Positions 1 to 64,000 of a stretch of 64,000 nt of DNA are shown here, one piece after another (the first letter of the stretch is position 1; the number at the start of each line of letters is the position of its first letter). Made by a program: the position numbers and the translations under genes. The notes beneath the pieces are model-generated. The model was not told the origin of the DNA. It saw only the letters and a list, made by a program, of their open reading frames with translations, and searched no databases. The stretch comes from Halioglobus sp. (lineage in GTDB: Bacteria; Pseudomonadota; Gammaproteobacteria; Pseudomonadales; Halieaceae): the NCBI GenBank assembly GCA_020443425.1, contig JAGRIE010000007.1, forward strand, positions 126,154 through 190,153. Reading direction: 5' to 3'.

Positions 1-28
1 CTGCTCCCGCCAATTCGGGGCAGTTTTT
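1..28 (+). terminator. intrinsic terminator of an upstream gene outside the window
   Basis: An inverted repeat (CTGC-t-CCCG, six-base loop, CGGGGCAG) is followed directly by five T residues at 24-28. This is the form of a Rho-independent terminator read on the plus strand. The gene it would serve lies left of the window. The 137 bases between it and the end of asnS hold no recognisable gene. Confidence 0.55.
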
Positions 29-165
29 GGTCATGGCCTTTCAGTATGGCCCAGCGGCGGCGGCAGACTGGTCGAAATTCAGGCAATTTTGCACAAAACA
101 CCGGCAAACACTGGCGATTCGCCCCAATTGGGTCAGCGCTGTTACCGGTGGTGGGCGGAGCGCCG

Positions 166-1563
166 TCAAAAAATGGCGTGCCCGGGGGTGCGGGGATAGG
201 GAATCGCGTCGCGCACATTGTCCATACCGGTGATGTAGTTGAGCAGACGCTCAAAGCCCAGCCCGAAGCCGGCGTGCGGCACCGTGCCATAGCGGCGCAG
301 GTCGCGGTACCACCACAGGGTCTCGCGCAGCCCCTCGTCCATACGGGCATCCAGCATATCCAGTCGCTCCTCGCGCTGGCTGCCGCCGATGATTTCGCCA
401 ATACCCGGGGCCAGCACATCCATCGCGGCCACCGTTTTGCCGTCGTCGTTCAGGCGCATATAGAACGCCTTGATGTCTTTCGGGTAGTTCATCACCACTA
501 CCGGCCGGCCCACGTGTTTCTCGGTGAGGTAGCGTTCGTGCTCCGAGGCCAGGTCCAGCCCCCAGGCGACGGGAAACTCGAAACCCTGCTTGCTGCGTGT
601 CAGGATGTCGATGGCATCCGTGTAATCCATGCGCTCAAACGGGCTGTCGATCACGCCCCGCAGACGCGCGATCACCCCGTCATCGATATGCTGCTGGAAA
701 AAGGCGATGTCGTCCTCGCGCTGCTCCAGTACCGCGGAGATCACCCGCTTCAACAGGTCTTCGGCAAGTGCCGCATTATCGTCGAGGTCGGCGAATGCGA
801 CCTCCGGCTCCACCATCCAGAACTCGGCCAGGTGGCGGCTGGTGTTGGAGTTCTCCGCCCGGAAGGTGGGGCCGAAGGTGTAGACCTTGCTCATTGCAAG
901 GCAGTAGGCCTCCAGTTCCAGTTGGCCTGACACCGTGAGGAATGACTCGCCGCCAAAAAAATCCTGGTGGAAATCCACAGCGCCGCCGGCGCTGCGCGGG
1001 AGGTTGGCAAAGTCCAGCGTGCTGACCCGGAACAGCTCCCCCGCACCCTCGCAGTCACTGCCGGTGATGATGGGCGTATTGATCCAGTGAAAGCCGTTGC
1101 CGTAGAAATAGTTGTGAATGGCGTTGGCCAGGGTGTTGCGGACACGGGTGATGGCGCCAAAGGTATTGGTGCGCGGCCGCAGGTGGGCCTGGGTGCGCAG
1201 GTATTCAAAGCTGTGGCGCTTCTTCGCGATGGGGTAGGTTTCCGGGTCGTCGACGCCGCCGACCACCTCCACCGCCGTGGCCTGGATCTCCACACTCTGC
1301 CCCTTGCCCTGCGAGGCCACCAGCTCGCCGCTGACAATCACCGCACAGCCGGTGGACAGGCCCAGCACCTGTGACTGGTAGTTGTCCAGGGTATCGGGCA
1401 CCACCGCCTGGATCGGGTCAAACGCGGAGCCGTCGTGCACCGCCAGGAACGATATACCGGCCTTGGAGTCGCGCTTGCTGCGCAGCCAGCCCCGCACGGT
1501 GACGTCTGAACCAAGGGCTGTCTGGCCGCTGAAAATGGCGGAGATGGAACTGTGTTGTGGCAT
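166..1563 (-). CDS. asnS: asparaginyl-tRNA synthetase
   Basis: Charges tRNA-Asn with asparagine in the cytoplasm. The 465-residue protein has the length of the E. coli enzyme (466). An N-terminal OB-fold anticodon-binding domain (about residues 17-105, with VTVRGWL) precedes a class IIb catalytic core: motif 1 around residues 140-165, motif 2 with [16 protein letters not shown] near 235-250, and motif 3 [10 protein letters not shown] at 432-441. The ATG at 1561-1563 is the only sensible start because it directly precedes the OB-fold. It stands alone on the minus strand, followed downstream by non-coding sequence. The AENSNTSRH signature is that of AsnRS rather than AspRS. Confidence 0.97.
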
Positions 1564-1696
1564 GGAATCGGTCTTCTGTGGGATCGCGTCGGATGCCGCG
1601 TAGATTACCTAGGGATGGCATTGAATGCCACTGCCTGCCGGGCACGCCGTGCACCCGGGCCAGGGCTCGGCAGGCGCTGTGCGGTCGACACTGGCC

Positions 1697-2644
1697 TCAG
1701 TAGTCGAACGACTGCCCCACCAACTCCTCGGACAGCAGCCACAACCGCTCCGCCAAAGCGGGATTGACCGCATAGGACTCGACGCCAATGTCCTTGCCCT
1801 CGACGGCTGCCGGTGCGATCTGGGCATCCTCCAGGTAGATGCCCCCGCGCCCCGACAGATGGGGCGACGATGCCGCCCAGACGGTGGTGGCGGCCCCCTG
1901 CTGCAGGGTTTTGAACTCCATTTTCCCGCCCGAGGCCGTGCGCTCGCTCAATGTGACGAGATCGGACTGGTCGATATGGCGGCCGAGATTGGTCATGATC
2001 GCACCGGGGTGGACAGCAAAGGCGCGCACGCCACGCTCTCGGGTGCGCAGGTCGAGGCCGACAGTGAACAGGATATTGGCCGTCTTGGACTCACCGTAGG
2101 CCTGCCACTTGTCGTACTCACGGTGGAGGTAGGAAGGGTCGTCAAAATTGAACCGCGCCAGCTTGTGCCCGGCTGAACTGAGATTGACCACCCGGCCCGG
2201 CGCCCCCTCCAGCAGCGCGTCCGACAGCAGCCCGGTGAACAGGAAGTGACCCAGGTGATTGGTACCGAACTGCATTTCAAAGCCCTGCGCCGTGCGCTGC
2301 AGCGGACAGGCCATGACCCCCGCATTATTGATCAGCAACTGGATTTCCGAGTGGTACAGCAGGATTTCTGTCGCCGCGCTGCGCACACTGTTGAGGTCAG
2401 CCAGGTCCATACGCTGTGTGAGGAACTCCGCACCCGGTTGCTCCTTGCGCAGTTCAGCGGCCACAGCCTCCAGTTTGTCCTCATCGCGCGCGACCATCAG
2501 CACGTTCGCGCCGGCTGAGGCCAGTACACGGCAGGTCTCCACGCCCAGCCCGGAAGAGGCGCCGGTGACCACGGCGAGTTTCCCCGCCAGCGAGATTCCC
2601 TCGATAACCTCGGCGGCGGTGGAGTTTGCGTTAAAGCGGTTCAT
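1697..2644 (-). CDS. short-chain dehydrogenase/reductase (retinol dehydrogenase-like)
   Basis: NAD(P)-dependent oxidoreductase of the classical/extended SDR type; the substrate is unknown. Counting from the ATG at 2644, the glycine-rich cofactor motif TGASSGLG lies at residues 27-34, the NNAG structural motif at 106-109, a Ser in VVNLSS near 157, and the catalytic YGESK (Tyr183, Lys187). At 315 residues it resembles the WW-domain oxidoreductase/retinol dehydrogenase/protochlorophyllide reductase subgroup rather than the 250-residue FabG type. A TTG two codons upstream (2650) could also be used. It is transcribed divergently from the PPOX gene, with about 100 bases between them. Confidence 0.85.
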   Translation of the reverse strand: MNRFNANSTAAEVIEGISLAGKLAVVTGASSGLGVETCRVLASAGANVLMVARDEDKLEAVAAELRKEQPGAEFLTQRMDLADLNSVRSAATEILLYHSEIQLLINNAGVMACPLQRTAQGFEMQFGTNHLGHFLFTGLLSDALLEGAPGRVVNLSSAGHKLARFNFDDPSYLHREYDKWQAYGESKTANILFTVGLDLRTRERGVRAFAVHPGAIMTNLGRHIDQSDLVTLSERTASGGKMEFKTLQQGAATTVWAASSPHLSGRGGIYLEDAQIAPAAVEGKDIGVESYAVNPALAERLWLLSEELVGQSFDY

Positions 2645-2677
2645 GTCCAAGTTTCCCCAATAGTGTCAGACCCTGTA

Positions 2678-2706
2678 TTGTGACCAATCGCGATTGCCGT
2701 TTTAAT
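2678..2706 (+). promoter_or_regulatory. candidate sigma70 promoter of the PPOX gene
   Basis: TTGTGA at 2678-2683 and TTTAAT at 2701-2706 are separated by 17 bases, in the spacer between the divergent SDR and PPOX genes. Prediction from sequence only. Confidence 0.4.
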
Positions 2707-2752
2707 GGCGGCAACGGTCACAGACCATGGCATTAAGCTTACAGGTTTTTTT

Positions 2753-3136
2753 ATGAACGCCAATCACTCAAATTCCCTGCAAAGTGGCAATTACATCAGT
2801 TTTTCCACGCGCAAGCGCTCCGGCGACTGGGTTGCCACACCGGTGTGGTTCGCACCCGACAACGACCACTACTACCTGTTCAGCGCCGGCGATGCCGGCA
2901 AGGTGAAACGCCTGCGCAACTTCAGCGAGGCGCGCATCGCGCCCTGTACGGTGACCGGCACGGTGACCGGCGAGTGGCAGGATGCCCACGCCTACGTGCT
3001 CGACAACGCCACCGACCAGGCCCGGGCGCTGGCGGCGCTGCGCCGCAAGTACGGCTGGCAGATGCTGGCGGCAGACTTCTTTTCCCACCTCACCGGCAAG
3101 ATGGGCCGCCGCGCCTATATCCGCATCGACCCCTGA
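2753..3136 (+). CDS. PPOX-class split-barrel flavin/F420-dependent protein
   Basis: A 127-residue protein of the pyridoxamine-phosphate-oxidase-like split beta-barrel fold. The features seen are GNYISFSTRKRSGDWVATPVWF near the N terminus, a YYLFSAGDAGKVKRLRN segment typical of small PPOX oxidoreductases, and a conserved basic stretch ending in the GRRAYIRI strand. Such proteins bind FMN or F420 and reduce small molecules, or act on haem. The ATG at 2753 is preferred over an upstream in-frame ATG at 2705 because the fold starts there and the extra 16 residues look non-native and overlap the predicted promoter. The physiological substrate cannot be read from the sequence. Confidence 0.75.
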   Translation: MNANHSNSLQSGNYISFSTRKRSGDWVATPVWFAPDNDHYYLFSAGDAGKVKRLRNFSEARIAPCTVTGTVTGEWQDAHAYVLDNATDQARALAALRRKYGWQMLAADFFSHLTGKMGRRAYIRIDP

Positions 3137-3254
3137 CGACAGCGGCGGCAAAGCCAAAAAACCGGGATTTGATCTGTGTCAATAACTGTTGCAGAGGTTT
3201 GCGGGACACTGCGGGCCTGGCAGCAGTTAATCGGAACGGGACGGGGGTACCGGT

Positions 3255-3386
3255 ATGACCCAGCACACGTCAATAGAAGATACGCTCGATGATCGACGCG
3301 CGATGCGGAGACTGGCGATAATTGTGGGCTGTTTTGTCGCCTTCACCGCCGCCATGGCCGTCGGCGTGGGAATCGCTCTCGGCTGA
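3255..3386 (+). CDS. 43-residue single-pass membrane peptide
   Basis: A short open frame, ATG 3255 to TGA 3384-3386, encodes 43 residues. A charged N-terminal part (IEDTLDDRRAMRR) is followed by one strongly hydrophobic helix (LAIIVGCFVAF... to ...VGVGIAL). A purine-rich GACGGGGG lies 7-14 bases upstream. Its codons use the same GC-rich third positions as neighbouring genes. It sits 118 bases after the PPOX gene and converges on cysH, 16 bases away. It would be an inner-membrane small protein with a cytoplasmic N terminus (positive-inside rule). No function is recognised. Confidence 0.6.
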   Translation: MTQHTSIEDTLDDRRAMRRLAIIVGCFVAFTAAMAVGVGIALG

Positions 3387-3402
3387 CGCCGGGCCCGAAG
3401 GC

Positions 3403-4029
3403 TCAGGCCGCGGTGTGCAGGCCGCACTCGCGGCCGTCGTGGACTTTGGTGGGGTCGAAATAATGCTTGCAGGTGGGCAGGCTGTGGCGCGCCATATACG
3501 CCTCAACGTCCTCTTCTGACCAGTGGAACAGCGGCGCGACCTTGACAATGCCGCGGCCGTCGACTGACACAATGTCCAGGCTCTTGCGCAACTCGGTCTC
3601 CTCGCGGCGGATACCCGTCAGCCAGATCTCTGGCTGGAACTGCTCCAGTGCGCGGGCGAACGGCTCCAGCTTCACCTGCCGCGTGAACTCCTGGTGGCGC
3701 TCTTCCTCGTCCACGGTCGGTATGCCGCCCATAATGGCATTGCGCCGCTCCGAGGTCATCTCGGGGGAGAACACGTGGATATTCAGGTCCAGGTCGCGGA
3801 TCAGGCGCTCGGCCACCACATAGGTATCGCGCAGGTTATAGCCGGTGTCGACCCAGATGGTGGGCACGGATTTATCGATCTCACTCACCAGGTGCAACAT
3901 CACCGCCGCATTGCGGCCCATACTGGTGGTCGCGATGGTACGGCGCTCCAGGCCCAGCGCCCAGGTCACAATCTCGGCCGCGCTGGCGTTGCGCAGGTTG
4001 TCGTTAATGCTGTCGAGATCCAGTTTCAA
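3403..4029 (-). CDS. cysH: phosphoadenylyl-sulfate (PAPS) reductase
   Basis: Reduces PAPS to sulfite with thioredoxin in assimilatory sulfate reduction. The 208-residue protein carries the PP-loop-like TTSMGRNAAV segment near residues 35-45, the WVDTGYN motif, the ARRE-type segment TGIRREETELRKS, and the catalytic ECGLH with Cys202 near the C terminus. The CC...CxxC iron-sulfur ligands of APS reductases are absent, which supports PAPS specificity. It is shorter than E. coli CysH (244). The start appears to be TTG at 4027-4029: upstream in frame there is no ATG or GTG before a stop. A four-codon ATG frame ends on the overlapping TTGA. No other cys genes are adjacent. Confidence 0.88.
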   Translation of the reverse strand: MKLDLDSINDNLRNASAAEIVTWALGLERRTIATTSMGRNAAVMLHLVSEIDKSVPTIWVDTGYNLRDTYVVAERLIRDLDLNIHVFSPEMTSERRNAIMGGIPTVDEEERHQEFTRQVKLEPFARALEQFQPEIWLTGIRREETELRKSLDIVSVDGRGIVKVAPLFHWSEEDVEAYMARHSLPTCKHYFDPTKVHDGRECGLHTAA

Positions 4030-4069
4030 GCGGCGTTCATGTCCGTGTTCAATCCGTCAGGGTCGGCAC

Positions 4070-4096
4070 TTTATAGAATCAAAAAGGGAGTTACAA
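4070..4096 (-). promoter_or_regulatory. candidate promoter of cysH
   Basis: On the minus strand TTGTAA (4096-4091) and TATAAA (4075-4070) are 15 bases apart. The spacer is short, so an activator such as CysB would be expected to assist, but no CysB site was identified. The local sequence is AT-rich in an otherwise GC-rich region. Confidence 0.35.
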
Positions 4097-4162
4097 ATAA
4101 CCTGGAGATATATGGATATGCCAGATTGGCAGCTATCCCCACCCTGTCGCGGCGTCGGCGAC

Positions 4163-4963
4163 TCACGCCGCCGCGCGCGCTCCTGATTTTTCCAGCTCCG
4201 CGTGCAGGTCCAGGAACTGGCCGGTCAGCTTGTGGCTGGGCGCCATATCAATCAGTGGGCGGTGCTCGCGGTGCGACTCCTTCATCTTCACGGAGCTGTT
4301 CAGGTAGGTCTTGAACACGGGCAGGCCCTCGGTCTCCAGTTCCGCGACCAGTTCCCCGGGCAGCCTGGCCTGTGAATTGAACTGGTTGATGATAATACCC
4401 TCCACTTCCAGCTCCGGGTTGTGGTCCTCCTGCAGCTCGCCGATATTGTCCAGCAGCGAGTACAGGCTGTGCCGGGCAAAACTGTCGCAGTCGAACGGGA
4501 TCAGGACGGTGTCGGCCGCGATCAGCGCCGACTTGGAGTAGAAATTGAAACTGGGGGGAGTGTCGATAAACACCCGGTCGTACTCCTGGTCCAGCTTGTT
4601 CAGGGCATCGCGCAGCTTGTAGATCTTGTAGCGCGACTCCAGTTCCTTCTCCATATCCGACAGCACCGGGCTGGAGGGCAGCAGGAACAGGTTCTCATAG
4701 GGTGTCTCCCAGACGAAGGAGTCGGGGTTTTTGCGCATCTTGCGCGAGCCCACAGTCTGGCGGTACAGGCCCGCCACGCCCTGCGCCTCCGCCGGAAAGG
4801 CTTCGGCGTCGATCTCACCCACCAGATAGTGCGTGGAGTTGCCCTGGACGTCGAGATCGATCACCAGGGTGCGATACCCCATTGCGGCGGAGATGGCTGC
4901 AAGGTTGCAGGCGATACTGGTCTTGCCTACCCCACCTTTCTGATTGAATACGACGCGCTTCAT
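4163..4963 (-). CDS. orphan ParA/MinD-family ATPase
   Basis: Walker-type cytoskeletal ATPase that would dimerise on ATP and position a cargo. From the ATG at 4963 the 266-residue protein begins KRVVFNQKGGVGKTS, a deviant Walker A with the signature Lys in KGGVGKT (residues 9-15). Walker A-prime/B elements follow: DLDVQGNSTH, then VFIDTPPSF. An upstream in-frame ATG at 5047 would add 28 low-quality residues before the beta strand and is rejected. The usual parB, parS, minC or chemotaxis partners are not adjacent; the neighbours are cysH and an alcohol dehydrogenase. It could position an unlinked cargo. Confidence 0.85.
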   Translation of the reverse strand: MKRVVFNQKGGVGKTSIACNLAAISAAMGYRTLVIDLDVQGNSTHYLVGEIDAEAFPAEAQGVAGLYRQTVGSRKMRKNPDSFVWETPYENLFLLPSSPVLSDMEKELESRYKIYKLRDALNKLDQEYDRVFIDTPPSFNFYSKSALIAADTVLIPFDCDSFARHSLYSLLDNIGELQEDHNPELEVEGIIINQFNSQARLPGELVAELETEGLPVFKTYLNSSVKMKESHREHRPLIDMAPSHKLTGQFLDLHAELEKSGARAAA

Positions 4964-5098
4964 AAGCTGTTGACCCAACGTGATTAGAGGAGAAATATGC
5001 GCTGTTAGTGTAAACAATGGCGCGCGGTTTTGTAAGCGCCAGCGCAATGGCGAGAGGGAATTTTCAGCCCCGGCGCCGCGGTTTGCCGTGCCCGGCCG

Positions 5099-6253
5099 CT
5101 ACCAGATCCGCTGGTAGAGCTGCACGATATCACTGGCGACGGGTACGCGCGGATTGTTGGCCGGCGATCCCGACGCCAGCGCCTGCTGCGCCATCAGCTC
5201 CAGCGAATCGAACCAGGCCTGCCGCTCAATGCCGAACGCCATCGGCCCCGGCACCTGCAGTTCCGCCGTCAGCGCGTGCAGCGCGTCGACCAGCTTCACG
5301 CAGGCCAGCCGATCGCTGTCCGCCGCTGTCGCCACCCCCATGTAGCGCGCGCAGTGGGCGTAGCGCTGCGGCGCCTCCTCGACCGACCACTCGGTCACGG
5401 CCGCCAGCAGCATCGCATTGCTCATGCCGTGGGGCACATGGTAGAGCGCGCCGATCGGGCGGCTCATGCCGTGAATCAGCGTCACCGAGGCGTTGGCGAA
5501 GGCGATGCCGCCCTGGGTCGCCGCCAGCATCATCGCCTCCCGCGCCTGCCGGTTGTCCGGCTCCGCATAGGCGGTGCGAATACTCTCATAGATGGTGCGC
5601 ATGGCGGTGAGCGCGATACTGTCGGTGAACGGGTTGGCCTTGCGGCTGACATAGGCCTCGAGGGCGTGACACAGGCTGTCGATACCGGTATCCGCTGTGA
5701 GGCGATAGGGCATGGTCAGGGTCAGTTCATAATCCACCAGCGCCGCGACCGGCATCAGGCCCAGCCCCATGCACAGCATTTTTTCCTGCGTTTCAGTATC
5801 GGTGATCACCGCCACCCGCGTCGCCTCCGAGCCAGTGCCGGCGGTCGTCGGTATCGCGATAATCGGCAGCCCGGAATCGACCTGCTGCGGCACTTTGTAA
5901 TCGCGCATGCTGCCACCGTGCGCAGCCAGCACCGCCACGGCCTTGGCCGTGTCCAGCGAGCTGCCGCCACCGAGGGCCACCACACAGTCGAAATCCCCGG
6001 CGCGCCACTGCGCCAGTGCCGCGTAAACACTGTCTGTCGTCGGGTCCGGCACGCAGTCGCTGAACAGGCCGCTGGCGATACCGGCAGCCTCCAGCGGTGC
6101 CTGCAACTGCGCGCAGTAGCCACAGGCCACCATATGGGGATCCGTGACCAGCAGCGGCCGCGACAGGCCCAGCTCTGCCAGCGTCGGCACCAGTTGCGCG
6201 CTGGCCCCGGCGCCGACGCGCAGGATGCGCGGCAGGTTGATGGTGGCCGTCAC
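5099..6253 (-). CDS. iron-containing alcohol dehydrogenase
   Basis: NAD(P)-dependent, metal-dependent (group III) alcohol dehydrogenase of 384 residues. The nucleotide-binding GGGSSLDTAK is at 95-104 and PTTAGTGSE at 135-143. The four metal ligands expected for the family are visible: Asp192, His196 (IDSLCHALEAYVS), His261 (HGMSRPIGALYHVPHG) and His275. Length and motif order match the family (about 380-390 residues). It ends six bases before the FKBP gene start of the same strand (fklB stop at 6260), so the two are probably cotranscribed. The natural substrate is not deducible. Confidence 0.92.
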   Translation of the reverse strand: MTATINLPRILRVGAGASAQLVPTLAELGLSRPLLVTDPHMVACGYCAQLQAPLEAAGIASGLFSDCVPDPTTDSVYAALAQWRAGDFDCVVALGGGSSLDTAKAVAVLAAHGGSMRDYKVPQQVDSGLPIIAIPTTAGTGSEATRVAVITDTETQEKMLCMGLGLMPVAALVDYELTLTMPYRLTADTGIDSLCHALEAYVSRKANPFTDSIALTAMRTIYESIRTAYAEPDNRQAREAMMLAATQGGIAFANASVTLIHGMSRPIGALYHVPHGMSNAMLLAAVTEWSVEEAPQRYAHCARYMGVATAADSDRLACVKLVDALHALTAELQVPGPMAFGIERQAWFDSLELMAQQALASGSPANNPRVPVASDIVQLYQRIW

Positions 6254-6259
6254 CCGCGA

Positions 6260-6892
6260 TCAGTCCTTGACGTCAATCAGGTGAATTTCAAACACCAGCG
6301 CGGTGTTGGGCGGAATGGCATCGCCGGCACCCTGCTCACCGTAGGCCAGGTGCGGCGGGCAGGCGATGCGCCACTTGTCGCCAACTGACATCAACTGCAG
6401 CGCTTCCGTCCAGGCGGGGATCACCTGGTGCACGCCGAATTCGGCCGGTTCACCGCGGGCCACAGAGCTGTCGAAAACCGTGCCGTCGACCAGCGTCCCG
6501 TGGTAGTGGGTGACGACGTTGGACTGCGGGCCAGGAGTGGCGCCGCTGCCGCTTTCCAGCACCTCGTACTGCAGCCCACTGGCCGTGGTGGAGACCTCCT
6601 CGCGCGCCGCGTTGGCGGCGAGGAACTGCTCGGCCAGCGCCTCCCGCTTGGCGGCCAGCTCCGCCGCCCTGGCCTGCTGCTGGCGCTGGATCACCTGGTA
6701 GCTGGGATTGATCTGCTCCTGCGTGAGGGTGGATTTCTGGTGCTGGTACCAGTGCTGGATACCGGCCATCACCGCCTCCACGTCGAGGCCGTCAAAATCG
6801 TTGCGCAGCAGTTGATTGCCGAATTGCAGCCCGAACCCGTAGCTGGCTTTCTGCTCGTCTGTTTTCAGTTCGACTTCTGGAAGTAGTGTCAT
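6260..6892 (-). CDS. FKBP-type peptidyl-prolyl isomerase, FklB-like
   Basis: Cis-trans isomerase of proline peptide bonds. The 210-residue protein has an N-terminal helical dimerisation domain (about 10-105: YGFGLQFGNQLL ... a Gln/Ala-rich helix) and a C-terminal FKBP domain (about 118-208) with GTLVDGTVFDSS, VIPAWTEALQLM, LAYGEQGAG and IPPNTALVFEIHLI. No signal peptide is present, so it is the cytoplasmic FklB type rather than periplasmic FkpA. It precedes the alcohol dehydrogenase by six bases and is divergent from the DUF924 gene. Confidence 0.9.
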   Translation of the reverse strand: MTLLPEVELKTDEQKASYGFGLQFGNQLLRNDFDGLDVEAVMAGIQHWYQHQKSTLTQEQINPSYQVIQRQQQARAAELAAKREALAEQFLAANAAREEVSTTASGLQYEVLESGSGATPGPQSNVVTHYHGTLVDGTVFDSSVARGEPAEFGVHQVIPAWTEALQLMSVGDKWRIACPPHLAYGEQGAGDAIPPNTALVFEIHLIDVKD

Positions 6893-6970
6893 AAGTGGTA
6901 TCCGCTATCATGTCATTTAAGGAAGGGGCGCACTTTAACATATCAGCACCGCAGCGGGAGGCAGAGGGCG

Positions 6971-7561
6971 ATGACAGACACTATTTCGGCAATTCACGAT
7001 TTCTGGTTCGGTGAGCTGGATGCGAACGGCCTGTGTGCCAGCGATCGCCACTCGCTGTGGTTCGGCGCCAGCGAGGACACCGACGCCCGCTGCCGTGAAC
7101 AGTTTGCCGCAGCGCTGGCGCAGGCCCTGGCTGGCGACCTGCAGTCCTGGGCGCACACGGACCGCGGCCTGGTGGCCCTGGTCGTATTGCTGGACCAGTT
7201 CTCCCGCAATATCCACCGCGGCACCGCGCAGGCGTTTGCGGGCGACCCGCTGGCGCTGGCGCTGGCACAGGAGACGGTCGCCAGCGGGCGCCATCTGCGC
7301 CTGCCGGCGATACACCGCGTATTTCTCTACCTGCCGCTGGAGCACAGCGAAGACCTGGCGGTGCAGGAGCACTCTGTCGCCCTGTTTGCGGCACTGGCCC
7401 GGCGGGCCGGGCACCCACAGTTCACGGAGTTCAGCCGCTACGCCGTCGCCCACCGCGACGTGATCGCCCGTTTCGGGCGGTTTCCGCACCGCAACGAGGC
7501 CCTGGGCAGACGCTCCAGCCCGCAGGAACTGGCCTACCTCGAGGCGCACGGTGGCTTTTAG
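6971..7561 (+). CDS. DUF924 family protein
   Basis: A 196-residue all-alpha, TPR-like protein of the DUF924 family. Characteristic segments are IHDFWFGE at the start, LLDQFSRNIHRG near residue 75, FLYLPLEHSED near 118, and RFGRFPHRN near 165. The family function is not established. It converges on the NUDIX gene and the two stop codons overlap in a TTAG at 7558-7561, so transcripts of the two genes must overlap. Confidence 0.85.
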   Translation: MTDTISAIHDFWFGELDANGLCASDRHSLWFGASEDTDARCREQFAAALAQALAGDLQSWAHTDRGLVALVVLLDQFSRNIHRGTAQAFAGDPLALALAQETVASGRHLRLPAIHRVFLYLPLEHSEDLAVQEHSVALFAALARRAGHPQFTEFSRYAVAHRDVIARFGRFPHRNEALGRRSSPQELAYLEAHGGF

Positions 7562-8157
7562 CGCTGCGACACCGGCTGCAGTTCATAGTGCGCCTCTGTC
7601 ATCTGCGCCTGCCACACGTCGAAGCGGCCGCTGTCGAGGTCGTCGTAGGCCTGGCGGATGGAGTCGTTCACCTGCGGATACGCAACCTGGCTCCAGGGGC
7701 ACTGTTCGCGCGTGAGGAAACGGCAGGCCATTGACTCCACGCCGGGCACACACTGATCGGACTCCACCACCGCCCTAAACCCGACGTAGAGCTGGTTGAT
7801 AAAAGTGATGCTGCCGGTCATGTACAACTGCAGCTGCGCCGGCGGCAACTGCACGCCCGCCTCCTCGTAGAGTTCGCGCGCGGCGCCCTCGGCCAGGGTC
7901 TCACCCATTTCCAGGAAACCGCCGGGAATGGCCCACTTGCCACGCTGCGGCTCGAGATCGCGCTGCACCCAGAGCAGGCGTTTGCCACAGGCTACAAAGG
8001 CAGTGACCACCACGCGCGGGCCGGCGTAGTGCCGGGTGCGACAGCGCTGGCAATACCAGTGATTGCGAGTCTCGCCGGCGACCACATGACGCAACAGGGG
8101 GCCGCCGCATTCAGGGCAGAAATTCATAGAGGGCAGCCGTGCGTTCATGGTCTGCAA
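7558..8157 (-). CDS. NUDIX hydrolase with N-terminal zinc ribbon
   Basis: Nucleoside-diphosphate-X hydrolase. A zinc ribbon (CPECGG ... CQRCRTRHY, about residues 14-42) precedes the Nudix fold with the Nudix box GGFLEMGETLAEGAARELYEEAG (near 79-101). The NudC-like arrangement of ribbon plus Nudix box suggests NADH-pyrophosphatase-like or ADP-ribose-type activity, but the NudC SQPWPFPxS signature is absent, so the substrate is open. Two starts are possible: ATG at 8157, or an ATG 10 codons later (MNFCPECGG). It is divergent from cinA. Confidence 0.87.
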   Translation of the reverse strand: MQTMNARLPSMNFCPECGGPLLRHVVAGETRNHWYCQRCRTRHYAGPRVVVTAFVACGKRLLWVQRDLEPQRGKWAIPGGFLEMGETLAEGAARELYEEAGVQLPPAQLQLYMTGSITFINQLYVGFRAVVESDQCVPGVESMACRFLTREQCPWSQVAYPQVNDSIRQAYDDLDSGRFDVWQAQMTEAHYELQPVSQR

Positions 8158-8168
8158 ACGATAGCACT

Positions 8169-8198
8169 TTGCCTTTGCAAAAGCATTGCGGCTATGCT
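8169..8198 (+). promoter_or_regulatory. candidate promoter of cinA
   Basis: TTGCCT (8169-8174) and TATGCT (8193-8198) are spaced by 18 bases, in the 69-base divergent spacer between the NUDIX gene and cinA. Confidence 0.35.
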
Positions 8199-8226
8199 GG
8201 CGGCCTCACAGACATCCGGGGCCTAC

Positions 8227-9513
8227 ATGACACACTCTCAACTGCACGTACAGCTGCTGCTCACCGGTAACGAAATCATGAGCGGCGACACCGTGGACTC
8301 CAACTCAGCGATGATTGCACAGCGCCTCGGCGAGCTGGCGATCGGCGTTCACCGCAAGGTCACCGTGGGCGACGATGTGCCGCTGTTGCAGGCAGAGCTG
8401 GCGGCGATGACACAGGAAGCGGATCTGGTGATCGTCAACGGCGGGCTCGGGCCCACCATCGACGACCTCACGGCCGAAATCCTCGCCGCCGTCGCCGGTG
8501 TGCCACTGCAGGAGCACCCACAGGCAGTGGCCCACCTGCAGCAGTGGTGCGCCAAGCGCAACCTGACACTCAACGCCGCCAACCTGAAACAGGCCATGCT
8601 CCCGGCCGGCGCCACCATTGTCGACAACCCCGTGGGCAGCGCCGTCGGCTTCGAGATGACGGTGGGTCGCTGTCGCGTGATCTGCACACCCGGTGTGCCG
8701 GGGGAACTGCGCGCCATGCTGGACGGCATCGTCGCCGACCTCGCCACGCGACTGCAGCGGCCGACAGAGCGCAGCATCCTGCGCCTGCAGACCTTCGGTC
8801 TCGGCGAGTCCACAGCCCAGCAGATCATCACCGATGAGATACCCGACTGGCCGCCGGAGGTGGAGCTGGGCTTTCGCGCGGGTGCGCCGCAGATGGAGAT
8901 CAAGCTCAGTATCAACAGTGCGGCGGCCGCCGGCGCCCGGCAGCGCTGCCGCGAACACCTGCAGCGACTGTTCGGCGACCACATCATCGGCGAGGGGGAT
9001 ACCACCCTGGCCCAGCGGGTGCTGCAGTTGCTGCGCGAACGCGACGCCACACTGACCACGGCCGAATCCTGTACCGGCGGCCTGATCGCCTCCCAGCTCA
9101 CCCGCGTGCCCGGTTCCTCCGCGGGCTTTCACGCCGGCTTCGTCACCTATTCCAACGCCATCAAGCAATCGGTTCTCGGCGTGCGCGAGGACACACTCGC
9201 GCGGCACGGCGCGGTCAGTGAAGCGGTGGTGCGGGAGATGGCACTGGGAGCACTGGATCGCGCCAGCGCCGACTATGCGATTGCGGTATCCGGCATCGCC
9301 GGACCCGATGGCGGCTCCCCGGACAAGCCGGTGGGCAGCGTCTGGATCGCCTGGGGCGACAGCAGCCACATACGCACGCGCGGCCTGTGCTGGCCGGTGG
9401 AGCGGACGCTGTTCCAGACCATGATCGCCGCGGCGGGCCTGGACATGATCCGCCGCATCCTGTCGGGTATCGAAGAGGAGCCGCGCTACTTCGGGCAGCG
9501 CCGCATGCGCTGA
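8227..9513 (+). CDS. cinA: CinA family protein (nicotinamide-nucleotide amidohydrolase, competence/damage-inducible)
   Basis: Two-domain protein of 428 residues. The N-terminal MoCF/COG1058 domain (about 1-170) has LLLTGNEIMSGDTVDSNS and NGGLGPTIDDLT. The C-terminal NMN deamidase domain (about 260-415) has TTAESCTGGLIASQL, SNAIKQSVLGV and VSGIAGPDGGS. Known members remove the amide of NMN in NAD recycling, and the N-terminal domain is an ADP-ribose pyrophosphatase in some species. The ATG at 8227 is chosen because residues of a longer frame (from 8029) overlap the divergent NUDIX gene and look non-native. It is monocistronic. Confidence 0.93.
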   Translation: MTHSQLHVQLLLTGNEIMSGDTVDSNSAMIAQRLGELAIGVHRKVTVGDDVPLLQAELAAMTQEADLVIVNGGLGPTIDDLTAEILAAVAGVPLQEHPQAVAHLQQWCAKRNLTLNAANLKQAMLPAGATIVDNPVGSAVGFEMTVGRCRVICTPGVPGELRAMLDGIVADLATRLQRPTERSILRLQTFGLGESTAQQIITDEIPDWPPEVELGFRAGAPQMEIKLSINSAAAAGARQRCREHLQRLFGDHIIGEGDTTLAQRVLQLLRERDATLTTAESCTGGLIASQLTRVPGSSAGFHAGFVTYSNAIKQSVLGVREDTLARHGAVSEAVVREMALGALDRASADYAIAVSGIAGPDGGSPDKPVGSVWIAWGDSSHIRTRGLCWPVERTLFQTMIAAAGLDMIRRILSGIEEEPRYFGQRRMR

Positions 9514-9532
9514 GCCGGCCGCCTGCGCCTGC

Positions 9533-10177
9533 TCAGGGCTGCAGCTGCTCGATCTCCCAGTCGCGCCCCGCGCCGCGCTGGTAGACAAAGCGATCGTGCA
9601 GGCGGTGTTCACCACCCTGCCAGAACTCTATGCGCTCGGGCAGCACCCGGTAGCCGCCCCAGAACGGCGGCATGGGAATGTCACCGTCGCCGAACTTATC
9701 GCGAATGCCCTGCCGCTGTTGCTCCAGCTCCGCGCGATCCGCAATGGTCCGGCTCTGCCGCGATGCCCAGGCCGCGATCTGGCTCTCGCGCGGTCGTGAC
9801 GCAAAATAGTCCGCCGACTCAGACTCGCCGGTTTTCTGCACCCGGCCCGCGACAATGACCTGGCGGTCCAGCACATTCCAGGGAAAATGCAGCGAGACGC
9901 GCGGCTCCCGCCCCATCGCGCGGGCCTTGTCACTGCTGTAGTTGGTATAGAAAACAAAGCCGCCTTGCGACACGCCCTTCAGCAATACGATGCGCTGCCA
10001 CGGCGCGCCGGTCTCGTCCACTGTGGACAGCACCATCGCGGTCGGGTCGTTGAGTTCTGCGGACAACGCCTGCTCAAACCAGGTTTCGAACTGACGCAGC
10101 GGACAATCGTCAAGCATGGACCGGTCGAGGCCGGCAGCGGTGTATTCACGTCGGAATTGCTCGTATCGCACTGTCAT
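9533..10177 (-). CDS. pdxH: pyridoxamine 5'-phosphate oxidase
   Basis: FMN-dependent oxidation of pyridoxine/pyridoxamine phosphate to pyridoxal phosphate. The 214 residues (E. coli 218) include the FMN-binding stretch RIVLLKGVSQGGFVFYTNYSS, SRPRESQIAAWASRQS, and the C-terminal signature FWQGGEHRLHDRF with an ending LQP. It is divergent from the GNAT gene and converges on cinA with a 19-base gap. Confidence 0.96.
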   Translation of the reverse strand: MTVRYEQFRREYTAAGLDRSMLDDCPLRQFETWFEQALSAELNDPTAMVLSTVDETGAPWQRIVLLKGVSQGGFVFYTNYSSDKARAMGREPRVSLHFPWNVLDRQVIVAGRVQKTGESESADYFASRPRESQIAAWASRQSRTIADRAELEQQRQGIRDKFGDGDIPMPPFWGGYRVLPERIEFWQGGEHRLHDRFVYQRGAGRDWEIEQLQP

Positions 10178-10240
10178 ATCCTGCTACGCTGTGGAGCGCT
10201 ATAGTAGCCCTCGGGCACCACAGAGGCAAAGTTCCGCACA

Positions 10241-10840
10241 ATGGACAACGCACCCACCATTCGCAACGCTGTGGCCGCGGATCTGGATGATCTCGTCGAT
10301 ATACTGAGCGACAGTTTCGCGGCCGACCCGATGTTCAACTGGCTGTTCCCCAGCACCCAGCTGTACCCGTTCTTCTTCCGCATGCTGGTCAGCGAAGTGT
10401 ACCTGCCGCGGGGTATTGCGCACATCGACAGCGAGAGTCGCGCCGCCGCGCTGTGGCTGCCCCCGGAACAGCGCCTGAAGACCGCACCGCGACTGCGACT
10501 GCTGCGGTTCGGTTTGAAATTGCTGCGCATGTACGGTCTGCGCCCTGTGTGGCGGGTGGCGCGGCAGAGCGCGGTATTCGCCAGCCACCACCCCAAGGAG
10601 CCCCACTACTACCTGCAGTTCATCGGCTGTAAAAGCGGCGACCAGGGCCACGGGCTCGGCGCAGCGCTGCTCAGCGAAGGCACCCGCATCTGCGATGAAC
10701 ACGGTATGCCGGCCTACCTCGAGTGCTCCAACCCGCGCAATGTGCCGCTGTACGAACGCCACGGCTTCGTCGTCACCAGCCAACAGGCCGTCGGCAAAAA
10801 CGGCCCCACAGCCTGGTTCATGTGGCGCGACCCGCGCTAG
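10241..10840 (+). CDS. GNAT family N-acetyltransferase
   Basis: A 199-residue acetyltransferase of the GNAT fold. The acetyl-CoA-binding motif A is degenerate but visible as CKSGDQGHGLGAALL near residues 130-144, followed by the motif B strand AYLECSNPRNVPLYERHGF near 163-182. The closest style is the GNAT proteins of bacteria that carry a long helical insertion (residues 60-115). The acceptor substrate is unknown. A TATAGT at 10200-10205 may be its -10 element. Confidence 0.85.
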   Translation: MDNAPTIRNAVAADLDDLVDILSDSFAADPMFNWLFPSTQLYPFFFRMLVSEVYLPRGIAHIDSESRAAALWLPPEQRLKTAPRLRLLRFGLKLLRMYGLRPVWRVARQSAVFASHHPKEPHYYLQFIGCKSGDQGHGLGAALLSEGTRICDEHGMPAYLECSNPRNVPLYERHGFVVTSQQAVGKNGPTAWFMWRDPR

Positions 10841-10847
10841 CCCGGGC

Positions 10848-11147
10848 TCAGTCTTTGGTGCTCGGATATACCGGTGCGCGCTTCGCCATTGCCGGAATCT
10901 GCGGAAAGGGAAAGAAATCCTGCCAGTCCGCTCCGAAGTGATCCGCGATACTGCAGCCGTATGCGGATTGATAACAGCGATCCATCGCGTCCGTGAGCGC
11001 TGCAGGGGTCGCGACCGACATCAGCACAGCCGCTTCCATCAGGCCCTCGGTGCGCAGCCGCTGCGCCGGGGACACATCATCCCCCGCCACCAGTGCGGTA
11101 AACATGGCCTGCCACCGCGTCTGCAGTTCAGCGATCAGTACCTGCAT
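10848..11147 (-). CDS. hypothetical protein, 99 residues
   Basis: A small soluble protein that I do not recognise. It is predicted mostly helical (AELQTRWQAMFTAL..., RLRTEGLMEAAVLMSV), with two Cys in CYQSAYGCSIADHFG and a Pro/Phe-rich FFPFP segment. No signal peptide or membrane helix is present. The start is well supported by a strong ribosome-binding site, AGGAGGT, five bases before the ATG. It lies eight bases from the convergent GNAT gene and is divergent from ggt. Confidence 0.7.
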   Translation of the reverse strand: MQVLIAELQTRWQAMFTALVAGDDVSPAQRLRTEGLMEAAVLMSVATPAALTDAMDRCYQSAYGCSIADHFGADWQDFFPFPQIPAMAKRAPVYPSTKD

Positions 11148-11267
11148 ATTGCCACCTCCTGCTGCCGTTGAGCCGCCAAAGTAAATCCCGGGATCCGGAC
11201 TGTGAGTATGCGTGGCAAAACAAAACAGTTAAAGTCGATGCTTTGCAGAATACGAGGAGACCGGCCG

Positions 11268-13055
11268 GTGGCGAGTTTGCGGCAAACATTCCTGTTCATG
11301 GGCTTGCTGGTCATGGCGCTGGTGGCAGTCGCCGCGCCCGAACCCCAGTCGCAGGTATCAGCGCCTGCAGTGTCGAGAAAAAGCGCGCCGGCGGCTGCCG
11401 CCGAACCCATTATCGACTACCGCGAGCGCTTTATTCCGGTGGTCGCCCGCCACGGCATGGTGGTGGGCCCCGAACAGCTGGCCGCTGAAATCGGCACGCA
11501 GATCCTGCGCCAGGGTGGCAACGCCGTGGACGCCGCCGTGGCCACCGGCTTCGCACTGGCGGTGACCTATCCCCGCGCCGGCAACCTGGCCGGCGGTGGG
11601 TTTATGCTCATCCACCTGGCCGACGGCAACCGCCAGACACTGGTCGATTACCGCGAGAGCGCCCCCGCGGCCGCCACTCGCGATATGTTCCTGGATGCCG
11701 AGGGGGCGCTCGATCACTCACGGGAGTATTTCAGCCTGCAGTCGGCGGGCGTACCCGGCACCGTGGCCGGCCTGCTCTACGCGCTGGACAAGTACGGCAC
11801 CCTGGACCGGGCACAGGTGCTGGCGCCCGCGATCGCGCTGGCCGCACAGGGCCTGCCCGTGTCGTTTGCGCTGTCGTTTGAAATCGCCGCGAGCGCCGAA
11901 CGCCTGCGGCAGAACCCGGCCGCAGCGCACGTTTTTTTCAAAGCCGACGGCAGCGCCTACGACATCGGCGAGACCTGGCGCCAACCCGACCTGGCATGGA
12001 CACTCACCCAGATTCGCGACCATGGTGCCGAGGGCTTTTACCGCGGCGAAGTGGCACAGCGGATCACCGCGGAAATGGCAGCCGGCGGCGGCCTGATCAC
12101 AGCGCAGGATCTCGCCGCCTATCGCGTGGTCGAGCGCCAGCCGGTGCGCGGCAACTACCGCGGCTTCGAGGTGGTGTCCACGCCACCGCCGTCTTCCGGC
12201 GGCGTGCACATCCTGCAGATTCTGAACATCCTGGAGGGCTATGACCTGCAGGCGATGGGCCACAATTCCGCCGCCTACCTGCACCACCTGACGGAGGCCA
12301 TGAAGCTGGCCTACGCCGACCGCAGCGTGTACCTGGCCGACCCGGATTTTGTCGATGTCCCGGTGCAGCAGTTGATCGACAAGGCCTACGCGACACGCCA
12401 GCGCGCACGCATCGACAGCCGCAAAGCGACACCGGCGGCACAGATCGCACCGGGCCGCCCGCTGGGTGGAGAGAGCACCGAGACCACCCACTACAGCGTC
12501 GCCGACCGCTTCGGCAATGTTGTCAGCAACACCTACACCCTGAACTTCAGCTTCGGCTCCAATATCGTGGTCCCGGGAACCGGCATGCTGTTGAACAACG
12601 AGATGGCGGATTTCTCCACCAGTCCCGGCAACGCCAACGCCTTCGGACTGGTGCAGGGCGAGGCCAACAGCATTGCCCCCGGCAAGCGTCCACTGTCCTC
12701 CATGAGCCCGACCATCGTACTGCGCGACGGCAAGCCCTGGCTGGCCACCGGCAGCCCCGGTGGCAGCGTCATCATCAGCACCGTGTTACAGATGGCACTG
12801 AATGCGATGGAGTTCGACATGAATGTCGCCACCGCGGCCGCTGAACCCAGGATTCACCACCAGTGGATGCCCGATGTACTGAGGATGGAGGAGGGCTTCA
12901 GCCCGGACACCATTCGCCTGCTGGAGGCCATGGGCCAGCCGGTGGATATCGCCGGCCGCACCAGCGGCCGCACCAACTCCATCATGCTTGAGGACGGCTG
13001 GCTATACGGTGCCACTGATGCGCGGCGTCCGGGCGGCTGGGTGGCCGGGTACTAA
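11268..13055 (+). CDS. ggt: gamma-glutamyltransferase (periplasmic)
   Basis: Hydrolyses or transfers the gamma-glutamyl group of glutathione in the periplasm, and self-cleaves into two chains. The GTG at 11268 is preferred: GAGGAGA lies seven bases before it, and the product then starts with a clean signal peptide (MASLRQTFLFMGLL..., cleavage near VAA). A frame opening at 11202 would add 22 basic residues without a ribosome-binding site. In the 595-residue protein the autoprocessing Thr406 lies in ETTHYSVAD, and GNVVSNTYTLN, PLSSMSPTI and GSPGGSVIIS form the active-site region. The length is typical (E. coli 580). Confidence 0.93.
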   Translation: MASLRQTFLFMGLLVMALVAVAAPEPQSQVSAPAVSRKSAPAAAAEPIIDYRERFIPVVARHGMVVGPEQLAAEIGTQILRQGGNAVDAAVATGFALAVTYPRAGNLAGGGFMLIHLADGNRQTLVDYRESAPAAATRDMFLDAEGALDHSREYFSLQSAGVPGTVAGLLYALDKYGTLDRAQVLAPAIALAAQGLPVSFALSFEIAASAERLRQNPAAAHVFFKADGSAYDIGETWRQPDLAWTLTQIRDHGAEGFYRGEVAQRITAEMAAGGGLITAQDLAAYRVVERQPVRGNYRGFEVVSTPPPSSGGVHILQILNILEGYDLQAMGHNSAAYLHHLTEAMKLAYADRSVYLADPDFVDVPVQQLIDKAYATRQRARIDSRKATPAAQIAPGRPLGGESTETTHYSVADRFGNVVSNTYTLNFSFGSNIVVPGTGMLLNNEMADFSTSPGNANAFGLVQGEANSIAPGKRPLSSMSPTIVLRDGKPWLATGSPGGSVIISTVLQMALNAMEFDMNVATAAAEPRIHHQWMPDVLRMEEGFSPDTIRLLEAMGQPVDIAGRTSGRTNSIMLEDGWLYGATDARRPGGWVAGY

Positions 13056-13072
13056 CGCGACCGACGCGGGGC

Positions 13073-13100
13073 ATGACAATCCCGCTGTCCCGTCTATAAT
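13073..13100 (+). promoter_or_regulatory. promoter of the peptidoglycan-binding protein gene
   Basis: ATGACA (13073-13078) and a perfect TATAAT (13095-13100) are separated by 16 bases, 34 bases before the start codon at 13134. The ribosome-binding site is AGGAGCGGG. Confidence 0.6.
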
Positions 13101-13133
13101 GCACGCTTTTCCCAGAAACAGGAGCGGGACGCG

Positions 13134-13718
13134 ATGGGCTTGAAATCACTGGTAGTAGTACTGTTGTTGGCGTGCACACAGGCGGGTGTCGCGCTCGGTG
13201 ACGAGCTGACCCAGATCGTGCAACAGGACCTGATCACACTGGGCTACGACCCCGGCGCGGCCGATGGCGCCGCCAGCACCAAAACCATCATCGCTGTCTC
13301 CAAATTCCAGGCCGAACACAATATGGACGTGACGGGTGAAATCACCCCGCAGCTGGCCGGCGTGATACAGGCCGCCATCTCCCAGCAGAACACCGCCACC
13401 AGCAGTGTGCAGGTGTCGGCCAGCGCCGAGGTGAGCCCCGAGCAGGCGCAGGCCGATCTGAAAGCGCGACAGGAGGCCTGCCTGCAGGAGAAGGTTGAAG
13501 CCGCGCAGCAGGCGTCCAAGACCCAGAGTGGCATCGGCAAACTGTTCAGTGCCGTGACCCGCACCGCCGCCCAGTACAGCGGCGCCGACACCCTGGCCAC
13601 AATCCACGACACCACCAATAAAGTCTATTCCGCCGGCGCCACCATGGGTGACCTCAAGGGTGCGGCCGCCGACCTGGGTATCACTGAAAGTGACATCGAG
13701 GCCTGCAAAAACCCCTAG
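13134..13718 (+). CDS. secreted peptidoglycan-binding (PG_binding_1) protein
   Basis: A 194-residue exported protein. A signal peptide (MGLKSLVVVLLLACTQAGVALG) is followed by a peptidoglycan-binding-like three-helix domain at about 24-85 (IVQQDLITLGYDPGAADG ... KFQAEHNMDVTGEITPQL). A Gln/Ala-rich linker and a helical C-terminal half contain two Cys. The pattern of a single PG-binding repeat with no attached hydrolase suggests a wall-anchored accessory protein. It is the last gene before the convergent thioesterase; no terminator was seen. Confidence 0.8.
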   Translation: MGLKSLVVVLLLACTQAGVALGDELTQIVQQDLITLGYDPGAADGAASTKTIIAVSKFQAEHNMDVTGEITPQLAGVIQAAISQQNTATSSVQVSASAEVSPEQAQADLKARQEACLQEKVEAAQQASKTQSGIGKLFSAVTRTAAQYSGADTLATIHDTTNKVYSAGATMGDLKGAAADLGITESDIEACKNP

Positions 13719-13774
13719 GGTCACACTGCACTGCCCGCGGCTGTCGCGGCAGCGGCTGGCCGCACAGGGAGCCG

Positions 13775-14566
13775 CTAGGCCTTGCGCAGCCGCACCTTGG
13801 CGGTCTGGCGGCTGATTGCCACCAGCTGGCCGGCGCTGTCCCAGTACTCGCCGTCCTCCTCGATCACACCGCAGGTCATGTGGCGCGAGGCGAGACGCAC
13901 CTGCAGCGGCCCCGGTGCGGGGTGGGCGCGCACCTGTACCGTCAGCTCCACTGTGGGCACCCAGCCGACCGGCCCGAACACGGTGAAAACCGGCGGTGGG
14001 AAGGCGTCGGCAAACATCAGCAGGCCGATCACATCCGGGGCACTGCCGTCGGCGTGCTGCACCCAGCCACGGAATTCGCCGCTGCCATCCGGCGTGGCGC
14101 GGTTGAAGACTTCACCCCCCGTGACCAGACGCGTCTCGGCGCGCTGGCGAAACTCCAGCCCCTTGTCCGGCGGCGGCTGGCACTGATCCCAACCCGGGTA
14201 CTGGGGCCTGTCGACACGCGACCAGCTCTCGCCATTGAGTTTCGCCAGATCGGTATAGGCCGCGGTGACCTTCACCTTGAGCTGGCCCTGCTGCGACATC
14301 CTGACCTCGGCGAAACTGGTGCTGCGGCCGCCGCCCAGCAGTTCGACATGGCAGTCGATGGGCCCCAGCGCAGTCGGCGCCATATAGAACGCGCTGACCG
14401 TCAGCGGATCCTTGTGCGGCAGCGCGGCGCGCAGTGCCCGCCCCGCCACGGCCAGCACATAGCCGCCGTTGGGCACCTCCCCGATACGCCAGCCCTTGCA
14501 AAGCTCACCCCGGAAGTGGTTCTCCGCCACCTGTTCAATTGCGGTTTCCCGCGCAAACTGTCCCAT
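13775..14566 (-). CDS. acyl-CoA thioesterase (TesB-like double hotdog)
   Basis: A 263-residue thioesterase-like protein with two hotdog repeats. The first (about 10-115) includes GWRIGEVPNGGYVLAVAGRAL and DPLTVSAFYMAPTALGP, typical of the YbgC/TesB-like acyl-CoA thioesterase family. The second (about 165-260) includes APDVIGLLMFADAFPPP. The ATG at 14566 has an AAGGAG seven bases upstream; longer frames start without such support. The family hydrolyses acyl-CoA; chain length cannot be judged. It is divergent from the large envelope operon. Confidence 0.82.
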   Translation of the reverse strand: MGQFARETAIEQVAENHFRGELCKGWRIGEVPNGGYVLAVAGRALRAALPHKDPLTVSAFYMAPTALGPIDCHVELLGGGRSTSFAEVRMSQQGQLKVKVTAAYTDLAKLNGESWSRVDRPQYPGWDQCQPPPDKGLEFRQRAETRLVTGGEVFNRATPDGSGEFRGWVQHADGSAPDVIGLLMFADAFPPPVFTVFGPVGWVPTVELTVQVRAHPAPGPLQVRLASRHMTCGVIEEDGEYWDSAGQLVAISRQTAKVRLRKA

Positions 14567-14617
14567 AATACTCCTTCGGTCGTCGACGCATTGCCAATGC
14601 GCCAGAGGGCGGGTATT

Positions 14618-14645
14618 TTGTCCGCCCCACGCAGTAATGTATAGT
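14618..14645 (+). promoter_or_regulatory. promoter of the 13-gene envelope operon
   Basis: TTGTCC (14618-14623) and TATAGT (14640-14645) have a 16-base spacer, 64 bases before the first start codon. This is the only good promoter-like sequence found ahead of the operon, in the spacer divergent from the thioesterase gene. Confidence 0.5.
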
Positions 14646-14709
14646 CCTGTTGGACCTTCACAGACGCCGCGCACCGCGGCCAACCGGCGCTTCGCCCAGG
14701 GGGTGTACG

Positions 14710-16014
14710 ATGATGACAAAGTCCAATCCTGGCACTCTGGCACGGATCATGGCGCTCACCGCCATGCTGGCGTCCCCTCTCGCACCGGCCCTGGACCAGG
14801 AGCTGGCACTGGCACAGGACGCGCAGCAACAAGCCCCGGCCGAAAACGCGCCGCCCATCGTGCAGGACGACTCACCGGACTACGCCAGCGAGCTGCCTTC
14901 CTCCTATGTCACCTCCTCCCACCAGATCATGGCCTACAACCGCGCCATCAAGGACGCCGAGTCGCGCGAGGGCGCGTACGGGGCGAGCCTGTCGGAATCG
15001 GTGCTCGGACTGGCGCGGATACTGCAGTCCCAGGGGCGCCACGACGAGGCGATCAAGCTCTACAAACGCGGCCAGCACCTGACGCGGATCAACGAGGGGC
15101 TGTACTGCCCGCAGCAGATTCCCATGCTGCAGGGCGAGATTGCCAGCCACAAAGCCCTGCAGAGCTATGCGCTGGCCGATGAGCGCCAGAACTACCTGTA
15201 CCGGGTCCAGACCAAGGCGATCGGCAGCGGCGATGCGCTGGTAGACGCGTTCATGGATCAGGCGAAGTGGCAGTACGAGGCCTACCAACTGGGCCTGGGG
15301 CGGGGGGGCTACGACCGGCTTATCGATATGTGGGAGCTGTACCGCATGGCCTTCAACGACGTCATCGAGCGCGAGGGCAAGGCGTCGCCGAAGCTGCTGC
15401 GCCCCCTGCACGGTATGCTGGAGGCACAGTACCTGATCTCCAGCGTCGATATCCGGCCGTCGACGCCGGTATTTACCGAGGACGGGCAGATCGACGAGGA
15501 GCTGCTGCGCTTCAAAACCTACCACGCCCAGAGTTACAAACAGGGCAATGCCGTCATCGAGGCCATCGCCAGCATCGAACAGGCGCAAACGCAGCACCGG
15601 GACAGCTCCCCGGCCCAGACGCTGGTGATGCTGGGCGACTGGCGCCTCTGGAACGGCCGCACCGATGACGCGTGGGCGGCGTACCGCGAGGCGGCCACGG
15701 AACTTGCGCGGGAAAGTGATGCCCAAGAGAAAGCGCGCCGTCTGTTCGGCGAGCCGGTACCGCTGCCCGCCATCGAGGACATCAACCCGCTGCCGCCGAC
15801 GGTAACGACCGACGAACAGGCCGTCACCCTCGCGTTCAGGGTCAACGAGCAGGGCAAGGTGCGGGATATCGAGCGCCTGGATGACGACGAGGAGGCGGAC
15901 CGGCAGGCCTATCGCCTGATCCGGCAGCTGCGCAACACCCGGTTCCGGCCCCGACTCGAGGCGGGACAACCAGTAGAGACGGATAACATTGTTAAATCTT
16001 TCCAGATTCAATAG
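14710..16014 (+). CDS. periplasmic TPR protein with TonB-C-like C terminus (operon gene 1)
   Basis: A 434-residue exported protein. A signal peptide (about 1-27, cleavage after APA) is followed by an acidic, Gln-rich linker. Helical repeats of TPR type come next (for example SVLGLARILQSQGRHDEAIKLYKRG near residues 95-120, and a second set near 300-340). The C-terminal domain (about 365-434) has the beta-alpha-beta layout of the energy-transducer TonB_C family: VTLAFRVNEQGKVRDIE, then LIRQLRNTRFRPRLEAGQP. Such ends normally contact an outer-membrane partner. The start is the first of two adjacent ATGs after an AGGGGGT site. Its stop overlaps the next gene by 26 bases. Confidence 0.75.
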   Translation: MMTKSNPGTLARIMALTAMLASPLAPALDQELALAQDAQQQAPAENAPPIVQDDSPDYASELPSSYVTSSHQIMAYNRAIKDAESREGAYGASLSESVLGLARILQSQGRHDEAIKLYKRGQHLTRINEGLYCPQQIPMLQGEIASHKALQSYALADERQNYLYRVQTKAIGSGDALVDAFMDQAKWQYEAYQLGLGRGGYDRLIDMWELYRMAFNDVIEREGKASPKLLRPLHGMLEAQYLISSVDIRPSTPVFTEDGQIDEELLRFKTYHAQSYKQGNAVIEAIASIEQAQTQHRDSSPAQTLVMLGDWRLWNGRTDDAWAAYREAATELARESDAQEKARRLFGEPVPLPAIEDINPLPPTVTTDEQAVTLAFRVNEQGKVRDIERLDDDEEADRQAYRLIRQLRNTRFRPRLEAGQPVETDNIVKSFQIQ

Positions 16015-17167
16015 CGCCGCCGGGCGCCAACCAGTTACCCTGACGGGCGCGGTATGCCTGTGCCTGCTGCTGTCCGGCTGCCCCACCGCCAGCACGCCCA
16101 CCAAGCCGGAGTCGTCTTCTTCCAGCAGCAGCACACCGCCGCCGAGCAGCAGTTCCAGCAGCTCTGCCGGCAGCACCAGCACCAGCGCCAGTTCCAGCAG
16201 CGCGACCAGCAGTCCCGGCACATCCGCCGCCAGTTCGACCGCCAGCGGCGGCGCCACCGGCGCCCAATCCAGCGGCACTGAAGGCAGCGAGAACAGCACT
16301 GCCGACGGCAGCAGCAGTGATCAGGTGGGACCACCGGAGGAGACGACAGCACAGTCCGGCGGCGAACCCTCGACAGCCGATGACAGCCTCGCCGACGGCG
16401 AGCAGCAGGCCGCTGGCAGCGCGGAACCGACTTTCAGCGAACAGTCCGCCGACAGCGCCGGCCTGCCCGACCTGCGCGACAGTCCGGGCCTCGAAGACAC
16501 CCCGCCCGGCAGCGGTGCCGCACCGGGCAGCGCCGGACAGGCGACGGCCGGCACTGCATCGGGCGGCACAGGACAGAGCACTGGCGGCGGCAGCGGCCAG
16601 GGCGACGCACAGGCCACTGGCCAGGGTGCGGCAGGCGCGGGCGGCACCTCGGGCAGCGGTTCGTACGGCAGCTACGGCAGCGTGTCGGGCCTGCCGGCGG
16701 GCAGCGGCGGCAGCGGCCCCCTCACCCCCGCCGAGCAGGTGGCCATCCTCGATGCGCAGCTGGAGAAAGGCGCCAGCGAATTTGACGCCCTGATACTGAA
16801 AACCGAGGCCGAGCAGCGCGAGGCTGCGCGCGCTGCGGCCAAACAGTCCTCCTCGCGGAGCGGCGGTTCCGGCGGCGGCATCTCCGCCGGTATCAGCACC
16901 GACAGCGCGGAACAGGGCAACAGCCCCTATGACGAGGGCATGGCGAGTGCGGGCGGCGGCTACAGCACCGGCGGCGGCATGGGCGGCGCCGGCGGCGGCA
17001 CACCGCCACCGGACGCCGCCAAGTATCCGGCCCCGGCAGATATTCCCAGCGGCAGCGATGACGATGTCGTGGCCAGGCAGTTGCGCGAGGCGGCATCGCG
17101 TGAGACCGACCCGGCCGTGCGCGAAAAGCTGTGGGATGAATACCGCAAATACAAGGGAATCAAATAG
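15989..17167 (+). CDS. Ser/Gly-rich low-complexity lipoprotein (operon gene 2)
   Basis: A 392-residue putative lipoprotein with no recognised domain. After a signal peptide with lipobox LSGC (Cys31) comes a Ser-rich tract (about residues 40-90, mainly Ser/Thr/Pro). A Gly/Ala/Ser-rich low-complexity stretch runs to about 245. A short predicted helix (AEQVAILDAQLEKGASEFDA) follows, then more Gly-rich sequence and a charged helical end (VARQLREAASRETDPA...). The only usable start is TTG at 15989, inside gene 1, which suggests translational coupling. The composition suits an extended flexible spacer in the periplasm or at the surface. Despite the repeats, the codon pattern is like its neighbours. 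Confidence 0.7.
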   Translation: MLNLSRFNSAAGRQPVTLTGAVCLCLLLSGCPTASTPTKPESSSSSSSTPPPSSSSSSSAGSTSTSASSSSATSSPGTSAASSTASGGATGAQSSGTEGSENSTADGSSSDQVGPPEETTAQSGGEPSTADDSLADGEQQAAGSAEPTFSEQSADSAGLPDLRDSPGLEDTPPGSGAAPGSAGQATAGTASGGTGQSTGGGSGQGDAQATGQGAAGAGGTSGSGSYGSYGSVSGLPAGSGGSGPLTPAEQVAILDAQLEKGASEFDALILKTEAEQREAARAAAKQSSSRSGGSGGGISAGISTDSAEQGNSPYDEGMASAGGGYSTGGGMGGAGGGTPPPDAAKYPAPADIPSGSDDDVVARQLREAASRETDPAVREKLWDEYRKYKGIK

Positions 17168-18375
17168 TGGCGACACTGCGAATGCTGACCGTTGTGGGCC
17201 TGAGCCTGCTGCTGGGTGCCTGTGTCAACCAGACCATCAAAAGCACCTCGGCGCCGCCGATAAAAACCGCCGCCGCCCCGGTCCCTGAGGAGCAGTTGCT
17301 GGATGTCGCCGTGGTGGTGTTCGATCCCGGCCTCGATGAATACGACGAGGACGAGCCGGTCTACCCCGAGGTGCGCAAGGCCGAGTCCCGCTTTATGCCG
17401 ATGCAGCTGTCGCAGGCCATGCAGGACAGCGGCGCCTGGGGCGCGGTGCGGGTGGTGCCGGACGACGGCGAAGTGAACGACATCATGGTGCGCGGCAAAA
17501 TCCTGCGCTCCGATGGTGAGACACTGGCACTGGCGATCACTGCCACCGACTCACGCGGCGAGGTCTGGCTGGACAAAACGTATACGGGCGAGGCCAGCCG
17601 CTATGCCTACGAGTCCCCGACCCGCAATGCCAGTGACCCGTTCCAGGCCGTCTACAATACGATTGCCAACGACCTGTTGCAGGAACTCGAGGCGCTGCCG
17701 CCGAAAGAGCGCAGCAATGTGCGGGTGGTGACAGAACTGCGTTTCGCGCGCAGCTTTTCACCCGACGCTTTCGACGGGTACCTGAAGCAGAACCGCAAAG
17801 GCCAGTTTGAAGTACAGCGACTGCCGGCTGAGAGCGACCCCATGCTGGCGCGCGTGCGCCAGATTCGCGAGCGCGACAATGTCTACGTCGACACCCTGCA
17901 GGCCTACTACGTCACGTTCGACGAGAAGATGGCGGCCCCCTACCAGGACTGGCGCAAGGCCAGTTATGAGGAAGTGCTGGCGCTGGAGCAACTGCAGGCC
18001 GAGAGCGTGCGCAACCTCATCATCGGCGGGCTGGCCGTGATCGGCGGCATCGCGGCGGCCACCACCGGCGACAGCCAGACCAGCCGCGTCGCCGGCCAGG
18101 TCGCCGTGCTCGGTGGCGGCCTGATGGTCAAGAGCGGCCTGGACAAACGCAACGAAGCGCAGATTCACGTGCAGGCGCTGGAAGAACTGGGCGCTTCGCT
18201 GGAAGCCGAAGTCACCCCCCAGGTGATCGAGTTGGAAGACAGCACGGTGACACTCACCGGTAACGTAGAGCAACAGTACGCCCAGTGGCGCTCCGTGCTG
18301 GCCGATATCTACCGCGCCGAGATCGGCGACCTGGAATTACCCGAGGATTCCGCCCGCTCTGCTGATACACTCTGA
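17167..18375 (+). CDS. lipoprotein of unknown function with glycine-zipper-like helix (operon gene 3)
   Basis: A 402-residue lipoprotein: signal peptide with lipobox LGAC (Cys19). An alpha/beta domain (about 45-190) has the feel of CsgG/GNA1162-type lipoproteins (DVAVVVFDPGLDEYD, MVRGKILRSDGETLALAITATDS); this similarity is only impression-level. A helical part follows, then a hydrophobic Gly-rich segment (about 277-297, IIGGLAVIGGIAAATTG) that could insert in a membrane. The GTG start at 17167 overlaps the stop of gene 2 by one base (TAGTG). No family is recognised with confidence. Confidence 0.72.
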   Translation: MATLRMLTVVGLSLLLGACVNQTIKSTSAPPIKTAAAPVPEEQLLDVAVVVFDPGLDEYDEDEPVYPEVRKAESRFMPMQLSQAMQDSGAWGAVRVVPDDGEVNDIMVRGKILRSDGETLALAITATDSRGEVWLDKTYTGEASRYAYESPTRNASDPFQAVYNTIANDLLQELEALPPKERSNVRVVTELRFARSFSPDAFDGYLKQNRKGQFEVQRLPAESDPMLARVRQIRERDNVYVDTLQAYYVTFDEKMAAPYQDWRKASYEEVLALEQLQAESVRNLIIGGLAVIGGIAAATTGDSQTSRVAGQVAVLGGGLMVKSGLDKRNEAQIHVQALEELGASLEAEVTPQVIELEDSTVTLTGNVEQQYAQWRSVLADIYRAEIGDLELPEDSARSADTL

Positions 18376-18410
18376 TCCGTTCCCCTGACACCCAAGGCCC
18401 CGACGACGGC

Positions 18411-19961
18411 ATGCCCTCTCACAATGACCCAGTAAAACCGATACCGTTTGACGCCGTAGAGGCGGCACCGACCCCCAGCGCCACCACCACGACACCGCGC
18501 AGCGAGGCGCAGCGCGGCACGCCGGTCTGGGTGCTGCCGGCGCTGGCGCTGCTGGTGGTACTGGCCGCTGTGGTGGTGTTTTTGTTGCCGGCCGCACTGG
18601 AGGAGCGACCCGTCGCGCCGGCGGCGTCGACCGCCGAGGCGGGCGCCGCGGATACGCAGGCCGCCGCCAACGGCCCGGCACAGCCGGCAGTTCCCGCCGT
18701 CGAGGAGGCCGCCCCCTGGTCTGACGCACAGCTGGCCCACCAGCGCAAAGAGGCGCAGGAGCTGGCCGCGGAATTACTGGAACTGCAGCTGGCGCTGCAG
18801 GAGCGCGGCGCCGGGCAGTGGGCGACAGCGGCCTTCGCGGCCGTGACACCGATCGCGACGGCGGGCGATGAACTGTACAAGAACCGCGAATACGCCGCCG
18901 CCACCGAGCAGTACCGGCAGGGGCTGGCCGCGCTGCAGGCACTGCAGGACTCGATACCACAGGTACTCACCGGGTTGCTGGAACAGGCCCGCCAGGCGCT
19001 GGCACAGGGCGATGCCGACGCCGCAATCAGCGCACTGGAGACGGCGGCGCTGATTGAGCCCGATCACAGCGACATCGCGACCCTGCGGCAACGCGCCGAG
19101 GTACTGCCGCAGCTGTTACCGCTGTTGGCCGACGCACAGGCTGCCGAGGCGGCAGGCGATCTGGCCCAGGCCCGGACGCTGCTGCAACAGGCCACCGAAC
19201 TGGACCCGCTGCACACCGGCGCGCAGGAGGCGCTGCAGCGCGTCACCACCCGGGCGCGGGACCAGGACTTCAACCAGTCGATGAGCGACGGTTACGCGGC
19301 CCTCGGCCAGGGCCGCTACGACAGCGCCCGCAAGGCGTTCAATGCGGCGGCAAAGCTGCAGCCCGGTTCAAAGGAGGCGGCCAGTGCATTGCAGGAAGTG
19401 AGCGCCGCCGAGACGGCCCAGCGCCTCGCCAGCCTCAACCAGCAGGGCCAGCGCGAGGAGCAGCAGGAACAGTGGGCAAAGGCCGTGGCCGCGTATGAAC
19501 AGGCGCAGAAAATAGACGGCAGCGTGCTGTTCGCCGCCGAGGGGCTGCAGCGGAGCAGGATGCGCGCCGAGGTTGACCAGCAGCTGCGCACCGCCGTCGC
19601 CGACCCGCTGCGACTGTCCGATACCGCAGTCGCCGCTGCCGCTGAACAACTGCTGGCGCAGGCGCGGCAGATATCGCCGCGCGGCCCGGTGCTGGAGCAG
19701 CAGCTCAGCGCGCTGGAGACGGCACTGCGCCGGGCCAACACCGAGGTCACCGTGACCCTGCGCTCCGATGCGAAAACGGAAGTCATTGTCTACAAGGTGG
19801 CGCGGCTGGGCAGTTTCAGCGAGACAGCGCTCACGCTGCGCCCGGGCAACTACACCGCAGTGGGCACTCGCGCCGGCTATCGCGATGTGCGTCACAGCTT
19901 CACCGTTTCGGCTGACTCGCCGCCGGCACCGGTCACCATTGCCTGCACGGAACCAATCTGA
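18411..19961 (+). CDS. membrane-anchored TPR protein with PEGA-like C terminus (operon gene 4)
   Basis: A 516-residue protein with a short cytoplasmic N terminus, one membrane helix (about residues 39-60, WVLPALALLVVLAAVVVFLLP) and an Ala/Pro linker. An all-helical periplasmic region (about 105-425) carries several TPR-like repeats (GDELYKNREYAAATEQYRQGLAAL; GDLAQARTLLQQATELDPLHTGAQEAL; GRYDSARKAFNAAAKLQPGS). The C-terminal 75 residues form a beta domain of PEGA type (TALTLRPGNYTAVGTRAGYRDV). It shares its architecture with gene 5: N-terminal anchor followed by periplasmic repeats and PEGA. Confidence 0.75.
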   Translation: MPSHNDPVKPIPFDAVEAAPTPSATTTTPRSEAQRGTPVWVLPALALLVVLAAVVVFLLPAALEERPVAPAASTAEAGAADTQAAANGPAQPAVPAVEEAAPWSDAQLAHQRKEAQELAAELLELQLALQERGAGQWATAAFAAVTPIATAGDELYKNREYAAATEQYRQGLAALQALQDSIPQVLTGLLEQARQALAQGDADAAISALETAALIEPDHSDIATLRQRAEVLPQLLPLLADAQAAEAAGDLAQARTLLQQATELDPLHTGAQEALQRVTTRARDQDFNQSMSDGYAALGQGRYDSARKAFNAAAKLQPGSKEAASALQEVSAAETAQRLASLNQQGQREEQQEQWAKAVAAYEQAQKIDGSVLFAAEGLQRSRMRAEVDQQLRTAVADPLRLSDTAVAAAAEQLLAQARQISPRGPVLEQQLSALETALRRANTEVTVTLRSDAKTEVIVYKVARLGSFSETALTLRPGNYTAVGTRAGYRDVRHSFTVSADSPPAPVTIACTEPI

Positions 19962-20033
19962 GCGGATGACAGCAATACCCAGTCACCCCGGGGCCTGAGC
20001 GCCCGCGGCCCATCAACCAATGACACACTGCCC

Positions 20034-22091
20034 ATGCCCAAGCAACCCGTAACCATCGCGCCCAGCGGCTTCACCCCGCTGGACCAGGCCACCACCCGTT
20101 CACCGGGCCCGCGCAAGACCGGGCGGTGGGTGCTGCTCGCCTGCCTGCTGCTGTTCGCACTGGTGATGCTGTTCCTGTTCAGCGCGCGCTCGCTGAAGAT
20201 CACGGTGGTCGCCGACGTGCCGGCACAGGTCTCGGTATCCGGGCTCGCCCTGCCCTTCGGCGAGCGCTACCTGCTGCTGCCCGGGGAGTACACCGTCAGC
20301 GCGGCGGCCGAGGGTTACCAGCCGCTGGACACCCGCGCCACCGTGGACGAGCGCGACAGCCAGTCGCTGGAACTGACACTGCAGCCGCTGCCCGGCCTGG
20401 TGTCCATCGACAGCACCCCGACCGGCGCCAGTGTCTCGGTCGACGGCGAGTCCGTCGGCCGCACCCCCATTGTCGATCTCGAACTGCCGCAGGGGGAACA
20501 CCAGCTGCAGTTCGAGGAGGAGCGGCACCTGCCGCTGGCACAGACGCTGCAAGTCACCGGCCGCAGCGTGCAGCAGAGCGTCGCGGTGCAACTGGAACCG
20601 GCCTGGGCGACAGTGACCCTCGACAGCGTGCCGGCTGGCGCCACCGTGCTGGTCGACGGCGAGGCGGCGGGGACTACACCGGCCTCACTGGAGGTCATGC
20701 AGGGCGAGCACCAGCTGATGCTGCAGCTGCCCTCGTTTGCCGACTGGCAGAAAACACTGCGGATCGAGGCCGGAAAGGACCAGGACCTGGGCCAGGTCAA
20801 GCTGCAACCCGCCCCCGGTGAGCTGGCACTGAGCACGGTCCCCAGCGGCGCCAATGTCACTCTCGACGGGGAATTCCAGGGGCAGACCCCGCTGACGCTG
20901 GATATCAGTCCCGGGCAGGCGCACCGGCTGGATGTGTTCAAACCCGGCTACCAGCGCTTCAATGACACGGTGGAGATGGCAGCCGCCACACAGGCGCAGC
21001 GCTCGGTAACCCTGAAGGCGCTGCTGGGCGAGGTGCGCCTGCGCATCAGCCCGGCCAGCGCCGTGGTCCGCATCGACGGCCGCACCATCGACAAGGGCGT
21101 GCAGACGCTGTCGCTGCCGGCGGTGGAACACTCAGTGGAAGTGAGCCTGGACGGTTACGCCACCGTGCGCCGGCAGGTCACACCGCGCCCCGGCCTGCCA
21201 CAGCTGGTGGAGGTCACGCTACAGACACAGGAGGCGGTCACCCTGGCGCGCATCAAACCCGAGATCACCACGCCGCTCGGCCAGACCCTGCTGCTGTTCA
21301 AGCCGGCTGAATCGGCGCTGGCGGACTTCACCATGGGCTCCTCGCGCCGCGAGCCGGGCCGACGCGCCAACGAGGTACTGCACCCGGTGGCACTGCGCCG
21401 CATGTTCTACCTGCAGACCACGGAAGTCACCAACGCGCAGTTCCGCCAGTTCCAGCCGGGCCACAACTCGGGCCAGATAGAGGGCAACAGCCTCAACCAG
21501 GAGCACCAGCCGGTGGCACAGGTGAGCTGGCAGCAGGCCGCGGCATTCTGCAACTGGCTCAGCGAGCGCGAGGGCCTGCCGCCATTCTACCGCCAGAGCA
21601 ACGGCATCGTGACCGGCTACAACAGCGACGCCACCGGCTACCGCCTGCCCTCGGAGGCCGAGTGGGCCTGGGCCGCGCGCGCCAGCGGCGACAAACTGCT
21701 GCTGTTCCCCTGGGGCGACACCTTCCCGCCGACACTGGTGGCGGAGAACTACGCCGACGACACCTCCGCCTATGTCACCGGCCGCGTCCTGAACGGTTAC
21801 AAGGACGGCTATGTGGTCAGCGCACCGGTGGCCTCCTTCAAGCCCAACCAGCACCGCCTCTACGATATGGGTGGCAATGTGTCGGAGTGGGTGCACGACG
21901 TCTACAGCATCCCGCCGGCCAACGGCGCCACCGAGCGAGATCCGCTGGGCAGCCAGGGCGGCGACAACTATGTGATCCGCGGCGCCGCCTGGACGCATGC
22001 CAAGCTGTCCGAGTTGCGCCTGACCTATCGTGATTATGGGCAAGCCGGGCGGGATGACGTAGGATTCCGCCTTGCGCGCTACGCGGAGTAA
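20034..22091 (+). CDS. membrane-anchored PEGA-repeat protein with FGE/SUMF1-fold domain (operon gene 5)
   Basis: A 685-residue protein: cytoplasmic tail (1-30), one membrane helix (31-51), about five PEGA-type beta repeats (about 55-110, 121-187, 191-255, 262-327 and 331-395; for example STPTGASVSVDGESVGRTP, SVPAGATVLVDGEAAGTTP, TVPSGANVTLDGEFQGQTP), then a sulfatase-modifying-factor fold (about 415-683). The last domain shows FTMGSS, VTNAQF, PVAQVSW, YRLPSEAEWAWAARA, YDMGGNVSEW and GFRLAR. The active-site cysteine pair of true formylglycine-generating enzymes is absent: the RGGSW-Cys region reads VIRGAAWTHAKL, and the only Cys in the domain is Cys506. It is therefore probably a binding domain, as in many PEGA or signalling-linked FGE folds. 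Confidence 0.85.
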   Translation: MPKQPVTIAPSGFTPLDQATTRSPGPRKTGRWVLLACLLLFALVMLFLFSARSLKITVVADVPAQVSVSGLALPFGERYLLLPGEYTVSAAAEGYQPLDTRATVDERDSQSLELTLQPLPGLVSIDSTPTGASVSVDGESVGRTPIVDLELPQGEHQLQFEEERHLPLAQTLQVTGRSVQQSVAVQLEPAWATVTLDSVPAGATVLVDGEAAGTTPASLEVMQGEHQLMLQLPSFADWQKTLRIEAGKDQDLGQVKLQPAPGELALSTVPSGANVTLDGEFQGQTPLTLDISPGQAHRLDVFKPGYQRFNDTVEMAAATQAQRSVTLKALLGEVRLRISPASAVVRIDGRTIDKGVQTLSLPAVEHSVEVSLDGYATVRRQVTPRPGLPQLVEVTLQTQEAVTLARIKPEITTPLGQTLLLFKPAESALADFTMGSSRREPGRRANEVLHPVALRRMFYLQTTEVTNAQFRQFQPGHNSGQIEGNSLNQEHQPVAQVSWQQAAAFCNWLSEREGLPPFYRQSNGIVTGYNSDATGYRLPSEAEWAWAARASGDKLLLFPWGDTFPPTLVAENYADDTSAYVTGRVLNGYKDGYVVSAPVASFKPNQHRLYDMGGNVSEWVHDVYSIPPANGATERDPLGSQGGDNYVIRGAAWTHAKLSELRLTYRDYGQAGRDDVGFRLARYAE

Positions 22092-22094
22092 AAC

Positions 22095-22334
22095 ATGAAC
22101 CATCGACGACAGCTGTCCCCGCTGCTGCTCGCCCTGCTGCTGGCAGCGGCGCCACTGCAGGCCCAGCCTGAGAGCGGCGCCGAGCCGGCAGCGGACAGCG
22201 AGCCCGCAGAACAGGCCGCGCCGGCACAGCAGGAAACCGCACCGGCCGACGCCGACAAACGCTCTCCATTCGACTACCGCTCCTCGGAGGAAATTTCCGA
22301 AGATGTGCCCGTCTCCTTTCCGGTGGATATATAG
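22095..22334 (+). CDS. small secreted acidic protein (operon gene 6)
   Basis: A 79-residue protein with a signal peptide (MNHRRQLSPLLLALLLAAAPLQA) followed by a Glu/Ala/Pro-rich disordered stretch. It ends in an acidic tail, SPFDYRSSEEISEDVPVSFPVDI, that looks like a short linear interaction motif. It begins three bases after gene 5 and ends 11 bases before the channel gene. No family was recognised. The tight spacing between an FGE/PEGA protein and a channel gene suggests a structural linker or regulator of the complex. Confidence 0.65.
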   Translation: MNHRRQLSPLLLALLLAAAPLQAQPESGAEPAADSEPAEQAAPAQQETAPADADKRSPFDYRSSEEISEDVPVSFPVDI

Positions 22335-22345
22335 GACACCCTGCA

Positions 22346-23143
22346 ATGAAACAAAGAATGTCATCCGAATTTATCTACCAGCTGTTTGCGCTGCTGATCG
22401 CGATTATTGTGGTCCACGCGCTCTATGTCGGCGTCATCCGTCCCAGCGCGAAAGCGCACCTGGAGCGTGAAGCGGCGATGCAGGCGGCCGGTGAGGAGGT
22501 CGTCACCACCCGCAGTCTCGCCGTGGTGATCGGCGATTACGAGCAGGAGTCCTGTTTTATCCTGCTGATCTGGGCGCTCGCCATCATGGGCTACAAAGGG
22601 CGCCGCGGCATGCACGAGCGCAGCATGCTGGACCGGCGCCTGCTGGAGATCCCGGAGGGCACCACCGTGTTGCCGGAAGACGCGCGCGAGTACAGTCGCG
22701 CGCTGGAGGCGCTGCCGGAATCGGAGCAGGACTACCTGCTGCCGCGCACACTGCTGGCCGCGCTGCAGCGCTTTGCCACCACCGGCAGCATCCAGGCTGT
22801 CTCCGAGACCATCAAGGAGAACTGCGAAATTGAATCGGACCGCCTGGACTCGGAGATGTCCATGGTGCGCTATATCGCCTGGGCCATTCCCTCGATCGGG
22901 TTTATCGGCACCGTGCGCGGTATCGGCGATGCACTGGGGCAGGCGTACAAGGCCGTTGAGGGCGACATCTCCGGCGTCACCGCCAGCCTCGGCGTGGCGT
23001 TCAACAGCACCTTTGTGGCACTGGTGCTGAGCATCATCATCATGTTCGCACTGCACCAGCTGCAGCTGTCGCAGGAGCGCCTGGTACTGGACTGCCAGCG
23101 CTACGCCGACCGCCGCCTGCTGCGCTTTCTGGTGGCAAGCTGA
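22346..23143 (+). CDS. MotA/TolQ/ExbB-family proton channel protein (operon gene 7)
   Basis: A 265-residue inner-membrane protein with four predicted membrane helices (about 9-31, 69-83, 174-193 and 213-238). A cytoplasmic loop of about 90 residues lies between helices 2 and 3. The family signature lies across helices 3 and 4: IPSIGFIGTVRGIGDALG, then GVTASLGVAFNSTFVALVLSIII. Known relatives form pentamers that pass protons or sodium around a dimer of single-helix partners (ExbD, TolR, MotB). No canonical partner is present here, but the two following VWA proteins have a matching N-terminal anchor. It overlaps gene 8 by one base. Confidence 0.9.
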   Translation: MKQRMSSEFIYQLFALLIAIIVVHALYVGVIRPSAKAHLEREAAMQAAGEEVVTTRSLAVVIGDYEQESCFILLIWALAIMGYKGRRGMHERSMLDRRLLEIPEGTTVLPEDAREYSRALEALPESEQDYLLPRTLLAALQRFATTGSIQAVSETIKENCEIESDRLDSEMSMVRYIAWAIPSIGFIGTVRGIGDALGQAYKAVEGDISGVTASLGVAFNSTFVALVLSIIIMFALHQLQLSQERLVLDCQRYADRRLLRFLVAS

Positions 23144-24423
23144 TGAGTATCGGACTGCTCGACCTCAACGACAGCAACCTGCAGCTGTGGCACGGCGACG
23201 CCCGGGTACAGAGTCCCGGCTATGCGCTGTTGCAGGGCGCGGACTACCTGTTTGGCGCACCCGCACGCGCGGCCGCCCGCCTGCAGCCGCGCGACATCAA
23301 CACCCGCTTCTGGTGGCAGCTGAGCACCGAGAAACTGCAGCCGGCGCTGGGCCCGGCGCGACACACCGGGGACCTCGTGCACGCCCACCTCAAGCAGCTG
23401 CACGCCCAGGCCCAGCACCCGGATGAACTGCTGCTGGCGGTGTCCGGCAGCATGCAGCACGAACAGCTGGCACTGCTGCTGGGTATCGTGCAGCAGTGCC
23501 CGTTCGATGCCGTCGGCCTGGTCAACCGCAGCGTGGCGCTGGCCAGCCTCTACAGTCGCGGCGGCCGGCTGTTCCACCTCGAACTGCAGCTGCACCAGGC
23601 GGTGATTTCAGAGCTGGCGCAGCACGACGGCCACATCGAATTGCAGCGCACTGTACCCCTGCCCGGTTGCGGCCTGCTGCAGTTGCAGGAGCGACTGGTC
23701 GAACTGATCGCCGCCGAGTTTGTGCGCCAGACCCGCTTCGACCCGCGGCGCAAGGCAGCCACGGAACAACAGCTGTACGATGCACTGCCGACCACCCTGC
23801 GCGCGCTGCACACCAGTGCCGAGACCAATATGGACATCAACGGCTACCAGGCCCGCGTCGGTACGCACCAGTTGCAGTCCGCCGGCAGGCGCCTGTTCGA
23901 CAGCGCCAACGAGACCATCGGGATACTGCGGCCCGACGATCGCGTAATCGCCGACCCACTGACGGCCCTGCTGCCGGGCCTGGGCACTGCCTTCGCGCAA
24001 CTGGATGTGCTGCAGCCCGACGATATGCAGCGCGCGCTGCGGACACACCAGCAGCGACTGGTACAGCGCGAACAGGCGCTGAGCTTTATCACCACCCTGC
24101 CCTGCATCGAGCCGCGCGGGAAGGCCGCCCCCGCCGCGGCGAAACCCGCGCCGTCACCGGCACCTGCGCCTGCGCCCGAACCGGTGTGCCGCGCCACCCA
24201 CCTGCTGTCCGATCACGTGGCACAGGCACTGCTGCCCGGTGGCACCGCGCTGGCCGACGGCTGGGAGCTGTACCGCAGTGACGCCGGCTGGCAACTGCGC
24301 GGCAGCGGTGGCAGTGTCGCGGTGAACGGCCGGCCCTATCGCGCCGGGCAGGTCCTCGACAGCGGGGATCGCATCGTCATCGGGCAGGCGCCAGCGGCGG
24401 TGTTGATCGAGGTCCGGGGCTGA
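23143..24423 (+). CDS. actin/Hsp70-like protein with C-terminal FHA-like domain (operon gene 8)
   Basis: A 426-residue cytoplasmic protein without signal peptide. The N-terminal region suggests a degenerate actin/Hsp70 ATPase fold: a beta hairpin GLLDLNDSNLQLW at 4-16 (phosphate-1-like), and DELLLAVSGSMQHEQLALLL at 94-113 leading to AVGLVNRSVALASLY, which parallels the Hsp70 VPAxF...Q to NEPTAAALAY segment. An Ala/Pro-rich linker (about 325-355) joins a small beta domain (about 365-425) with the FHA pattern W-x-L-RGSGGSVAVNG ... GQVLDSGDRIVIG. The assignment is by pattern only and would need structural comparison. It sits directly between the channel and the VWA genes, so it may be the cytoplasmic element. 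Confidence 0.6.
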   Translation: MSIGLLDLNDSNLQLWHGDARVQSPGYALLQGADYLFGAPARAAARLQPRDINTRFWWQLSTEKLQPALGPARHTGDLVHAHLKQLHAQAQHPDELLLAVSGSMQHEQLALLLGIVQQCPFDAVGLVNRSVALASLYSRGGRLFHLELQLHQAVISELAQHDGHIELQRTVPLPGCGLLQLQERLVELIAAEFVRQTRFDPRRKAATEQQLYDALPTTLRALHTSAETNMDINGYQARVGTHQLQSAGRRLFDSANETIGILRPDDRVIADPLTALLPGLGTAFAQLDVLQPDDMQRALRTHQQRLVQREQALSFITTLPCIEPRGKAAPAAAKPAPSPAPAPAPEPVCRATHLLSDHVAQALLPGGTALADGWELYRSDAGWQLRGSGGSVAVNGRPYRAGQVLDSGDRIVIGQAPAAVLIEVRG

Positions 24424-24428
24424 CCGCC

Positions 24429-25520
24429 ATGGCGAGGAAGAAACGCGAATTCACCACCTTCAACCTGAGTTTCCTGGACATCATGTCCTGCGGCTTTGGC
24501 GCGGTGATCCTCGTGTTCCTGATCATGAACCACGCCATTGAGGAGGAGTCGGAAATACTCAACGAGAACGTGTTGTCGGAGGTCAGCCTGCTCGAAGAGG
24601 ATGTCAGCGAAGGCGAAAAAGACCTGGTGCGCCTGCGCAACACCCTCTCGGAGCTGGACCAGAAAATGGCCGAGGCACAGGGCCTGGCGACCCGCATTGC
24701 CAAGGACACTGAGAACTTCGAGGCGCAGATCAGTAGCCGCAAGCGCGAGGGCTACACCGAGAGCGAGGATATCGAGAGCCTCAAGGCCGAGCTGCTGGCG
24801 CTGGAGAGCGAGGTGAAGGAACTGCGGCAGGCCAGCCAGAAAAGCTCCGGCGCCAATGCCCGCGACTTCACCGGCGACGGCAACCGCCAGTACCTGACCG
24901 GGCTCAACCTCGGCGGTAACAACATCGCCATCCTGCTCGACGTCTCGGCCAGTATGCTGGCCGACAAGCTGGTGCAGATCATCCGCCTGCGCAATATGGG
25001 CGAGTCGGTGCAGCGCAAGGCGGAGAAGTGGACGAAAAGCCTGGACACCGTCGACTGGCTGCTGGCACAGCTGCCGGTGGCCAGCAAATACCAGGTCATC
25101 ACCTTCAACACCTCGGCGAAACCGGCGCTGGCCGACACCGAGGGCAAATGGCTGGAGGTCGCCAACCAGGCGCAACTGGGCGATGTCAGCAGCGCCCTGC
25201 ACCGGATAACCCCGAGTGGCGGCACCAGCCTGGAGAACGCGTTCCTCGCCCTGCACAAGCTGTCGCCGGCACCGGATAACATCTTCCTGATCACCGACGG
25301 CCTGCCGACACAGGGCACGTCGCCGCCGCGGGGCAACACCGTCACCGGCCCCGAGCGCCAGAAACTGTACGCACAGGCGGTGCGGCAATTGCCGTCGCGG
25401 GTGCCTGTGAATATCATATTGGCGCCGATGGAGGGGGATCCGATGGCCGTATCCGAACTGTGGCTGCTGGCGCTGCGCACCCAGGGCTCGCTGATGAGCC
25501 CCTCGCGGGACTGGCCCTGA
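24429..25520 (+). CDS. membrane-anchored coiled-coil VWA protein 1 (operon gene 9)
   Basis: A 363-residue protein. A short basic N terminus and FNLSFLDIMSCGFGAVILVFL (one membrane helix, about 14-33) are followed by a long coiled coil (about 37-140) and a von Willebrand A domain (about 163-355). The MIDAS metal site is complete: DVSAS with Asp171/Ser173/Ser175, Thr266 in GGTSLENA, and Asp290 in LITDG. The anchor is placed as in ExbD/TolR/MotB (helix within the first 35 residues, bulk periplasmic), but the peptidoglycan-binding domain is replaced by VWA. It ends TGATG, overlapping gene 10. Confidence 0.88.
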   Translation: MARKKREFTTFNLSFLDIMSCGFGAVILVFLIMNHAIEEESEILNENVLSEVSLLEEDVSEGEKDLVRLRNTLSELDQKMAEAQGLATRIAKDTENFEAQISSRKREGYTESEDIESLKAELLALESEVKELRQASQKSSGANARDFTGDGNRQYLTGLNLGGNNIAILLDVSASMLADKLVQIIRLRNMGESVQRKAEKWTKSLDTVDWLLAQLPVASKYQVITFNTSAKPALADTEGKWLEVANQAQLGDVSSALHRITPSGGTSLENAFLALHKLSPAPDNIFLITDGLPTQGTSPPRGNTVTGPERQKLYAQAVRQLPSRVPVNIILAPMEGDPMAVSELWLLALRTQGSLMSPSRDWP

Positions 25521-26521
25521 TGGCGCGGCGCAAGACGCGAGGCGTCGCCGAGTTTTCACTGTCCTTCCTGGACGTGATCTGCTGTGGTTTCGGCGCCATC
25601 ATCCTGCTGCTGATGATCACCAAGACGGTACAGCCACAGATTATCGAGGCCTCCACCATCAACCTCGAGGGCAAACTGGCGGCGCTGCAGGAACTGCTGT
25701 TTGACATGCGCGGCGAGACCAAGGTTCTCAACCGCGACCTCAACGCGAAACAGGAGCAGCTGTCCGAGCACGAGGAGCGCATCGCCATCCTGCGCGCGCA
25801 GATGGCCAGTGCCAAATCGCGCTACGACAGCCTGCAGGTCGAGGACAGCAGCAACTCGGCCATCGCCGGCCAACTGGCCTCGGCCAAGCAGCAGTTGACG
25901 GAGGAGATGAAACGACTGCTGGGCACCCAGCACCAGTCGAAAAACCAGCTGATCGGCGGCATCCCGGTCGACAGCGAGTACATCATCTTCGTCATCGACA
26001 CCTCCGGCTCGATGTTTTCCTACGCCTGGAACCGCGTGCTGAAGGAGGTGCAGGAGACGCTGGCCATCTACCCGCAGGTCAAGGGTATCCAGGTGATGAA
26101 TGACATGGGCAACTACCTGTTCCAGAGCTACCGGGGCAAGTGGATTCCCGACACACCCGGGCGCCGCAAAATCATCCTGGAGAACCTGCGCGGCTGGAGT
26201 ATTTTCAGCAACTCCAGCCCGGTGGAGGGCATTGAGGCCGCGATCCGCACCTTCGCCTCACCGGGCAAGAAGATCAGTATCTACGTGTTCGGTGATGAGT
26301 TCACCGGCCCGTCGATTACGCAGGTGATCGACACCGTGGACCGGATAAACCGCAGCGATGCCAACGGCAACCGGCTGGTGCGCATCCACGCCGTCGGCTT
26401 CCCGACCCAGTTCAGCCGCGCCCCGCACCTGCAGGGTACCGGTATCCGCTTTGCCACGCTGATGCGCGAGCTCACCCGCCGCAACGGAGGCACGTTTGTC
26501 GCTCTCAATGACTTCCGCTAG
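25520..26521 (+). CDS. membrane-anchored coiled-coil VWA protein 2 (operon gene 10)
   Basis: A 333-residue paralogue in layout of gene 9: FSLSFLDVICCGFGAIILLLM membrane helix (about 12-32), a coiled coil (about 45-140), then a VWA domain (about 152-330) with DTSGS (Asp160, Ser162, Ser164) and a later Asp259 in VFGDEF. The MIDAS threonine position is less clear than in gene 9. The two proteins share the SFLD-(I/V)-x-CGFGA-(V/I)-IL motif of the helix, so they may form a heterodimer inside the channel. The ATG at 25520 overlaps the previous stop by one base. The 3' end overlaps gene 11 by 26 bases. Confidence 0.88.
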   Translation: MARRKTRGVAEFSLSFLDVICCGFGAIILLLMITKTVQPQIIEASTINLEGKLAALQELLFDMRGETKVLNRDLNAKQEQLSEHEERIAILRAQMASAKSRYDSLQVEDSSNSAIAGQLASAKQQLTEEMKRLLGTQHQSKNQLIGGIPVDSEYIIFVIDTSGSMFSYAWNRVLKEVQETLAIYPQVKGIQVMNDMGNYLFQSYRGKWIPDTPGRRKIILENLRGWSIFSNSSPVEGIEAAIRTFASPGKKISIYVFGDEFTGPSITQVIDTVDRINRSDANGNRLVRIHAVGFPTQFSRAPHLQGTGIRFATLMRELTRRNGGTFVALNDFR

Positions 26522-27164
26522 GTGCCGCGCACCAGCCCGGACAGCCGTCATGGTGGCCCTGCTGGGCCTGCTGCTCGCCTGCGGCCCGGCCCAGGTGGTG
26601 GTCCAAGGCCAGTTCCCGGCGCCGCTGATCGAGCCGCTGCCGCTCACGCTGGGTGTGTGGTACGGCGACGACTTTGCCGGGCACGAGTTCTTCGACGAAT
26701 CAAAGAGCCGCCAGGAATCCAGCTGGATTGTCAGTACCGGCGCCGCACAGGTGCAGATGTGGGACACCCTGCTCGCCGGCATGTTCACCCGCGTCGTCCA
26801 GCTGCAGACCCGGCCGCGGCCGGGCCAGCCGACGCCGGGCGTCGACGCCGTGTTCATCCCCCATGTCGAGGAGTTACAGTACGCGATACCGGCTCACACC
26901 AATGTCAAAGTGTATGAAATCTGGATGCGCTACCGTTTCGACCTGCTCAATGCCAGCGGTGGTGCCATCGCCGAGTGGGGCATGACCAGCTACGGCAAGA
27001 CCCCGACCGCCTTCCTGCAGAGCGACCAGGACGCGGTCAACCTCGCCGCCGTCATGGCACTGCGCGACGCCGGCGCCAATTTCGCCGCGAACTTCACCCG
27101 TGTCCCCGCCATCGCGCAGTGGCTGGACGAGAAGGGCATCCTGCCCGCCACGGAGGCACCGTGA
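26496..27164 (+). CDS. lipoprotein of unknown function (operon gene 11)
   Basis: A 222-residue lipoprotein with lipobox LLAC (Cys29) and an alpha/beta body (LTLGVWYGDDF..., SSWIVSTGAAQVQMWDTLLAGMF, VDAVFIPHVEELQYAI). This recalls the small outer-membrane lipoproteins that accompany transport or assembly machines, but I cannot name a family. The start is decided by the ribosome-binding site: GGAGG at 26486-26490 is five bases from TTG 26496, but 17 from the in-frame ATG at 26508, so TTG is preferred. Its stop overlaps the next GTG (GTGA). Confidence 0.7.
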   Translation: MSLSMTSARCRAPARTAVMVALLGLLLACGPAQVVVQGQFPAPLIEPLPLTLGVWYGDDFAGHEFFDESKSRQESSWIVSTGAAQVQMWDTLLAGMFTRVVQLQTRPRPGQPTPGVDAVFIPHVEELQYAIPAHTNVKVYEIWMRYRFDLLNASGGAIAEWGMTSYGKTPTAFLQSDQDAVNLAAVMALRDAGANFAANFTRVPAIAQWLDEKGILPATEAP

Positions 27165-27814
27165 GAGGGTGCATTCGCACACTGCTGTGCGGCGCCGGCC
27201 TGTCGCTGCTGGGCGGCTGTGTCACCGCCACGGTTGACGAACAGGTGTACAACGCGCCCACTGCGGGCATCGGCGACGACAGCGTGGTGATCCTCGGCCG
27301 CCGCCACGCCAGCGACTACGAGACCGAGCCCGATTTTGTGCGCTGTGTGGGTGACTACATCCAGTCCGGCGACAACTCCATCACGGTCATCGACGAACTG
27401 GAGTTTCTCAACGCCGTCTACCCCTGGTTCGAGCCGCGCACTGCGCCGCTGCACCCGCTCGATATCGAGCGACTGCTGAAGCAAAAGCCGGTGGCGGAAA
27501 AGATGGCGGCGCTGCGGGTCGAGTACATGATCTGGCTCGACGGCTCGACCGAGCGCACCGGGGGCAGCGGGTCGATGACCTGCAGCCTCGGCGGCTGCTT
27601 CGGCTTCGGCACCTGGGGCCACGATGCCAACTACGAGGCCACCATCTGGGACTTCACCGACAAGGCCGAGGTCGGCCATGTCAACACCAGTGCGTCAGGC
27701 CAATCCTATATGCCTGCCGTGATCGTCCCGATACCCATTATCGCCCCGGTGCAGGGAACAGCCTGCGACGGTCTCGGGCAGCAATTGCTCCAATTCCTGT
27801 CCAGCGAACACTAG
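27161..27814 (+). CDS. lipoprotein of unknown function (operon gene 12)
   Basis: A 217-residue lipoprotein: MRGCIRTLLCGAGLSLLGGC, lipobox LGGC with Cys20. The rest is a globular alpha/beta domain (DDSVVILGRRHASDYE, FVRCVGDYIQSGDNSITVID) ending in a hydrophobic VIVPIPIIAPVQGTACDGLG segment. An internal CSLGGCFGFG could form a disulfide. The GTG start at 27161 overlaps the stop of gene 11 by four bases and has GGAGG four bases upstream. No family was recognised. Genes 11 and 12 look like a lipoprotein pair of the same complex. Confidence 0.7.
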   Translation: MRGCIRTLLCGAGLSLLGGCVTATVDEQVYNAPTAGIGDDSVVILGRRHASDYETEPDFVRCVGDYIQSGDNSITVIDELEFLNAVYPWFEPRTAPLHPLDIERLLKQKPVAEKMAALRVEYMIWLDGSTERTGGSGSMTCSLGGCFGFGTWGHDANYEATIWDFTDKAEVGHVNTSASGQSYMPAVIVPIPIIAPVQGTACDGLGQQLLQFLSSEH

Positions 27815-27823
27815 GAGATTCGT

Positions 27824-29212
27824 ATGCACCGCACGGCGCTTGCCCTCTTCCTGCCACTGGTGCTGCTGGCGCTGCTGCCCGGCTGCGCCGGCAGCGCGTC
27901 AACCGGCGAAGCGATGCACCAGGATATGGTTGAACAGGGTGCACCCTACAACGATCCCGAACTGCAGGCCTATGTGACTCGCATCGGCCAGCGACTGGTC
28001 GCCAGCAGCGATGAGCCCGATACGACGTTTACCTTCACCGTGCTCGACAGCCCCGACATCAACGCCTTTGCCCTGCCGGGCGGCTATATCTACATCAACC
28101 GCGGCCTGCTGGCCTATCTGGAGAATGAAGCCGAGCTGGCCGGTGTACTGGCCCACGAGATCGGTCATATCACCGCCAGCCACCACAACCGGCGCCAGGC
28201 GGCCTCGGTGGCCAACAAGGTCGTGGCGACCACCACCTACGTGCTGACCGGCAGTGGCGATCTCGCCAATGCCTCCAATATGTACGGCACCGAGCTGGTC
28301 AGCGGCTATGGCCGCGATATGGAACTGGAGGCGGACGGCCTGGCTGCGGAGTATATGTACAATGTCGGCTACGACCCCGAATCGCTGCTGGAAGTCATCG
28401 GCGCACTGAAGGACCAGGAGCAGTTCCAGCGCATCAAGGCGAAGGCGGGCGGCAAACCGGTGGCCACCTATCACGGCCTCTACGCCTCGCATCCGCGCAA
28501 CGACCAGCGCCTGAAGACAGTCATCCAGGCCGCCGGCGAACTCGACAGCAGCGCGCAGCCTGACGATCCCGCGGTGCCGGGCGAGTTCCAGCAGCATATC
28601 GAGGGCCTGGTCTGGGGGGAGAGCGTACCCAGCGACCGCTCGGAAAGCCGCTACTACCACAACAAGCTGGGGTTCACCTTCGAGCGACCGCTGGACTGGA
28701 CTGTCACTGCGGGCGCCAGGGCCATTGTCGCCAGCGCCCCGGACGGCAGCAGTGAGCTGACTATCACCGTGCGTCGCCGCGACCCCAACGCATCGCCACA
28801 GGCCGTGCTGGAGGGCAGCCTCACAGGACAGCTCAGCGCCGGCGCCAAACTGGACCAGGCCGGGCTCAAAGGCTACACCGGGATCACCGGCAGCGGTGCC
28901 GGCGCGCGACGGGTTGCCGTTATTGATTACAACAACCTCAGCTACCTGTTCGACGGCGCCGCGCAAAACTTCAGTGCGCAGGATGCCGCGCTGCTGGCAA
29001 TGATAGAGAGCTTCCGCCCCATGCACCCGGCGGAACAGGGCACCAGCAACGGGCTCTACGTGCATTACATCCAGGTCCCGCAGGGTGCCACCATGGCCAG
29101 CCTGGCCGCCAGCACCCGCATTCCCGACGCCGAGGCCCAACTGCGCTTGCTGAACGGCTTGTACCCGCGCGGCGAACCGCGCACCGGGGACTGGATCAAG
29201 GTGATACGGTAA
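27824..29212 (+). CDS. M48-family metalloprotease lipoprotein (operon gene 13)
   Basis: A 462-residue periplasmic zinc protease of the BepA/YfgC/LoiP kind. It has a lipobox LPGC (Cys21), NAFALPGGYIYINRGLL (81-95), the zinc motif HEIGH (His111, Glu112, His115) and the third ligand region MELEADGLA (about 166-174). The C-terminal third (about 285-400) is a beta-rich domain and the last 50 residues resemble a LysM-like segment (HYIQVPQGATMASLAASTRIPDAEAQLRLLNGL). Members degrade or mature envelope proteins. As the last operon gene it may process or quality-control the complex. An ATG with AGGAGATTC upstream fixes the start. Confidence 0.9.
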   Translation: MHRTALALFLPLVLLALLPGCAGSASTGEAMHQDMVEQGAPYNDPELQAYVTRIGQRLVASSDEPDTTFTFTVLDSPDINAFALPGGYIYINRGLLAYLENEAELAGVLAHEIGHITASHHNRRQAASVANKVVATTTYVLTGSGDLANASNMYGTELVSGYGRDMELEADGLAAEYMYNVGYDPESLLEVIGALKDQEQFQRIKAKAGGKPVATYHGLYASHPRNDQRLKTVIQAAGELDSSAQPDDPAVPGEFQQHIEGLVWGESVPSDRSESRYYHNKLGFTFERPLDWTVTAGARAIVASAPDGSSELTITVRRRDPNASPQAVLEGSLTGQLSAGAKLDQAGLKGYTGITGSGAGARRVAVIDYNNLSYLFDGAAQNFSAQDAALLAMIESFRPMHPAEQGTSNGLYVHYIQVPQGATMASLAASTRIPDAEAQLRLLNGLYPRGEPRTGDWIKVIR

Positions 29213-29378
29213 ACCGGCGCGCCAGTGCCGCTTTTCCCGGTGCCCGTGACGCACTCGCCGTTTTCCGTTGGACTTGATTCCGCAGCCCATGCACAATTGA
29301 GCGTCAACCGACACCTCCCGCAAGGGTATAAACCCTGCCCGACAACGGGCATCAAGCACGCTGGAGCCCAGCAAGACC

Positions 29379-30446
29379 ATGCCGTCCGAGACACCTGACC
29401 TAGCCGATTTCACACCCGGGAACAGCGCCCGCTACACCGCCTCCGACCTTGCAGACCCCGCCGGACTGGCGGCGGTACGGCGGGATATCGAGGCACTCGC
29501 TGCGCAGATGCAACAGCGCGGCATCGGCGCCCCTGACTACTACGACCTGATGGACCTGCACCCCGCGCAGCAGCGCGTATTCTTTATTCACGTACCGAAG
29601 TGCGGCGGCACCTCCATCCGCAAACAGCTGGTGCTCAAGAACCGCTGCGCGCCGGTACCACTGGGCCACAGCGGCCCGGTCGACCAGGCCATCGCCTACA
29701 TGGCCCACTCCTATCTGGCCAGGAGCCCACGAGGCGCACTGCTGCGCTCCTACCTGTCGAAAGAGGCGGCGCTGGACAGGCGGCAGCGTTTCCTGCACGT
29801 CTACGCCGGCTACCAGCTCCTGCAGAATCCCCAGCGCATGTTCATTCTCGGCCACCAGAAAGCGCGTGAAATGCTGCGCTTCCACCGCCCCGGCACCGAT
29901 CTGTTTTTCACCACCGTACGCGCCCCGGCGGAGATCCTCAAAAGCATGGTGGCCTACCGGGTCTCGCACACGCTGTTGGACGAACAGCGGCAGGACTCGA
30001 AAATCCTGCTGCGACAACTGCAGATGAGCTTCGGGGAGTTCACCGACAGGGTCCGATCCGACCCGCAGTCGCTGGCCCGCACGATTCTCGAGCGCGATTG
30101 CCCGTCGCTGGCGGCCTTCCTGTCGTTCGATCCTGCGCTCGATCACGCAGCGGTGATACAGGGCCTCAAGGACAACCGCGTGTTCATCGCCCATATGTCG
30201 GAGCAGCACACAATGTTGAACGCATTGTTCGGGCCCCAGGCGGCCAAGCTGCACGAAAACACCTCTCACAACAGGTCGGGCCTGGCCGCCGAGTTCACCG
30301 CTGCGGTGGAGCTGGACTGGGTGGCACCGTATGTCGACGCACAGTCCACCCGGCTTTACCGACAGCTGGAATCCAGCGGCATCATCGGCTATTGGAAAGA
30401 GGGCAGCAGCACCGAGGGCTACCTCGACCTGCTCAGGAATCTCTGA
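29379..30446 (+). CDS. sulfotransferase family protein 1
   Basis: Transfers sulfuryl groups from PAPS. The 355-residue protein has the 5'-phosphosulfate-binding loop FFIHVPKCGGTSIRKQL (near residues 68-84), with the PKxGGTS pattern, and the 3'-phosphate region FFTTVRAPAEILKSMVAYR (near 183-201). The fold seems to be the Sulfotransfer_2/family-2 type seen in carbohydrate sulfotransferases. No signal peptide is present. It lies 166 bases after the envelope operon and is probably transcribed separately. The acceptor is unknown. It is only distantly similar to the second sulfotransferase at 44745. Confidence 0.82.
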   Translation: MPSETPDLADFTPGNSARYTASDLADPAGLAAVRRDIEALAAQMQQRGIGAPDYYDLMDLHPAQQRVFFIHVPKCGGTSIRKQLVLKNRCAPVPLGHSGPVDQAIAYMAHSYLARSPRGALLRSYLSKEAALDRRQRFLHVYAGYQLLQNPQRMFILGHQKAREMLRFHRPGTDLFFTTVRAPAEILKSMVAYRVSHTLLDEQRQDSKILLRQLQMSFGEFTDRVRSDPQSLARTILERDCPSLAAFLSFDPALDHAAVIQGLKDNRVFIAHMSEQHTMLNALFGPQAAKLHENTSHNRSGLAAEFTAAVELDWVAPYVDAQSTRLYRQLESSGIIGYWKEGSSTEGYLDLLRNL

Positions 30447-30530
30447 CGCCGATACCGCGCAGCGCACACCTGTCGCGGCAGGGCAAAATCCTCTATGATC
30501 AGCAGGGATATCCCTGTGTAGGAACTGTAC

Positions 30531-31055
30531 ATGCGAATTCTGCGAACCCTCTCTACCGGCCTGGCGGCGCTGATGCTGGCCGGCGCGGCCTGGGCCGAGA
30601 TTTACGAGACAACCGATGCACAGGGCAATCCGGAGTTCACCGACTCGCCGCCCGGGCCCGGTGCTGAGGAGATCAACCTGCCGCAGACCAATATCATCGA
30701 CGCCCCGGTCGAGCAGCCGCAACAGGTCTCGGCGCCGCAACCGAGCGCCCAGCAAGCGGCGCCGGAGCAGGAAAACCGCACCGTCATCATCCACGATCGC
30801 AATGACGACGAGGACGAGGTCTACGATGCGTACCAGCGCCGCGAACAGGCATTTGAGCGTATGGACCCCGCCGCACCGCACGAGGTACTGGATGGCGAGG
30901 CGCCGCGGGAAGTGGGTGACTCCAACAGCCAGATGCCGCACGAGGTGGGGGATTTCAACACGCCATCGCCGGAGGAGATCGACGGCGAGGTGCCCGTGAC
31001 CCATGTCGAGGGCGCCCCCGTTGAGCGGCACATCGTCCACCCCCACAAGCGCTAG
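30531..31055 (+). CDS. secreted DUF4124 domain protein
   Basis: A 174-residue exported protein: signal peptide (MRILRTLSTGLAALMLAGAAWA), then DUF4124 at about 23-55 (EIYETTDAQGNPEFTDSPPGPGAEEI). DUF4124 is a small beta domain common in proteobacterial periplasmic proteins and of unknown role. The rest is a Gln/Pro- and acid-rich disordered tail with near-repeats APHEVLDGEAPREVGDS and MPHEVGDFNTPSPEEID. It may form a unit with the next gene, 36 bases away. Confidence 0.8.
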   Translation: MRILRTLSTGLAALMLAGAAWAEIYETTDAQGNPEFTDSPPGPGAEEINLPQTNIIDAPVEQPQQVSAPQPSAQQAAPEQENRTVIIHDRNDDEDEVYDAYQRREQAFERMDPAAPHEVLDGEAPREVGDSNSQMPHEVGDFNTPSPEEIDGEVPVTHVEGAPVERHIVHPHKR

Positions 31056-31091
31056 GCGTTTGACTGATCCCGATTTCAACGAGGCCCGAGT

Positions 31092-31448
31092 ATGAGCAGA
31101 ATTGTTCTCGCATTTATCCTGACATTCACCGCCGCCGGTGCCGGCGCTGTGAACTGGCCCTGGCAGGACCCCGCACCCGAAGAGCCGCTCCCCTACTGCA
31201 AGGGGTTTGTGGTCGGCGGCCTGGCCTCCAAAGCGGCGAGCGGCAACACCAGGACCGACCTCTGGCTGGCCTGGAATTATGTCATCCACGCAGCCCCGTT
31301 GGAGGAGAGTGTCAGCAGTGAGGAGTTCCAGGCTGGCCGGCAACAGTTCCAGCAGGTCGCGGACGCCACAGCCGCCGCTGAACTGGTGCAGAACACCGAC
31401 GGTAACTGCGGATTGGGCCGCTCGGGCCACGAGATCACCGGCTGGTAG
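31092..31448 (+). CDS. small secreted hypothetical protein
   Basis: A 118-residue exported protein with signal peptide (MSRIVLAFILTFTAAGAGA) and a compact mature part containing two Cys (PYCKGFVVGGL, DGNCGLGRSG) that could pair. The sequence suggests an alpha-rich globule. No family was recognised. It follows the DUF4124 gene by 36 bases and has a ribosome-binding site (CGAGGC). Confidence 0.65.
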   Translation: MSRIVLAFILTFTAAGAGAVNWPWQDPAPEEPLPYCKGFVVGGLASKAASGNTRTDLWLAWNYVIHAAPLEESVSSEEFQAGRQQFQQVADATAAAELVQNTDGNCGLGRSGHEITGW

Positions 31449-31504
31449 GCGCCGGCCCCTGCACCGCAGCGCGGTCCGCCAGTGACCGCGATGTACCGCC
31501 CCGC

Positions 31505-31852
31505 CTAAGCCTCGCTGTCCGCGGCCACAGGTTCATCGCGCTGCTGTACCAGCACCCAGGGTGCAGCCACCACCGCCCACAACAGCGGGTTGTCCTCGTA
31601 CCAGAGCAGGGCCTGCTCGTCAGTCACGCCCCCGACATCGCCATCCGCTATCCAGCGCTGGAACAGCTCGGTGTTATCCATCCCCAGCTGCACCGCCACC
31701 TCGACCAGGTTGAGCCGCGCCGACACGGCAATGACACTGCCGTGAGCGTAGTAGGTTTGCAGTTCATGCCAGTGTATACGCGCCGTCTGCTGCAGGTATT
31801 CCCGGCGCAGCAGGCTCTCCCGGTCCGAGCTCTCCTCAGCCATAGTTCGCAT
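31505..31852 (-). CDS. DUF2288 family protein
   Basis: A 115-residue protein matching the DUF2288 pattern: TARIHWHELQTYYAHGSVIAV, LNLVEVAVQLGMDN, and WYEDNPLLWAVVAAPWVLVQQ. The family is restricted to gammaproteobacteria and some cyanobacteria and has no known function. Its start overlaps the 3' end of the MBL hydrolase gene by 17 bases, so they are cotranscribed. Confidence 0.85.
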   Translation of the reverse strand: MRTMAEESSDRESLLRREYLQQTARIHWHELQTYYAHGSVIAVSARLNLVEVAVQLGMDNTELFQRWIADGDVGGVTDEQALLWYEDNPLLWAVVAAPWVLVQQRDEPVAADSEA

Positions 31853-32486
31853 CCGCCACGAAGGGATTGGTCAGCCGCTCCTGGCCGAACGTCGAGGTCG
31901 GGCCGTGCCCCGGGATAAAGGTGATATCGTCGCCCAGCGGAAACAACTTCTGCCGGATACTGGCAACCAGCTCGTCGTGGTTGCCCCTGGGAAAGTCACT
32001 GCGGCCGATGGAGCCCTGGAACAGCACATCCCCCACCCAGGCGACTTTTTGCGGCGGGTAGACGAAGACGACATGACCCGGCGTGTGCCCGGGACAGTGC
32101 AGCACCTGCAGTTCCAGTTCGCCGACCATCACTGTGTCACCCTGCTCCAGCCAGCGGTCCGGTGTGAAGACCTCGGCCGGCGGAAAGCCCGACATGCGAC
32201 AGGACTCCGGCAGCTTCTGCAGCCAGAAATCATCCTCCCGGTGCGGCCCTTCGATGGGCACACCGAGTTGCTGGCGCAGCACATCGGAGGCGGCACAGTG
32301 ATCCATGTGCGCGTGTGTGAGAATGATTTTCTCCACTTTGGCCTGCATCTGCTCGACCGCGGACAGGATACGCTCGATATCGCCACCGGGATCTACAATG
32401 GCGGCGCGGCCGGTGGCCTCACACTTGATGATGGAGCAGTTCTGCTGATAGGGGGTGACGGGGACAATGGTGCATTGGATAGGCAT
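31836..32486 (-). CDS. MBL-fold metallo-hydrolase (glyoxalase II-like)
   Basis: A 216-residue beta-lactamase-fold hydrolase of the YcbL/GloB-like type. The metal ligands are visible: THAHMDHCAA (HxHxDH, about residues 57-62), HCPGHTPGHVVF and GDVLFQGSIGRSDFPRGN, and a final GHGPTS. The length matches the short hydroxyacylglutathione hydrolase-like family that lacks the C-terminal substrate domain of GloB, so thioesterase activity on glutathione or CoA adducts is possible but not shown. It is upstream of DUF2288 in the same transcript. Confidence 0.9.
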   Translation of the reverse strand: MPIQCTIVPVTPYQQNCSIIKCEATGRAAIVDPGGDIERILSAVEQMQAKVEKIILTHAHMDHCAASDVLRQQLGVPIEGPHREDDFWLQKLPESCRMSGFPPAEVFTPDRWLEQGDTVMVGELELQVLHCPGHTPGHVVFVYPPQKVAWVGDVLFQGSIGRSDFPRGNHDELVASIRQKLFPLGDDITFIPGHGPTSTFGQERLTNPFVADANYG

Positions 32487-32528
32487 AGGCAGGGTTTCAA
32501 TCTCACTGGATGGGTTACAGGCTGGCCC

Positions 32529-33851
32529 TCAGGCCGTGGGCGGCGTCACGGGCACGCCGTGGCGACCGTCATCGTCGGCATCCTGATCGGCGCTCTCGTC
32601 GAGGAATACTGCCTCATCGAGCTGTTTTTCGCTACGCGCCACGATCACCGAGCCCACGGAATCACCGGTGACGTTGACGGCGGTCCGCACCATATCCAGC
32701 AGCCGGTCGACGCCGATGATCAGCGCGATGCCCTCCACCGGAATGCCGACCTGGCCCAGCACCATCGCCAGCGTGATCAGGCCGACCCCGGGGACAGCGG
32801 CAGTACCGATGGATGCGAGTGTCGCGGTGATCACCACCGTGATGTACGCACCCATCGACAGGTCCATACCGTACACCTGGGCGATGAACACCGTCGCCAC
32901 GCCCTGCATGATCGCCGTGCCGTCCATATTGATGGTAGCACCCAGCGGCACCGTGAAACCGGCCACGGTGTTGTGCACACCGAGACGGCGTTCGACGGTG
33001 CGCAGTGTGATCGGCAGGGTCGCGCCGGAGGATGCGGTGCTGAACGCGAACGCCCACACCGGGCGCATCTTGCTCAGCAGTATGCGCGGTGACAGCCCGG
33101 TCAGGCCCCGGAGCAACAGGCTGTAGGTCACCAGCACATGAAACAGCAGCACGGCCAGCACGGTGAAAAAATACGTGGCCAGGTCCAAAATAGCGCCGAT
33201 ACCCATGGTGGCAAACAACTTCGCCAACAGCGCAAACACACCGTACGGGGCCAGGTGCATGAGGATGTCCACCATCTTCATCACCACCGCTTCCATGTCC
33301 CGGAAAAAACCGGCGATACGCCGACCCGGCTCGCCGGCGTGGGAGATCGCGTAGCCGAGCAACAGCGCGAACACGATGATCTGCAACATCTTGCCCTCGG
33401 CCATCGCCTGTACCGGGTTGGTCGGGAATATGTTCACCAGCACATCGCTCAGCGGCGGCGCCTCCGCCGCAACATAGCTGGCATTGCCGACCAGGTTGAC
33501 ACCGGTACCGGGGCCGACCAGGACCGCAAACGCCAGCGCGACACTGACGGCGATCGCGGTGGTGGCGAGGTAGAACAACATCGTCTTGCCGGCGATAGGG
33601 CCGATGCGCGCGCTGTCGCCGAGTGAACTGGAGCCACACACCAGTGAAACCAGTACCAGCGGCACCACCAGCAGCTTGAGGGAGGCGACGAATATTCGCC
33701 CCACCACATCGAACAGGCCGCCGACCAGATAGGTATCCAGCACCGAGTTTAACGCCGCCGGCAGGCCGACCCCGTGAAGCAGGACGTTCAGCAGGGACCC
33801 GGTGAGGATCCCTGCGCCCATCGCCAGCAGGATGCGGCTGGTGAGGCTCAC
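32529..33851 (-). CDS. dicarboxylate/amino-acid:cation symporter (DAACS/GltP family)
   Basis: Inner-membrane sodium- or proton-coupled uptake of dicarboxylates or acidic amino acids. The 440-residue protein has eight helices and two re-entrant loops. The conserved serine-rich stretch AFSTASSGATLPIT and the NMDGT motif (ATINMDGTAIMQG) are present, as is the C-terminal GVDRLLDMVRTAVNVTGDS. The GTG at 33851 overlaps the stop of the upstream lipoprotein (GTGA), a coupling that supports this start; an upstream-extended frame is not supported. Confidence 0.93.
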   Translation of the reverse strand: MSLTSRILLAMGAGILTGSLLNVLLHGVGLPAALNSVLDTYLVGGLFDVVGRIFVASLKLLVVPLVLVSLVCGSSSLGDSARIGPIAGKTMLFYLATTAIAVSVALAFAVLVGPGTGVNLVGNASYVAAEAPPLSDVLVNIFPTNPVQAMAEGKMLQIIVFALLLGYAISHAGEPGRRIAGFFRDMEAVVMKMVDILMHLAPYGVFALLAKLFATMGIGAILDLATYFFTVLAVLLFHVLVTYSLLLRGLTGLSPRILLSKMRPVWAFAFSTASSGATLPITLRTVERRLGVHNTVAGFTVPLGATINMDGTAIMQGVATVFIAQVYGMDLSMGAYITVVITATLASIGTAAVPGVGLITLAMVLGQVGIPVEGIALIIGVDRLLDMVRTAVNVTGDSVGSVIVARSEKQLDEAVFLDESADQDADDDGRHGVPVTPPTA

Positions 33852-34075
33852 TGCGGACAGGGTCCCGGGATGTAGCCGGTTACCGCCTCGTCGGCACAGG
33901 CAGTACAGGGCGAGGCGAATTCCCGGGTGCCGCCGGTTTTCAGTACACCACAGGTCGGCCGGAACTCCCGCGTACACACCAGTGAACGCGGCTCACTGCA
34001 CTCGGTGGTGGCTTGCGGTTGCGTGGCGCAGGCCACCAGTAGCAGACTGGCAGCCAGGGTGCAGAGCGTTCGCAT
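33848..34075 (-). CDS. small cysteine-rich lipoprotein with Kazal-like pattern
   Basis: A 75-residue lipoprotein (MRTLCTLAASLLLVACATQ; lipobox VAC at Cys16). The mature part has six cysteines: CSEPRSLVCTREFRPTCGVL, FASPCTACADEA, and GPCPQ at the end. The C-x-REFRPxCG-x(n)-SPC-x-AC-A spacing is like the Kazal/follistatin motif (YxPVCG ... YxNxCxACxAG ... GxC). The gene overlaps the transporter's start by four bases (GTGA), so translation is coupled. A role as an outer-envelope binding protein or inhibitor is inference. Confidence 0.7.
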   Translation of the reverse strand: MRTLCTLAASLLLVACATQPQATTECSEPRSLVCTREFRPTCGVLKTGGTREFASPCTACADEAVTGYIPGPCPQ

Positions 34076-34160
34076 TGGGTTCTCCAGCATACGGTTAAAA
34101 AGCAGTGCGAAGCCTAACACTGTGCCGCGCCACGCGCACCTTGAACCTGCGGGCGGGACC

Positions 34161-35555
34161 TCATCGCGCGCCCAGTATCATCATCTGTCGCGCGACCTCG
34201 ATCGCATTCTCGTAACTTTGGATGTCGATATACTCATTGGTCCCGTGTACTGAGGCGGCCTGGCTGACCTTTACCAGCATCCCCTGGAACCGGTACTGGT
34301 CGTCCACCAGGTCGATGTAGTGACGGGTATCGGTGGTTGCGACCAGCAGTGACGGCACAATCACCGCATCCGGGTACACCGACGCCACCGCCTCTGAAAT
34401 CACCGCGAAGCCACCGCCGTCGTAGTCGGCAACCCCGGGCACGTTGTCCCACTCGTCATAACTGATCTCTATCCCCGGGTCGTCTACCAGTTCCGTGATA
34501 TAGCTCACCACCGTCTCGGGAGTATCGCCCGGCAGCAGGCGGAAATTGACCTTCGCCTCCGCACGCTGGGGCACGACATTCTCCTTCACGCCGGCGTTGA
34601 ACATGGTCAGCGCGGTGGTTGTGCGCACATAGGAGTTTGTCATCGGGTCCTCGCTCATCCGGTCAGCCACGATGCCGCCGGTGAGCCACAGGTTGCCAAA
34701 GAAGAACCGGTTGGGCTGATCCATATGCGGCCCCATGCGCTCCAGCATGGCCGCCACCGGCCCTACCATGCGGGTAGGGAACGGGTTGGTCTCGATACGC
34801 TGCAGCGCCGCGGCCAGGCGCCCGATAGTGCTGGTGCGCGGCGGCCGTGACGAGTGCCCCCCCTCACCGGTCGCCACCAGCGTCAGGGTCAGATAGCCTT
34901 TCTCGGCGACGTTGACGATGGCGACCGGCTTGTCCGGCAGCAGCGGGTTGTCCGAGATCACCATGCCGCCCTCGTCGACCATCCACGCAAAATGCCAGCC
35001 TTTTTCGCGCATGCGCTCGGCCAGCCTGGCGGCGCCGTCCCGGCCGCTGATCTCCTCGTCGTGACCAAACGCAAACACCATGGTGCGCGCCGGGACAAAC
35101 CCCTCTGCCAGCAGCGACTCCGCGGCCTCGAGGTTACCGAGCACCCCCTGCTTGTCATCCAGCGCGCCGCGACCGTAGATACGGCCATCCGCCACCACCC
35201 CGGCAAACGGCGGGTGCTCCCAGTCATCCGCGGTACCGGGCTCGATGGGCACCACGTCCATATGCGCAGTGAACAGGACAGGCTGCAGGTCGGGGTCGCT
35301 GCCCGGCCAGCGGATCAACAGGCTGTAATCGTTGACTGTCTCCACCTCCAGCTGCTGGAAAACGCGCGGGAACGAGGCCCGCAGGAAGGCGTGGAAGCGC
35401 CGGAACTCGGCGAGGTCTATCTGCGAGCGATCCTGGTAACTGATCGTCTCGAAGCGGATCGCCTCGGCCAGTCGCTCAGCCGGGCTGGCGGCGGCCACAC
35501 TCATCGGGCTGACCAACAGCAGCGCCAGCAGCAGGGTGGGTAGAACTCGCGACAT
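34161..35555 (-). CDS. M20-family metallopeptidase (carboxypeptidase S-like)
   Basis: A 464-residue exported dizinc peptidase: a signal peptide (MSRVLPTLLLALLLVSPMSVAAA) precedes the M20 catalytic domain. FTAHMDVVPIEP holds the metal His/Asp, YGRGALDDKQG the bridging Asp, FAFGHDEEISG the catalytic Glu pair, and a C-terminal VHGTNEYIDI the final His. The dimerisation lid lies in the middle (about 225-345). The ATG at 35555 with GGAGATC upstream is preferred over a longer frame to 35780 that runs into the CBS gene region. The substrate may be a peptide or N-acyl amino acid. Confidence 0.88.
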   Translation of the reverse strand: MSRVLPTLLLALLLVSPMSVAAASPAERLAEAIRFETISYQDRSQIDLAEFRRFHAFLRASFPRVFQQLEVETVNDYSLLIRWPGSDPDLQPVLFTAHMDVVPIEPGTADDWEHPPFAGVVADGRIYGRGALDDKQGVLGNLEAAESLLAEGFVPARTMVFAFGHDEEISGRDGAARLAERMREKGWHFAWMVDEGGMVISDNPLLPDKPVAIVNVAEKGYLTLTLVATGEGGHSSRPPRTSTIGRLAAALQRIETNPFPTRMVGPVAAMLERMGPHMDQPNRFFFGNLWLTGGIVADRMSEDPMTNSYVRTTTALTMFNAGVKENVVPQRAEAKVNFRLLPGDTPETVVSYITELVDDPGIEISYDEWDNVPGVADYDGGGFAVISEAVASVYPDAVIVPSLLVATTDTRHYIDLVDDQYRFQGMLVKVSQAASVHGTNEYIDIQSYENAIEVARQMMILGAR

Positions 35556-35763
35556 GTCAGATCTCCATTTGCCAGGGACAGGAGCCACCCCACGCCGGGG
35601 AGGCAGCGTGTACTCTAGCACCCGGCAGTGCTGGCGCAAGACCTGCCCGGCGGCGCGGCTGCGGGGGTGCCAGCCCAATACGCCGGCGACGCATACACTA
35701 TTGGGGATTTTAACGGCTATACTTGGAAATAAAGCCGGGTGATCCGGGTCATTGGAGAAGTGT

Positions 35764-36165
35764 ATGTTGCAATCGGTCAACCTGCGGGACTATATGTTAC
35801 CCAACCCTGTGAGGGTGAAGCCTGAGGACAATATCCTCGACGCGATGAAAGTGATTATCGACAACAAGATTTCCGGGGTCTGTGTGGTCGATGCCGATGG
35901 TAACCTGGTGGGTATTCTCTCGGAAATGGACTGCCTGCGCGCCGTGCTGGGGGCCATCTATAACAACAACAATATCGGGGTGGTGCGCGATCACATGGCG
36001 TCGGACAACCTGGTCGTCGCCAACCCCAACGAGGATATTGTCAGCGTGGCTGAGGACATGCTGCGCAAAAACAAGCGCCGCAGGCCGGTTGTCGAGAACG
36101 GCAAGCTGATCGGGCAGATCACCTGTCGGCAGTTGCTCAGCGCGGTGAGGAAATTCCGCAGCTGA
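35764..36165 (+). CDS. tandem CBS domain protein
   Basis: A 133-residue stand-alone CBS pair (Bateman module): CBS1 at about 7-60 (MLPNPVRVKPEDNILDAMKVIIDNKISGVCVVDADGNLVG) and CBS2 at about 78-130 (MASDNLVVANPNEDIVSVAEDML ... RPVVENGKLIGQITCRQLL). Such modules bind adenine nucleotides and regulate partner proteins. The start codon is the ATG at 35764, six bases after GGAGAAG, not the TTG 12 bases upstream. A TATACT (35718-35723) may be the -10 element. It is divergent from the M20 peptidase. Confidence 0.88.
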   Translation: MLQSVNLRDYMLPNPVRVKPEDNILDAMKVIIDNKISGVCVVDADGNLVGILSEMDCLRAVLGAIYNNNNIGVVRDHMASDNLVVANPNEDIVSVAEDMLRKNKRRRPVVENGKLIGQITCRQLLSAVRKFRS

Positions 36166-36181
36166 ACCCCACGCGGTGCGG

Positions 36182-37141
36182 CTACGGTCCCGGATGGAGC
36201 AGCGCCGCCGCGTCCAGGTCAACCCGCACCTCCCCCTGCCCCGCAACCCTGCTGCGAATCCACGGCAACACCGCTTCGAACGCCGCCGCGCTGCGATACA
36301 GTGTCGGCACCGTCACCAGCACGGCATCGCCGGCCGCATTCACCTGCAGCATGTGCTCGGGCCTGCCGGGCGTCGCCTGGATGACCAGCCGGCTCCATTC
36401 AATCGCGACCTGGTGGCGCTGCTGCCAGCTGAGCTCATCCGCCAGCGCTGTGACTTCCTGCAGGAATTGCTGGCACAGCTGGCGTGAGCCGGCCATATCC
36501 TGCGCATTGGGAAACCGCACGCTGATACCGCGATAGGTACAGGACGATCCCTGTGCGGAAAACACCCAGTCGGGCCGCACGCGCAGGGACGAGGCGCGAA
36601 CCGGGGCCGCACCGCCGCCGTCGGGCGCCCACTGTTCGCAGCGATGGCTGGCGCAGAATGCTTTCAGGATACCCTGCTCAAACACGCCCTGCTGGTACAG
36701 CCGTGGATGGCTGAGGATCACCGTTCTGTCGGCGACCATAACCGCCAGTGAGCCGTCCGTCGCCAGCGTCAGCTGCACCGGGAACCCCAGTGCGATATCG
36801 TCGAGCAGCAGCGGCACCTGGCCGGCCCAGCGGTCGACCGCCGCCGACCAGGCCCACAGGTGCGCGCTGTGGCCTGCCCTGCGCGCCTGCTCACGCGCCA
36901 GCCTGGCCTCCTCACTGTAGGCGATGGCGAGGCTGGTCAGCGCCGTGGTGGCGAAGTCACTGCGCACCTGCGGCGCTGCATCCTGCAGGTACTGCACCGT
37001 GCGCTGGAAATACGTCAGCGTTTCGCCACCCGGTTCCGCGGCCTGCAACCACCCGGCCAGAACCACCGCACCCGCGCCGGCAAGCAGGCGGTGGGGCAGC
37101 CCGGGCCGCTTACCCGCGCGCACGGGGCAGGCAGCCTGCAC
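36182..37141 (-). CDS. hypothetical secreted protein, 319 residues
   Basis: An exported protein of unknown function. A basic N terminus and hydrophobic stretch (HRLLAGAGAVVLAGWLQA) form a signal peptide. The body (about 40-315) is alpha-beta with four Cys (FCASHRCEQW, SSCTYRG, QLCQQFL) that could form two disulfides. Starts are ambiguous: GTG at 37141 or a second GTG six codons later. No recognised motif. It converges on the CBS gene with a 16-base gap. Confidence 0.6.
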   Translation of the reverse strand: MQAACPVRAGKRPGLPHRLLAGAGAVVLAGWLQAAEPGGETLTYFQRTVQYLQDAAPQVRSDFATTALTSLAIAYSEEARLAREQARRAGHSAHLWAWSAAVDRWAGQVPLLLDDIALGFPVQLTLATDGSLAVMVADRTVILSHPRLYQQGVFEQGILKAFCASHRCEQWAPDGGGAAPVRASSLRVRPDWVFSAQGSSCTYRGISVRFPNAQDMAGSRQLCQQFLQEVTALADELSWQQRHQVAIEWSRLVIQATPGRPEHMLQVNAAGDAVLVTVPTLYRSAAAFEAVLPWIRSRVAGQGEVRVDLDAAALLHPGP

Positions 37142-37370
37142 GCAACGGCGCCTGCCGGCGCCGCGGCCGGGCGCTGTAACGCGCCCCGTCAGCGCAGACT
37201 AAAGTGTTGGTTATCAATGACCTGGCACCATATCAAGGCCGCCCCACACGACCGGCACGAATTTGCCCAATGCGCTACCCGGCTCACACGCCGGGACCGC
37301 CGCAGCTTCACTATATATAGCAATAATGCTAAGTTATTTACTTCGGCCACGGCAACGATATAGGAATTAT

Positions 37371-38144
37371 ATGAGCCAAGCGATGACCAGCCAGCCGGGC
37401 GCTACCGCCCTGGTCGCTAACCAGTACCTGCTCACGCCTCAACAGATCCATTTTTTTGAAACCTTCGGTTTTCTGAAACTGCCGGGGCTGTTCGCCGATG
37501 ACATCGACAATATCATCCTCGGCTTCGAGGAACTGTTCGGCAACAAGGATCAGCCCGTTTGGGAGACCCAGGAGGCGCTGCACGGCGATGAACGCCGCGT
37601 CATCATTCCGGGCTTCATCGAGCAATCGCCGCGGCTGGCGCCACTGCAGCACGATCCACGCGTGGTCGGCGTGGTGCAGAGCCTGATCGGCAGCGAGTAC
37701 AAATGGGCGAGCAGCGACGGCAACCTGTTTTATTGCGAGAGCTACTGGCACCCGGATAACTACGCTGCACCGCTGCAGCACTACCACGTGAAACTCTCGT
37801 TCTATCTCGACGACCTCACCGGCAACAACGGCGCCATCCGCCTGATTCCGGGCAGCCACTTCCACCGCCAGACTTTTGCCAAAACCCTGCGCAAGGACTT
37901 CCAGGATTCCTCCGCCATCACCGATCTGTACGGTATCGACGGCAGGGACATTCCCTCCTACACGGTTCACAGCACGCCGGGCGACCTGATCATCTGGAAT
38001 TTCCGCACCATCCATGCCAGCTACAACGGCGGCGAACGACGGCGGCTGTTCTCGCTGAACTTCGGCGAGGTCACGGCGGGCGAACGCGATGCCACCCAGG
38101 TACCCGACAAAGCCATTCCGATGCGCAGCGCCGTCGGCAGCTGA
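37371..38144 (+). CDS. phytanoyl-CoA dioxygenase (PhyH) family protein
   Basis: Fe(II)/2-oxoglutarate-dependent oxygenase of 257 residues. The iron-binding facial triad candidates are visible: QHYHVKLSFYLDD gives a His with a downstream acidic residue in YLDDLTG, and the distal His/Arg appear in WNFRTIHASYNGGERRRLFSLNF. The PGSH and GDLIIWN motifs are typical of PhyH hydroxylases. The ATG at 37371 has TAGGAAT upstream; the sequence before it is AT-rich and promoter-like. It forms a two-gene unit with the FkbM methyltransferase 18 bases downstream. Confidence 0.83.
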   Translation: MSQAMTSQPGATALVANQYLLTPQQIHFFETFGFLKLPGLFADDIDNIILGFEELFGNKDQPVWETQEALHGDERRVIIPGFIEQSPRLAPLQHDPRVVGVVQSLIGSEYKWASSDGNLFYCESYWHPDNYAAPLQHYHVKLSFYLDDLTGNNGAIRLIPGSHFHRQTFAKTLRKDFQDSSAITDLYGIDGRDIPSYTVHSTPGDLIIWNFRTIHASYNGGERRRLFSLNFGEVTAGERDATQVPDKAIPMRSAVGS

Positions 38145-38162
38145 GCCGGGAAACCCCGCGCC

Positions 38163-38903
38163 ATGGCACTGAAAGCGCCCAGCCCCTACGAGCTGAAAAA
38201 GGCTTTCATGTACCCCCGCAAGCTGTACATGCGGCACAGGGAAAACCTCGAACCCGGATTCCTGCGCAGCGCGCTGGAACTGCACTACTACCGCCCCGCC
38301 TTCTACGACTGGATGGGGGCTGTCCACGCCAACCCGCAACTGCTGTACGAGGCGGATATCAACGCCGACAGCGTGGTGATCGACGCCGGCGCCTACACCG
38401 GCGAGTGGGCGCAGGACATCATGGATCGCTACGGCGCCACCCTGCACGCCTTCGAACCGGACCCGCGAAATTTCAAGCAACTCAACCGGCGGGCACAGCA
38501 GAACGACACGCTGATCCCCTACCGTTACGGCCTCGGCGACAAGACAGAGACGGTGCAGATGGCGCTGGAGCATCTGGGCTCGTCGATATTCACCGATACC
38601 AGCGGCGCGAACGGCGTGCCCAGTGCAGAGGTGGAGATCCGCGACATCGCCGAGACCTGGCACTCACTGGGACTGGATCGTGTCGACCTGATGAAAATCA
38701 ATATCGAGGGTGCGGAATTCCCGCTGCTGGAGCGCATGATAGAGACGCGCTTACTGGACAAGGTGGACTGCTACATGATCCAGTTCCACGAGTGGCACCC
38801 CGGGGCCTACCAGCGACGCAGGAGAATACGCAAGGCACTGGCCAGGACGCACACACTGGAATGGGATTATCACTTTGTGTGGGAGAAGTGGACCCTGAAA
38901 TAA
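38163..38903 (+). CDS. FkbM-family methyltransferase A
   Basis: SAM-dependent O-methyltransferase of 246 residues. Motif I is VVIDAGAYTGEWAQDIM (near residues 70-86), followed by HAFEPDPRNFKQL, and DLMKINIEGAEFPLLERM supplies the acidic SAM-ribose/catalytic region. The C-terminal YMIQFHEWHPGAY is a block shared with the facing paralogue. FkbM proteins methylate sugar hydroxyls or related groups. It is preceded by the PhyH gene. Confidence 0.88.
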   Translation: MALKAPSPYELKKAFMYPRKLYMRHRENLEPGFLRSALELHYYRPAFYDWMGAVHANPQLLYEADINADSVVIDAGAYTGEWAQDIMDRYGATLHAFEPDPRNFKQLNRRAQQNDTLIPYRYGLGDKTETVQMALEHLGSSIFTDTSGANGVPSAEVEIRDIAETWHSLGLDRVDLMKINIEGAEFPLLERMIETRLLDKVDCYMIQFHEWHPGAYQRRRRIRKALARTHTLEWDYHFVWEKWTLK

Positions 38904-38925
38904 CGGCCGCCCCGCTGCCGTTTGC

Positions 38926-39666
38926 CTAGAGACGAACCCATTTCTCCCAGACGAAGTAGTACTCCCACTCCAGGCGATGGGTTTTCGACAACTCTTCACG
39001 GATCCGTCGCCGCTTGCTGTAGGCACCGGGGTGCCACTCGTGGAACTGGATCATATAGCAATCGACCTGGTTCAGCAGACCGGCCTCGATCATCTTATCG
39101 AGCAGGGGAAACTCCGCACCCTCGATATTGATTTTCATCAGGTCCACCTGCCCGAGTTGCAACTCGTCCCAGACCCGGTCGATGGCGGCGATCTCCACCT
39201 GTGTTCGCGGCGTATCCGAGTGCGCGCTGCGCTCGTCGCACATGGATGACCCCAGCCCCTTCAGCGTGAACTCCACGGTCACATCCTCATCGCCAAGACC
39301 GTAGGGCATCGCCTGCACTTTGGGGTTGCCAGCCATTTTGCGCTGTAATTGACGGAAGGAGTTGGGGTTGGGTTCGAAGGCGTAGATGACAGGGTCGTAG
39401 CGATCGACGATGTGTTTTGTCCAGACGCCGGTGAACGCCCCCACATCGATCACCACGCTGTCGGCATTGATATCGGCATCGTGCAGGATATGTTTGTTGA
39501 CGAATGTGGCGCCGACGAAGTTGATCAGTGCCGGGCTGTAGTAGTGCAGTTCCAGCATCGTCTTCATGGCCGCGCTGGACTTCCTGTACTTCCAGCGCAT
39601 ATACGCGGTGCGCGGCCACAACAACGCCTTCTTTAACTCGTAACGACTGGGCAGCGGGCTTGTCAT
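38926..39666 (-). CDS. FkbM-family methyltransferase B (paralogue of 38163 gene)
   Basis: A 246-residue SAM-dependent methyltransferase with motif I VVIDVGAFTGVWTKHIV, YAFEPNPNSFRQL and DLMKINIEGAEFPLLDKM. The whole length aligns without gaps to the neighbour: identical blocks include DINADSVVID, LMKINIEGAEFPLL and CYMIQFHEWHPGAY. It faces the neighbour tail-to-tail, 22 bases apart, and is divergent from the sulfatase. The pair looks like an old duplication with inversion. It may act on a different hydroxyl of the same substrate. Confidence 0.88.
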   Translation of the reverse strand: MTSPLPSRYELKKALLWPRTAYMRWKYRKSSAAMKTMLELHYYSPALINFVGATFVNKHILHDADINADSVVIDVGAFTGVWTKHIVDRYDPVIYAFEPNPNSFRQLQRKMAGNPKVQAMPYGLGDEDVTVEFTLKGLGSSMCDERSAHSDTPRTQVEIAAIDRVWDELQLGQVDLMKINIEGAEFPLLDKMIEAGLLNQVDCYMIQFHEWHPGAYSKRRRIREELSKTHRLEWEYYFVWEKWVRL

Positions 39667-39702
39667 AGTAATTTCGGGAAGTAGGGGGAAGGAAGATTAT
39701 TG

Positions 39703-39730
39703 TTGCTTTCGCGGGCAATGTTAGTATATC
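39703..39730 (+). promoter_or_regulatory. candidate promoter of the sulfatase gene
   Basis: TTGCTT (39703-39708) and TATATC (39725-39730) with a 16-base spacer lie 30 bases before the sulfatase start codon at 39760, in the divergent spacer to the FkbM B gene. Confidence 0.4.
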
Positions 39731-39759
39731 GAATTGCCCCTGTCGACCAGAGACACACA

Positions 39760-41724
39760 ATGCCTGCGAACCGGTCATCAATCCTTGATGATAAGTACCC
39801 CATAGCACTGATACTTCTTGCGATACTGGCATTCTCCTGGCTGTCGGGCCTGAAGGACTTCATCTCCGACGCCACCAGCTCCGCCGATGACACCACCGCG
39901 GCCACACCCCCCAACATCCTGCTGATTGTCGCCGATGACCTCGGCTACAACGACACCTCAGCGATCAACAGCGGCGGACTGGCGACGCCGCATATCAGGC
40001 AGCTGGCACAGGACGGTGTGACGTTCAGCCGGCACTATGCCGACTCCACCTGCACGCCGAGCCGCGTCGGCATACTCAGCGGGCGCTACCCGGAACGCTC
40101 CGGCTTCCGTCCGGTGGGTTCGGAGATCCCGGCGGAATTTTCCACCATCGCCGAGCAGTTGCAGCGCGCCGGTTACGCCACCGCCATGACCGGCAAGTGG
40201 CACGCCGGTGAAGAGCGGCCGCAGGCCTGGCCACAGCACAAGGGCTTTGATCACTGGCTGGGCTTCCTCAACCAGTGGGAGCTGTCCGGCGAGGTGACCG
40301 ACGCCAACAAGGGCCAGCGTCGCCCCACGTATCGCAACCCCATGTTGCGGGAGCAGGGCGGCGACCTGACCCGGTACCAGGGACATCTCACCGACATCCT
40401 CACCGATCACACCATCGCCAGGATAGAGCAGCTCCAGCAGGGCGGCAAACCCTGGTTTGTCTACCATGCCTTCCTCGCGCCACACCAGCCGATACAACCC
40501 GCGCAGCGCTACGCCGACCAGTTCCCGGACACACCGGCGGGGCGCTACAGTGCACTCGTCACGCAGCTCGATGACGCCATCGGCCGCATACTGGCGGCCG
40601 TCGACAGGAACAATACGCTGGTCGTCTTCGTCAGTGACAATGGCGGCACCAACAGGGAACTCGATAACAACTTCCCGTTCTATGGCAAAAAGAACGAGAT
40701 GTACGAGGGCGCGTTCCGCACACCACTGATCATCAGCTGGCCGGACCGCATCCCGCAGGGCAAGGTGGTCGACGATGCGGTGATGAATGTGGATATCTAC
40801 CCCACCCTCCTCGCCGCCGCCAGTGTGCCGCCGCCGGCGGACCTGGACGGCCAGAACCTGTGGCCGCTGTTCCAGCACGACCATCTCCCCGTGGCCCGGC
40901 GCCGCAGCTGGGAAGTCTATGTCGCCAACGTCAACACACTGAATTTCAGCTTCCTGCCGGAATCCGCGCACTGGCGGCTGGCGAGCCTGCAGGGGTTCAC
41001 GCCCAGCCTGTTCGACCTGCTGTCGAACCCGGCCGGGGAGGAGGATGTCGCCGGCCAGTACCCCGGCGAGGCCGCCGCACTGACCACCGCATTCTGGCAG
41101 GAACACTGGCGCAAGAGCGTTATCCCGGTCGCGGAAGCCCCGGGGGCGGAGCCGGACCAGCGCCTGTACAGCGGGTTTGACGCCATGCGCACACCGCACC
41201 GCTACGGCTTCAGCATTGGACTGGAGCTCGGCCCGCTGCCGGCCGCGCTGATGCAGGCGGGGGCGGCCCCCTTTCACCTGCTGGCGGGGCAACAGGGCCT
41301 GTGGGAGCTGCGCTTCGTACCCGGCCATGGCCTGGAGTGGCATATGGGCGATGTGGTGCTCACAGACCCTTATTTCGAACCCTCGCGCTGCAACGCCATC
41401 GTCCTGACCGGCTATTTCGAACCCAGGGGCCACCTCACCAGGCGCGCACCGCAGTCCAGCATCAAGCTGTACTCCTCCGGCTTCCTGCGCGACGCCAACA
41501 GCGCCATCGATTACCGCGCCGCCGATGACGGGCAGTTACAGACCCCCACCGTTGTCAACTATGGCGGCAGGGCCGAATTCTCGAACATCATGCTCAGCTC
41601 TTTTGCGGACAGCTATTCGCCGCGCGTGGTGCCGCAGTTTCTCGACGTCTACACCGACTTGTACCGCCAGCGCAAACTGATGGTGCCGGAGGTGAAAATG
41701 ATGGACGCACAGCTGTGCCAGTGA
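39760..41724 (+). CDS. Cys-type sulfatase (alkaline-phosphatase superfamily)
   Basis: Hydrolyses sulfate esters. The 654-residue protein has an N-terminal hydrophobic anchor (about 13-29, IALILLAILAFSWLSG), metal-binding Asp59/Asp60 (IVADDLGYND), and the sulfatase signature CTPSR with Cys98, which must be converted to formylglycine. Later ligands are TGKWHAG, APHQP and VFVSDNGGTN. The last ~170 residues (about 480-650) are an extra beta-rich domain. The start at 39760 puts the hydrophobic segment at the N terminus; a frame from 39700 is less likely. No formylglycine-generating enzyme with catalytic cysteines and no anSME is in the window. Confidence 0.88.
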   Translation: MPANRSSILDDKYPIALILLAILAFSWLSGLKDFISDATSSADDTTAATPPNILLIVADDLGYNDTSAINSGGLATPHIRQLAQDGVTFSRHYADSTCTPSRVGILSGRYPERSGFRPVGSEIPAEFSTIAEQLQRAGYATAMTGKWHAGEERPQAWPQHKGFDHWLGFLNQWELSGEVTDANKGQRRPTYRNPMLREQGGDLTRYQGHLTDILTDHTIARIEQLQQGGKPWFVYHAFLAPHQPIQPAQRYADQFPDTPAGRYSALVTQLDDAIGRILAAVDRNNTLVVFVSDNGGTNRELDNNFPFYGKKNEMYEGAFRTPLIISWPDRIPQGKVVDDAVMNVDIYPTLLAAASVPPPADLDGQNLWPLFQHDHLPVARRRSWEVYVANVNTLNFSFLPESAHWRLASLQGFTPSLFDLLSNPAGEEDVAGQYPGEAAALTTAFWQEHWRKSVIPVAEAPGAEPDQRLYSGFDAMRTPHRYGFSIGLELGPLPAALMQAGAAPFHLLAGQQGLWELRFVPGHGLEWHMGDVVLTDPYFEPSRCNAIVLTGYFEPRGHLTRRAPQSSIKLYSSGFLRDANSAIDYRAADDGQLQTPTVVNYGGRAEFSNIMLSSFADSYSPRVVPQFLDVYTDLYRQRKLMVPEVKMMDAQLCQ

Positions 41725-41806
41725 CGCCCCGCACAGGGGTGAAATCCGCTAATGTCTCGGAAAATGCGGCGATCTGCCGCTAGATTGCCATTTCCGGAGA
41801 CTGTCC

Positions 41807-41836
41807 TTGACAGTCCTGCGCCTTAGGTGCCATTAT
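41807..41836 (+). promoter_or_regulatory. promoter of the first radical SAM gene
   Basis: A consensus TTGACA (41807-41812), an 18-base spacer and CATTAT (41831-41836) lie 32 bases before the start codon at 41868. This is the most canonical -35 element in the island. Confidence 0.5.
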
Positions 41837-41867
41837 TTTTTGAACTCTTCCGTCTACCGGGCCCAAC

Positions 41868-42914
41868 ATGTTCCTGACCATCGACATCGAGATCACCAAT
41901 CGATGTAACGCCACCTGCCACTTCTGCCCCCGCGATGCGACGCCGCACCAGGGCATCATGGATGTCGAGACCTTCGACAAATCCCTGGCGCGTGCCGTGG
42001 AATACCGGGAGGTGGTAAAGGAAGTATCCGGGCTGGAGGTTGTCGTCAGCCTGTGTGGCCTCGGCGAACCCCTGATCAATCGCAATACCGTATCCTTCGT
42101 CAGGAAGGTCAAGGCCGAGGGCTTTCGCTGCTCCATGTCCTCCAACGGCGCGCTGCTGACAGAGCAGAAGGCGAATGAGCTGCTGGACGCGGGCCTGGAT
42201 GAAATCTACATCAATATCTCCGATATCGACGAGGAGTATGAGCGCATCTACAACCTCCCGTTTGCCAAGAGCTGCGAGAACATCACCCGCTTCGCAGAGC
42301 TGGCAGAGGGCCGCTGTACACCGGTCATTATCCTCGTCGACCACCGCAACGACCGCGAGCACATCAAGGCGATGCAGGCGTTCTGGCGCGAGCGCGGCCT
42401 GAAACGGTTCCACGACTACAGCGTCATCAATCGCGGCGGCGCACTGTTTGTCGAGCACATGCAGTTCGAGCAGTACTCGGAGATGGTGCGGGCGCGCAAC
42501 GACCTGACCGACGGTGGCGCGCAACCGCTGTGCGGCGCACCCTGGGGTTTCCTGTTCATCGGCTATGACGGCAACTACTACCTGTGCTGTTCCGACTGGC
42601 GCAAGCAGGCCAGCCTGGGCTCTGTGTTCGACTACAGCTTCCTGCAGGTCACACGGCAAAAACTGGCCATGGTGGTGAGCCGGGAGCCGGTCTGTAAAAC
42701 CTGCAACCACGACCCGATCAATATGCTGACCGAGGAGTTGCGCGCACTCAACCGCGGCGAGGTCACCGCGGAAGAGGTCGAGAAGCTGACGCAGTCACTG
42801 CGGTCCGTGAGCCAGGATATCGATGTCGCACTGGGCGAGTTGCTCCGGTACGGCGACAATCACCCCGAGGGGATGATTACCGCCGACATCATTCCCGTTG
42901 TTGCCACCAGCTGA
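41868..42914 (+). CDS. radical SAM/SPASM protein A
   Basis: A 348-residue radical SAM enzyme. The CxxxCxxC cluster motif CNATCHFC (Cys13, 17, 20) lies next to the N terminus, followed by CGLGEPLI (a GxGEP loop), the MSSNG motif and the barrel. A C-terminal SPASM-like cysteine set (CGAPWGFLFIGYDGNYYLCCSDW ... VCKTCNHDP) would hold an auxiliary cluster. Such proteins modify peptides or sugars; no precursor peptide gene was found nearby. The paralogue at 43580 shares the same order of motifs and most of the barrel. Confidence 0.9.
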   Translation: MFLTIDIEITNRCNATCHFCPRDATPHQGIMDVETFDKSLARAVEYREVVKEVSGLEVVVSLCGLGEPLINRNTVSFVRKVKAEGFRCSMSSNGALLTEQKANELLDAGLDEIYINISDIDEEYERIYNLPFAKSCENITRFAELAEGRCTPVIILVDHRNDREHIKAMQAFWRERGLKRFHDYSVINRGGALFVEHMQFEQYSEMVRARNDLTDGGAQPLCGAPWGFLFIGYDGNYYLCCSDWRKQASLGSVFDYSFLQVTRQKLAMVVSREPVCKTCNHDPINMLTEELRALNRGEVTAEEVEKLTQSLRSVSQDIDVALGELLRYGDNHPEGMITADIIPVVATS

Positions 42915-42990
42915 CGCCTCCACCGCATCCCGCGCACCGGCGGCTTGCCACCCGTCTCGCACCGCCCGGGACGCGACCCTGTGAGGACCT

Positions 42991-43443
42991 ATGGAAGACA
43001 GCCGCTGTATTGAGAACCTGATTTACTGCTACGCCGAGCGCATCGACAGCGGCGACCTCGAGGGCGTGGCCGAACTGTTCCGCCACGGCGAGATCATCTC
43101 CCCGGCCCACAATGTCAGCCGCAGCGGCTACGACGAAGTGCTGAAGATGTACCAGCTTTCCTGCCGCCTGTACGAGGAGACCGGCACGCCGCAGACCAAA
43201 CACCTGACGACCAACGTGATCATCGAGCTGCACGACGACGGTTGTACCGCCTCCGCACGCGCCTACTACACCGTTATCCAGGCCACGGCCGCACTGCCGC
43301 TGCAGCCCATTATTTCGGGCAGGTACCGCGACCGTTTCCAGAAGGTGGACGGGGACTGGCGCTTTCGCAGCCGCGAAATGATCGTGGACCTGATCGGCGA
43401 CTGTTCCGCCCACCTGCTGTACGATTCCAGCGGACTCGCCTAG
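42991..43443 (+). CDS. SnoaL/NTF2-like protein
   Basis: A 150-residue cone-fold protein of the SnoaL_4/NTF2 group: ENLIYCYAERIDSGDLEGVAELF at the start, a KHLTTNVIIELHDDGCTASARAYYTVIQ strand set, and RDRFQKVDGDWRFRSREM near the end. Members are small hydrolases, isomerases or dioxygenase-like proteins that bind hydrophobic ligands. It lies between the two radical SAM genes. The start is an ATG after GAGGACC. The role in the cluster is unknown. Confidence 0.8.
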   Translation: MEDSRCIENLIYCYAERIDSGDLEGVAELFRHGEIISPAHNVSRSGYDEVLKMYQLSCRLYEETGTPQTKHLTTNVIIELHDDGCTASARAYYTVIQATAALPLQPIISGRYRDRFQKVDGDWRFRSREMIVDLIGDCSAHLLYDSSGLA

Positions 43444-43519
43444 CACACCGCACGCAACCAGCGGCGCTATCGGGTCACAACAGCCCGGCAGACAGGCGCT
43501 TTTTCACGGTATTTTCGCC

Positions 43520-43548
43520 TTACTTATTGAATAGCCTTCTACTATACT
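43520..43548 (+). promoter_or_regulatory. candidate promoter of the second radical SAM gene
   Basis: TTACTT (43520-43525) and TATACT (43543-43548), spaced by 17 bases, in an AT-rich patch 32 bases before the start codon at 43580. Confidence 0.45.
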
Positions 43549-43579
43549 GGCCAGCCGACCACCGCTCCACGGACACCGC

Positions 43580-44647
43580 ATGGCAGTCAGCATCAACATC
43601 GACATAGAGGCGACGAATCGCTGCAACGCCGTTTGTCACTTCTGCCCCCGGGACGCCACGCCGCACCAGGGCCATATGACGATGGAGACCTTCGACCAGT
43701 CCCTGCGTCGCGCTGTCGAGTTCCGTGACATCAACCGGGCCGGCGCAAACACCGATATCGTGGTCAGGCCCAATATCTGTGGCCTCGGCGAGCCGTTGAT
43801 CAACCCCAATACACCGGCCTTCATCCGCAAGATACGCGACGCCGGTTTCAGCTCCTGCGGCATGTCCAGCAATGGCGCCCTGCTCGATGAAAAGCGCGGC
43901 GATGCGATTCTCGAAGCCGGCGTCACCAGCGTCAATATCAATATCTCGGACCTCGGGGAAGAGTACGAGAGAATCTACAACCTCCCCTACGAGGCGACGC
44001 GCGATAATATCGTCCGCTTCATCGGCGACGCCGGCGCCGCCTGCGACGTGCAGATCGTGCTGGTCAACCACAGGAAGGACCCGCAGCACACCGCGCGCAT
44101 GGAGGCATTCTGGCGCGGCTACGGTGTCAACCGCTTCATGAAGTACGATGTGATCAATCGCGGCGGCGCGCTGTTTGTCGACCACATGCAGTACGAACAG
44201 TTCGCCGAGCGTCGCGCCGCCGAGCGCCTGATGGAGGAGAGCGGGCGCAAATGGGTGTGTCCCGTGCCCTACCTGTCGGTGTTCATCGGCTACGACGGTC
44301 TCTACTACCTGTGCTGCTCTGACTGGAAAAAAGAGGCGCCGATGGCCAGCGTCTTCGAGGCCTCGATCCTCGCGGTCAGTGAGCAGAAGCTGCACCATGT
44401 CACCAGCAGGGAACCGGTGTGCCGCTCCTGCAATCACGATCCGCTGAACGCGGTCACCGACAAGCTTCGCGCGGTCAACGCGGGAGACGCCTCACAGGCC
44501 GAGCTGGACGACATGGTGGCGACGTTCAACGGGCAGAGTGAAGCGTCCTTCGCCGCCGTCGCCTCCGCTGTGGAGTTCGTCCCCCAGGTTCGCCTCGACC
44601 ACATCGAAGCCCGCGGCAAACGCCTTATTCCCGTCATCGCCACCTGA
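43580..44647 (+). CDS. radical SAM/SPASM protein B (paralogue of A)
   Basis: A 355-residue radical SAM enzyme with CNAVCHFC (Cys15, 19, 22), CGLGEPLI, SSNGALL and the SPASM-like C-terminal block (VCPVPYLSVFIGYDGLYYLCCSDW, then VCRSCNHDP). It aligns over almost the whole length to protein A (identical blocks CHFCPRDATPHQG, YERIYNLP and INRGGALFV). Only a short stretch after the first ~40 residues is longer. A recent or ancient duplication with divergence of function is likely. Confidence 0.9.
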   Translation: MAVSINIDIEATNRCNAVCHFCPRDATPHQGHMTMETFDQSLRRAVEFRDINRAGANTDIVVRPNICGLGEPLINPNTPAFIRKIRDAGFSSCGMSSNGALLDEKRGDAILEAGVTSVNINISDLGEEYERIYNLPYEATRDNIVRFIGDAGAACDVQIVLVNHRKDPQHTARMEAFWRGYGVNRFMKYDVINRGGALFVDHMQYEQFAERRAAERLMEESGRKWVCPVPYLSVFIGYDGLYYLCCSDWKKEAPMASVFEASILAVSEQKLHHVTSREPVCRSCNHDPLNAVTDKLRAVNAGDASQAELDDMVATFNGQSEASFAAVASAVEFVPQVRLDHIEARGKRLIPVIAT

Positions 44648-44744
44648 GTTCCCGCGTGGCGCAACTTCCAGCACGACCACCGACGGATGGCCCACAGGGC
44701 CACGCCCTGGCCCTGCGTGTATCCGGCACCTGTAAGCCGCTGCG

Positions 44745-45650
44745 ATGACCCCTCCCGCTGACAGAAAATTTCTCTTCATCCACATCATGAAGACCGGCGG
44801 CACATCGTTTGCCGATATCATCGCCGCCAATTTCGCCGCAGACCAGCGCTATCCCGATGCCTGTGTCGCAGCCGACGCGGGCATCTTCCGCCGTATCGAG
44901 GCCTACCTGTTTGTGCCCGGGCTGGTGGCCGATGTCAATGCCCTGCAGGGCCGGCTGCGCATGGTGCGCGGGCATATCCCGTACGCCACGCGGAGCCTGT
45001 TGCAGGACCGCTATATCGCCATGACCCTGCTGCGCGACCCGGTGGAGCGGACCCTGTCCTACCTGAAACACTGCCGGCGCTATCACACCGAACACCAGCA
45101 GCTGACGCTGGAGGCCATTTACGAGGACCGGTGGTTTTACGAGAGCTTTATCCACAACTACCAGACCAAATTGTTTTCCATGACAGCAGAGGAGGCCCTG
45201 GCCGAGACACGCCTGCTGGAGGGCGCGCCCGAATTGCCGTCACGGCGGGAGATGGGTGACGGCTCGGCGCTGACACCCGAGATCGATGCGTTCCGGCAGC
45301 GCTCACCCGGCCGGGTGTCGCTGGAATGTTTTGCCGCCAGCACCGGCGTCATCCGCGCCGACGATGAGCGCCTGGCGCTGGCCATGGACAATCTGTCAGC
45401 CGTGGAAGTGGTCGGGGTCACCGAACACTACGACCGCTTCCTCAGGCGACTCATCGATGAACACGGCTGGCGTATCGCCGCCATCCCGCACCGGCATGCC
45501 GGCGAGAGCGAAGCGGTTTCGCCACAGTTTCGAAAACGGATCGCGGTCGACAATGCGCTGGATATGGAGCTCTATGCACACGCAAAGTCACTCGCCTCCG
45601 CCGGCTTGCTGGCGCGATGGCAACACAAATTCTCCCGCGATCGCAGCTAG
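44745..45650 (+). CDS. sulfotransferase family protein 2
   Basis: A 301-residue PAPS-dependent sulfotransferase: FLFIHIMKTGGTSFADII (5'-phosphosulfate loop, residues 9-26) and AMTLLRDPVERTLSYLKHC (3'-phosphate binding RDP-x-ER-x-LSY, near 89-107). This is the family-2 style found in polysaccharide and lipid sulfotransferases. It follows the radical SAM gene by 97 bases. Together with the sulfatase it implies that the cluster handles sulfate esters. Confidence 0.88.
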   Translation: MTPPADRKFLFIHIMKTGGTSFADIIAANFAADQRYPDACVAADAGIFRRIEAYLFVPGLVADVNALQGRLRMVRGHIPYATRSLLQDRYIAMTLLRDPVERTLSYLKHCRRYHTEHQQLTLEAIYEDRWFYESFIHNYQTKLFSMTAEEALAETRLLEGAPELPSRREMGDGSALTPEIDAFRQRSPGRVSLECFAASTGVIRADDERLALAMDNLSAVEVVGVTEHYDRFLRRLIDEHGWRIAAIPHRHAGESEAVSPQFRKRIAVDNALDMELYAHAKSLASAGLLARWQHKFSRDRS

Positions 45651-45738
45651 GGCATGACGGCCGCGCACCGGGGTAGACAGTAATAATCCAACGGCAGGCG
45701 CCCGGCGCTGCCGTGACAGTTGACTGGGAGTAGCAACC

Positions 45739-47712
45739 ATGAAAAGCCTTTGGAACGACGAGGCCGCAGCGGCTTTCGCCGATGATGACCTCGCCATGCG
45801 TGTGTACACCTCGCGCCTGCTGGGCTCGAGTGAAGACCTGGTGATGCACGGTGGCGGCAACACCTCCGTCAAGGCGACCACCCGGGATTTTTTCGGCAAC
45901 GAGGTGGACGTCCTGTATGTGAAGGGCAGCGGCTGGGACCTGAAGACCATCGAGAAGCCCGGCTTCCCCGCGATCAGGCTGAAAGAAACGCGCATGCTGG
46001 CGGAACTGGAAACCCTGTCGGACCCGGACATGACGCAGCAATTGCGCGCGCTGATGCTGGACCCGACAGCGCCGTCGCCGTCGGTGGAGGCCATCCTGCA
46101 CGCTATCCTGCCGGCGAAGTTCATCGACCATACGCACACCGATGCCATCATCACCCTGAGCAACAACCCCGACGGCGAGCGCATCCTCGCCGAGGTCTTC
46201 CCGGACTGCATGGTACTGCCCTACATCATGCCTGGTTTCATCCTGTCGCGGCAGGTGAACGAGGCCATCAAGCGCGACGACCCGGCGCAGTACAAGGGCA
46301 TTATCCTGATGCACCACGGCGTGTTCACCTACAGTGACAACGCCAGGACAGCGTATGAGGACATGATTGAACTGGTGAGCCGGGCCGAGGCGTATATCGC
46401 CGCCCACGGCAGCACCGCGCTGCCGACCGCCAGCCATACCGTGGACCTGATGGACCTCGCGCGTATCCGCAAAGCCGTCAGTGACGCGCGCGGCGTCGCC
46501 CAGCTCGCGGTACTGGACCAGACCCCCGACGCCCAGGGCTTCTCCGACCTTGCCAACGTCGCCGACATCGCCACCCGCGGGCCGATCACGCCGGACCATG
46601 TGATCCGCACCAAGCGCATCCCGGTGATTATCGACAACAAACCCGCTGCCGGTGTGCCGGAGATTGAACAGTTCGCGGCCGACTACCGCGCCTACTTCGA
46701 CGCCAACGGCAGCGCCGAGCTGCAGATACTGGACCAGGCGCCGCGCGTGGGCATCTGGCGCGCGGCCGGCTCCATCGCGTTCGGCAGCAGCCTGAAAGAG
46801 TGCGCCATCATCACCGATATCGCCCGCCACACGCGCTGGGCCGTCCAGGTCGGGGAGTCCGTGGGGGGCTGGCAAGCGCTCCCTGCGAAGGACATCTTCG
46901 ACCTCGAGTACTGGGTGCTGGAGCAGGCGAAACTGGGCAAGGGCGGCACCGCGAAACCCCACCAGGGCAAAGTCGCCCTCGTCACCGGCGCCTACAGCGG
47001 TATCGGCCGGGCGAGCTGCGAGGCACTGGCGGCAGACGGTGCCGTGGTGTTCGGCCTCGACATCAACCCGGACGTGGTCGCGCAGCTCGGCGGCGGCGCA
47101 ATGACGGGCATCGTCTGCGACCTCACCGACAGCAGCGCCATTGCGGCGGCGGTTGACGAGGTCATCAAACGCTGCGGCGGCCTCGATATCGTGGTCTGCA
47201 ACGCCGGTATCTTCAAAGCCGGTGAGCGTGTGGAATCCCACAGCGAGCAGACCTGGGACGACACCCTGGCCATCAACCTGACCGCCACCCAGCGCCTGAT
47301 GAGCGCCACCATCCCCTACCTGAAACTCGGGGTCAGTCCCGCCATGGTGGTGATCGGCTCGCGCAATGTCGCGGCACCGGGGCCGGGCGCTGCCGCCTAC
47401 TCCGTCAGCAAGGCGGGCATCACGCAGCTGGCCCGGGTCGCGGCACTGGAGCTGGCGGCCGACGGCGTGCGGGTCAATGTGGTGCATCCGGACGCGGTCT
47501 TCGATACCGCGCTGTGGACCGAGGAGGCGCTGGCGCAATCGGCCGCCCGCTACAATATGACCGTGCAGCAGTACAAGGCAAAGAACCTGCTGGGGCGGGA
47601 GATCCGCTCGACCGAGGTGGCGCGACTGGTGTCGACGCTGGCCAGCGATGTGTTCGCCGCGACCACCGGCGCGCAGATCCCGATCGACGGCGGCAATGAC
47701 CGCGTGATCTAG
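45739..47712 (+). CDS. bifunctional class II aldolase / short-chain dehydrogenase
   Basis: A 657-residue fusion protein. The N-terminal half (about 15-400) is a class II aldolase/adducin domain with HGGGNTSVKA (catalytic Zn site region), HTHTDAI and MHHGVFTY. The C-terminal half (about 412-655) is an SDR with VTGAYSGIGRAS, the NAG motif (VVCNAGIF) and YSVSKAG. This fusion is known from bacterial L-rhamnose/L-fucose-type catabolism (rhamnulose-1-phosphate aldolase/lactaldehyde dehydrogenase). The natural sugar is not determined. GGGAG upstream supports the ATG at 45739. Confidence 0.9.
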   Translation: MKSLWNDEAAAAFADDDLAMRVYTSRLLGSSEDLVMHGGGNTSVKATTRDFFGNEVDVLYVKGSGWDLKTIEKPGFPAIRLKETRMLAELETLSDPDMTQQLRALMLDPTAPSPSVEAILHAILPAKFIDHTHTDAIITLSNNPDGERILAEVFPDCMVLPYIMPGFILSRQVNEAIKRDDPAQYKGIILMHHGVFTYSDNARTAYEDMIELVSRAEAYIAAHGSTALPTASHTVDLMDLARIRKAVSDARGVAQLAVLDQTPDAQGFSDLANVADIATRGPITPDHVIRTKRIPVIIDNKPAAGVPEIEQFAADYRAYFDANGSAELQILDQAPRVGIWRAAGSIAFGSSLKECAIITDIARHTRWAVQVGESVGGWQALPAKDIFDLEYWVLEQAKLGKGGTAKPHQGKVALVTGAYSGIGRASCEALAADGAVVFGLDINPDVVAQLGGGAMTGIVCDLTDSSAIAAAVDEVIKRCGGLDIVVCNAGIFKAGERVESHSEQTWDDTLAINLTATQRLMSATIPYLKLGVSPAMVVIGSRNVAAPGPGAAAYSVSKAGITQLARVAALELAADGVRVNVVHPDAVFDTALWTEEALAQSAARYNMTVQQYKAKNLLGREIRSTEVARLVSTLASDVFAATTGAQIPIDGGNDRVI

Positions 47713-47718
47713 GCGGCG

Positions 47719-48342
47719 CTAGCGCTCAAGATTGTCCACCACTGTGGCCAGCAGGCGCTGGCCGATAACCGCCATGTCGAGGCGTTCAGCCGGCAGCTGC
47801 CGCGCCATCGACGTCACCTGCAGGCCGGCGTAGCCGCAGGGGTTGATACGGCTGAACGGCTCCAGGTCCATATCCACATTCAACGCCAGCCCGTGGTAGC
47901 TGCAACCGCGGCGCACGCGCAGGCCCAGCGAGGCGATTTTGGCGTCCGCCACATAGACCCCGGGCGCGGACGGGTTGGCGCTTGCGGCAATACCGTATTC
48001 GGCCAGCAGCTGCACCAGGCTGTGCTCGATCAGGTTGACCAGGTCGCGCACCCCCAGTTGCCGGCGGCGCATATCCACCAGCAGGTAGAGCACCCACTGC
48101 CCGGGGCCGTGATAGGTCACCTGCCCGCCGCGATCGACCTGGATGACAGGGATCTCCCCGGGCGCCAGCACGTGCTCGGCTCTGCCGGCCTGGCCCTGGG
48201 TGAACACGGCGGGATGTTGCAGCAGCCACAGCTCGTCGGGCGAGTGGGCATCGCGCGATTCGGTAAAGCGGCGCATCGCCTCCAGCGTGGGTTGGTAATC
48301 GACAAGCCCGAGTTCGCGCAGCAGCAATTCGGGGCCGGGCAC
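47719..48342 (-). CDS. lipB: octanoyl-[acyl-carrier-protein]:protein octanoyltransferase
   Basis: Transfers octanoyl from ACP to lipoyl domains, the first step of lipoate synthesis. The 207 residues contain [16 protein letters not shown], the [23 protein letters not shown] segment with the catalytic Lys, and the active-site Cys in [15 protein letters not shown]. The GTG start at 48342 lies three bases after the end of ybeD, with which it is cotranscribed; lipA is not seen here. Confidence 0.96.
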
Positions 48343-48345
48343 CGT

Positions 48346-48618
48346 TTAAATCACCATGGTGACCTGGCCAGTGGCCAACAGGTCCTGGTGCAGGGTTTCC
48401 AGTTGCTCGGGGCCGGTGGCGGTGATGGTGATCGTCAGCGAGGTGAACGTGCCCTTGCTGCTGACCCTGGCCTCCACGGTCTGCTGGTCGAAACCGGGCG
48501 CGTGGCGTTCGAATACTTCCAGGATCACCGACTCAAAGGCGTCGCTGCTGCGCCCCATCACCTTGATCGGGTAGTCGCAGGGAAATTCTATCTTGGGCGC
48601 GTCAGGCGGCTGTTCCAC
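48346..48618 (-). CDS. ybeD: DUF493 (YbeD) family protein
   Basis: A 90-residue ACT-like ferredoxin-fold protein: IEFPCDYPIKVMGRSSDAFESVILEVFERH, then SSKGTFTSLTITITATGPEQLETLHQDLLATGQVTMVI. YbeD lies between dacA and lipB in most gammaproteobacteria, as it does here. Its role is unknown; a link with lipoate metabolism has been proposed from gene order. Confidence 0.9.
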   Translation of the reverse strand: MEQPPDAPKIEFPCDYPIKVMGRSSDAFESVILEVFERHAPGFDQQTVEARVSSKGTFTSLTITITATGPEQLETLHQDLLATGQVTMVI

Positions 48619-48630
48619 AGTGTGCTCCTG

Positions 48631-49809
48631 TTATTCCGCAGCGGTATTTCCCGCCCCGAACAATTCGGCGATAAACATCAGGATGCTGTCCCACAGGCGG
48701 GCAAAGAAGCCCGCCTCTTCAACCGCCTGCAGGGCGACGGCCGGCGCCTGGTACTGGGTCTCGCCATCGAGCGTGACTGTCACTGTGCCCACGGCGTCAC
48801 CCACCGCCAGCGGCGCCTCGATCTCACTGTCCAGTGCGACATCGGTCTGCAGCTCATCGTGCTTGCCGCGCGGCAGGGTCAGCACCACCTTGTCCAGCAG
48901 CCCGACCGGCACATAGTCCTGCACGCCCTTCCAGACCCGCGGTTTCGCCAGTTCCGTCATCGGCTCGAACGCTGTCTCGGTCTGGTAGAAGCGGAAGCCG
49001 TAGTTCAGCAGCGCCGCGGTATCGTTCTTGCGCGCCTTGGTACTCTTGGTGCCCATTACCACGGAAATCAGCCGCATGCCGCTGCGCTCCGCCGAGGCGA
49101 CCAGGCAGTAGCCGGCCTCCTTGGTATGCCCGGTTTTCAGGCCGTCCACGGTGGGATCCTGCAGCAGCAGCGTATTGCGGTTGTACTGGCGGATATTGTT
49201 GAAGGTGAACTCGAGCTCCTTGTAGATCGCGTACTGCTCGGGGTGGTCATTGATCATCGCCCTGGCCAGGATGGCGAGGTCGCGGGCGGTTGTCAGGTGC
49301 GCGGGGTCCGGCAGGCCGTGGGAGTTTACGTAGTACGTGTTCGTCATGCCGAGCCGCTTGGCATTGGTATTCATCATCTCGGCGAACACCGCCTCGCTGC
49401 CGGCGATGTGCTCGGCGATCGCGACCGTGGCATCGTTGCCCGAGGAGATGATGATGCCGCGCTGCAGGTCTGCCACTGACACATCCTTGCCCGGCTCAAT
49501 CCACATCAGCGAAGAGCCGTTGAATATCGGGTTCTGCGACCAGGCGTTCTCGGAGATACGGACCATGTCCTCCTCCTTGACCCGGCCTGCGTTGATCTCC
49601 TCGGCCAGCACATAGGCCGTCATCATCTTGGTCAGGCTGGCAGGGGGCAACTGCTCATCGGCATTGTGCTCCACCAGCACCTCACCGCTGTTGGCATCCA
49701 CCAGCAGATAGGCACTGGCCGCCAGCTCCGGCGGGGCCGGTATCGCATTCTGCGACTGTGCGCTGGCAGTGGTGAGAACAAGAAGTAGGGCGAGTGCTGT
49801 TCGAATCAT
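48631..49809 (-). CDS. dacA: D-alanyl-D-alanine carboxypeptidase (PBP5/6 type)
   Basis: Trims the terminal D-Ala of peptidoglycan pentapeptides. The 392-residue protein has a signal peptide (MIRTALALLLVLTTASAQSQ), SxxK at Ser58-Lys61 (PASLTKMM), SGN in GIIISSGNDATVAI, and KTG in VDGLKTGHTKEAGY. It also has the PBP5 C-terminal beta domain and a final amphipathic helix (SILMFIAELFGAG) that would anchor it to the membrane. The ATG at 49809 is chosen; a longer frame would overlap rlpA. Confidence 0.96.
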   Translation of the reverse strand: MIRTALALLLVLTTASAQSQNAIPAPPELAASAYLLVDANSGEVLVEHNADEQLPPASLTKMMTAYVLAEEINAGRVKEEDMVRISENAWSQNPIFNGSSLMWIEPGKDVSVADLQRGIIISSGNDATVAIAEHIAGSEAVFAEMMNTNAKRLGMTNTYYVNSHGLPDPAHLTTARDLAILARAMINDHPEQYAIYKELEFTFNNIRQYNRNTLLLQDPTVDGLKTGHTKEAGYCLVASAERSGMRLISVVMGTKSTKARKNDTAALLNYGFRFYQTETAFEPMTELAKPRVWKGVQDYVPVGLLDKVVLTLPRGKHDELQTDVALDSEIEAPLAVGDAVGTVTVTLDGETQYQAPAVALQAVEEAGFFARLWDSILMFIAELFGAGNTAAE

Positions 49810-49888
49810 GAGCTGGAGAGACCGTGGGATGAGTTTCGCAAGGCGCGATGGTAACCCATGCGTGCCCGGAGCGAAAGAATCGCCGCTG

Positions 49889-50725
49889 TCAGGGCAGCGG
49901 CTGCCCCGCCTCATACCCGCTGTCCTGCAGGCGCTGCTGCAGGGCCAGTAAATGCTGCTTGTCGTCCACCGGCCCCACGCGCACCCGGTACAGCATGGTG
50001 CCACCGGCGTCCACCGGGCTGATAAACACCGGCGCCGACAGCAGGTTCTGCAATTCCGCAAGCAGGGTTTTGGCCGTGGTCTCACTGCCGAACGCGCCCA
50101 GCTGCAGGTACCGGTACTTGCCGTAGGAGGCATCCCGCCTGTCCTCGACCCCGGCCACATCGATGACCTCGACCTCCACCCGGGCCGTGCCCTTCTCCAT
50201 ATAGCCCAGCTTGACGGCCGCCGCGTAGGACAGGTCAATCAGGCGCTCGGAGTGAAACGGGCCCCGGTCGTTGACGCGCACGACGATGCTGTTGCCGTTT
50301 TCCAGGTTGGTGACACGCGCGAAGCAGGGAATCGGCAGCGATTTGTGGGCGGCGCTGGCCTGGTAGACATCGTACAGCTCACCGTTGGACGTCTCGTGGC
50401 CGGTGAACTTGGCGCCGTACCAGGAGGCGATCCCCTGCTCCCGGTAGCCGCGATAGTCTTTCATCACCTCGTAGGTGATGCCGCCGATCACATACGGGCT
50501 CATATTGCCGGCCGCCAGGATGGGCTCGGCCCGCGGCGTGGCATCGACCACCTCCTCCGGCGTGATAGGCCGCAGCGGCGCGAAATCGTGTTCTACCGCG
50601 TAGCGCGATTTCGGCGCTGTCCCGGGCCCAGCTTCCGCCTGTTCCGTATCGGGCGACGGTGATACGCAGGCACCCAGCGCCAGCGTCAGCGCCATCAGTG
50701 CCGCCGCAGTAAAGCGCGCGCTCAC
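49889..50725 (-). CDS. rlpA: RlpA septal ring lytic transglycosylase with SPOR domain
   Basis: An outer-membrane lipoprotein of 278 residues: lipobox LGAC (Cys20), the double-psi beta barrel (about 95-185: GIASWYGAKFTGHETSNGELYDVY, VRVNDRGPFHSERLIDLS) and a C-terminal SPOR domain (about 205-275: YLQLGAFGSETTAKTLLAELQ, YRVRVGPVDDKQH). RlpA cleaves denuded glycan strands at the division site. The GTG start (50725) overlaps the mltB stop in GTGA, which indicates coupling. Confidence 0.94.
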   Translation of the reverse strand: MSARFTAAALMALTLALGACVSPSPDTEQAEAGPGTAPKSRYAVEHDFAPLRPITPEEVVDATPRAEPILAAGNMSPYVIGGITYEVMKDYRGYREQGIASWYGAKFTGHETSNGELYDVYQASAAHKSLPIPCFARVTNLENGNSIVVRVNDRGPFHSERLIDLSYAAAVKLGYMEKGTARVEVEVIDVAGVEDRRDASYGKYRYLQLGAFGSETTAKTLLAELQNLLSAPVFISPVDAGGTMLYRVRVGPVDDKQHLLALQQRLQDSGYEAGQPLP

Positions 50726-51717
50726 CGGTCGATACGCTCGGCCAGCCGCTGGCTGAGCTGGTAGACACTCATCGCGTACATGGAGCTGTGGTTGTAGCGG
50801 GTGATGACATAGAAGTTGTGCAGCCCCAGCCAGTACTCATAGCCGTCCTGCAACTGGAATTTCATCGCCGTGGCCAGTGCGTTCGGGTCCAGCGGCATTT
50901 TCGCCACCACACCGTCTGCGGCGAACTGCGCCACCGTGCGCACCGGTTCCAGGTCGTCGCGCGTCCTGACAAAAACAGTGTCGGGGGTGTCTGCCGCCAC
51001 AGTGGCGGGCGCGACCACCACCCCGCCCTCGCGCCAGCCGTGCTGCTTGAAGTAGTTGGCGACACTGCCGATGGCGTCGACGGGGTTGGTCCAGATGTCC
51101 ACGATGTCGTCGTTGTCAAAATCGATGGCGTAGCTGCGGTAACTGCTGGGCATGAACTGCCCGTAACCCATGGCGCCGGCGTACGACCCGATCAACTCGG
51201 TCGGGTCCATTTTCTGGTCGCGGGTGAGAATCAGGAAGTTCTTCAGTTCAGCGGTGAAAAACGGCGAGCGGGGGGGATAGTCAAACGCCAGCGTCGACAG
51301 CGCGTCCAGCACCCGATAGCTGCCGGCCACCCTGCCGTAATAGGTCTCCACGCCGATGATGGCGACGATAATCTCCGCCGGTACGCCGAATTCACGCTCG
51401 GCGCGCTCCAGCGTCACCCGGTGTTTATGGAAGAACTCGACACCCTGCTCCTCGCGCTGCTTGTTGAGGAAAATCTCGCGGTACTCGTACCAGGGCTTGG
51501 ACTTCTCGGCCGGGCGCGAGATGGCCGCCAGAATACTGTCCTTGCGCTCGGCCTGGGCAAACAGCTGCATCAACTCGTCCCGGTCGAAGCCCTCCTCCAC
51601 CACCATTTCGTCCACCAGTGCGGCGGTGGCCGGGTGCCCGCCGTAATTATCCCCCGCACAGGACAGGGTGGGCCACAGGCAGGCCAGTACAACGATTACT
51701 TTCAGGCGTAGCGACAT
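50722..51717 (-). CDS. mltB: lytic murein transglycosylase B
   Basis: A 331-residue family 3 lytic transglycosylase: signal peptide (MSLRLKVIVVLACLWPTLSCA, ending near a Cys that may be lipidated), catalytic Glu in AIIGVETYYGRVAG, GSYAGAMGYGQFMPSSYR, and the EF-hand-like DFDNDDIVDIW metal loop. The ATG at 51717 is taken; the longer frame adds a non-native His/Pro-rich leader. It is cotranscribed with rodA upstream and rlpA downstream. Confidence 0.95.
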   Translation of the reverse strand: MSLRLKVIVVLACLWPTLSCAGDNYGGHPATAALVDEMVVEEGFDRDELMQLFAQAERKDSILAAISRPAEKSKPWYEYREIFLNKQREEQGVEFFHKHRVTLERAEREFGVPAEIIVAIIGVETYYGRVAGSYRVLDALSTLAFDYPPRSPFFTAELKNFLILTRDQKMDPTELIGSYAGAMGYGQFMPSSYRSYAIDFDNDDIVDIWTNPVDAIGSVANYFKQHGWREGGVVVAPATVAADTPDTVFVRTRDDLEPVRTVAQFAADGVVAKMPLDPNALATAMKFQLQDGYEYWLGLHNFYVITRYNHSSMYAMSVYQLSQRLAERIDR

Positions 51718-51778
51718 AAAATTTAACTCGTTCTCACTCGATTGAGGGTGAATATACGGCGGTGACGTTGTCTCGTGC

Positions 51779-52921
51779 TCATGTGGTCGCACTGGCCTTC
51801 TCGGTACTGATTGCCATCAGCACGCCAAACCCGGCCAACAGTGTCACCACCGATGTACCACCGGCACTCACCAGCGGCAGGGGGACCCCGACCACCGGCA
51901 GCAGACCGGCGACCATTCCCATATTAACAAAGATATAGACGAAAAACGTCAGTGTCAGGCTGCCGGCCATCATGCGACCGAAACTGGTCTGCGCCTGGGC
52001 ACCGATCCAGAAACCGCGCAGTAAAATCAGCAGGTAGATACCCACCAGCAGGATAATACCCTGCAAGCCGTGCTCCTCGGCCAGCACCGCGATAATAAAA
52101 TCCGTGTGGCTCTCGGGCAAAAAATCCAGCCGCGACTGGGTACTCTGCAGCCAGCCCTTGCCGTCCCAGCCGCCGGAGCCGATGGCGGTCTTGGACTGGA
52201 TGATATTCCAGCCCGCCCCGAGCTTGTCACTCTCCGGGTTGAACATGGTGAGGATGCGCTGTTTCTGGTATTCCTTCAGGCCGTACATCCACATCGGCCA
52301 GGCCGATGCCGCCGCCAGCACCACTGCACCGAAAATGTAGCGCCAGCCGATGCCGGCCATAAACAGCACGAACAAGCCGCTGGAGGCAATCAATAGCGAG
52401 GTCCCAAGGTCCGGCTGGACCACAATCAGGCCCGCCGGCAGGCCCAGCAGCAGCAGCGCGCCCAGCACGGCAAAGAACCGCGGGGGCAGCACCCGGCCGG
52501 CCAGGAACCAGGCCAACACCAGCGGCACAGCCAGCTTCATCACCTCGGCGGGCTGGAAGCGGAAGCCGCCCAGCTGCAGCCAGCGCTGCGCCCCTTTCGC
52601 CCCGACGCCCACCAGCAGCACCGCGACCAGCAACGCCACACCGCCGATATAGAGCCACGGTGCCCAGCGCTCGAACTCCTTCAAATTGATCTGCGCCACC
52701 AGCAACATAACGGCGAAGGCCAACCCCAGATAGCGCCCCTGGCGATACACGGCCTCCATACTCTGGCCGGATGCACTGTACAGCACCAGCAGGCCGTAGA
52801 CGCTCAACACCAGCAGCAGCAACAGCAGGGGTATATCGATATGCAGGCGCATGATCGCGCTCGGCCGCCGGGCCATGTCGCGCGAACCCTGGTGTGGCAA
52901 CTGCCTTACGTAATCACCCAT
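51779..52921 (-). CDS. rodA: rod shape-determining peptidoglycan glycosyltransferase
   Basis: A SEDS-family polymerase of 380 residues with about ten membrane helices. Motifs: AQRWLQLGGFRFQPAEVMKLA, VVQPDLGTSLLI, FLPESHTDFIIAVLAEEHG (with the catalytic Asp region) and GVPLPLVSAGGTSVV. Start ATG 52921 overlaps the end of mrdA by eight bases, and a longer frame would extend into that gene. It works with PBP2 in lateral wall elongation. Confidence 0.96.
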   Translation of the reverse strand: MGDYVRQLPHQGSRDMARRPSAIMRLHIDIPLLLLLLVLSVYGLLVLYSASGQSMEAVYRQGRYLGLAFAVMLLVAQINLKEFERWAPWLYIGGVALLVAVLLVGVGAKGAQRWLQLGGFRFQPAEVMKLAVPLVLAWFLAGRVLPPRFFAVLGALLLLGLPAGLIVVQPDLGTSLLIASSGLFVLFMAGIGWRYIFGAVVLAAASAWPMWMYGLKEYQKQRILTMFNPESDKLGAGWNIIQSKTAIGSGGWDGKGWLQSTQSRLDFLPESHTDFIIAVLAEEHGLQGIILLVGIYLLILLRGFWIGAQAQTSFGRMMAGSLTLTFFVYIFVNMGMVAGLLPVVGVPLPLVSAGGTSVVTLLAGFGVLMAISTEKASATT

Positions 52922-54761
52922 CTGTGGGCTCCACCTGCAACCAGGTATCAATGACCGCGCGCGCGATCGGCGAGGCGGCTGAGCTGCCGCCGCCATTCTC
53001 GACGATAATGCCCACGGCGATGGTCGGGTCCTCGATCGGCGCGAACGCGATGAACAGGCCGTGGTGCCGGTGTCGCTCGGCCACCTCGTCCTCGTTGTAG
53101 ACGGCATTCTGGGCGATCCCGATCACCTGTGCGGTGCCGGTTTTCCCCGCCATTTCATAGGCGATGCCCTTGGCCAGTGCTTTTGCGGTCCCCCGCTGGC
53201 CGTGCACCACCTCGCGCATGCCGTCGAAAATGGCGTCCCAGTACTCGGCAGGGGCCTCGATCGGCTCCAGCACCGGCGGCGCCACCGGCTCGCCATCCAC
53301 CGCCATCACCAGCCGCGGCACGTAGCGCTGCCCCCTGCTCGCCATCACACTGGTCGCCACCGCCAACTGCAGCGGCGAGGCCAGCATATAGCCCTGGCCG
53401 ATACCCGCGCTGAGTGTCTCGCCCGGATACCAGGACTGCGCCATCGCCGCGCGCTTCCAGCGCGTCGAGGGCAGGACACCGGCGCGCTCATTGGTGGTAT
53501 CAATACCGGTGCGATCGCCGAAGCCGAACGGGTGCAGGTAGTCGTACATGCGATCGATGGTCAGGCGTCGCGCCAGGTCGTAATAGTACACGTCGCAGGA
53601 CTGGGCAATCGCCATTTTCATGTCCACGCGCGCCGCGTGGCCGGTGCCGGTGACGCGCAGGATCCAGTCGCGGTACTTCCGCGAGTCGCCCGGCAGGCTG
53701 TACCAGCCGGGGTCGGCCACGGTCGACTGCGGCGTCACCAGTCCGGACAGCAGGCCCGCCATCGACATGAACGGCTTGATGGTGGAGCCGGGTGGGTAGG
53801 AGCCCTGTATAGCACGATTGAACAGCGGCACATCCAGCGAATCGCGCAGCGCCGAGTACTCGCTGGAACTGATGCCGTTCACAAACAGGTTGGTGTCAAA
53901 GCCCGGTGTCGACACCAGCGCCAGCAGCCCGCCGGTGCGCGGGTCGATGGCGACCACCGCCCCGCGGCGATCGCCCAGGGCTTCAAACGCCGCCAGTTGC
54001 ACATCGTAATCCAGCGACAGCGTCAGATCCTTGCCGCGCACCGGCGCAAACCGCTCCAGTACCCGCAGTACCCGCCCGTGCGCATTGCTCTCCACGTTCT
54101 GGTAGCCGACATCGCCGTGCAGCAGATCCTCGTAGTACTTCTCCACCCCGACTTTGCCGATGTGGAAAGTGCCGCGATAGTCGGTTTCATCGAGCTCCTG
54201 CGCCTCCTGCTCGTTGATCCGGCCGACATAGCCGATCGCGTGCGAGAACAGCTCGCCGTGGGGGTAGTGCCGCAGCAGCTGCGCCTCCACCACCACGCCC
54301 GGCAGGCGGAAGCGATTGACCGCGAGGCGCGCGCGCTCCTCCTCGGTCAGGCGAAAGCGCAGCGGCACCGGTTCATAGGGGCGGCTGCGGTAGAGTTTCT
54401 TGCGGAAGGTTTCCAGGTCGCTCTCCGACACCGGCAGCACCGCCTGCAGATCGGCCAGCGTGGCCTCCAGGTCCGGCACCCGCTCGCGCACGATGGACAG
54501 CATATAGCTGGGGCGGTTATCCGCCAGCACCACACCGTTGCGATCGAAAATCAGGCCGCGCCGCGGCGGCAGCGGCTGCAGCTGCACCCGGTTGCGCTCC
54601 GACTGGGTGCGGTAGATCTCGTACTCGGTGACCTGCAGGGTGTAGTACCGCATCAGGATCACGCCGAGCAGTATCATCACCAGGCCGATCGCAAGAATCG
54701 TGCGCGTGCCGTACACGCGCGACTCGAGCTGCGGATCTTTTAAATCGAATTGCGGTAGCAT
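52914..54761 (-). CDS. mrdA: penicillin-binding protein 2 (transpeptidase)
   Basis: A 615-residue class B PBP: N-terminal helix (21-37, ILAIGLVMILLGVILM), pedestal domain (RGLIFDRNGVVLADN at 68-82), and the transpeptidase domain with the SxxK Ser326-Lys329 (PPGSTIKPF), SCD in AQSCDVYYYDLA and KTGTAQV. It forms the elongasome with RodA. Its 3' end overlaps rodA by eight bases. Confidence 0.97.
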   Translation of the reverse strand: MLPQFDLKDPQLESRVYGTRTILAIGLVMILLGVILMRYYTLQVTEYEIYRTQSERNRVQLQPLPPRRGLIFDRNGVVLADNRPSYMLSIVRERVPDLEATLADLQAVLPVSESDLETFRKKLYRSRPYEPVPLRFRLTEEERARLAVNRFRLPGVVVEAQLLRHYPHGELFSHAIGYVGRINEQEAQELDETDYRGTFHIGKVGVEKYYEDLLHGDVGYQNVESNAHGRVLRVLERFAPVRGKDLTLSLDYDVQLAAFEALGDRRGAVVAIDPRTGGLLALVSTPGFDTNLFVNGISSSEYSALRDSLDVPLFNRAIQGSYPPGSTIKPFMSMAGLLSGLVTPQSTVADPGWYSLPGDSRKYRDWILRVTGTGHAARVDMKMAIAQSCDVYYYDLARRLTIDRMYDYLHPFGFGDRTGIDTTNERAGVLPSTRWKRAAMAQSWYPGETLSAGIGQGYMLASPLQLAVATSVMASRGQRYVPRLVMAVDGEPVAPPVLEPIEAPAEYWDAIFDGMREVVHGQRGTAKALAKGIAYEMAGKTGTAQVIGIAQNAVYNEDEVAERHRHHGLFIAFAPIEDPTIAVGIIVENGGGSSAASPIARAVIDTWLQVEPTDG

Positions 54762-54805
54762 TCAGGTAGCCTGGCAACCCTGCACTGCGTTGAAGGGGGT
54801 GGACA

Positions 54806-55276
54806 CTAGGCGCGATGATACGGGTGGTTGACGGTGATTGTCCAAGCCCGATACAACTGCTCTGCCAGCAGCACCCGCACCAGCGGGTGCGGCAGCGTCA
54901 GGTCGCTGAGCGACCAGCACATATCCGCGCGCGCCAGACAGGCCGGGGACAGGCCGTCCGGGCCGCCGATAAGGATGTTGTAATTGTCCCCCGACATCTG
55001 CCAGGCCTGCAGTTGCTCGGCCAGCGCCGGTGTCGACAGCCGCTTGCCCTGCACATCGAGGGCCACCACGCGCTCGCCGGGGGCGACCGCTTTCAGCATC
55101 TGCTCACCCTCCGCCGCGCACAGGGCCGCCGCCACGGCGTCCTTGCCGCGCTTCGCCAGCGCGATCTCGCGCCACACCAGCTTGATCTCCCGGGGCAGGC
55201 GCTTGCTGTACTCGGTGACGCCCTGCTCCACCCAGGCGGGCATACGGGTGCCCACGGCAATGACACTGATGCGCAT
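54806..55276 (-). CDS. rlmH: 23S rRNA (pseudouridine1915-N3)-methyltransferase
   Basis: A 156-residue SPOUT methyltransferase (E. coli 155) with the knotted C-terminal SAM site ([42 protein letters not shown]) and conserved C-terminal NHPYHR. It starts in a TGATG overlap with rsfS (55276-55278). It methylates the helix 69 pseudouridine of 23S rRNA. Confidence 0.97.
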
Positions 55277-55611
55277 CAGCCGCTGACTTCAGGTGCAGTC
55301 CACAGGCGTTCCAGGTCGTAGAAATCGCGGGTCGCCGGCAACATGACGTGCACCACCACATCGCCGAAATCCACCAGCACCCACTCACCGGCGTCCTCGC
55401 CCTCCGTGCCCATCGGCGCCATACCCTGCTTCTTGGCCTCGACCGCCACATGGCTGGCCAGCGACTTGACGTGGCGGTTGGAGGTGCCGCTGGTGATCAC
55501 CATGTAGTCCATCACATCGGTTAACGCAGACACATCCAGCGTCACGGTGTTGACGGCCTTGAGATCGTCCAGTGCGGCGACGATTAACTGTGTGAGCTGC
55601 TCAGAGTCCAT
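55276..55611 (-). CDS. rsfS: ribosomal silencing factor RsfS
   Basis: A 111-residue DUF143 protein: [52 protein letters not shown] and [10 protein letters not shown]. It binds uL14 and prevents subunit joining in stationary phase. Overlaps rlmH by one base; nadD lies 55 bases upstream, as in other gammaproteobacteria. Confidence 0.96.
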
Positions 55612-55666
55612 AGGGCTGGTTTTCTTTGACGTTCATAGACGACGGTCCTTTGGTTGACGGTACAGT

Positions 55667-56326
55667 TTAACGGTACAGTGAGTTTGCCTGGATATAATCC
55701 AGCACGGATTGCGGCAGCAGGTAGCGCGCAGAGCGCCCCGCCGCCAGTATGTCGCGGATCTCGGTGGCCGATATCGCCAGCGGCCGCAACTCCTCGATGG
55801 CGATGCAACCCGCCGGCTGCGCGCGCAGGCGCTGGCGGTCTGCCACCCGGTGCTCAGCGAGCCAGTGCGCGATTTCTCCCGCACTCGGCAGCGCCCAGCC
55901 GGGTCGCGCAATCACCACGATATGCGCCCAGTCCAGCAGCTCCCGCCAGCGGTGCCACTGGTTGACCTCCAGCAGGGCGTCGCAGCCCATCACCATACAC
56001 AGGCCGGTGCCGGCGCCCAGTTCGGCGCGCAACTCGACCAGGCTGTCTATGGTATAGGATTTCCCCGGGCGCTGTAGCTCGCGCGTGTCGCAGGCCAGCC
56101 GTGGCTCACCGGCCACGGCCAGTTCCACCATGGCGGCGCGGTGCGCGGCGCTGCACTCGGGCGCCTCGCGGTGCGGCGGCTGCGCACTGGGCATCAGGCG
56201 CAACTGGGCCAGCTGCAGGCGCTCCACCAGCTCCAGCGCGGAGCGCAGGTGGCCGTAGTGCACCGGGTTGAAGGTGCCGCCGAAAACCCCGACCAACTCA
56301 AGCGTGGGCGATGCGGGCGCGCTCAA
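55667..56326 (-). CDS. nadD: nicotinate-nucleotide adenylyltransferase
   Basis: A 219-residue nucleotidyltransferase: [19 protein letters not shown] (GxFxPxHxGH) near residues 12-30, [30 protein letters not shown], and a final ISATEIRD (ISxTxxR). It makes NaAD in NAD synthesis. The start is TTG at 56326, overlapping the proA stop as TTGA; no ATG or GTG occurs before the signature. Confidence 0.95.
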
Positions 56327-57585
56327 GTGCGAAGCTGCCCCTCGCCGAGCACGACAAACTTCTGCGTGGTCAGCCCTTCCAGCCCCACCGGGCCGCGGGC
56401 GTGCAGTTTATCGGTGGAAATGCCGATCTCCGCGCCCAGGCCGTACTCGAAACCGTCCGCCAGCCGCGTCGAGGCGTTGACCATCACGGAGCTGGAATCC
56501 ACTTCCCGCAGGAAGCGCATCGCCCGCGCATGCTCCTGCGTGACAATGCTGTCGGTGTGCTGCGAGCTGTAGGTGTTGATATGCTCGATCGCCTGCTCCA
56601 GGCCGTCCACCACGCGCACGGCCAGCACCGGCGCCAGGTACTCCTCGCGCCAGTCCTGCTCAGTGGCGGCGGTGGCGGCTGGCAACAGCGCCAGCGCGCG
56701 CTCACAGGCGCGCAGCTCCACCCCGGCCTCGGCGTAAGCCTGCGCCAGGCGCGGCAGCACGGCCTGCGCCCTGGACGCGGCCACCAGCAGGGTCTCCATG
56801 GTGTTACAGGTGCCGTAGCGCTGGGTCTTGGCGTTCACGGCGATACTGACGGCCATGTCCTCGTCGGCGTAGTCGTCTATATAGACGTGGCAGACGCCGT
56901 CGAGGTGCTTGATGACAGGCACCCGGGCATCGCGGCTGATGCGCTCGATCAGGCCTTTGCCGCCGCGCGGCACAATCACATCCACATACTCGGGCATGGT
57001 GATCAGCTGGCCCACGGCGGCGCGGTCCGCAGTCGCCACCACCTGCACCGCCGCGGCCGGCAGGCCGCTGGCCTCCAGCCCCTGGCGCAGGCACTCGGCG
57101 ATCGCGCAGTTGGACGCCAGCGCCTCTGAACCGCCGCGCAGTATGGTGGCGTTGCCCGCCTTCAGGCACAGGCTCGCGGCCTCCACCGTCACATTCGGGC
57201 GCGACTCATAGATAATGCCTATCACACCCAGCGGCACGCGCATGCGGCCCACCTGGATGCCGCTGGGCATGCTGCGCATATCGCTGATGCTGCCCACCGG
57301 GTCCGGCAGCGCCACCACCTGACGCAGGCCCTCGAGCATGGTATCGATACGCGCCGGGGTCAGCTCCAGCCGGTCCAGCAGCGGCGCGTCCAGCGCGTTG
57401 GCGCGGCCCTGTTCCAGGTCCTGCCGGTTGGCCTCCGCGAGGCTGGCGCGGGCGCCGTCCAGGGCGTCGTGCACGGCGAGCAGGGCGCGGTTGCGCACCG
57501 CCGTCGGCGCCGCCGCCACGGTGCGTGAGGCCGCCCGTGCGGCCATGCCAAGCTCAACCATGTACTGCTCAACATTCATTGCCAT
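56323..57585 (-). CDS. proA: glutamate-5-semialdehyde dehydrogenase
   Basis: Second step of proline synthesis, NADPH-dependent. The 420-residue protein (E. coli 417) has the active-site Cys260 in [27 protein letters not shown] and [10 protein letters not shown]. proB is not adjacent. It is cotranscribed with nadD (four-base overlap). Confidence 0.97.
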
Positions 57586-57674
57586 TCAACCATCAAAAAC
57601 ACAAAGGCGCGATTATACCTGATGCACCGGGGTGATGTGCTAAGCTCCTGCCTGAAATTGTCACAGGAATCCGT

Positions 57675-58307
57675 ATGGCCGCGCTCCCCGATGTGGAATT
57701 TTTCTACGACTGCTCCAGCCCCTGGACGTATTTTGCCTTCACCCGCATCCAGCCACTGATGGCGCGGCTGGCACTGCCGGTCCGCTGGCGCCCCATCCTC
57801 GTCGGCGGGGTGTTCAACGCCGTCAACCAGGACCTCTACGCCGCGCGTGAATCGATGTTCAACAGCCCCGACAGCCCGCGCATGAAGTACTTCATCAAGG
57901 ACATGCAGGACTGGGCCGACCTCTGCGGTGTGCGCACCGTGATGCCGCCGGGCCACCCGATCAGCAGCGTCAAAGCCATGCGCGGCGCTTTCTACGCGCA
58001 GGAACAGGGCCTGCTGGTACCGTATTCAGAGGCCGTGTTCAAAACCTACTGGGACAGCGACACCCCCGATATCGCCAGCGATGCGGTGCTCGGCGCAATC
58101 TGCGCGCAGGTGGGGCTGGAGGCAGCCGGCTTTTTTGCCGCGATTGCCGACCAGAAGTACAAGGACCTGTTGCGCGCGAACACGGATGAACTGATTGCGC
58201 GCGGCGGTTTCGGCTCGCCGACGATCTTTATCAATGGCGATGATATGTACTTCGGCAATGACCGGCTGGAGCTGGTGGAGCACCGGCTGCGGGAGTTGCT
58301 GGTTTAG
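57675..58307 (+). CDS. 2-hydroxychromene-2-carboxylate isomerase family (kappa-class GST fold)
   Basis: A 210-residue DsbA-fold protein: VEFFYDCSSPWTYFAF, with the active-site Ser14 position of kappa GSTs instead of a CxxC, RPILVGGVFNAVNQ, and GGFGSPTIFINGDDMYFGNDRLE. Known homologues isomerise 2-hydroxychromene-2-carboxylate in naphthalene catabolism or conjugate glutathione. No catabolic genes are nearby, so the substrate is open. It stands alone, followed by the palindromic repeat. Confidence 0.88.
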   Translation: MAALPDVEFFYDCSSPWTYFAFTRIQPLMARLALPVRWRPILVGGVFNAVNQDLYAARESMFNSPDSPRMKYFIKDMQDWADLCGVRTVMPPGHPISSVKAMRGAFYAQEQGLLVPYSEAVFKTYWDSDTPDIASDAVLGAICAQVGLEAAGFFAAIADQKYKDLLRANTDELIARGGFGSPTIFINGDDMYFGNDRLELVEHRLRELLV

Positions 58308-58350
58308 CGTTGCTGCGCGGTGGAGCTGGGGTGGTGCCATCGAGCCGGCG

Positions 58351-58534
58351 CAGCGGGGCCTGTGGCGACGCGCGGACGGTCGCTCGCGTGCCCGTGTTTG
58401 CGGGCTGCTGCGCAACTCGACAAAAATTGCTGCGCAATTTTATGGACTCGGACAGTGCTCGCAGAAAGCCCCCGCAAACACGGGCACGCGAAAGCGGCGA
58501 CCCTATTGTCCGCCCGCCGCCACAGGCCCCGCTG
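58351..58534. repeat. long imperfect palindrome (REP/MITE-like)
   Basis: A 184-base palindromic element in the 411-base non-coding gap after the isomerase gene. The outer arms 58351-58367 and 58518-58534 are perfect 17-base inverted repeats. The inner arms 58385-58404 and 58471-58490 are perfect 20-base inverted repeats. The centre holds a smaller 8-base hairpin (58423-58430 and 58434-58441). Open frames within it are products of the GC-rich symmetry. No flanking target-site duplication or transposase was identified. Confidence 0.8.
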
Positions 58535-58673
58535 CACCTTGTTTGCGAGCACCCCCCCCTGCATCCGGTAACGCTATAGTAGTGGCGGGTGGTAGAGGCA
58601 TGGTAGCGGCCGGCTCACTGGCAACGCGGTAATTAGGTAATTAGTCAAATAATAGACACAAACTACCAAACAC
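58535..58673. other. rest of the gap between the isomerase and peroxiredoxin genes
   Basis: After the palindrome, about 140 bases of lower GC content lie before the peroxiredoxin terminator. No gene or clear signal was found except a C8-like homopolymer near 58552-58559. Confidence 0.5.
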
Positions 58674-58698
58674 AAAAAAGCGGGCACTGGGCCCGCTT
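58674..58698 (-). terminator. intrinsic terminator of the peroxiredoxin gene
   Basis: Read on the minus strand, an 8-base stem (AAGCGGGC/GCCCGCTT, 58698-58691 with 58685-58678), a five-base loop and six T residues at the end. It lies about 20 bases after the peroxiredoxin stop at 58719-58721. Confidence 0.85.
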
Positions 58699-58718
58699 CG
58701 ATGGTCGAAGCCTGTGAA

Positions 58719-59321
58719 TTACAGCGCTTCGGCGTTCTCGGCCAGGTAGGCAGCGACGCCGTCGGGAGAGGCGTTCATGCCTTTGTCGCCCTTGTTCCAG
58801 CCCGCCGGGCACACTTCGCCGTGCTCGTCGGTGAACTGCAGCGCCTCAACCAGGCGGATCAGCTCATCGATGTTGCGGCCCAGCGGCAGGTCGTTGACCA
58901 GCTGTGAGCGCACTGTGCCTTCACGGTCGATCAGGAAGGCGCCGCGGAAGGCCACACCACCGCTGCTTTCGACATCGTAGGCGCGACAGATATCGTGATT
59001 GACGTCAGCCGCCATGGTGTAGGTCACCGGGCCGATACCGCCGTCTTTCACTGCCGTGTTGCGCCAGGCGTTGTGGGTGAACTGGGAGTCGATGGACACA
59101 GCCACCACTTCAACACCCAGCTCGCGGAATTTGTCCATGCGGTGATCCAGAGCGATCAGCTCTGAAGGGCACACGAAGGTGAAGTCCAACGGGTAAAAGA
59201 ATACCAGGCCGTATTTGCCCGCCATTGCTTCGGAACGCTTGAAAGAATCGACGATCTCACCCGTGCCGAGCACTGCCGCCACGTCGAAATCCGGTGCCGG
59301 CTTACCAACTAAAACGCCCAT
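58719..59321 (-). CDS. 2-Cys peroxiredoxin (Prx1/AhpC type)
   Basis: Reduces hydrogen peroxide and organic peroxides with thioredoxin or AhpF. The 200-residue protein has the peroxidatic Cys51 in LDFTFVCPSE and the resolving Cys171 in EVCPAGW, plus the typical 2-Cys C-terminal region. It is its own transcription unit with an intrinsic terminator behind it and an OxyR-like site about 120-160 bases in front. The ribosome-binding site is AGAGGAG. Confidence 0.93.
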   Translation of the reverse strand: MGVLVGKPAPDFDVAAVLGTGEIVDSFKRSEAMAGKYGLVFFYPLDFTFVCPSELIALDHRMDKFRELGVEVVAVSIDSQFTHNAWRNTAVKDGGIGPVTYTMAADVNHDICRAYDVESSGGVAFRGAFLIDREGTVRSQLVNDLPLGRNIDELIRLVEALQFTDEHGEVCPAGWNKGDKGMNASPDGVAAYLAENAEAL

Positions 59322-59441
59322 GTATCTACACTCCTCTTTGGTTGTTCATGCAAAGGCGCCACCCCGGTGCGGGATGGCGCTCTGGAGAGAATAATACACA
59401 GACCGTTTGATATCGCCTATTGAATTGTCCGCATGGATTCA

Positions 59442-59478
59442 ATAGCCAACCGCTATTACCTTGATAGCGCTACTCTGA
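59442..59478. promoter_or_regulatory. OxyR-like operator upstream of the peroxiredoxin gene
   Basis: Spaced quarter-sites ATAG (59442-59445), CTAT (59453-59456), ATAG (59464-59467) and a degenerate CTGA (59475-59478) are each separated by exactly seven bases, the layout of the OxyR ATAG-N7-CTAT-N7-ATAG-N7-CTAT motif. It lies partly in the 3' end of the glutaredoxin gene. A nine-base inverted repeat (59417-59425 with 59437-59445) is adjacent. Confidence 0.45.
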
Positions 59479-59799
59479 GGCCGGCGCCGCCGCGTTCGCC
59501 TTGATCAGCGTCTCCAGCTCACCGCTTTCGTACATCTCGGTCACGATATCGCAGCCGCCGATCAGCTCTCCGTCGACCCACAGCTGCGGGAACGTCGGCC
59601 AGTTCGCATACTGCGGCAGGGTCGCGCGAATCTCCGGGTTGCTCAGGATGTCGACATACGCGAAGCGCTCGCCACAGGCCATCAGCGCCTCTACGGTGCG
59701 CGCGGAAAAACCGCACTGGGGCTGGTTGGGCGAACCTTTCATGTACAACAACACGCGGTTGCTGGCGATCTGTTCTTTGATTGTCTCGATAATATCCAT
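59470..59799 (-). CDS. grxD: monothiol glutaredoxin (Grx4/GrxD family)
   Basis: A 109-residue CGFS glutaredoxin: MKGSPNQPQCGFSART with Cys29, then YVDILSNPEIRATLPQYANWPTFPQLWV and GGCDIVTEM. It binds a [2Fe-2S] cluster with glutathione and BolA and serves iron-sulfur delivery and iron regulation. The ATG at 59799 is right; a longer frame is not native. The gene ends 148 bases before the peroxiredoxin start, and the two are on the same strand. Confidence 0.94.
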   Translation of the reverse strand: MDIIETIKEQIASNRVLLYMKGSPNQPQCGFSARTVEALMACGERFAYVDILSNPEIRATLPQYANWPTFPQLWVDGELIGGCDIVTEMYESGELETLIKANAAAPASE

Positions 59800-59897
59800 G
59801 TTTCGTCCTGTCTGTTGTCGCCCGATGGGGCATCCGTCTTCAGGGGGGCATATTACCCTATTTCGCACCCATATTGCTCCTGCCGCGTGGAGATGGA

Positions 59898-59926
59898 TTG
59901 CCAATCCAGCCGGACCTAGCTATAGT
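59898..59926 (+). promoter_or_regulatory. promoter of argD
   Basis: TTGCCA (59898-59903), a 17-base spacer, TATAGT (59921-59926). The expected start of transcription is near 59932, which would give a leader of about 50 bases. Confidence 0.6.
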
Positions 59927-59937
59927 TGCCCGTTTCG

Positions 59938-59967
59938 AGGCAGCTCCCGCTGCCTTTTTGCGTTTTT
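59938..59967 (+). terminator. terminator-like hairpin in the argD leader (possible attenuator)
   Basis: Seven-base stem AGGCAGC/GCTGCCT (59938-59944 with 59949-59955), loop TCCC, then five T, GCG and five T (59955-59967). It lies between the promoter and the ribosome-binding site GGGAGGGG (59968-59975). The loop with its neighbour CTCCC is complementary to GGGAG of that site, so alternative pairing is possible. Whether it attenuates or merely resembles a terminator is not known. Confidence 0.5.
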
Positions 59968-59982
59968 GGGAGGGGCAGAATC

Positions 59983-61149
<1,167 letters not shown>

Positions 61150-61179
61150 GCACGCCCGCCGGGCGTAACAGGACAAGCC

Positions 61180-62097
61180 ATGTCAGCTACCCGACATTTT
61201 TTGACACTGCTGGACTTCAGCCCCCAGGAGCTGCAGCAACTGATCCAACGCGGCATCGAGATGAAGCGCGAGCACCGCGCCGGCAAGGACCAGCGCGCGT
61301 TCCCGGGCACCTCACTGGCGATGATCTTCTCGAAATCATCCACCCGCACGCGGGTGTCGTTTGAAGCCGGTATCGCGCACCTGGGCGGCCAGGCGATGTT
61401 CCTGTCGCCGCAGGATACGCAGCTGGGCCGGGGCGAGCCGATCGAAGACAGTGCGCGGGTGATTTCCTCGATGGTGGACATCGTGGTGATCCGCACCTTC
61501 GGGCACGATATCGCACAGCGGTTCGCGGCGAACTCCAAAGTCCCGGTGATCAACGCCCTGACGGACGACTACCACCCCTGCCAGCTACTGGCCGACATGC
61601 AGACCTATGTCGAGCACCGCGGCAGTATCGCCGGCAAAAGTGTGTGCTGGGTCGGCGACGGCAACAATATGTGCCAGTCCTACATCAACGCCGCGCGCCA
61701 GTTCGACTTTGAGCTGCGCATCGCCTGCCCGCCGGGGTTTGAGCCGAAAGCCGAGCTGCTCGAGGCCAACAGCGACCGCGTGCACATCGAGCACGACCCG
61801 ATGGTCGCCGCCCGCGGCTGCGACCTGCTGGTGACCGACGTCTGGGCCTCCATGGGCCAGGAGGAGGAGCAGCTGGAGCGCGCCAAACAGTTCAAGCCCT
61901 ACCAGATCAACAGCGCGCTGATGGGCGAGGCTGCCGGCGACGCGCTCTACATGCACTGCCTGCCGGCGCACCGGGGCGAGGAGATCAGCGCGCAGCTGAT
62001 GGATGCACCCGACACGGTGATCTGGGATGAGGCCGAGAACCGCCTGCACGCGCAAAAAGCGCTGATGGAAACCCTGCTGCTGGCCAACCGCGCCTGA
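61180..62097 (+). CDS. argF: ornithine carbamoyltransferase
   Basis: Makes citrulline from ornithine and carbamoyl phosphate. The 305 residues have the carbamoyl-phosphate loop [12 protein letters not shown], the DDYHPCQ segment ([15 protein letters not shown]), DVWASMGQE and [11 protein letters not shown] with the ornithine-binding Cys. Directly downstream of argD in the same transcript. No terminator was recognised behind it. Confidence 0.97.
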
Positions 62098-62308
62098 CCC
62101 GATCGGGGGGCGCGGCGCGCACTTGCAGCATCACCAGAAGGGCCGCCACACCCCTAAATAACCTTGTGGTATAGAAGACGTTTTTCTTATAAAAAATTAA
62201 TCGATAGGCCCTGCCCACCCCCCGCACAACCGGCCTCTCGCCACCGCCCTGCAAGCCCATCAAGGCCTTCGGGGTTAGTAGGCGCAGACCCACATAACTA
62301 TGTACAAG
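62098..62308. other. intergenic region between argF and the nrdA control region
   Basis: About 210 bases without a gene; the left part is GC-rich and the right part has an AT-rich patch (62155-62205). A TTGTGG with a TTATAA 17 bases on (near 62164-62192) could be a second, distal promoter, but this is weak. Confidence 0.4.
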
Positions 62309-62317
62309 TTATCCACA
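62309..62317 (+). promoter_or_regulatory. DnaA box upstream of nrdA
   Basis: TTATCCACA, a perfect match to the DnaA consensus TTATNCACA, about 100 bases before the nrdA promoter. DnaA is known to control nrdAB in E. coli; here this is by analogy. Confidence 0.6.
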
Positions 62318-62355
62318 AAATAAACCCAGCCTAATCCCTTGCATTGCACCGGGAG

Positions 62356-62371
62356 CCGCATTATCTTGTAC
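62356..62371. promoter_or_regulatory. NrdR box 1 (degenerate)
   Basis: A 16-base element with core CATTATCTTG, eight of ten positions of the NrdR core CwAtATaTwG. It is 32 bases (three helical turns) before the stronger box. Confidence 0.5.
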
Positions 62372-62387
62372 CCGAGTGAAGCACATA

Positions 62388-62403
62388 CCCCTATATATTG
62401 GGT
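62388..62403. promoter_or_regulatory. NrdR box 2
   Basis: Core CTATATATTG matches the NrdR consensus CwAtATaTwG at all ten positions. It lies immediately before the -35 element (62411). NrdR boxes typically occur as pairs spaced by about 31-32 bases, as here. Confidence 0.75.
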
Positions 62404-62410
62404 GTTACGG

Positions 62411-62439
62411 TTAACAGACAAATAAGAAATTCATAAAAT
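62411..62439 (+). promoter_or_regulatory. promoter of nrdA
   Basis: TTAACA (62411-62416), 17-base spacer, TAAAAT (62434-62439). Transcription near 62446 would give a leader of about 128 bases before the ATG at 62574, long enough for further regulation; no riboswitch was recognised in it. Confidence 0.55.
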
Positions 62440-62573
62440 TAGCCGTCAGACCCGGGATTTTCCTCCCGACAACCGCCCCGGGGACACCCCGCAAACAGGC
62501 GGCCTGTAGTGGGTATCAAAGCTTCTCCATGCGGTCACCCTTATAAAGCCCAAATCGGCACTTCGGAGAAAAC

Positions 62574-64000
62574 ATGCAAACAGAGACCACCCCGGGCGGA
62601 GCTACCGCCGCAGCGACCACCCCGCCCCAACAGACCCCCGCTGCCAGCGGCGCCCTCGCCGCCACTGCCCCCGGGCAATTACGCGTAATCAAACGCAATG
62701 GCACCGTGGTGCCGTTCGAGGCCAGCAAGATCGCCGTGGCCATCACCAAGGCCTTCCTCGCCGTGGAAGGTGGCACCGCAGCGGCCTCCAGCCGCATCCA
62801 CGAGACAGTGGCCAAACTGACGGCGATGGTCATGAGCACCTTCCAGCGCCGCATGCCCTCCGGTGGCACCATCCACATCGAAGATATCCAGGACCAGGTC
62901 GAGCTGGCGCTGATGCGCTCCGGTGAGCACAAGATCGCCCGCGACTACGTGATCTACCGCGAGCAGCAATCGCAGAAGCGCGCCGCCAAGCAGGCCCTGT
63001 CGCCCGCCACCCAGGCCGCCGCCGGCAACATCACCGTGGTACAGGCCGACGGCAGCCGCGCACCGCTGGACATCGACCGCCTGCACACCATCGTCAGCGA
63101 GGCCTGCTACGACCTCAGCGATGTCAGCGAGACCCGCATCCTGGACGAGGCCCTGAAAAACCTCTACGACGGCGTCAGCCAGAGCGAGCTGAGCACCTCG
63201 CTGGTGATCACCGCCCGCACCCTGATCGAACAGGAGCCGAACTACACCTTCGTCGCCGCCCGCCTGCTCTGCGATACCCTGCGCAGCGAGGCGCTGAGCT
63301 TCCTCGGCGTGGCCGACGACGCCACCCAGCACGATATGGGCACCCTGTACGCGAAAGCGCTGCCCGCCTACGTGGCCAAGGGCGTGGAGCTGGAACTGCT
63401 GGCACCCCAGCTGCAGAAGTTCGACCTGGAGCGACTGGGCGCGGCACTGCTGCCCGAGCGCGACCTGCAGTTCACCTACCTCGGCCTGCAGACGCTGTAC
63501 GACCGCTACTTCATCCACAGCAACAACACCCGTATCGAGCTGCCGCAGATCTTCTTCATGCGCGTCGCCATGGGCCTGGCGGCGGAAGAGGACGATATGA
63601 ACGCCCGGGCCATCGAGTTCTACCAGCTGCTGTCGTCGTTCGACTACATGAGCTCCACGCCGACCCTGTTCAACGCCGGCACCCTGCGCCCGCAGCTGTC
63701 GTCCTGCTACCTCACCACGGTACCAGACAACCTGCACGGCATTTACGGCTCCATCCAGGACAACGCCATGCTGTCCAAGTTTGCCGGCGGCCTCGGCAAT
63801 GACTGGACCCCGGTACGCGCACTGGGCGCCTACATCAAGGGCACCAACGGCAAGTCGCAGGGCGTGGTACCGTTCCTGAAAGTGGTTAACGACACCGCTG
63901 TCGCTGTCAACCAGGGCGGCAAGCGCAAGGGCGCGGTCTGCGCCTACCTCGAGACCTGGCACCTGGATATCGAGGAGTTCGTCGAGCTGCGCAAGAACAC
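62574..64000 (+). CDS. nrdA: ribonucleoside-diphosphate reductase subunit alpha (partial, runs off the end)
   Basis: Class Ia ribonucleotide reductase large subunit; only the first 475 residues lie in the window. After an unusual Thr/Ala/Pro-rich leader (about 1-34) comes an ATP-cone (about 35-125, LRVIKRNGTVVPFEASKIAVAITKAFL). A second ATP-cone-like region (about 145-235, ITVVQADGSRAPLDIDRLHTIVSEACYDL) follows, then the barrel start. In the barrel, FDYMSSTPTLFNAGTLRPQLSSCYL contains the first redox Cys, and NQGGKRKGAVCAYLETWHLDIEEF lies near the window end. ATP-cones give allosteric ATP/dATP control. Start ATG with GGAGAA five bases upstream. Confidence 0.95.
   Translation, partial: MQTETTPGGATAAATTPPQQTPAASGALAATAPGQLRVIKRNGTVVPFEASKIAVAITKAFLAVEGGTAAASSRIHETVAKLTAMVMSTFQRRMPSGGTIHIEDIQDQVELALMRSGEHKIARDYVIYREQQSQKRAAKQALSPATQAAAGNITVVQADGSRAPLDIDRLHTIVSEACYDLSDVSETRILDEALKNLYDGVSQSELSTSLVITARTLIEQEPNYTFVAARLLCDTLRSEALSFLGVADDATQHDMGTLYAKALPAYVAKGVELELLAPQLQKFDLERLGAALLPERDLQFTYLGLQTLYDRYFIHSNNTRIELPQIFFMRVAMGLAAEEDDMNARAIEFYQLLSSFDYMSSTPTLFNAGTLRPQLSSCYLTTVPDNLHGIYGSIQDNAMLSKFAGGLGNDWTPVRALGAYIKGTNGKSQGVVPFLKVVNDTAVAVNQGGKRKGAVCAYLETWHLDIEEFVELRKN

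Follow-up and report, generated by a model that had tools for sequence, protein, structure and literature searches.

A conserved operon with a TolQ-type channel and paired VWA proteins probably encodes an ion-driven trans-envelope machine

A 13-gene operon (g1 to g13) in a Halieaceae-like gammaproteobacterium probably specifies a machine that spans the envelope and runs on ion flow, a reading to which we assign a probability of roughly 0.7. To our knowledge, the ion-driven motors of the bacterial envelope are few: flagellar stators, Tol, Ton, gliding, type IX secretion and Zorya. The operon occupies positions 14710-29212 of the window, the whole 64,000-nucleotide stretch of DNA analyzed here, with every open reading frame on the plus strand. 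Its junctions overlap or are short, the widest gap being the 72 bases between g4 and g5. An earlier note on this DNA had taken these 13 tightly spaced genes for a single operon, and the spacing and, for the most part, the gene order are kept across related loci. It had also placed a promoter upstream. Two 9-of-12 promoter-like matches do lie in front of g1, but the signal is weak, with a total of 4 in the region compared to 1.5 ± 1.3 in shuffled sequences.

The arrangement of the operon is far beyond chance. Of the 140 loci fetched, 74 have the full set of 13 genes in collinear order, and 115 have a collinear core of g3, g4, g5, g7, g9 and g10; in 20 of the remaining 25, a contig end cuts the locus. 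The trio g7-g9-g10 keeps its order in 128 of the 140, is rearranged in two, and lacks a member within the stretch examined in ten. Both g9 and g10 are present in 139, the exception being cut by its own contig end. These loci are not independent (they hold 123 distinct g10 sequences). Neighbors jointly present in 95 to 139 loci are separated by median gaps of -38 to +30 bases, in which overlaps are overstated because the reading frames there begin at the first possible start codon. Among 390 genomes sampled across the order, g10 occurs in 94, about a quarter, and g3 in 93 of those 94; no genome has g3 only (p = 1.8e-90, a value that ignores shared ancestry). The genes extend through the family and the order to further orders in the class, and beyond the class to a single family of a second one. 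Within the family, where gene order is fixed, 23 of 24 genomes have a g9 match, the exception being a genome that is 96% complete (G007). A database search matched 593 stretches, 579 of which were confirmed; the best 80 of the 579 were kept as named loci, some of them the same contigs as other loci in the set, and their titles are mostly Halieaceae, Halioglobus, Haliea, Luminiphilus and unclassified Gammaproteobacteria. The earlier note had made its proposal depend on co-occurrence elsewhere, and the genes do co-occur with their order largely kept.

Individual loci depart from this pattern. Some have no g8 or g6, and in L113 g5 goes unmatched. The genes are rearranged in L146 and L149, while L148 and L161 are without core genes and no contig end explains it; the L148 genome has g3 elsewhere. 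The flanks give no functional hint, since flanking reading frames that recur in at least 4 of 43 loci form only two clusters, one of response-regulator type (5 loci) and another (4 loci). What is widely conserved is a core machine of roughly 6-9 genes, to which g1 and g11-g13 are more limited additions.

The MotA/TolQ/ExbB-type channel proposed earlier is g7 (22346..23143), which matches Pfam MotA_ExbB at E = 1.3e-14. For residue counts, identical rows and open reading frames shorter than 60% of the reference length were removed. Two threonines, T189 (22910-22912) and T222 (23009-23011), are the same in all 114 distinct homologues. When g7 is aligned to TolQ chains, a weak hit (E = 0.9), T189 falls on the GTV threonine and T222 on the TM3 threonine. 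An ExbD or TolR accompanying the channel had been named as evidence against the proposed machine, and none adjoins g7. The ExbD/TolR family PF02472 has seven hits in the genome, none of them on the window contig (C200), whereas five other channel loci of the same genome each carry an ExbD. A seventh, weak channel match (C156) is likewise without one. Because the co-occurrence and ExbD tests both failed to refute it, an ion-driven envelope machine stands as the best reading. The earlier description of it needs amendment in five respects: the broadly shared part is smaller than the operon, its motor core is already in print, a domain of g5 was overlooked, the FHA-like end is unconfirmed, and the ExbD/MotB likeness of the anchors is one of motif.

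Both VWA proteins of the earlier note are upheld. The first, g9 (24429..25520), matches VWA_2 at E = 3.5e-7. The second, g10 (25520..26521), has weak VWA matches of its own (E = 0.08-0.14), and an hhalign comparison with g9 (E = 1.6e-19) makes the two clear paralogues. Each has an N-terminal pore-type helix, its single helix, with an aspartate at the start. In g9 this is D17 (24477-24479), an aspartate in all 120 ungapped rows of 124 distinct ones (four are gapped there); in g10 it is D18 (25571-25573), an aspartate in 123 of 123. As read from the sequence, the MIDAS sites of both proteins are intact: D171, S173, S175, T266 and D290 in g9, with D/S/S kept in 123-124 of 124 rows, and D160, S162, S164 and D259 in g10, with D/S/S kept in 123 of 123. 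The N-terminal anchors had also been called ExbD/MotB-like, a motif resemblance that profile comparison does not support. PF02472 matches neither protein, and hhalign found no significant similarity to two ExbDs of the same genome, a weak test given that the profile was made of two sequences. A PDB sequence search with g9 and g10 returned mainly coiled-coil matches. We took an FTP hit in g10 (residues 134-168, 22 bits against a cut-off of 21) to be spurious, and set aside a Bat-like AAA/MoxR-VWA operon because none of the 13 proteins matches an AAA family in Pfam at E = 1.

The five lipoproteins claimed earlier, a protease among them, also hold up: lipobox-like signals, scored by a simple pattern, occur in most homologues of g2 (100 of 116), g3 (105 of 118), g11 (105 of 122), g12 (86 of 115) and g13 (72 of 100). 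The Ser/Gly-rich g2 (15989..17167) is probably disordered, and its C-terminal segment (17057..17164), of the DDDVVARQLREAA..E.DP..REKLW.EYRKYKG type, is clear in 17 of 18 homologues inspected and weak in L157, where the g2 match itself is weak (29 bits). The core lipoprotein g3 (17167..18375) comprises an N-terminal domain of TolB-N/CsgG/PelC/FlgT type and then a long helical hairpin that includes a hydrophobic, glycine-rich stretch. Structure prediction places residues of about 37-183 in this fold, less firmly than it does the fold of g8 described below, and the domain resembles outer-membrane ring proteins and TolB. In the PDB sequence search, g3 matched one chain over 43 residues (E = 0.0022). 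Judging from their lipoboxes, g2 and g3 may both reach the outer membrane. A paralogue of g3 lies on contig C77, with none of the other operon genes in the 20 kb examined. The accessory lipoproteins g11 (26508..27164) and g12 (27161..27814) have no Pfam match and belong to no known family; hhalign matched only the signal-peptide region between g11 and g12, and again between g3 and g12. The last accessory gene, g13 (27824..29212), encodes a BepA-like M48 metalloprotease (Pfam M48, E = 5.3e-36; 111 of 570 bits against the NCBIfam BepA model) in which the H, E and H of HExxH are kept in 83 of 83 distinct homologues.

With its TolB-N-like domain, g3 raises the question of whether the operon could be Tol-Pal or Ton in divergent form, energizing Pal or known outer-membrane receptors. 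The channel does come from the same superfamily, and g1 (14710..16014), an accessory periplasmic protein, has a TonB-C-like end. The TPR and TonB-C-like regions ascribed to g1 are indeed matched in Pfam (TPR_12, 6.4e-5; TonB_C, 0.013), but both matches are weak and under curated cut-offs; a lipobox-like signal is found in only 3 of 95 homologues. We nonetheless consider such a system improbable. The genome has its own TolQ-TolR-TolA set, side by side and above curated cut-offs (L001, contig C165), together with further ExbB-ExbD loci, and the tolQ model, with a cut-off of 221 bits, gives g7 a score of 28. Furthermore, the window contig is without an ExbD/TolR match, and g1, present in 95 of 140 loci, was not found in the loci of the other class (L162-L165, L168).

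The two single-helix proteins of the earlier note, one with TPRs and one with PEGA repeats, are g4 and g5. The former (18411..19961; TPR_2, 3.3e-9) has its hydrophobic stretch at residues 41-59 and the latter (20034..22091; PEGA, 7.3e-58) at residues 33-51, and we assign both to the inner membrane. Besides five PEGA stretches, g5 contains an FGE/SUMF1 (FGE-sulfatase) domain (3.7e-41), the domain missed before. Formylglycine-generating enzymes carry catalytic cysteines near the C-terminus. Residues 647-667 of g5, a 21-residue segment at the C-terminal end, hold no cysteine in 110 of 110 distinct homologues, and the domain is probably inactive.

The best NCBIfam match of g5 is GldK/PorK (E = 2.9e-29), as would be expected if the operon served secretion or surface motility in the manner of GldLM/type IX or AglRQS, with g5 as its GldK-like ring protein. 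We rejected g5 as a type IX GldK at 102.6 bits of the required 350, and other FGE relatives in NCBIfam match it too. It also begins with a helix, not a lipobox. The NCBIfam models for gldL, gldM and gldN went unmatched in the ten proteins scanned, and no cargo or adhesin gene recurs in the flanks of the 43 loci. A machine of this kind therefore appears unlikely.

Between the channel and the VWA pair lies g8 (23143..24423), whose predicted structure has the Hsp70-type nucleotide-binding fold overall, with altered phosphate loops and a beta-rich C-terminal domain. Hsp70 phosphate loops are glycine-rich (DLGTT, DLGGGT). No such glycine-rich loops were found in 52 g8 members: residues 7-10 read D[IL].D (D7 in 50, D10 in 52 and N9 in 34 of the 52), and residues 145-152 read H.E.QLHQ (44-50 of 52 at each position). 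The Hsp70-like part of the earlier description thus stands, but its FHA-like end is unconfirmed, since none of the 52 members matches the FHA family at E = 0.5; structures were compared mainly over residues 1-311. A PDB sequence search with g8 gave no match, and the protein is presumably cytoplasmic. The small secreted acidic protein noted earlier is also there: g6 (22095..22334; 79 aa), found in 118 of 140 loci and secreted by its sequence, ends in a conserved tail (22263..22331) of the SE.ISEDLSVSFPVDI type. The strict pattern occurs in 73 of 118 homologues and looser variants in others.

Zorya uses a MotA-type motor, and defense genes are usually patchy in their spread. An anti-phage motor system of this kind is highly improbable here: g7 matches ZorA weakly (E = 0.0022, 15 bits), as g9 (E = 0.0024) and g10 (E = 0.0012) match LmuB in their coiled-coil regions, but none of the ten proteins scanned (all except g1, g2 and g6) matches ZorB, ZorC, ZorD or ZorE at E ≤ 0.01, and g9 is found in nearly every family genome in a fixed order.

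The reading that we favor remains an ion-driven machine spanning the envelope. Co-inheritance, gene order, the conserved motor and MIDAS residues, the g8 fold and, less firmly, the g3 fold are the starting points of a model in which the subunit stoichiometry, the rotation, the membranes that hold the lipoproteins, the ligands and the role in the cell are all inferred. In this model, g7 would form a pentameric inner-membrane ring around a two-helix axle made of one g9 and one g10, each contributing an ion-binding aspartate. Ion flow would turn the axle and move the coiled coils and VWA domains in the periplasm, where the MIDAS faces could grip a partner in a metal-dependent manner. Anchored in the inner membrane, g4 and g5 may serve as a static collar or scaffold, and g3 may sit at the outer membrane as an element of ring type. 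A disordered g2 strap, tethered to the outer membrane, could dock on the machine by its conserved end, and the pseudo-Hsp70 g8, where present, may be a cytoplasmic regulator or assembly factor. The work done would most likely be mechanical, with outer-membrane lipoprotein links moved or tensioned as by Tol-Pal.

A more specific and tentative proposal, which we think doubtful as it stands, is that the two MIDAS faces of a heterodimeric g9-g10 axle act as a metal-dependent clutch on acidic tails, pulling or winding outer-membrane lipoproteins via the g3 ring in a new class of rotary machine. Candidate ligands would be the conserved SEDLSVSFPVDI-type tail of g6 or, on the g2 strap, the end with the DDD helix. 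With core genes defined, residues open to point mutation and candidate ligand motifs at hand, the role in the envelope is directly testable.

The closest known counterparts are the TPH-vWA genes, putative motors in which a TolQ-like gene stands with paired TM-vWA genes (PMC12204202, Mol Biol Evol 2025). The two arrangements are alike in three ways: a tolQ-like gene adjoins two different TM-vWA genes (g7, g9 and g10 here), no tolR/exbD lies nearby, and the pore helix has a conserved aspartate and the channel a threonine, whose placement in g7 comes from the weak TolQ alignment. The same paper models TolQ and the paired vWA proteins as a motor, with the aspartate facing a threonine ring. Its seed genes come from Idiomarina loihiensis, and no Idiomarina record is among our 80 named loci listed of 579 confirmed. 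The earlier note's word "undescribed" accordingly fails for the motor core. It fits the rest, in that PEGA, formylglycine and M48 do not appear as words in the main text of PMC12204202, whose gene-cluster figure and supplements may show neighbors, and the matches listed include no print record of the g3 lipoprotein, the PEGA/FGE g5, the pseudo-Hsp70 g8 or the disordered g2. Relative to that text, the additions are the wider operon, the g3 and g8 folds, and the end motifs of g2 and g6.

Tol-Pal and the operon both have a TolQ-type channel and lipoprotein partners, and the N-terminal domain of g3 is TolB-N-like; unlike Tol-Pal, the operon would carry its axle helices on VWA proteins, and it has no TolR or TolA. 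Compared to Ton ExbB-ExbD, it has no separate ExbD. The host genome has Tol and Ton-type motors as well. The sodium-driven polar flagellar motor consists of PomAB with FlgT and MotX/MotY rings. The fold match of g3 to FlgT is tied with PelC and others, and none of the 13 proteins matches a flagellar gene above cut-off. Type IX secretion also has a motor plus an FGE-fold protein, and GldKLM resembles the operon in combining an ion-driven motor with an FGE-fold partner. However, the PEGA-FGE protein here is assigned to the inner membrane and is not a lipoprotein, and the axle would be built of VWA proteins in place of GldM. Finally, midasin pulls through a VWA-MIDAS domain powered by an AAA ATPase. 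Both systems appear to have an intact MIDAS on a motor-attached VWA domain, but the operon would use the envelope ion gradient instead of an AAA ATPase. If the clutch proposal is true, the machine would stand in parallel with Tol-Pal and Ton as a counterpart of midasin that is powered by ions.

Thirteen genes (g1 to g13, in order) occupy 14710-29212 of the window, which lies on contig C200 of a 4.3 Mb draft genome. All are on the plus strand and meet at overlaps or short gaps; together with an order kept across relatives, this bears out the 13-gene operon of the earlier note. We assigned parts from domain scans of the products. The channel protein g7 is of the MotA/TolQ/ExbB type, and g9 and g10 are VWA proteins, each with an N-terminal helix. 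A single helix is followed by TPRs in g4, and by five PEGA stretches and an FGE-sulfatase domain in g5. The lipoproteins are g2, which is Ser/Gly-rich, and g3, g11 and g12, which have no family. The set is completed by g1 (weak TPR/TonB_C), the small acidic protein g6, g8 (without family) and the M48 protease g13, itself a lipoprotein. By eye, the C-terminus of g13 (29060-29209) resembles the LysM pattern; no such Pfam match was found.

We conclude, with a probability of roughly 0.72, that the operon encodes a motor-driven envelope machine. The unit is real and conserved, and probably ion-driven.

Among the closest named records listed, carriers of the operon are titled Halioglobus, Haliea or other Halieaceae. 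Among the first 20 loci taken from relatives, those operon genes that tblastn found were collinear in every case. Five of these loci span the place of g6 with g6 under the cut-off (L039, L042, L046, L047 and L048); L047 also lacks g12 and g13, L048 lacks g2, and some others end at contig ends. We then used HMMs built from 140 loci in sets of 60 and 80, the 80 being named GTDB records among the matches listed; the sets share some contigs and yield 123 distinct g10 sequences. The genes g3-g4-g5-g7-g9-g10 lie in order on one strand in 52/60 and 63/80 loci, and the full set of 13 keeps its order in 26/60 and 48/80. Two of the 140 are rearranged with all six of these genes still inside the fetched stretch: in L149 (genome G500) the channel gene follows the VWA pair instead of preceding it, and in L146 (G285) several genes are moved or inverted. 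The remaining 23 lack at least one of the six in the available stretch. For 20 of them the first operon gene found is less than 700 bases from a contig end; L113, L148 and L161 have no contig end as an explanation. Both g8 (126/140) and g6 (118/140) are usual rather than universal, while g1 and g11-g13 may be absent, elsewhere or inverted (e.g. L143, L144, L152, L155). Since g12 and g11 sit inverted upstream in L143 and L144, this pair can move as a unit separately from the core.

Across the 390 genomes sampled from the order, g10 occurs in 94 and g3 in 93, never without g10 (Fisher's test 1.8e-90, kinship ignored). The one genome that differs, G108, has a contig end beside g4. Counting the window's own genome, g10 is present in 29/369 genomes of a class-wide sample and 16/398 of a phylum-wide one, where 13 of the 16 carriers come from a single family in a different class. 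There the operon comprises g2, g3, g4, g5, g7, g9 and g10 (L162-L165, L168); co-occurrence, with gene order largely kept, holds beyond the class. Loci L139 and L171 are second, diverged copies with g3, g4, g5, g7, g9 and g10, in genomes that carry the main operon as well; neither copy has a match to g8, and in L139 a small unassigned ORF precedes g7. This reduced gene set is our best estimate of the machine's core. All 18 family genomes of the order sample have g3-like matches in addition to the operon copy. The window's genome also has a lone g3 paralogue (L169:9026-10120; contig C77, 41025-42119); no other gene of the operon appears in the 20 kb analysed there.

Upstream of the operon lie a gene without known family (13880-14641) and a gamma-glutamyltranspeptidase gene (11202-13052), and many of the 20 loci fetched first have both beside the operon. 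Just downstream, a 355-aa ORF without a Pfam match (29379-30446) neighbours the operon in five loci, all from the closest relatives, and in no others.

No ExbD gene lies beside g7, as the earlier reading of a channel without a separate ExbD/TolR would have it, whereas five other channel loci in the genome each have one adjacent. A weak seventh channel match (C156) likewise has no adjacent ExbD. At two loci of this genome, L003 (C189) and L004 (C22), an ExbB-type protein of 460-500 aa is encoded together with another ExbB and an ExbD; the proline-rich ORF behind them looks TonB-like by eye. TolQ, TolR and TolA adjoin one another in this genome, above curated cut-offs; the operon is therefore a separate system.

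The motor residues are strongly conserved. T189 and T222 of g7 are kept in 114/114 distinct homologues; aligned with TolQ chains, though weakly (E 0.9), they fall on the GTV threonine and the TM3 threonine, respectively. By sequence, g9 and g10 are paralogues, and both occur in 139/140 loci, the exception being cut by a contig end. Both open with a short basic segment, after which comes a single helix that starts SFLD[VI]..CGFGA. The pore-helix aspartate is invariant, at D17 of g9 (120/120 ungapped rows of 124 distinct) and D18 of g10 (123/123 distinct rows). The metal-site (MIDAS) D/S/S residues are kept in 123-124 of 124 g9 rows (T266 in 117, D290 in 122) and in 123/123 of g10. The ExbD/MotB-like anchor proposed earlier for both proteins fares less well: their helix start resembles LTPLIDVV of the genome's own ExbD by eye, but profile comparison does not support homology to ExbD and PF02472 matches neither. 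Instead, position, the aspartate, the absence of ExbD and published models together suggest an axle role.

In such a machine, ion flow would turn a g9-g10 axle inside a g7 pentamer, and the periplasmic VWA domains could grip partners through their MIDAS. We envisage g4 and g5 as a collar at the inner membrane, g3 and g2 on the outer-membrane side and g8 acting in the cytoplasm. The likely task would be to exert force on outer-membrane lipoprotein links.

A motor of this kind is already on record, so "undescribed" no longer applies to that part of the machine. In the sections available to us, PMC12204202 (2025) describes a TM-vWA family that was built from Idiomarina seed genes and occurs chiefly in Proteobacteria and Verrucomicrobia. 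The family co-occurs tightly with tolQ, as pairs of different sequence, without tolR/exbD. Its section 8 assigns these motors no established function, and the words PEGA, formylglycine and M48 are absent from the main text as available. Searches of open-licence PubMed Central (titles and abstract starts, partly best matches) found no other paper on the motor or the wider operon, and there the novelty of the wider parts list stands. The published models place an Asp inside a Thr ring, and the g7/g9/g10 core shares those features of the motors, as given in these sections, that could be tested; to this recorded motor, our analysis adds the wider operon.
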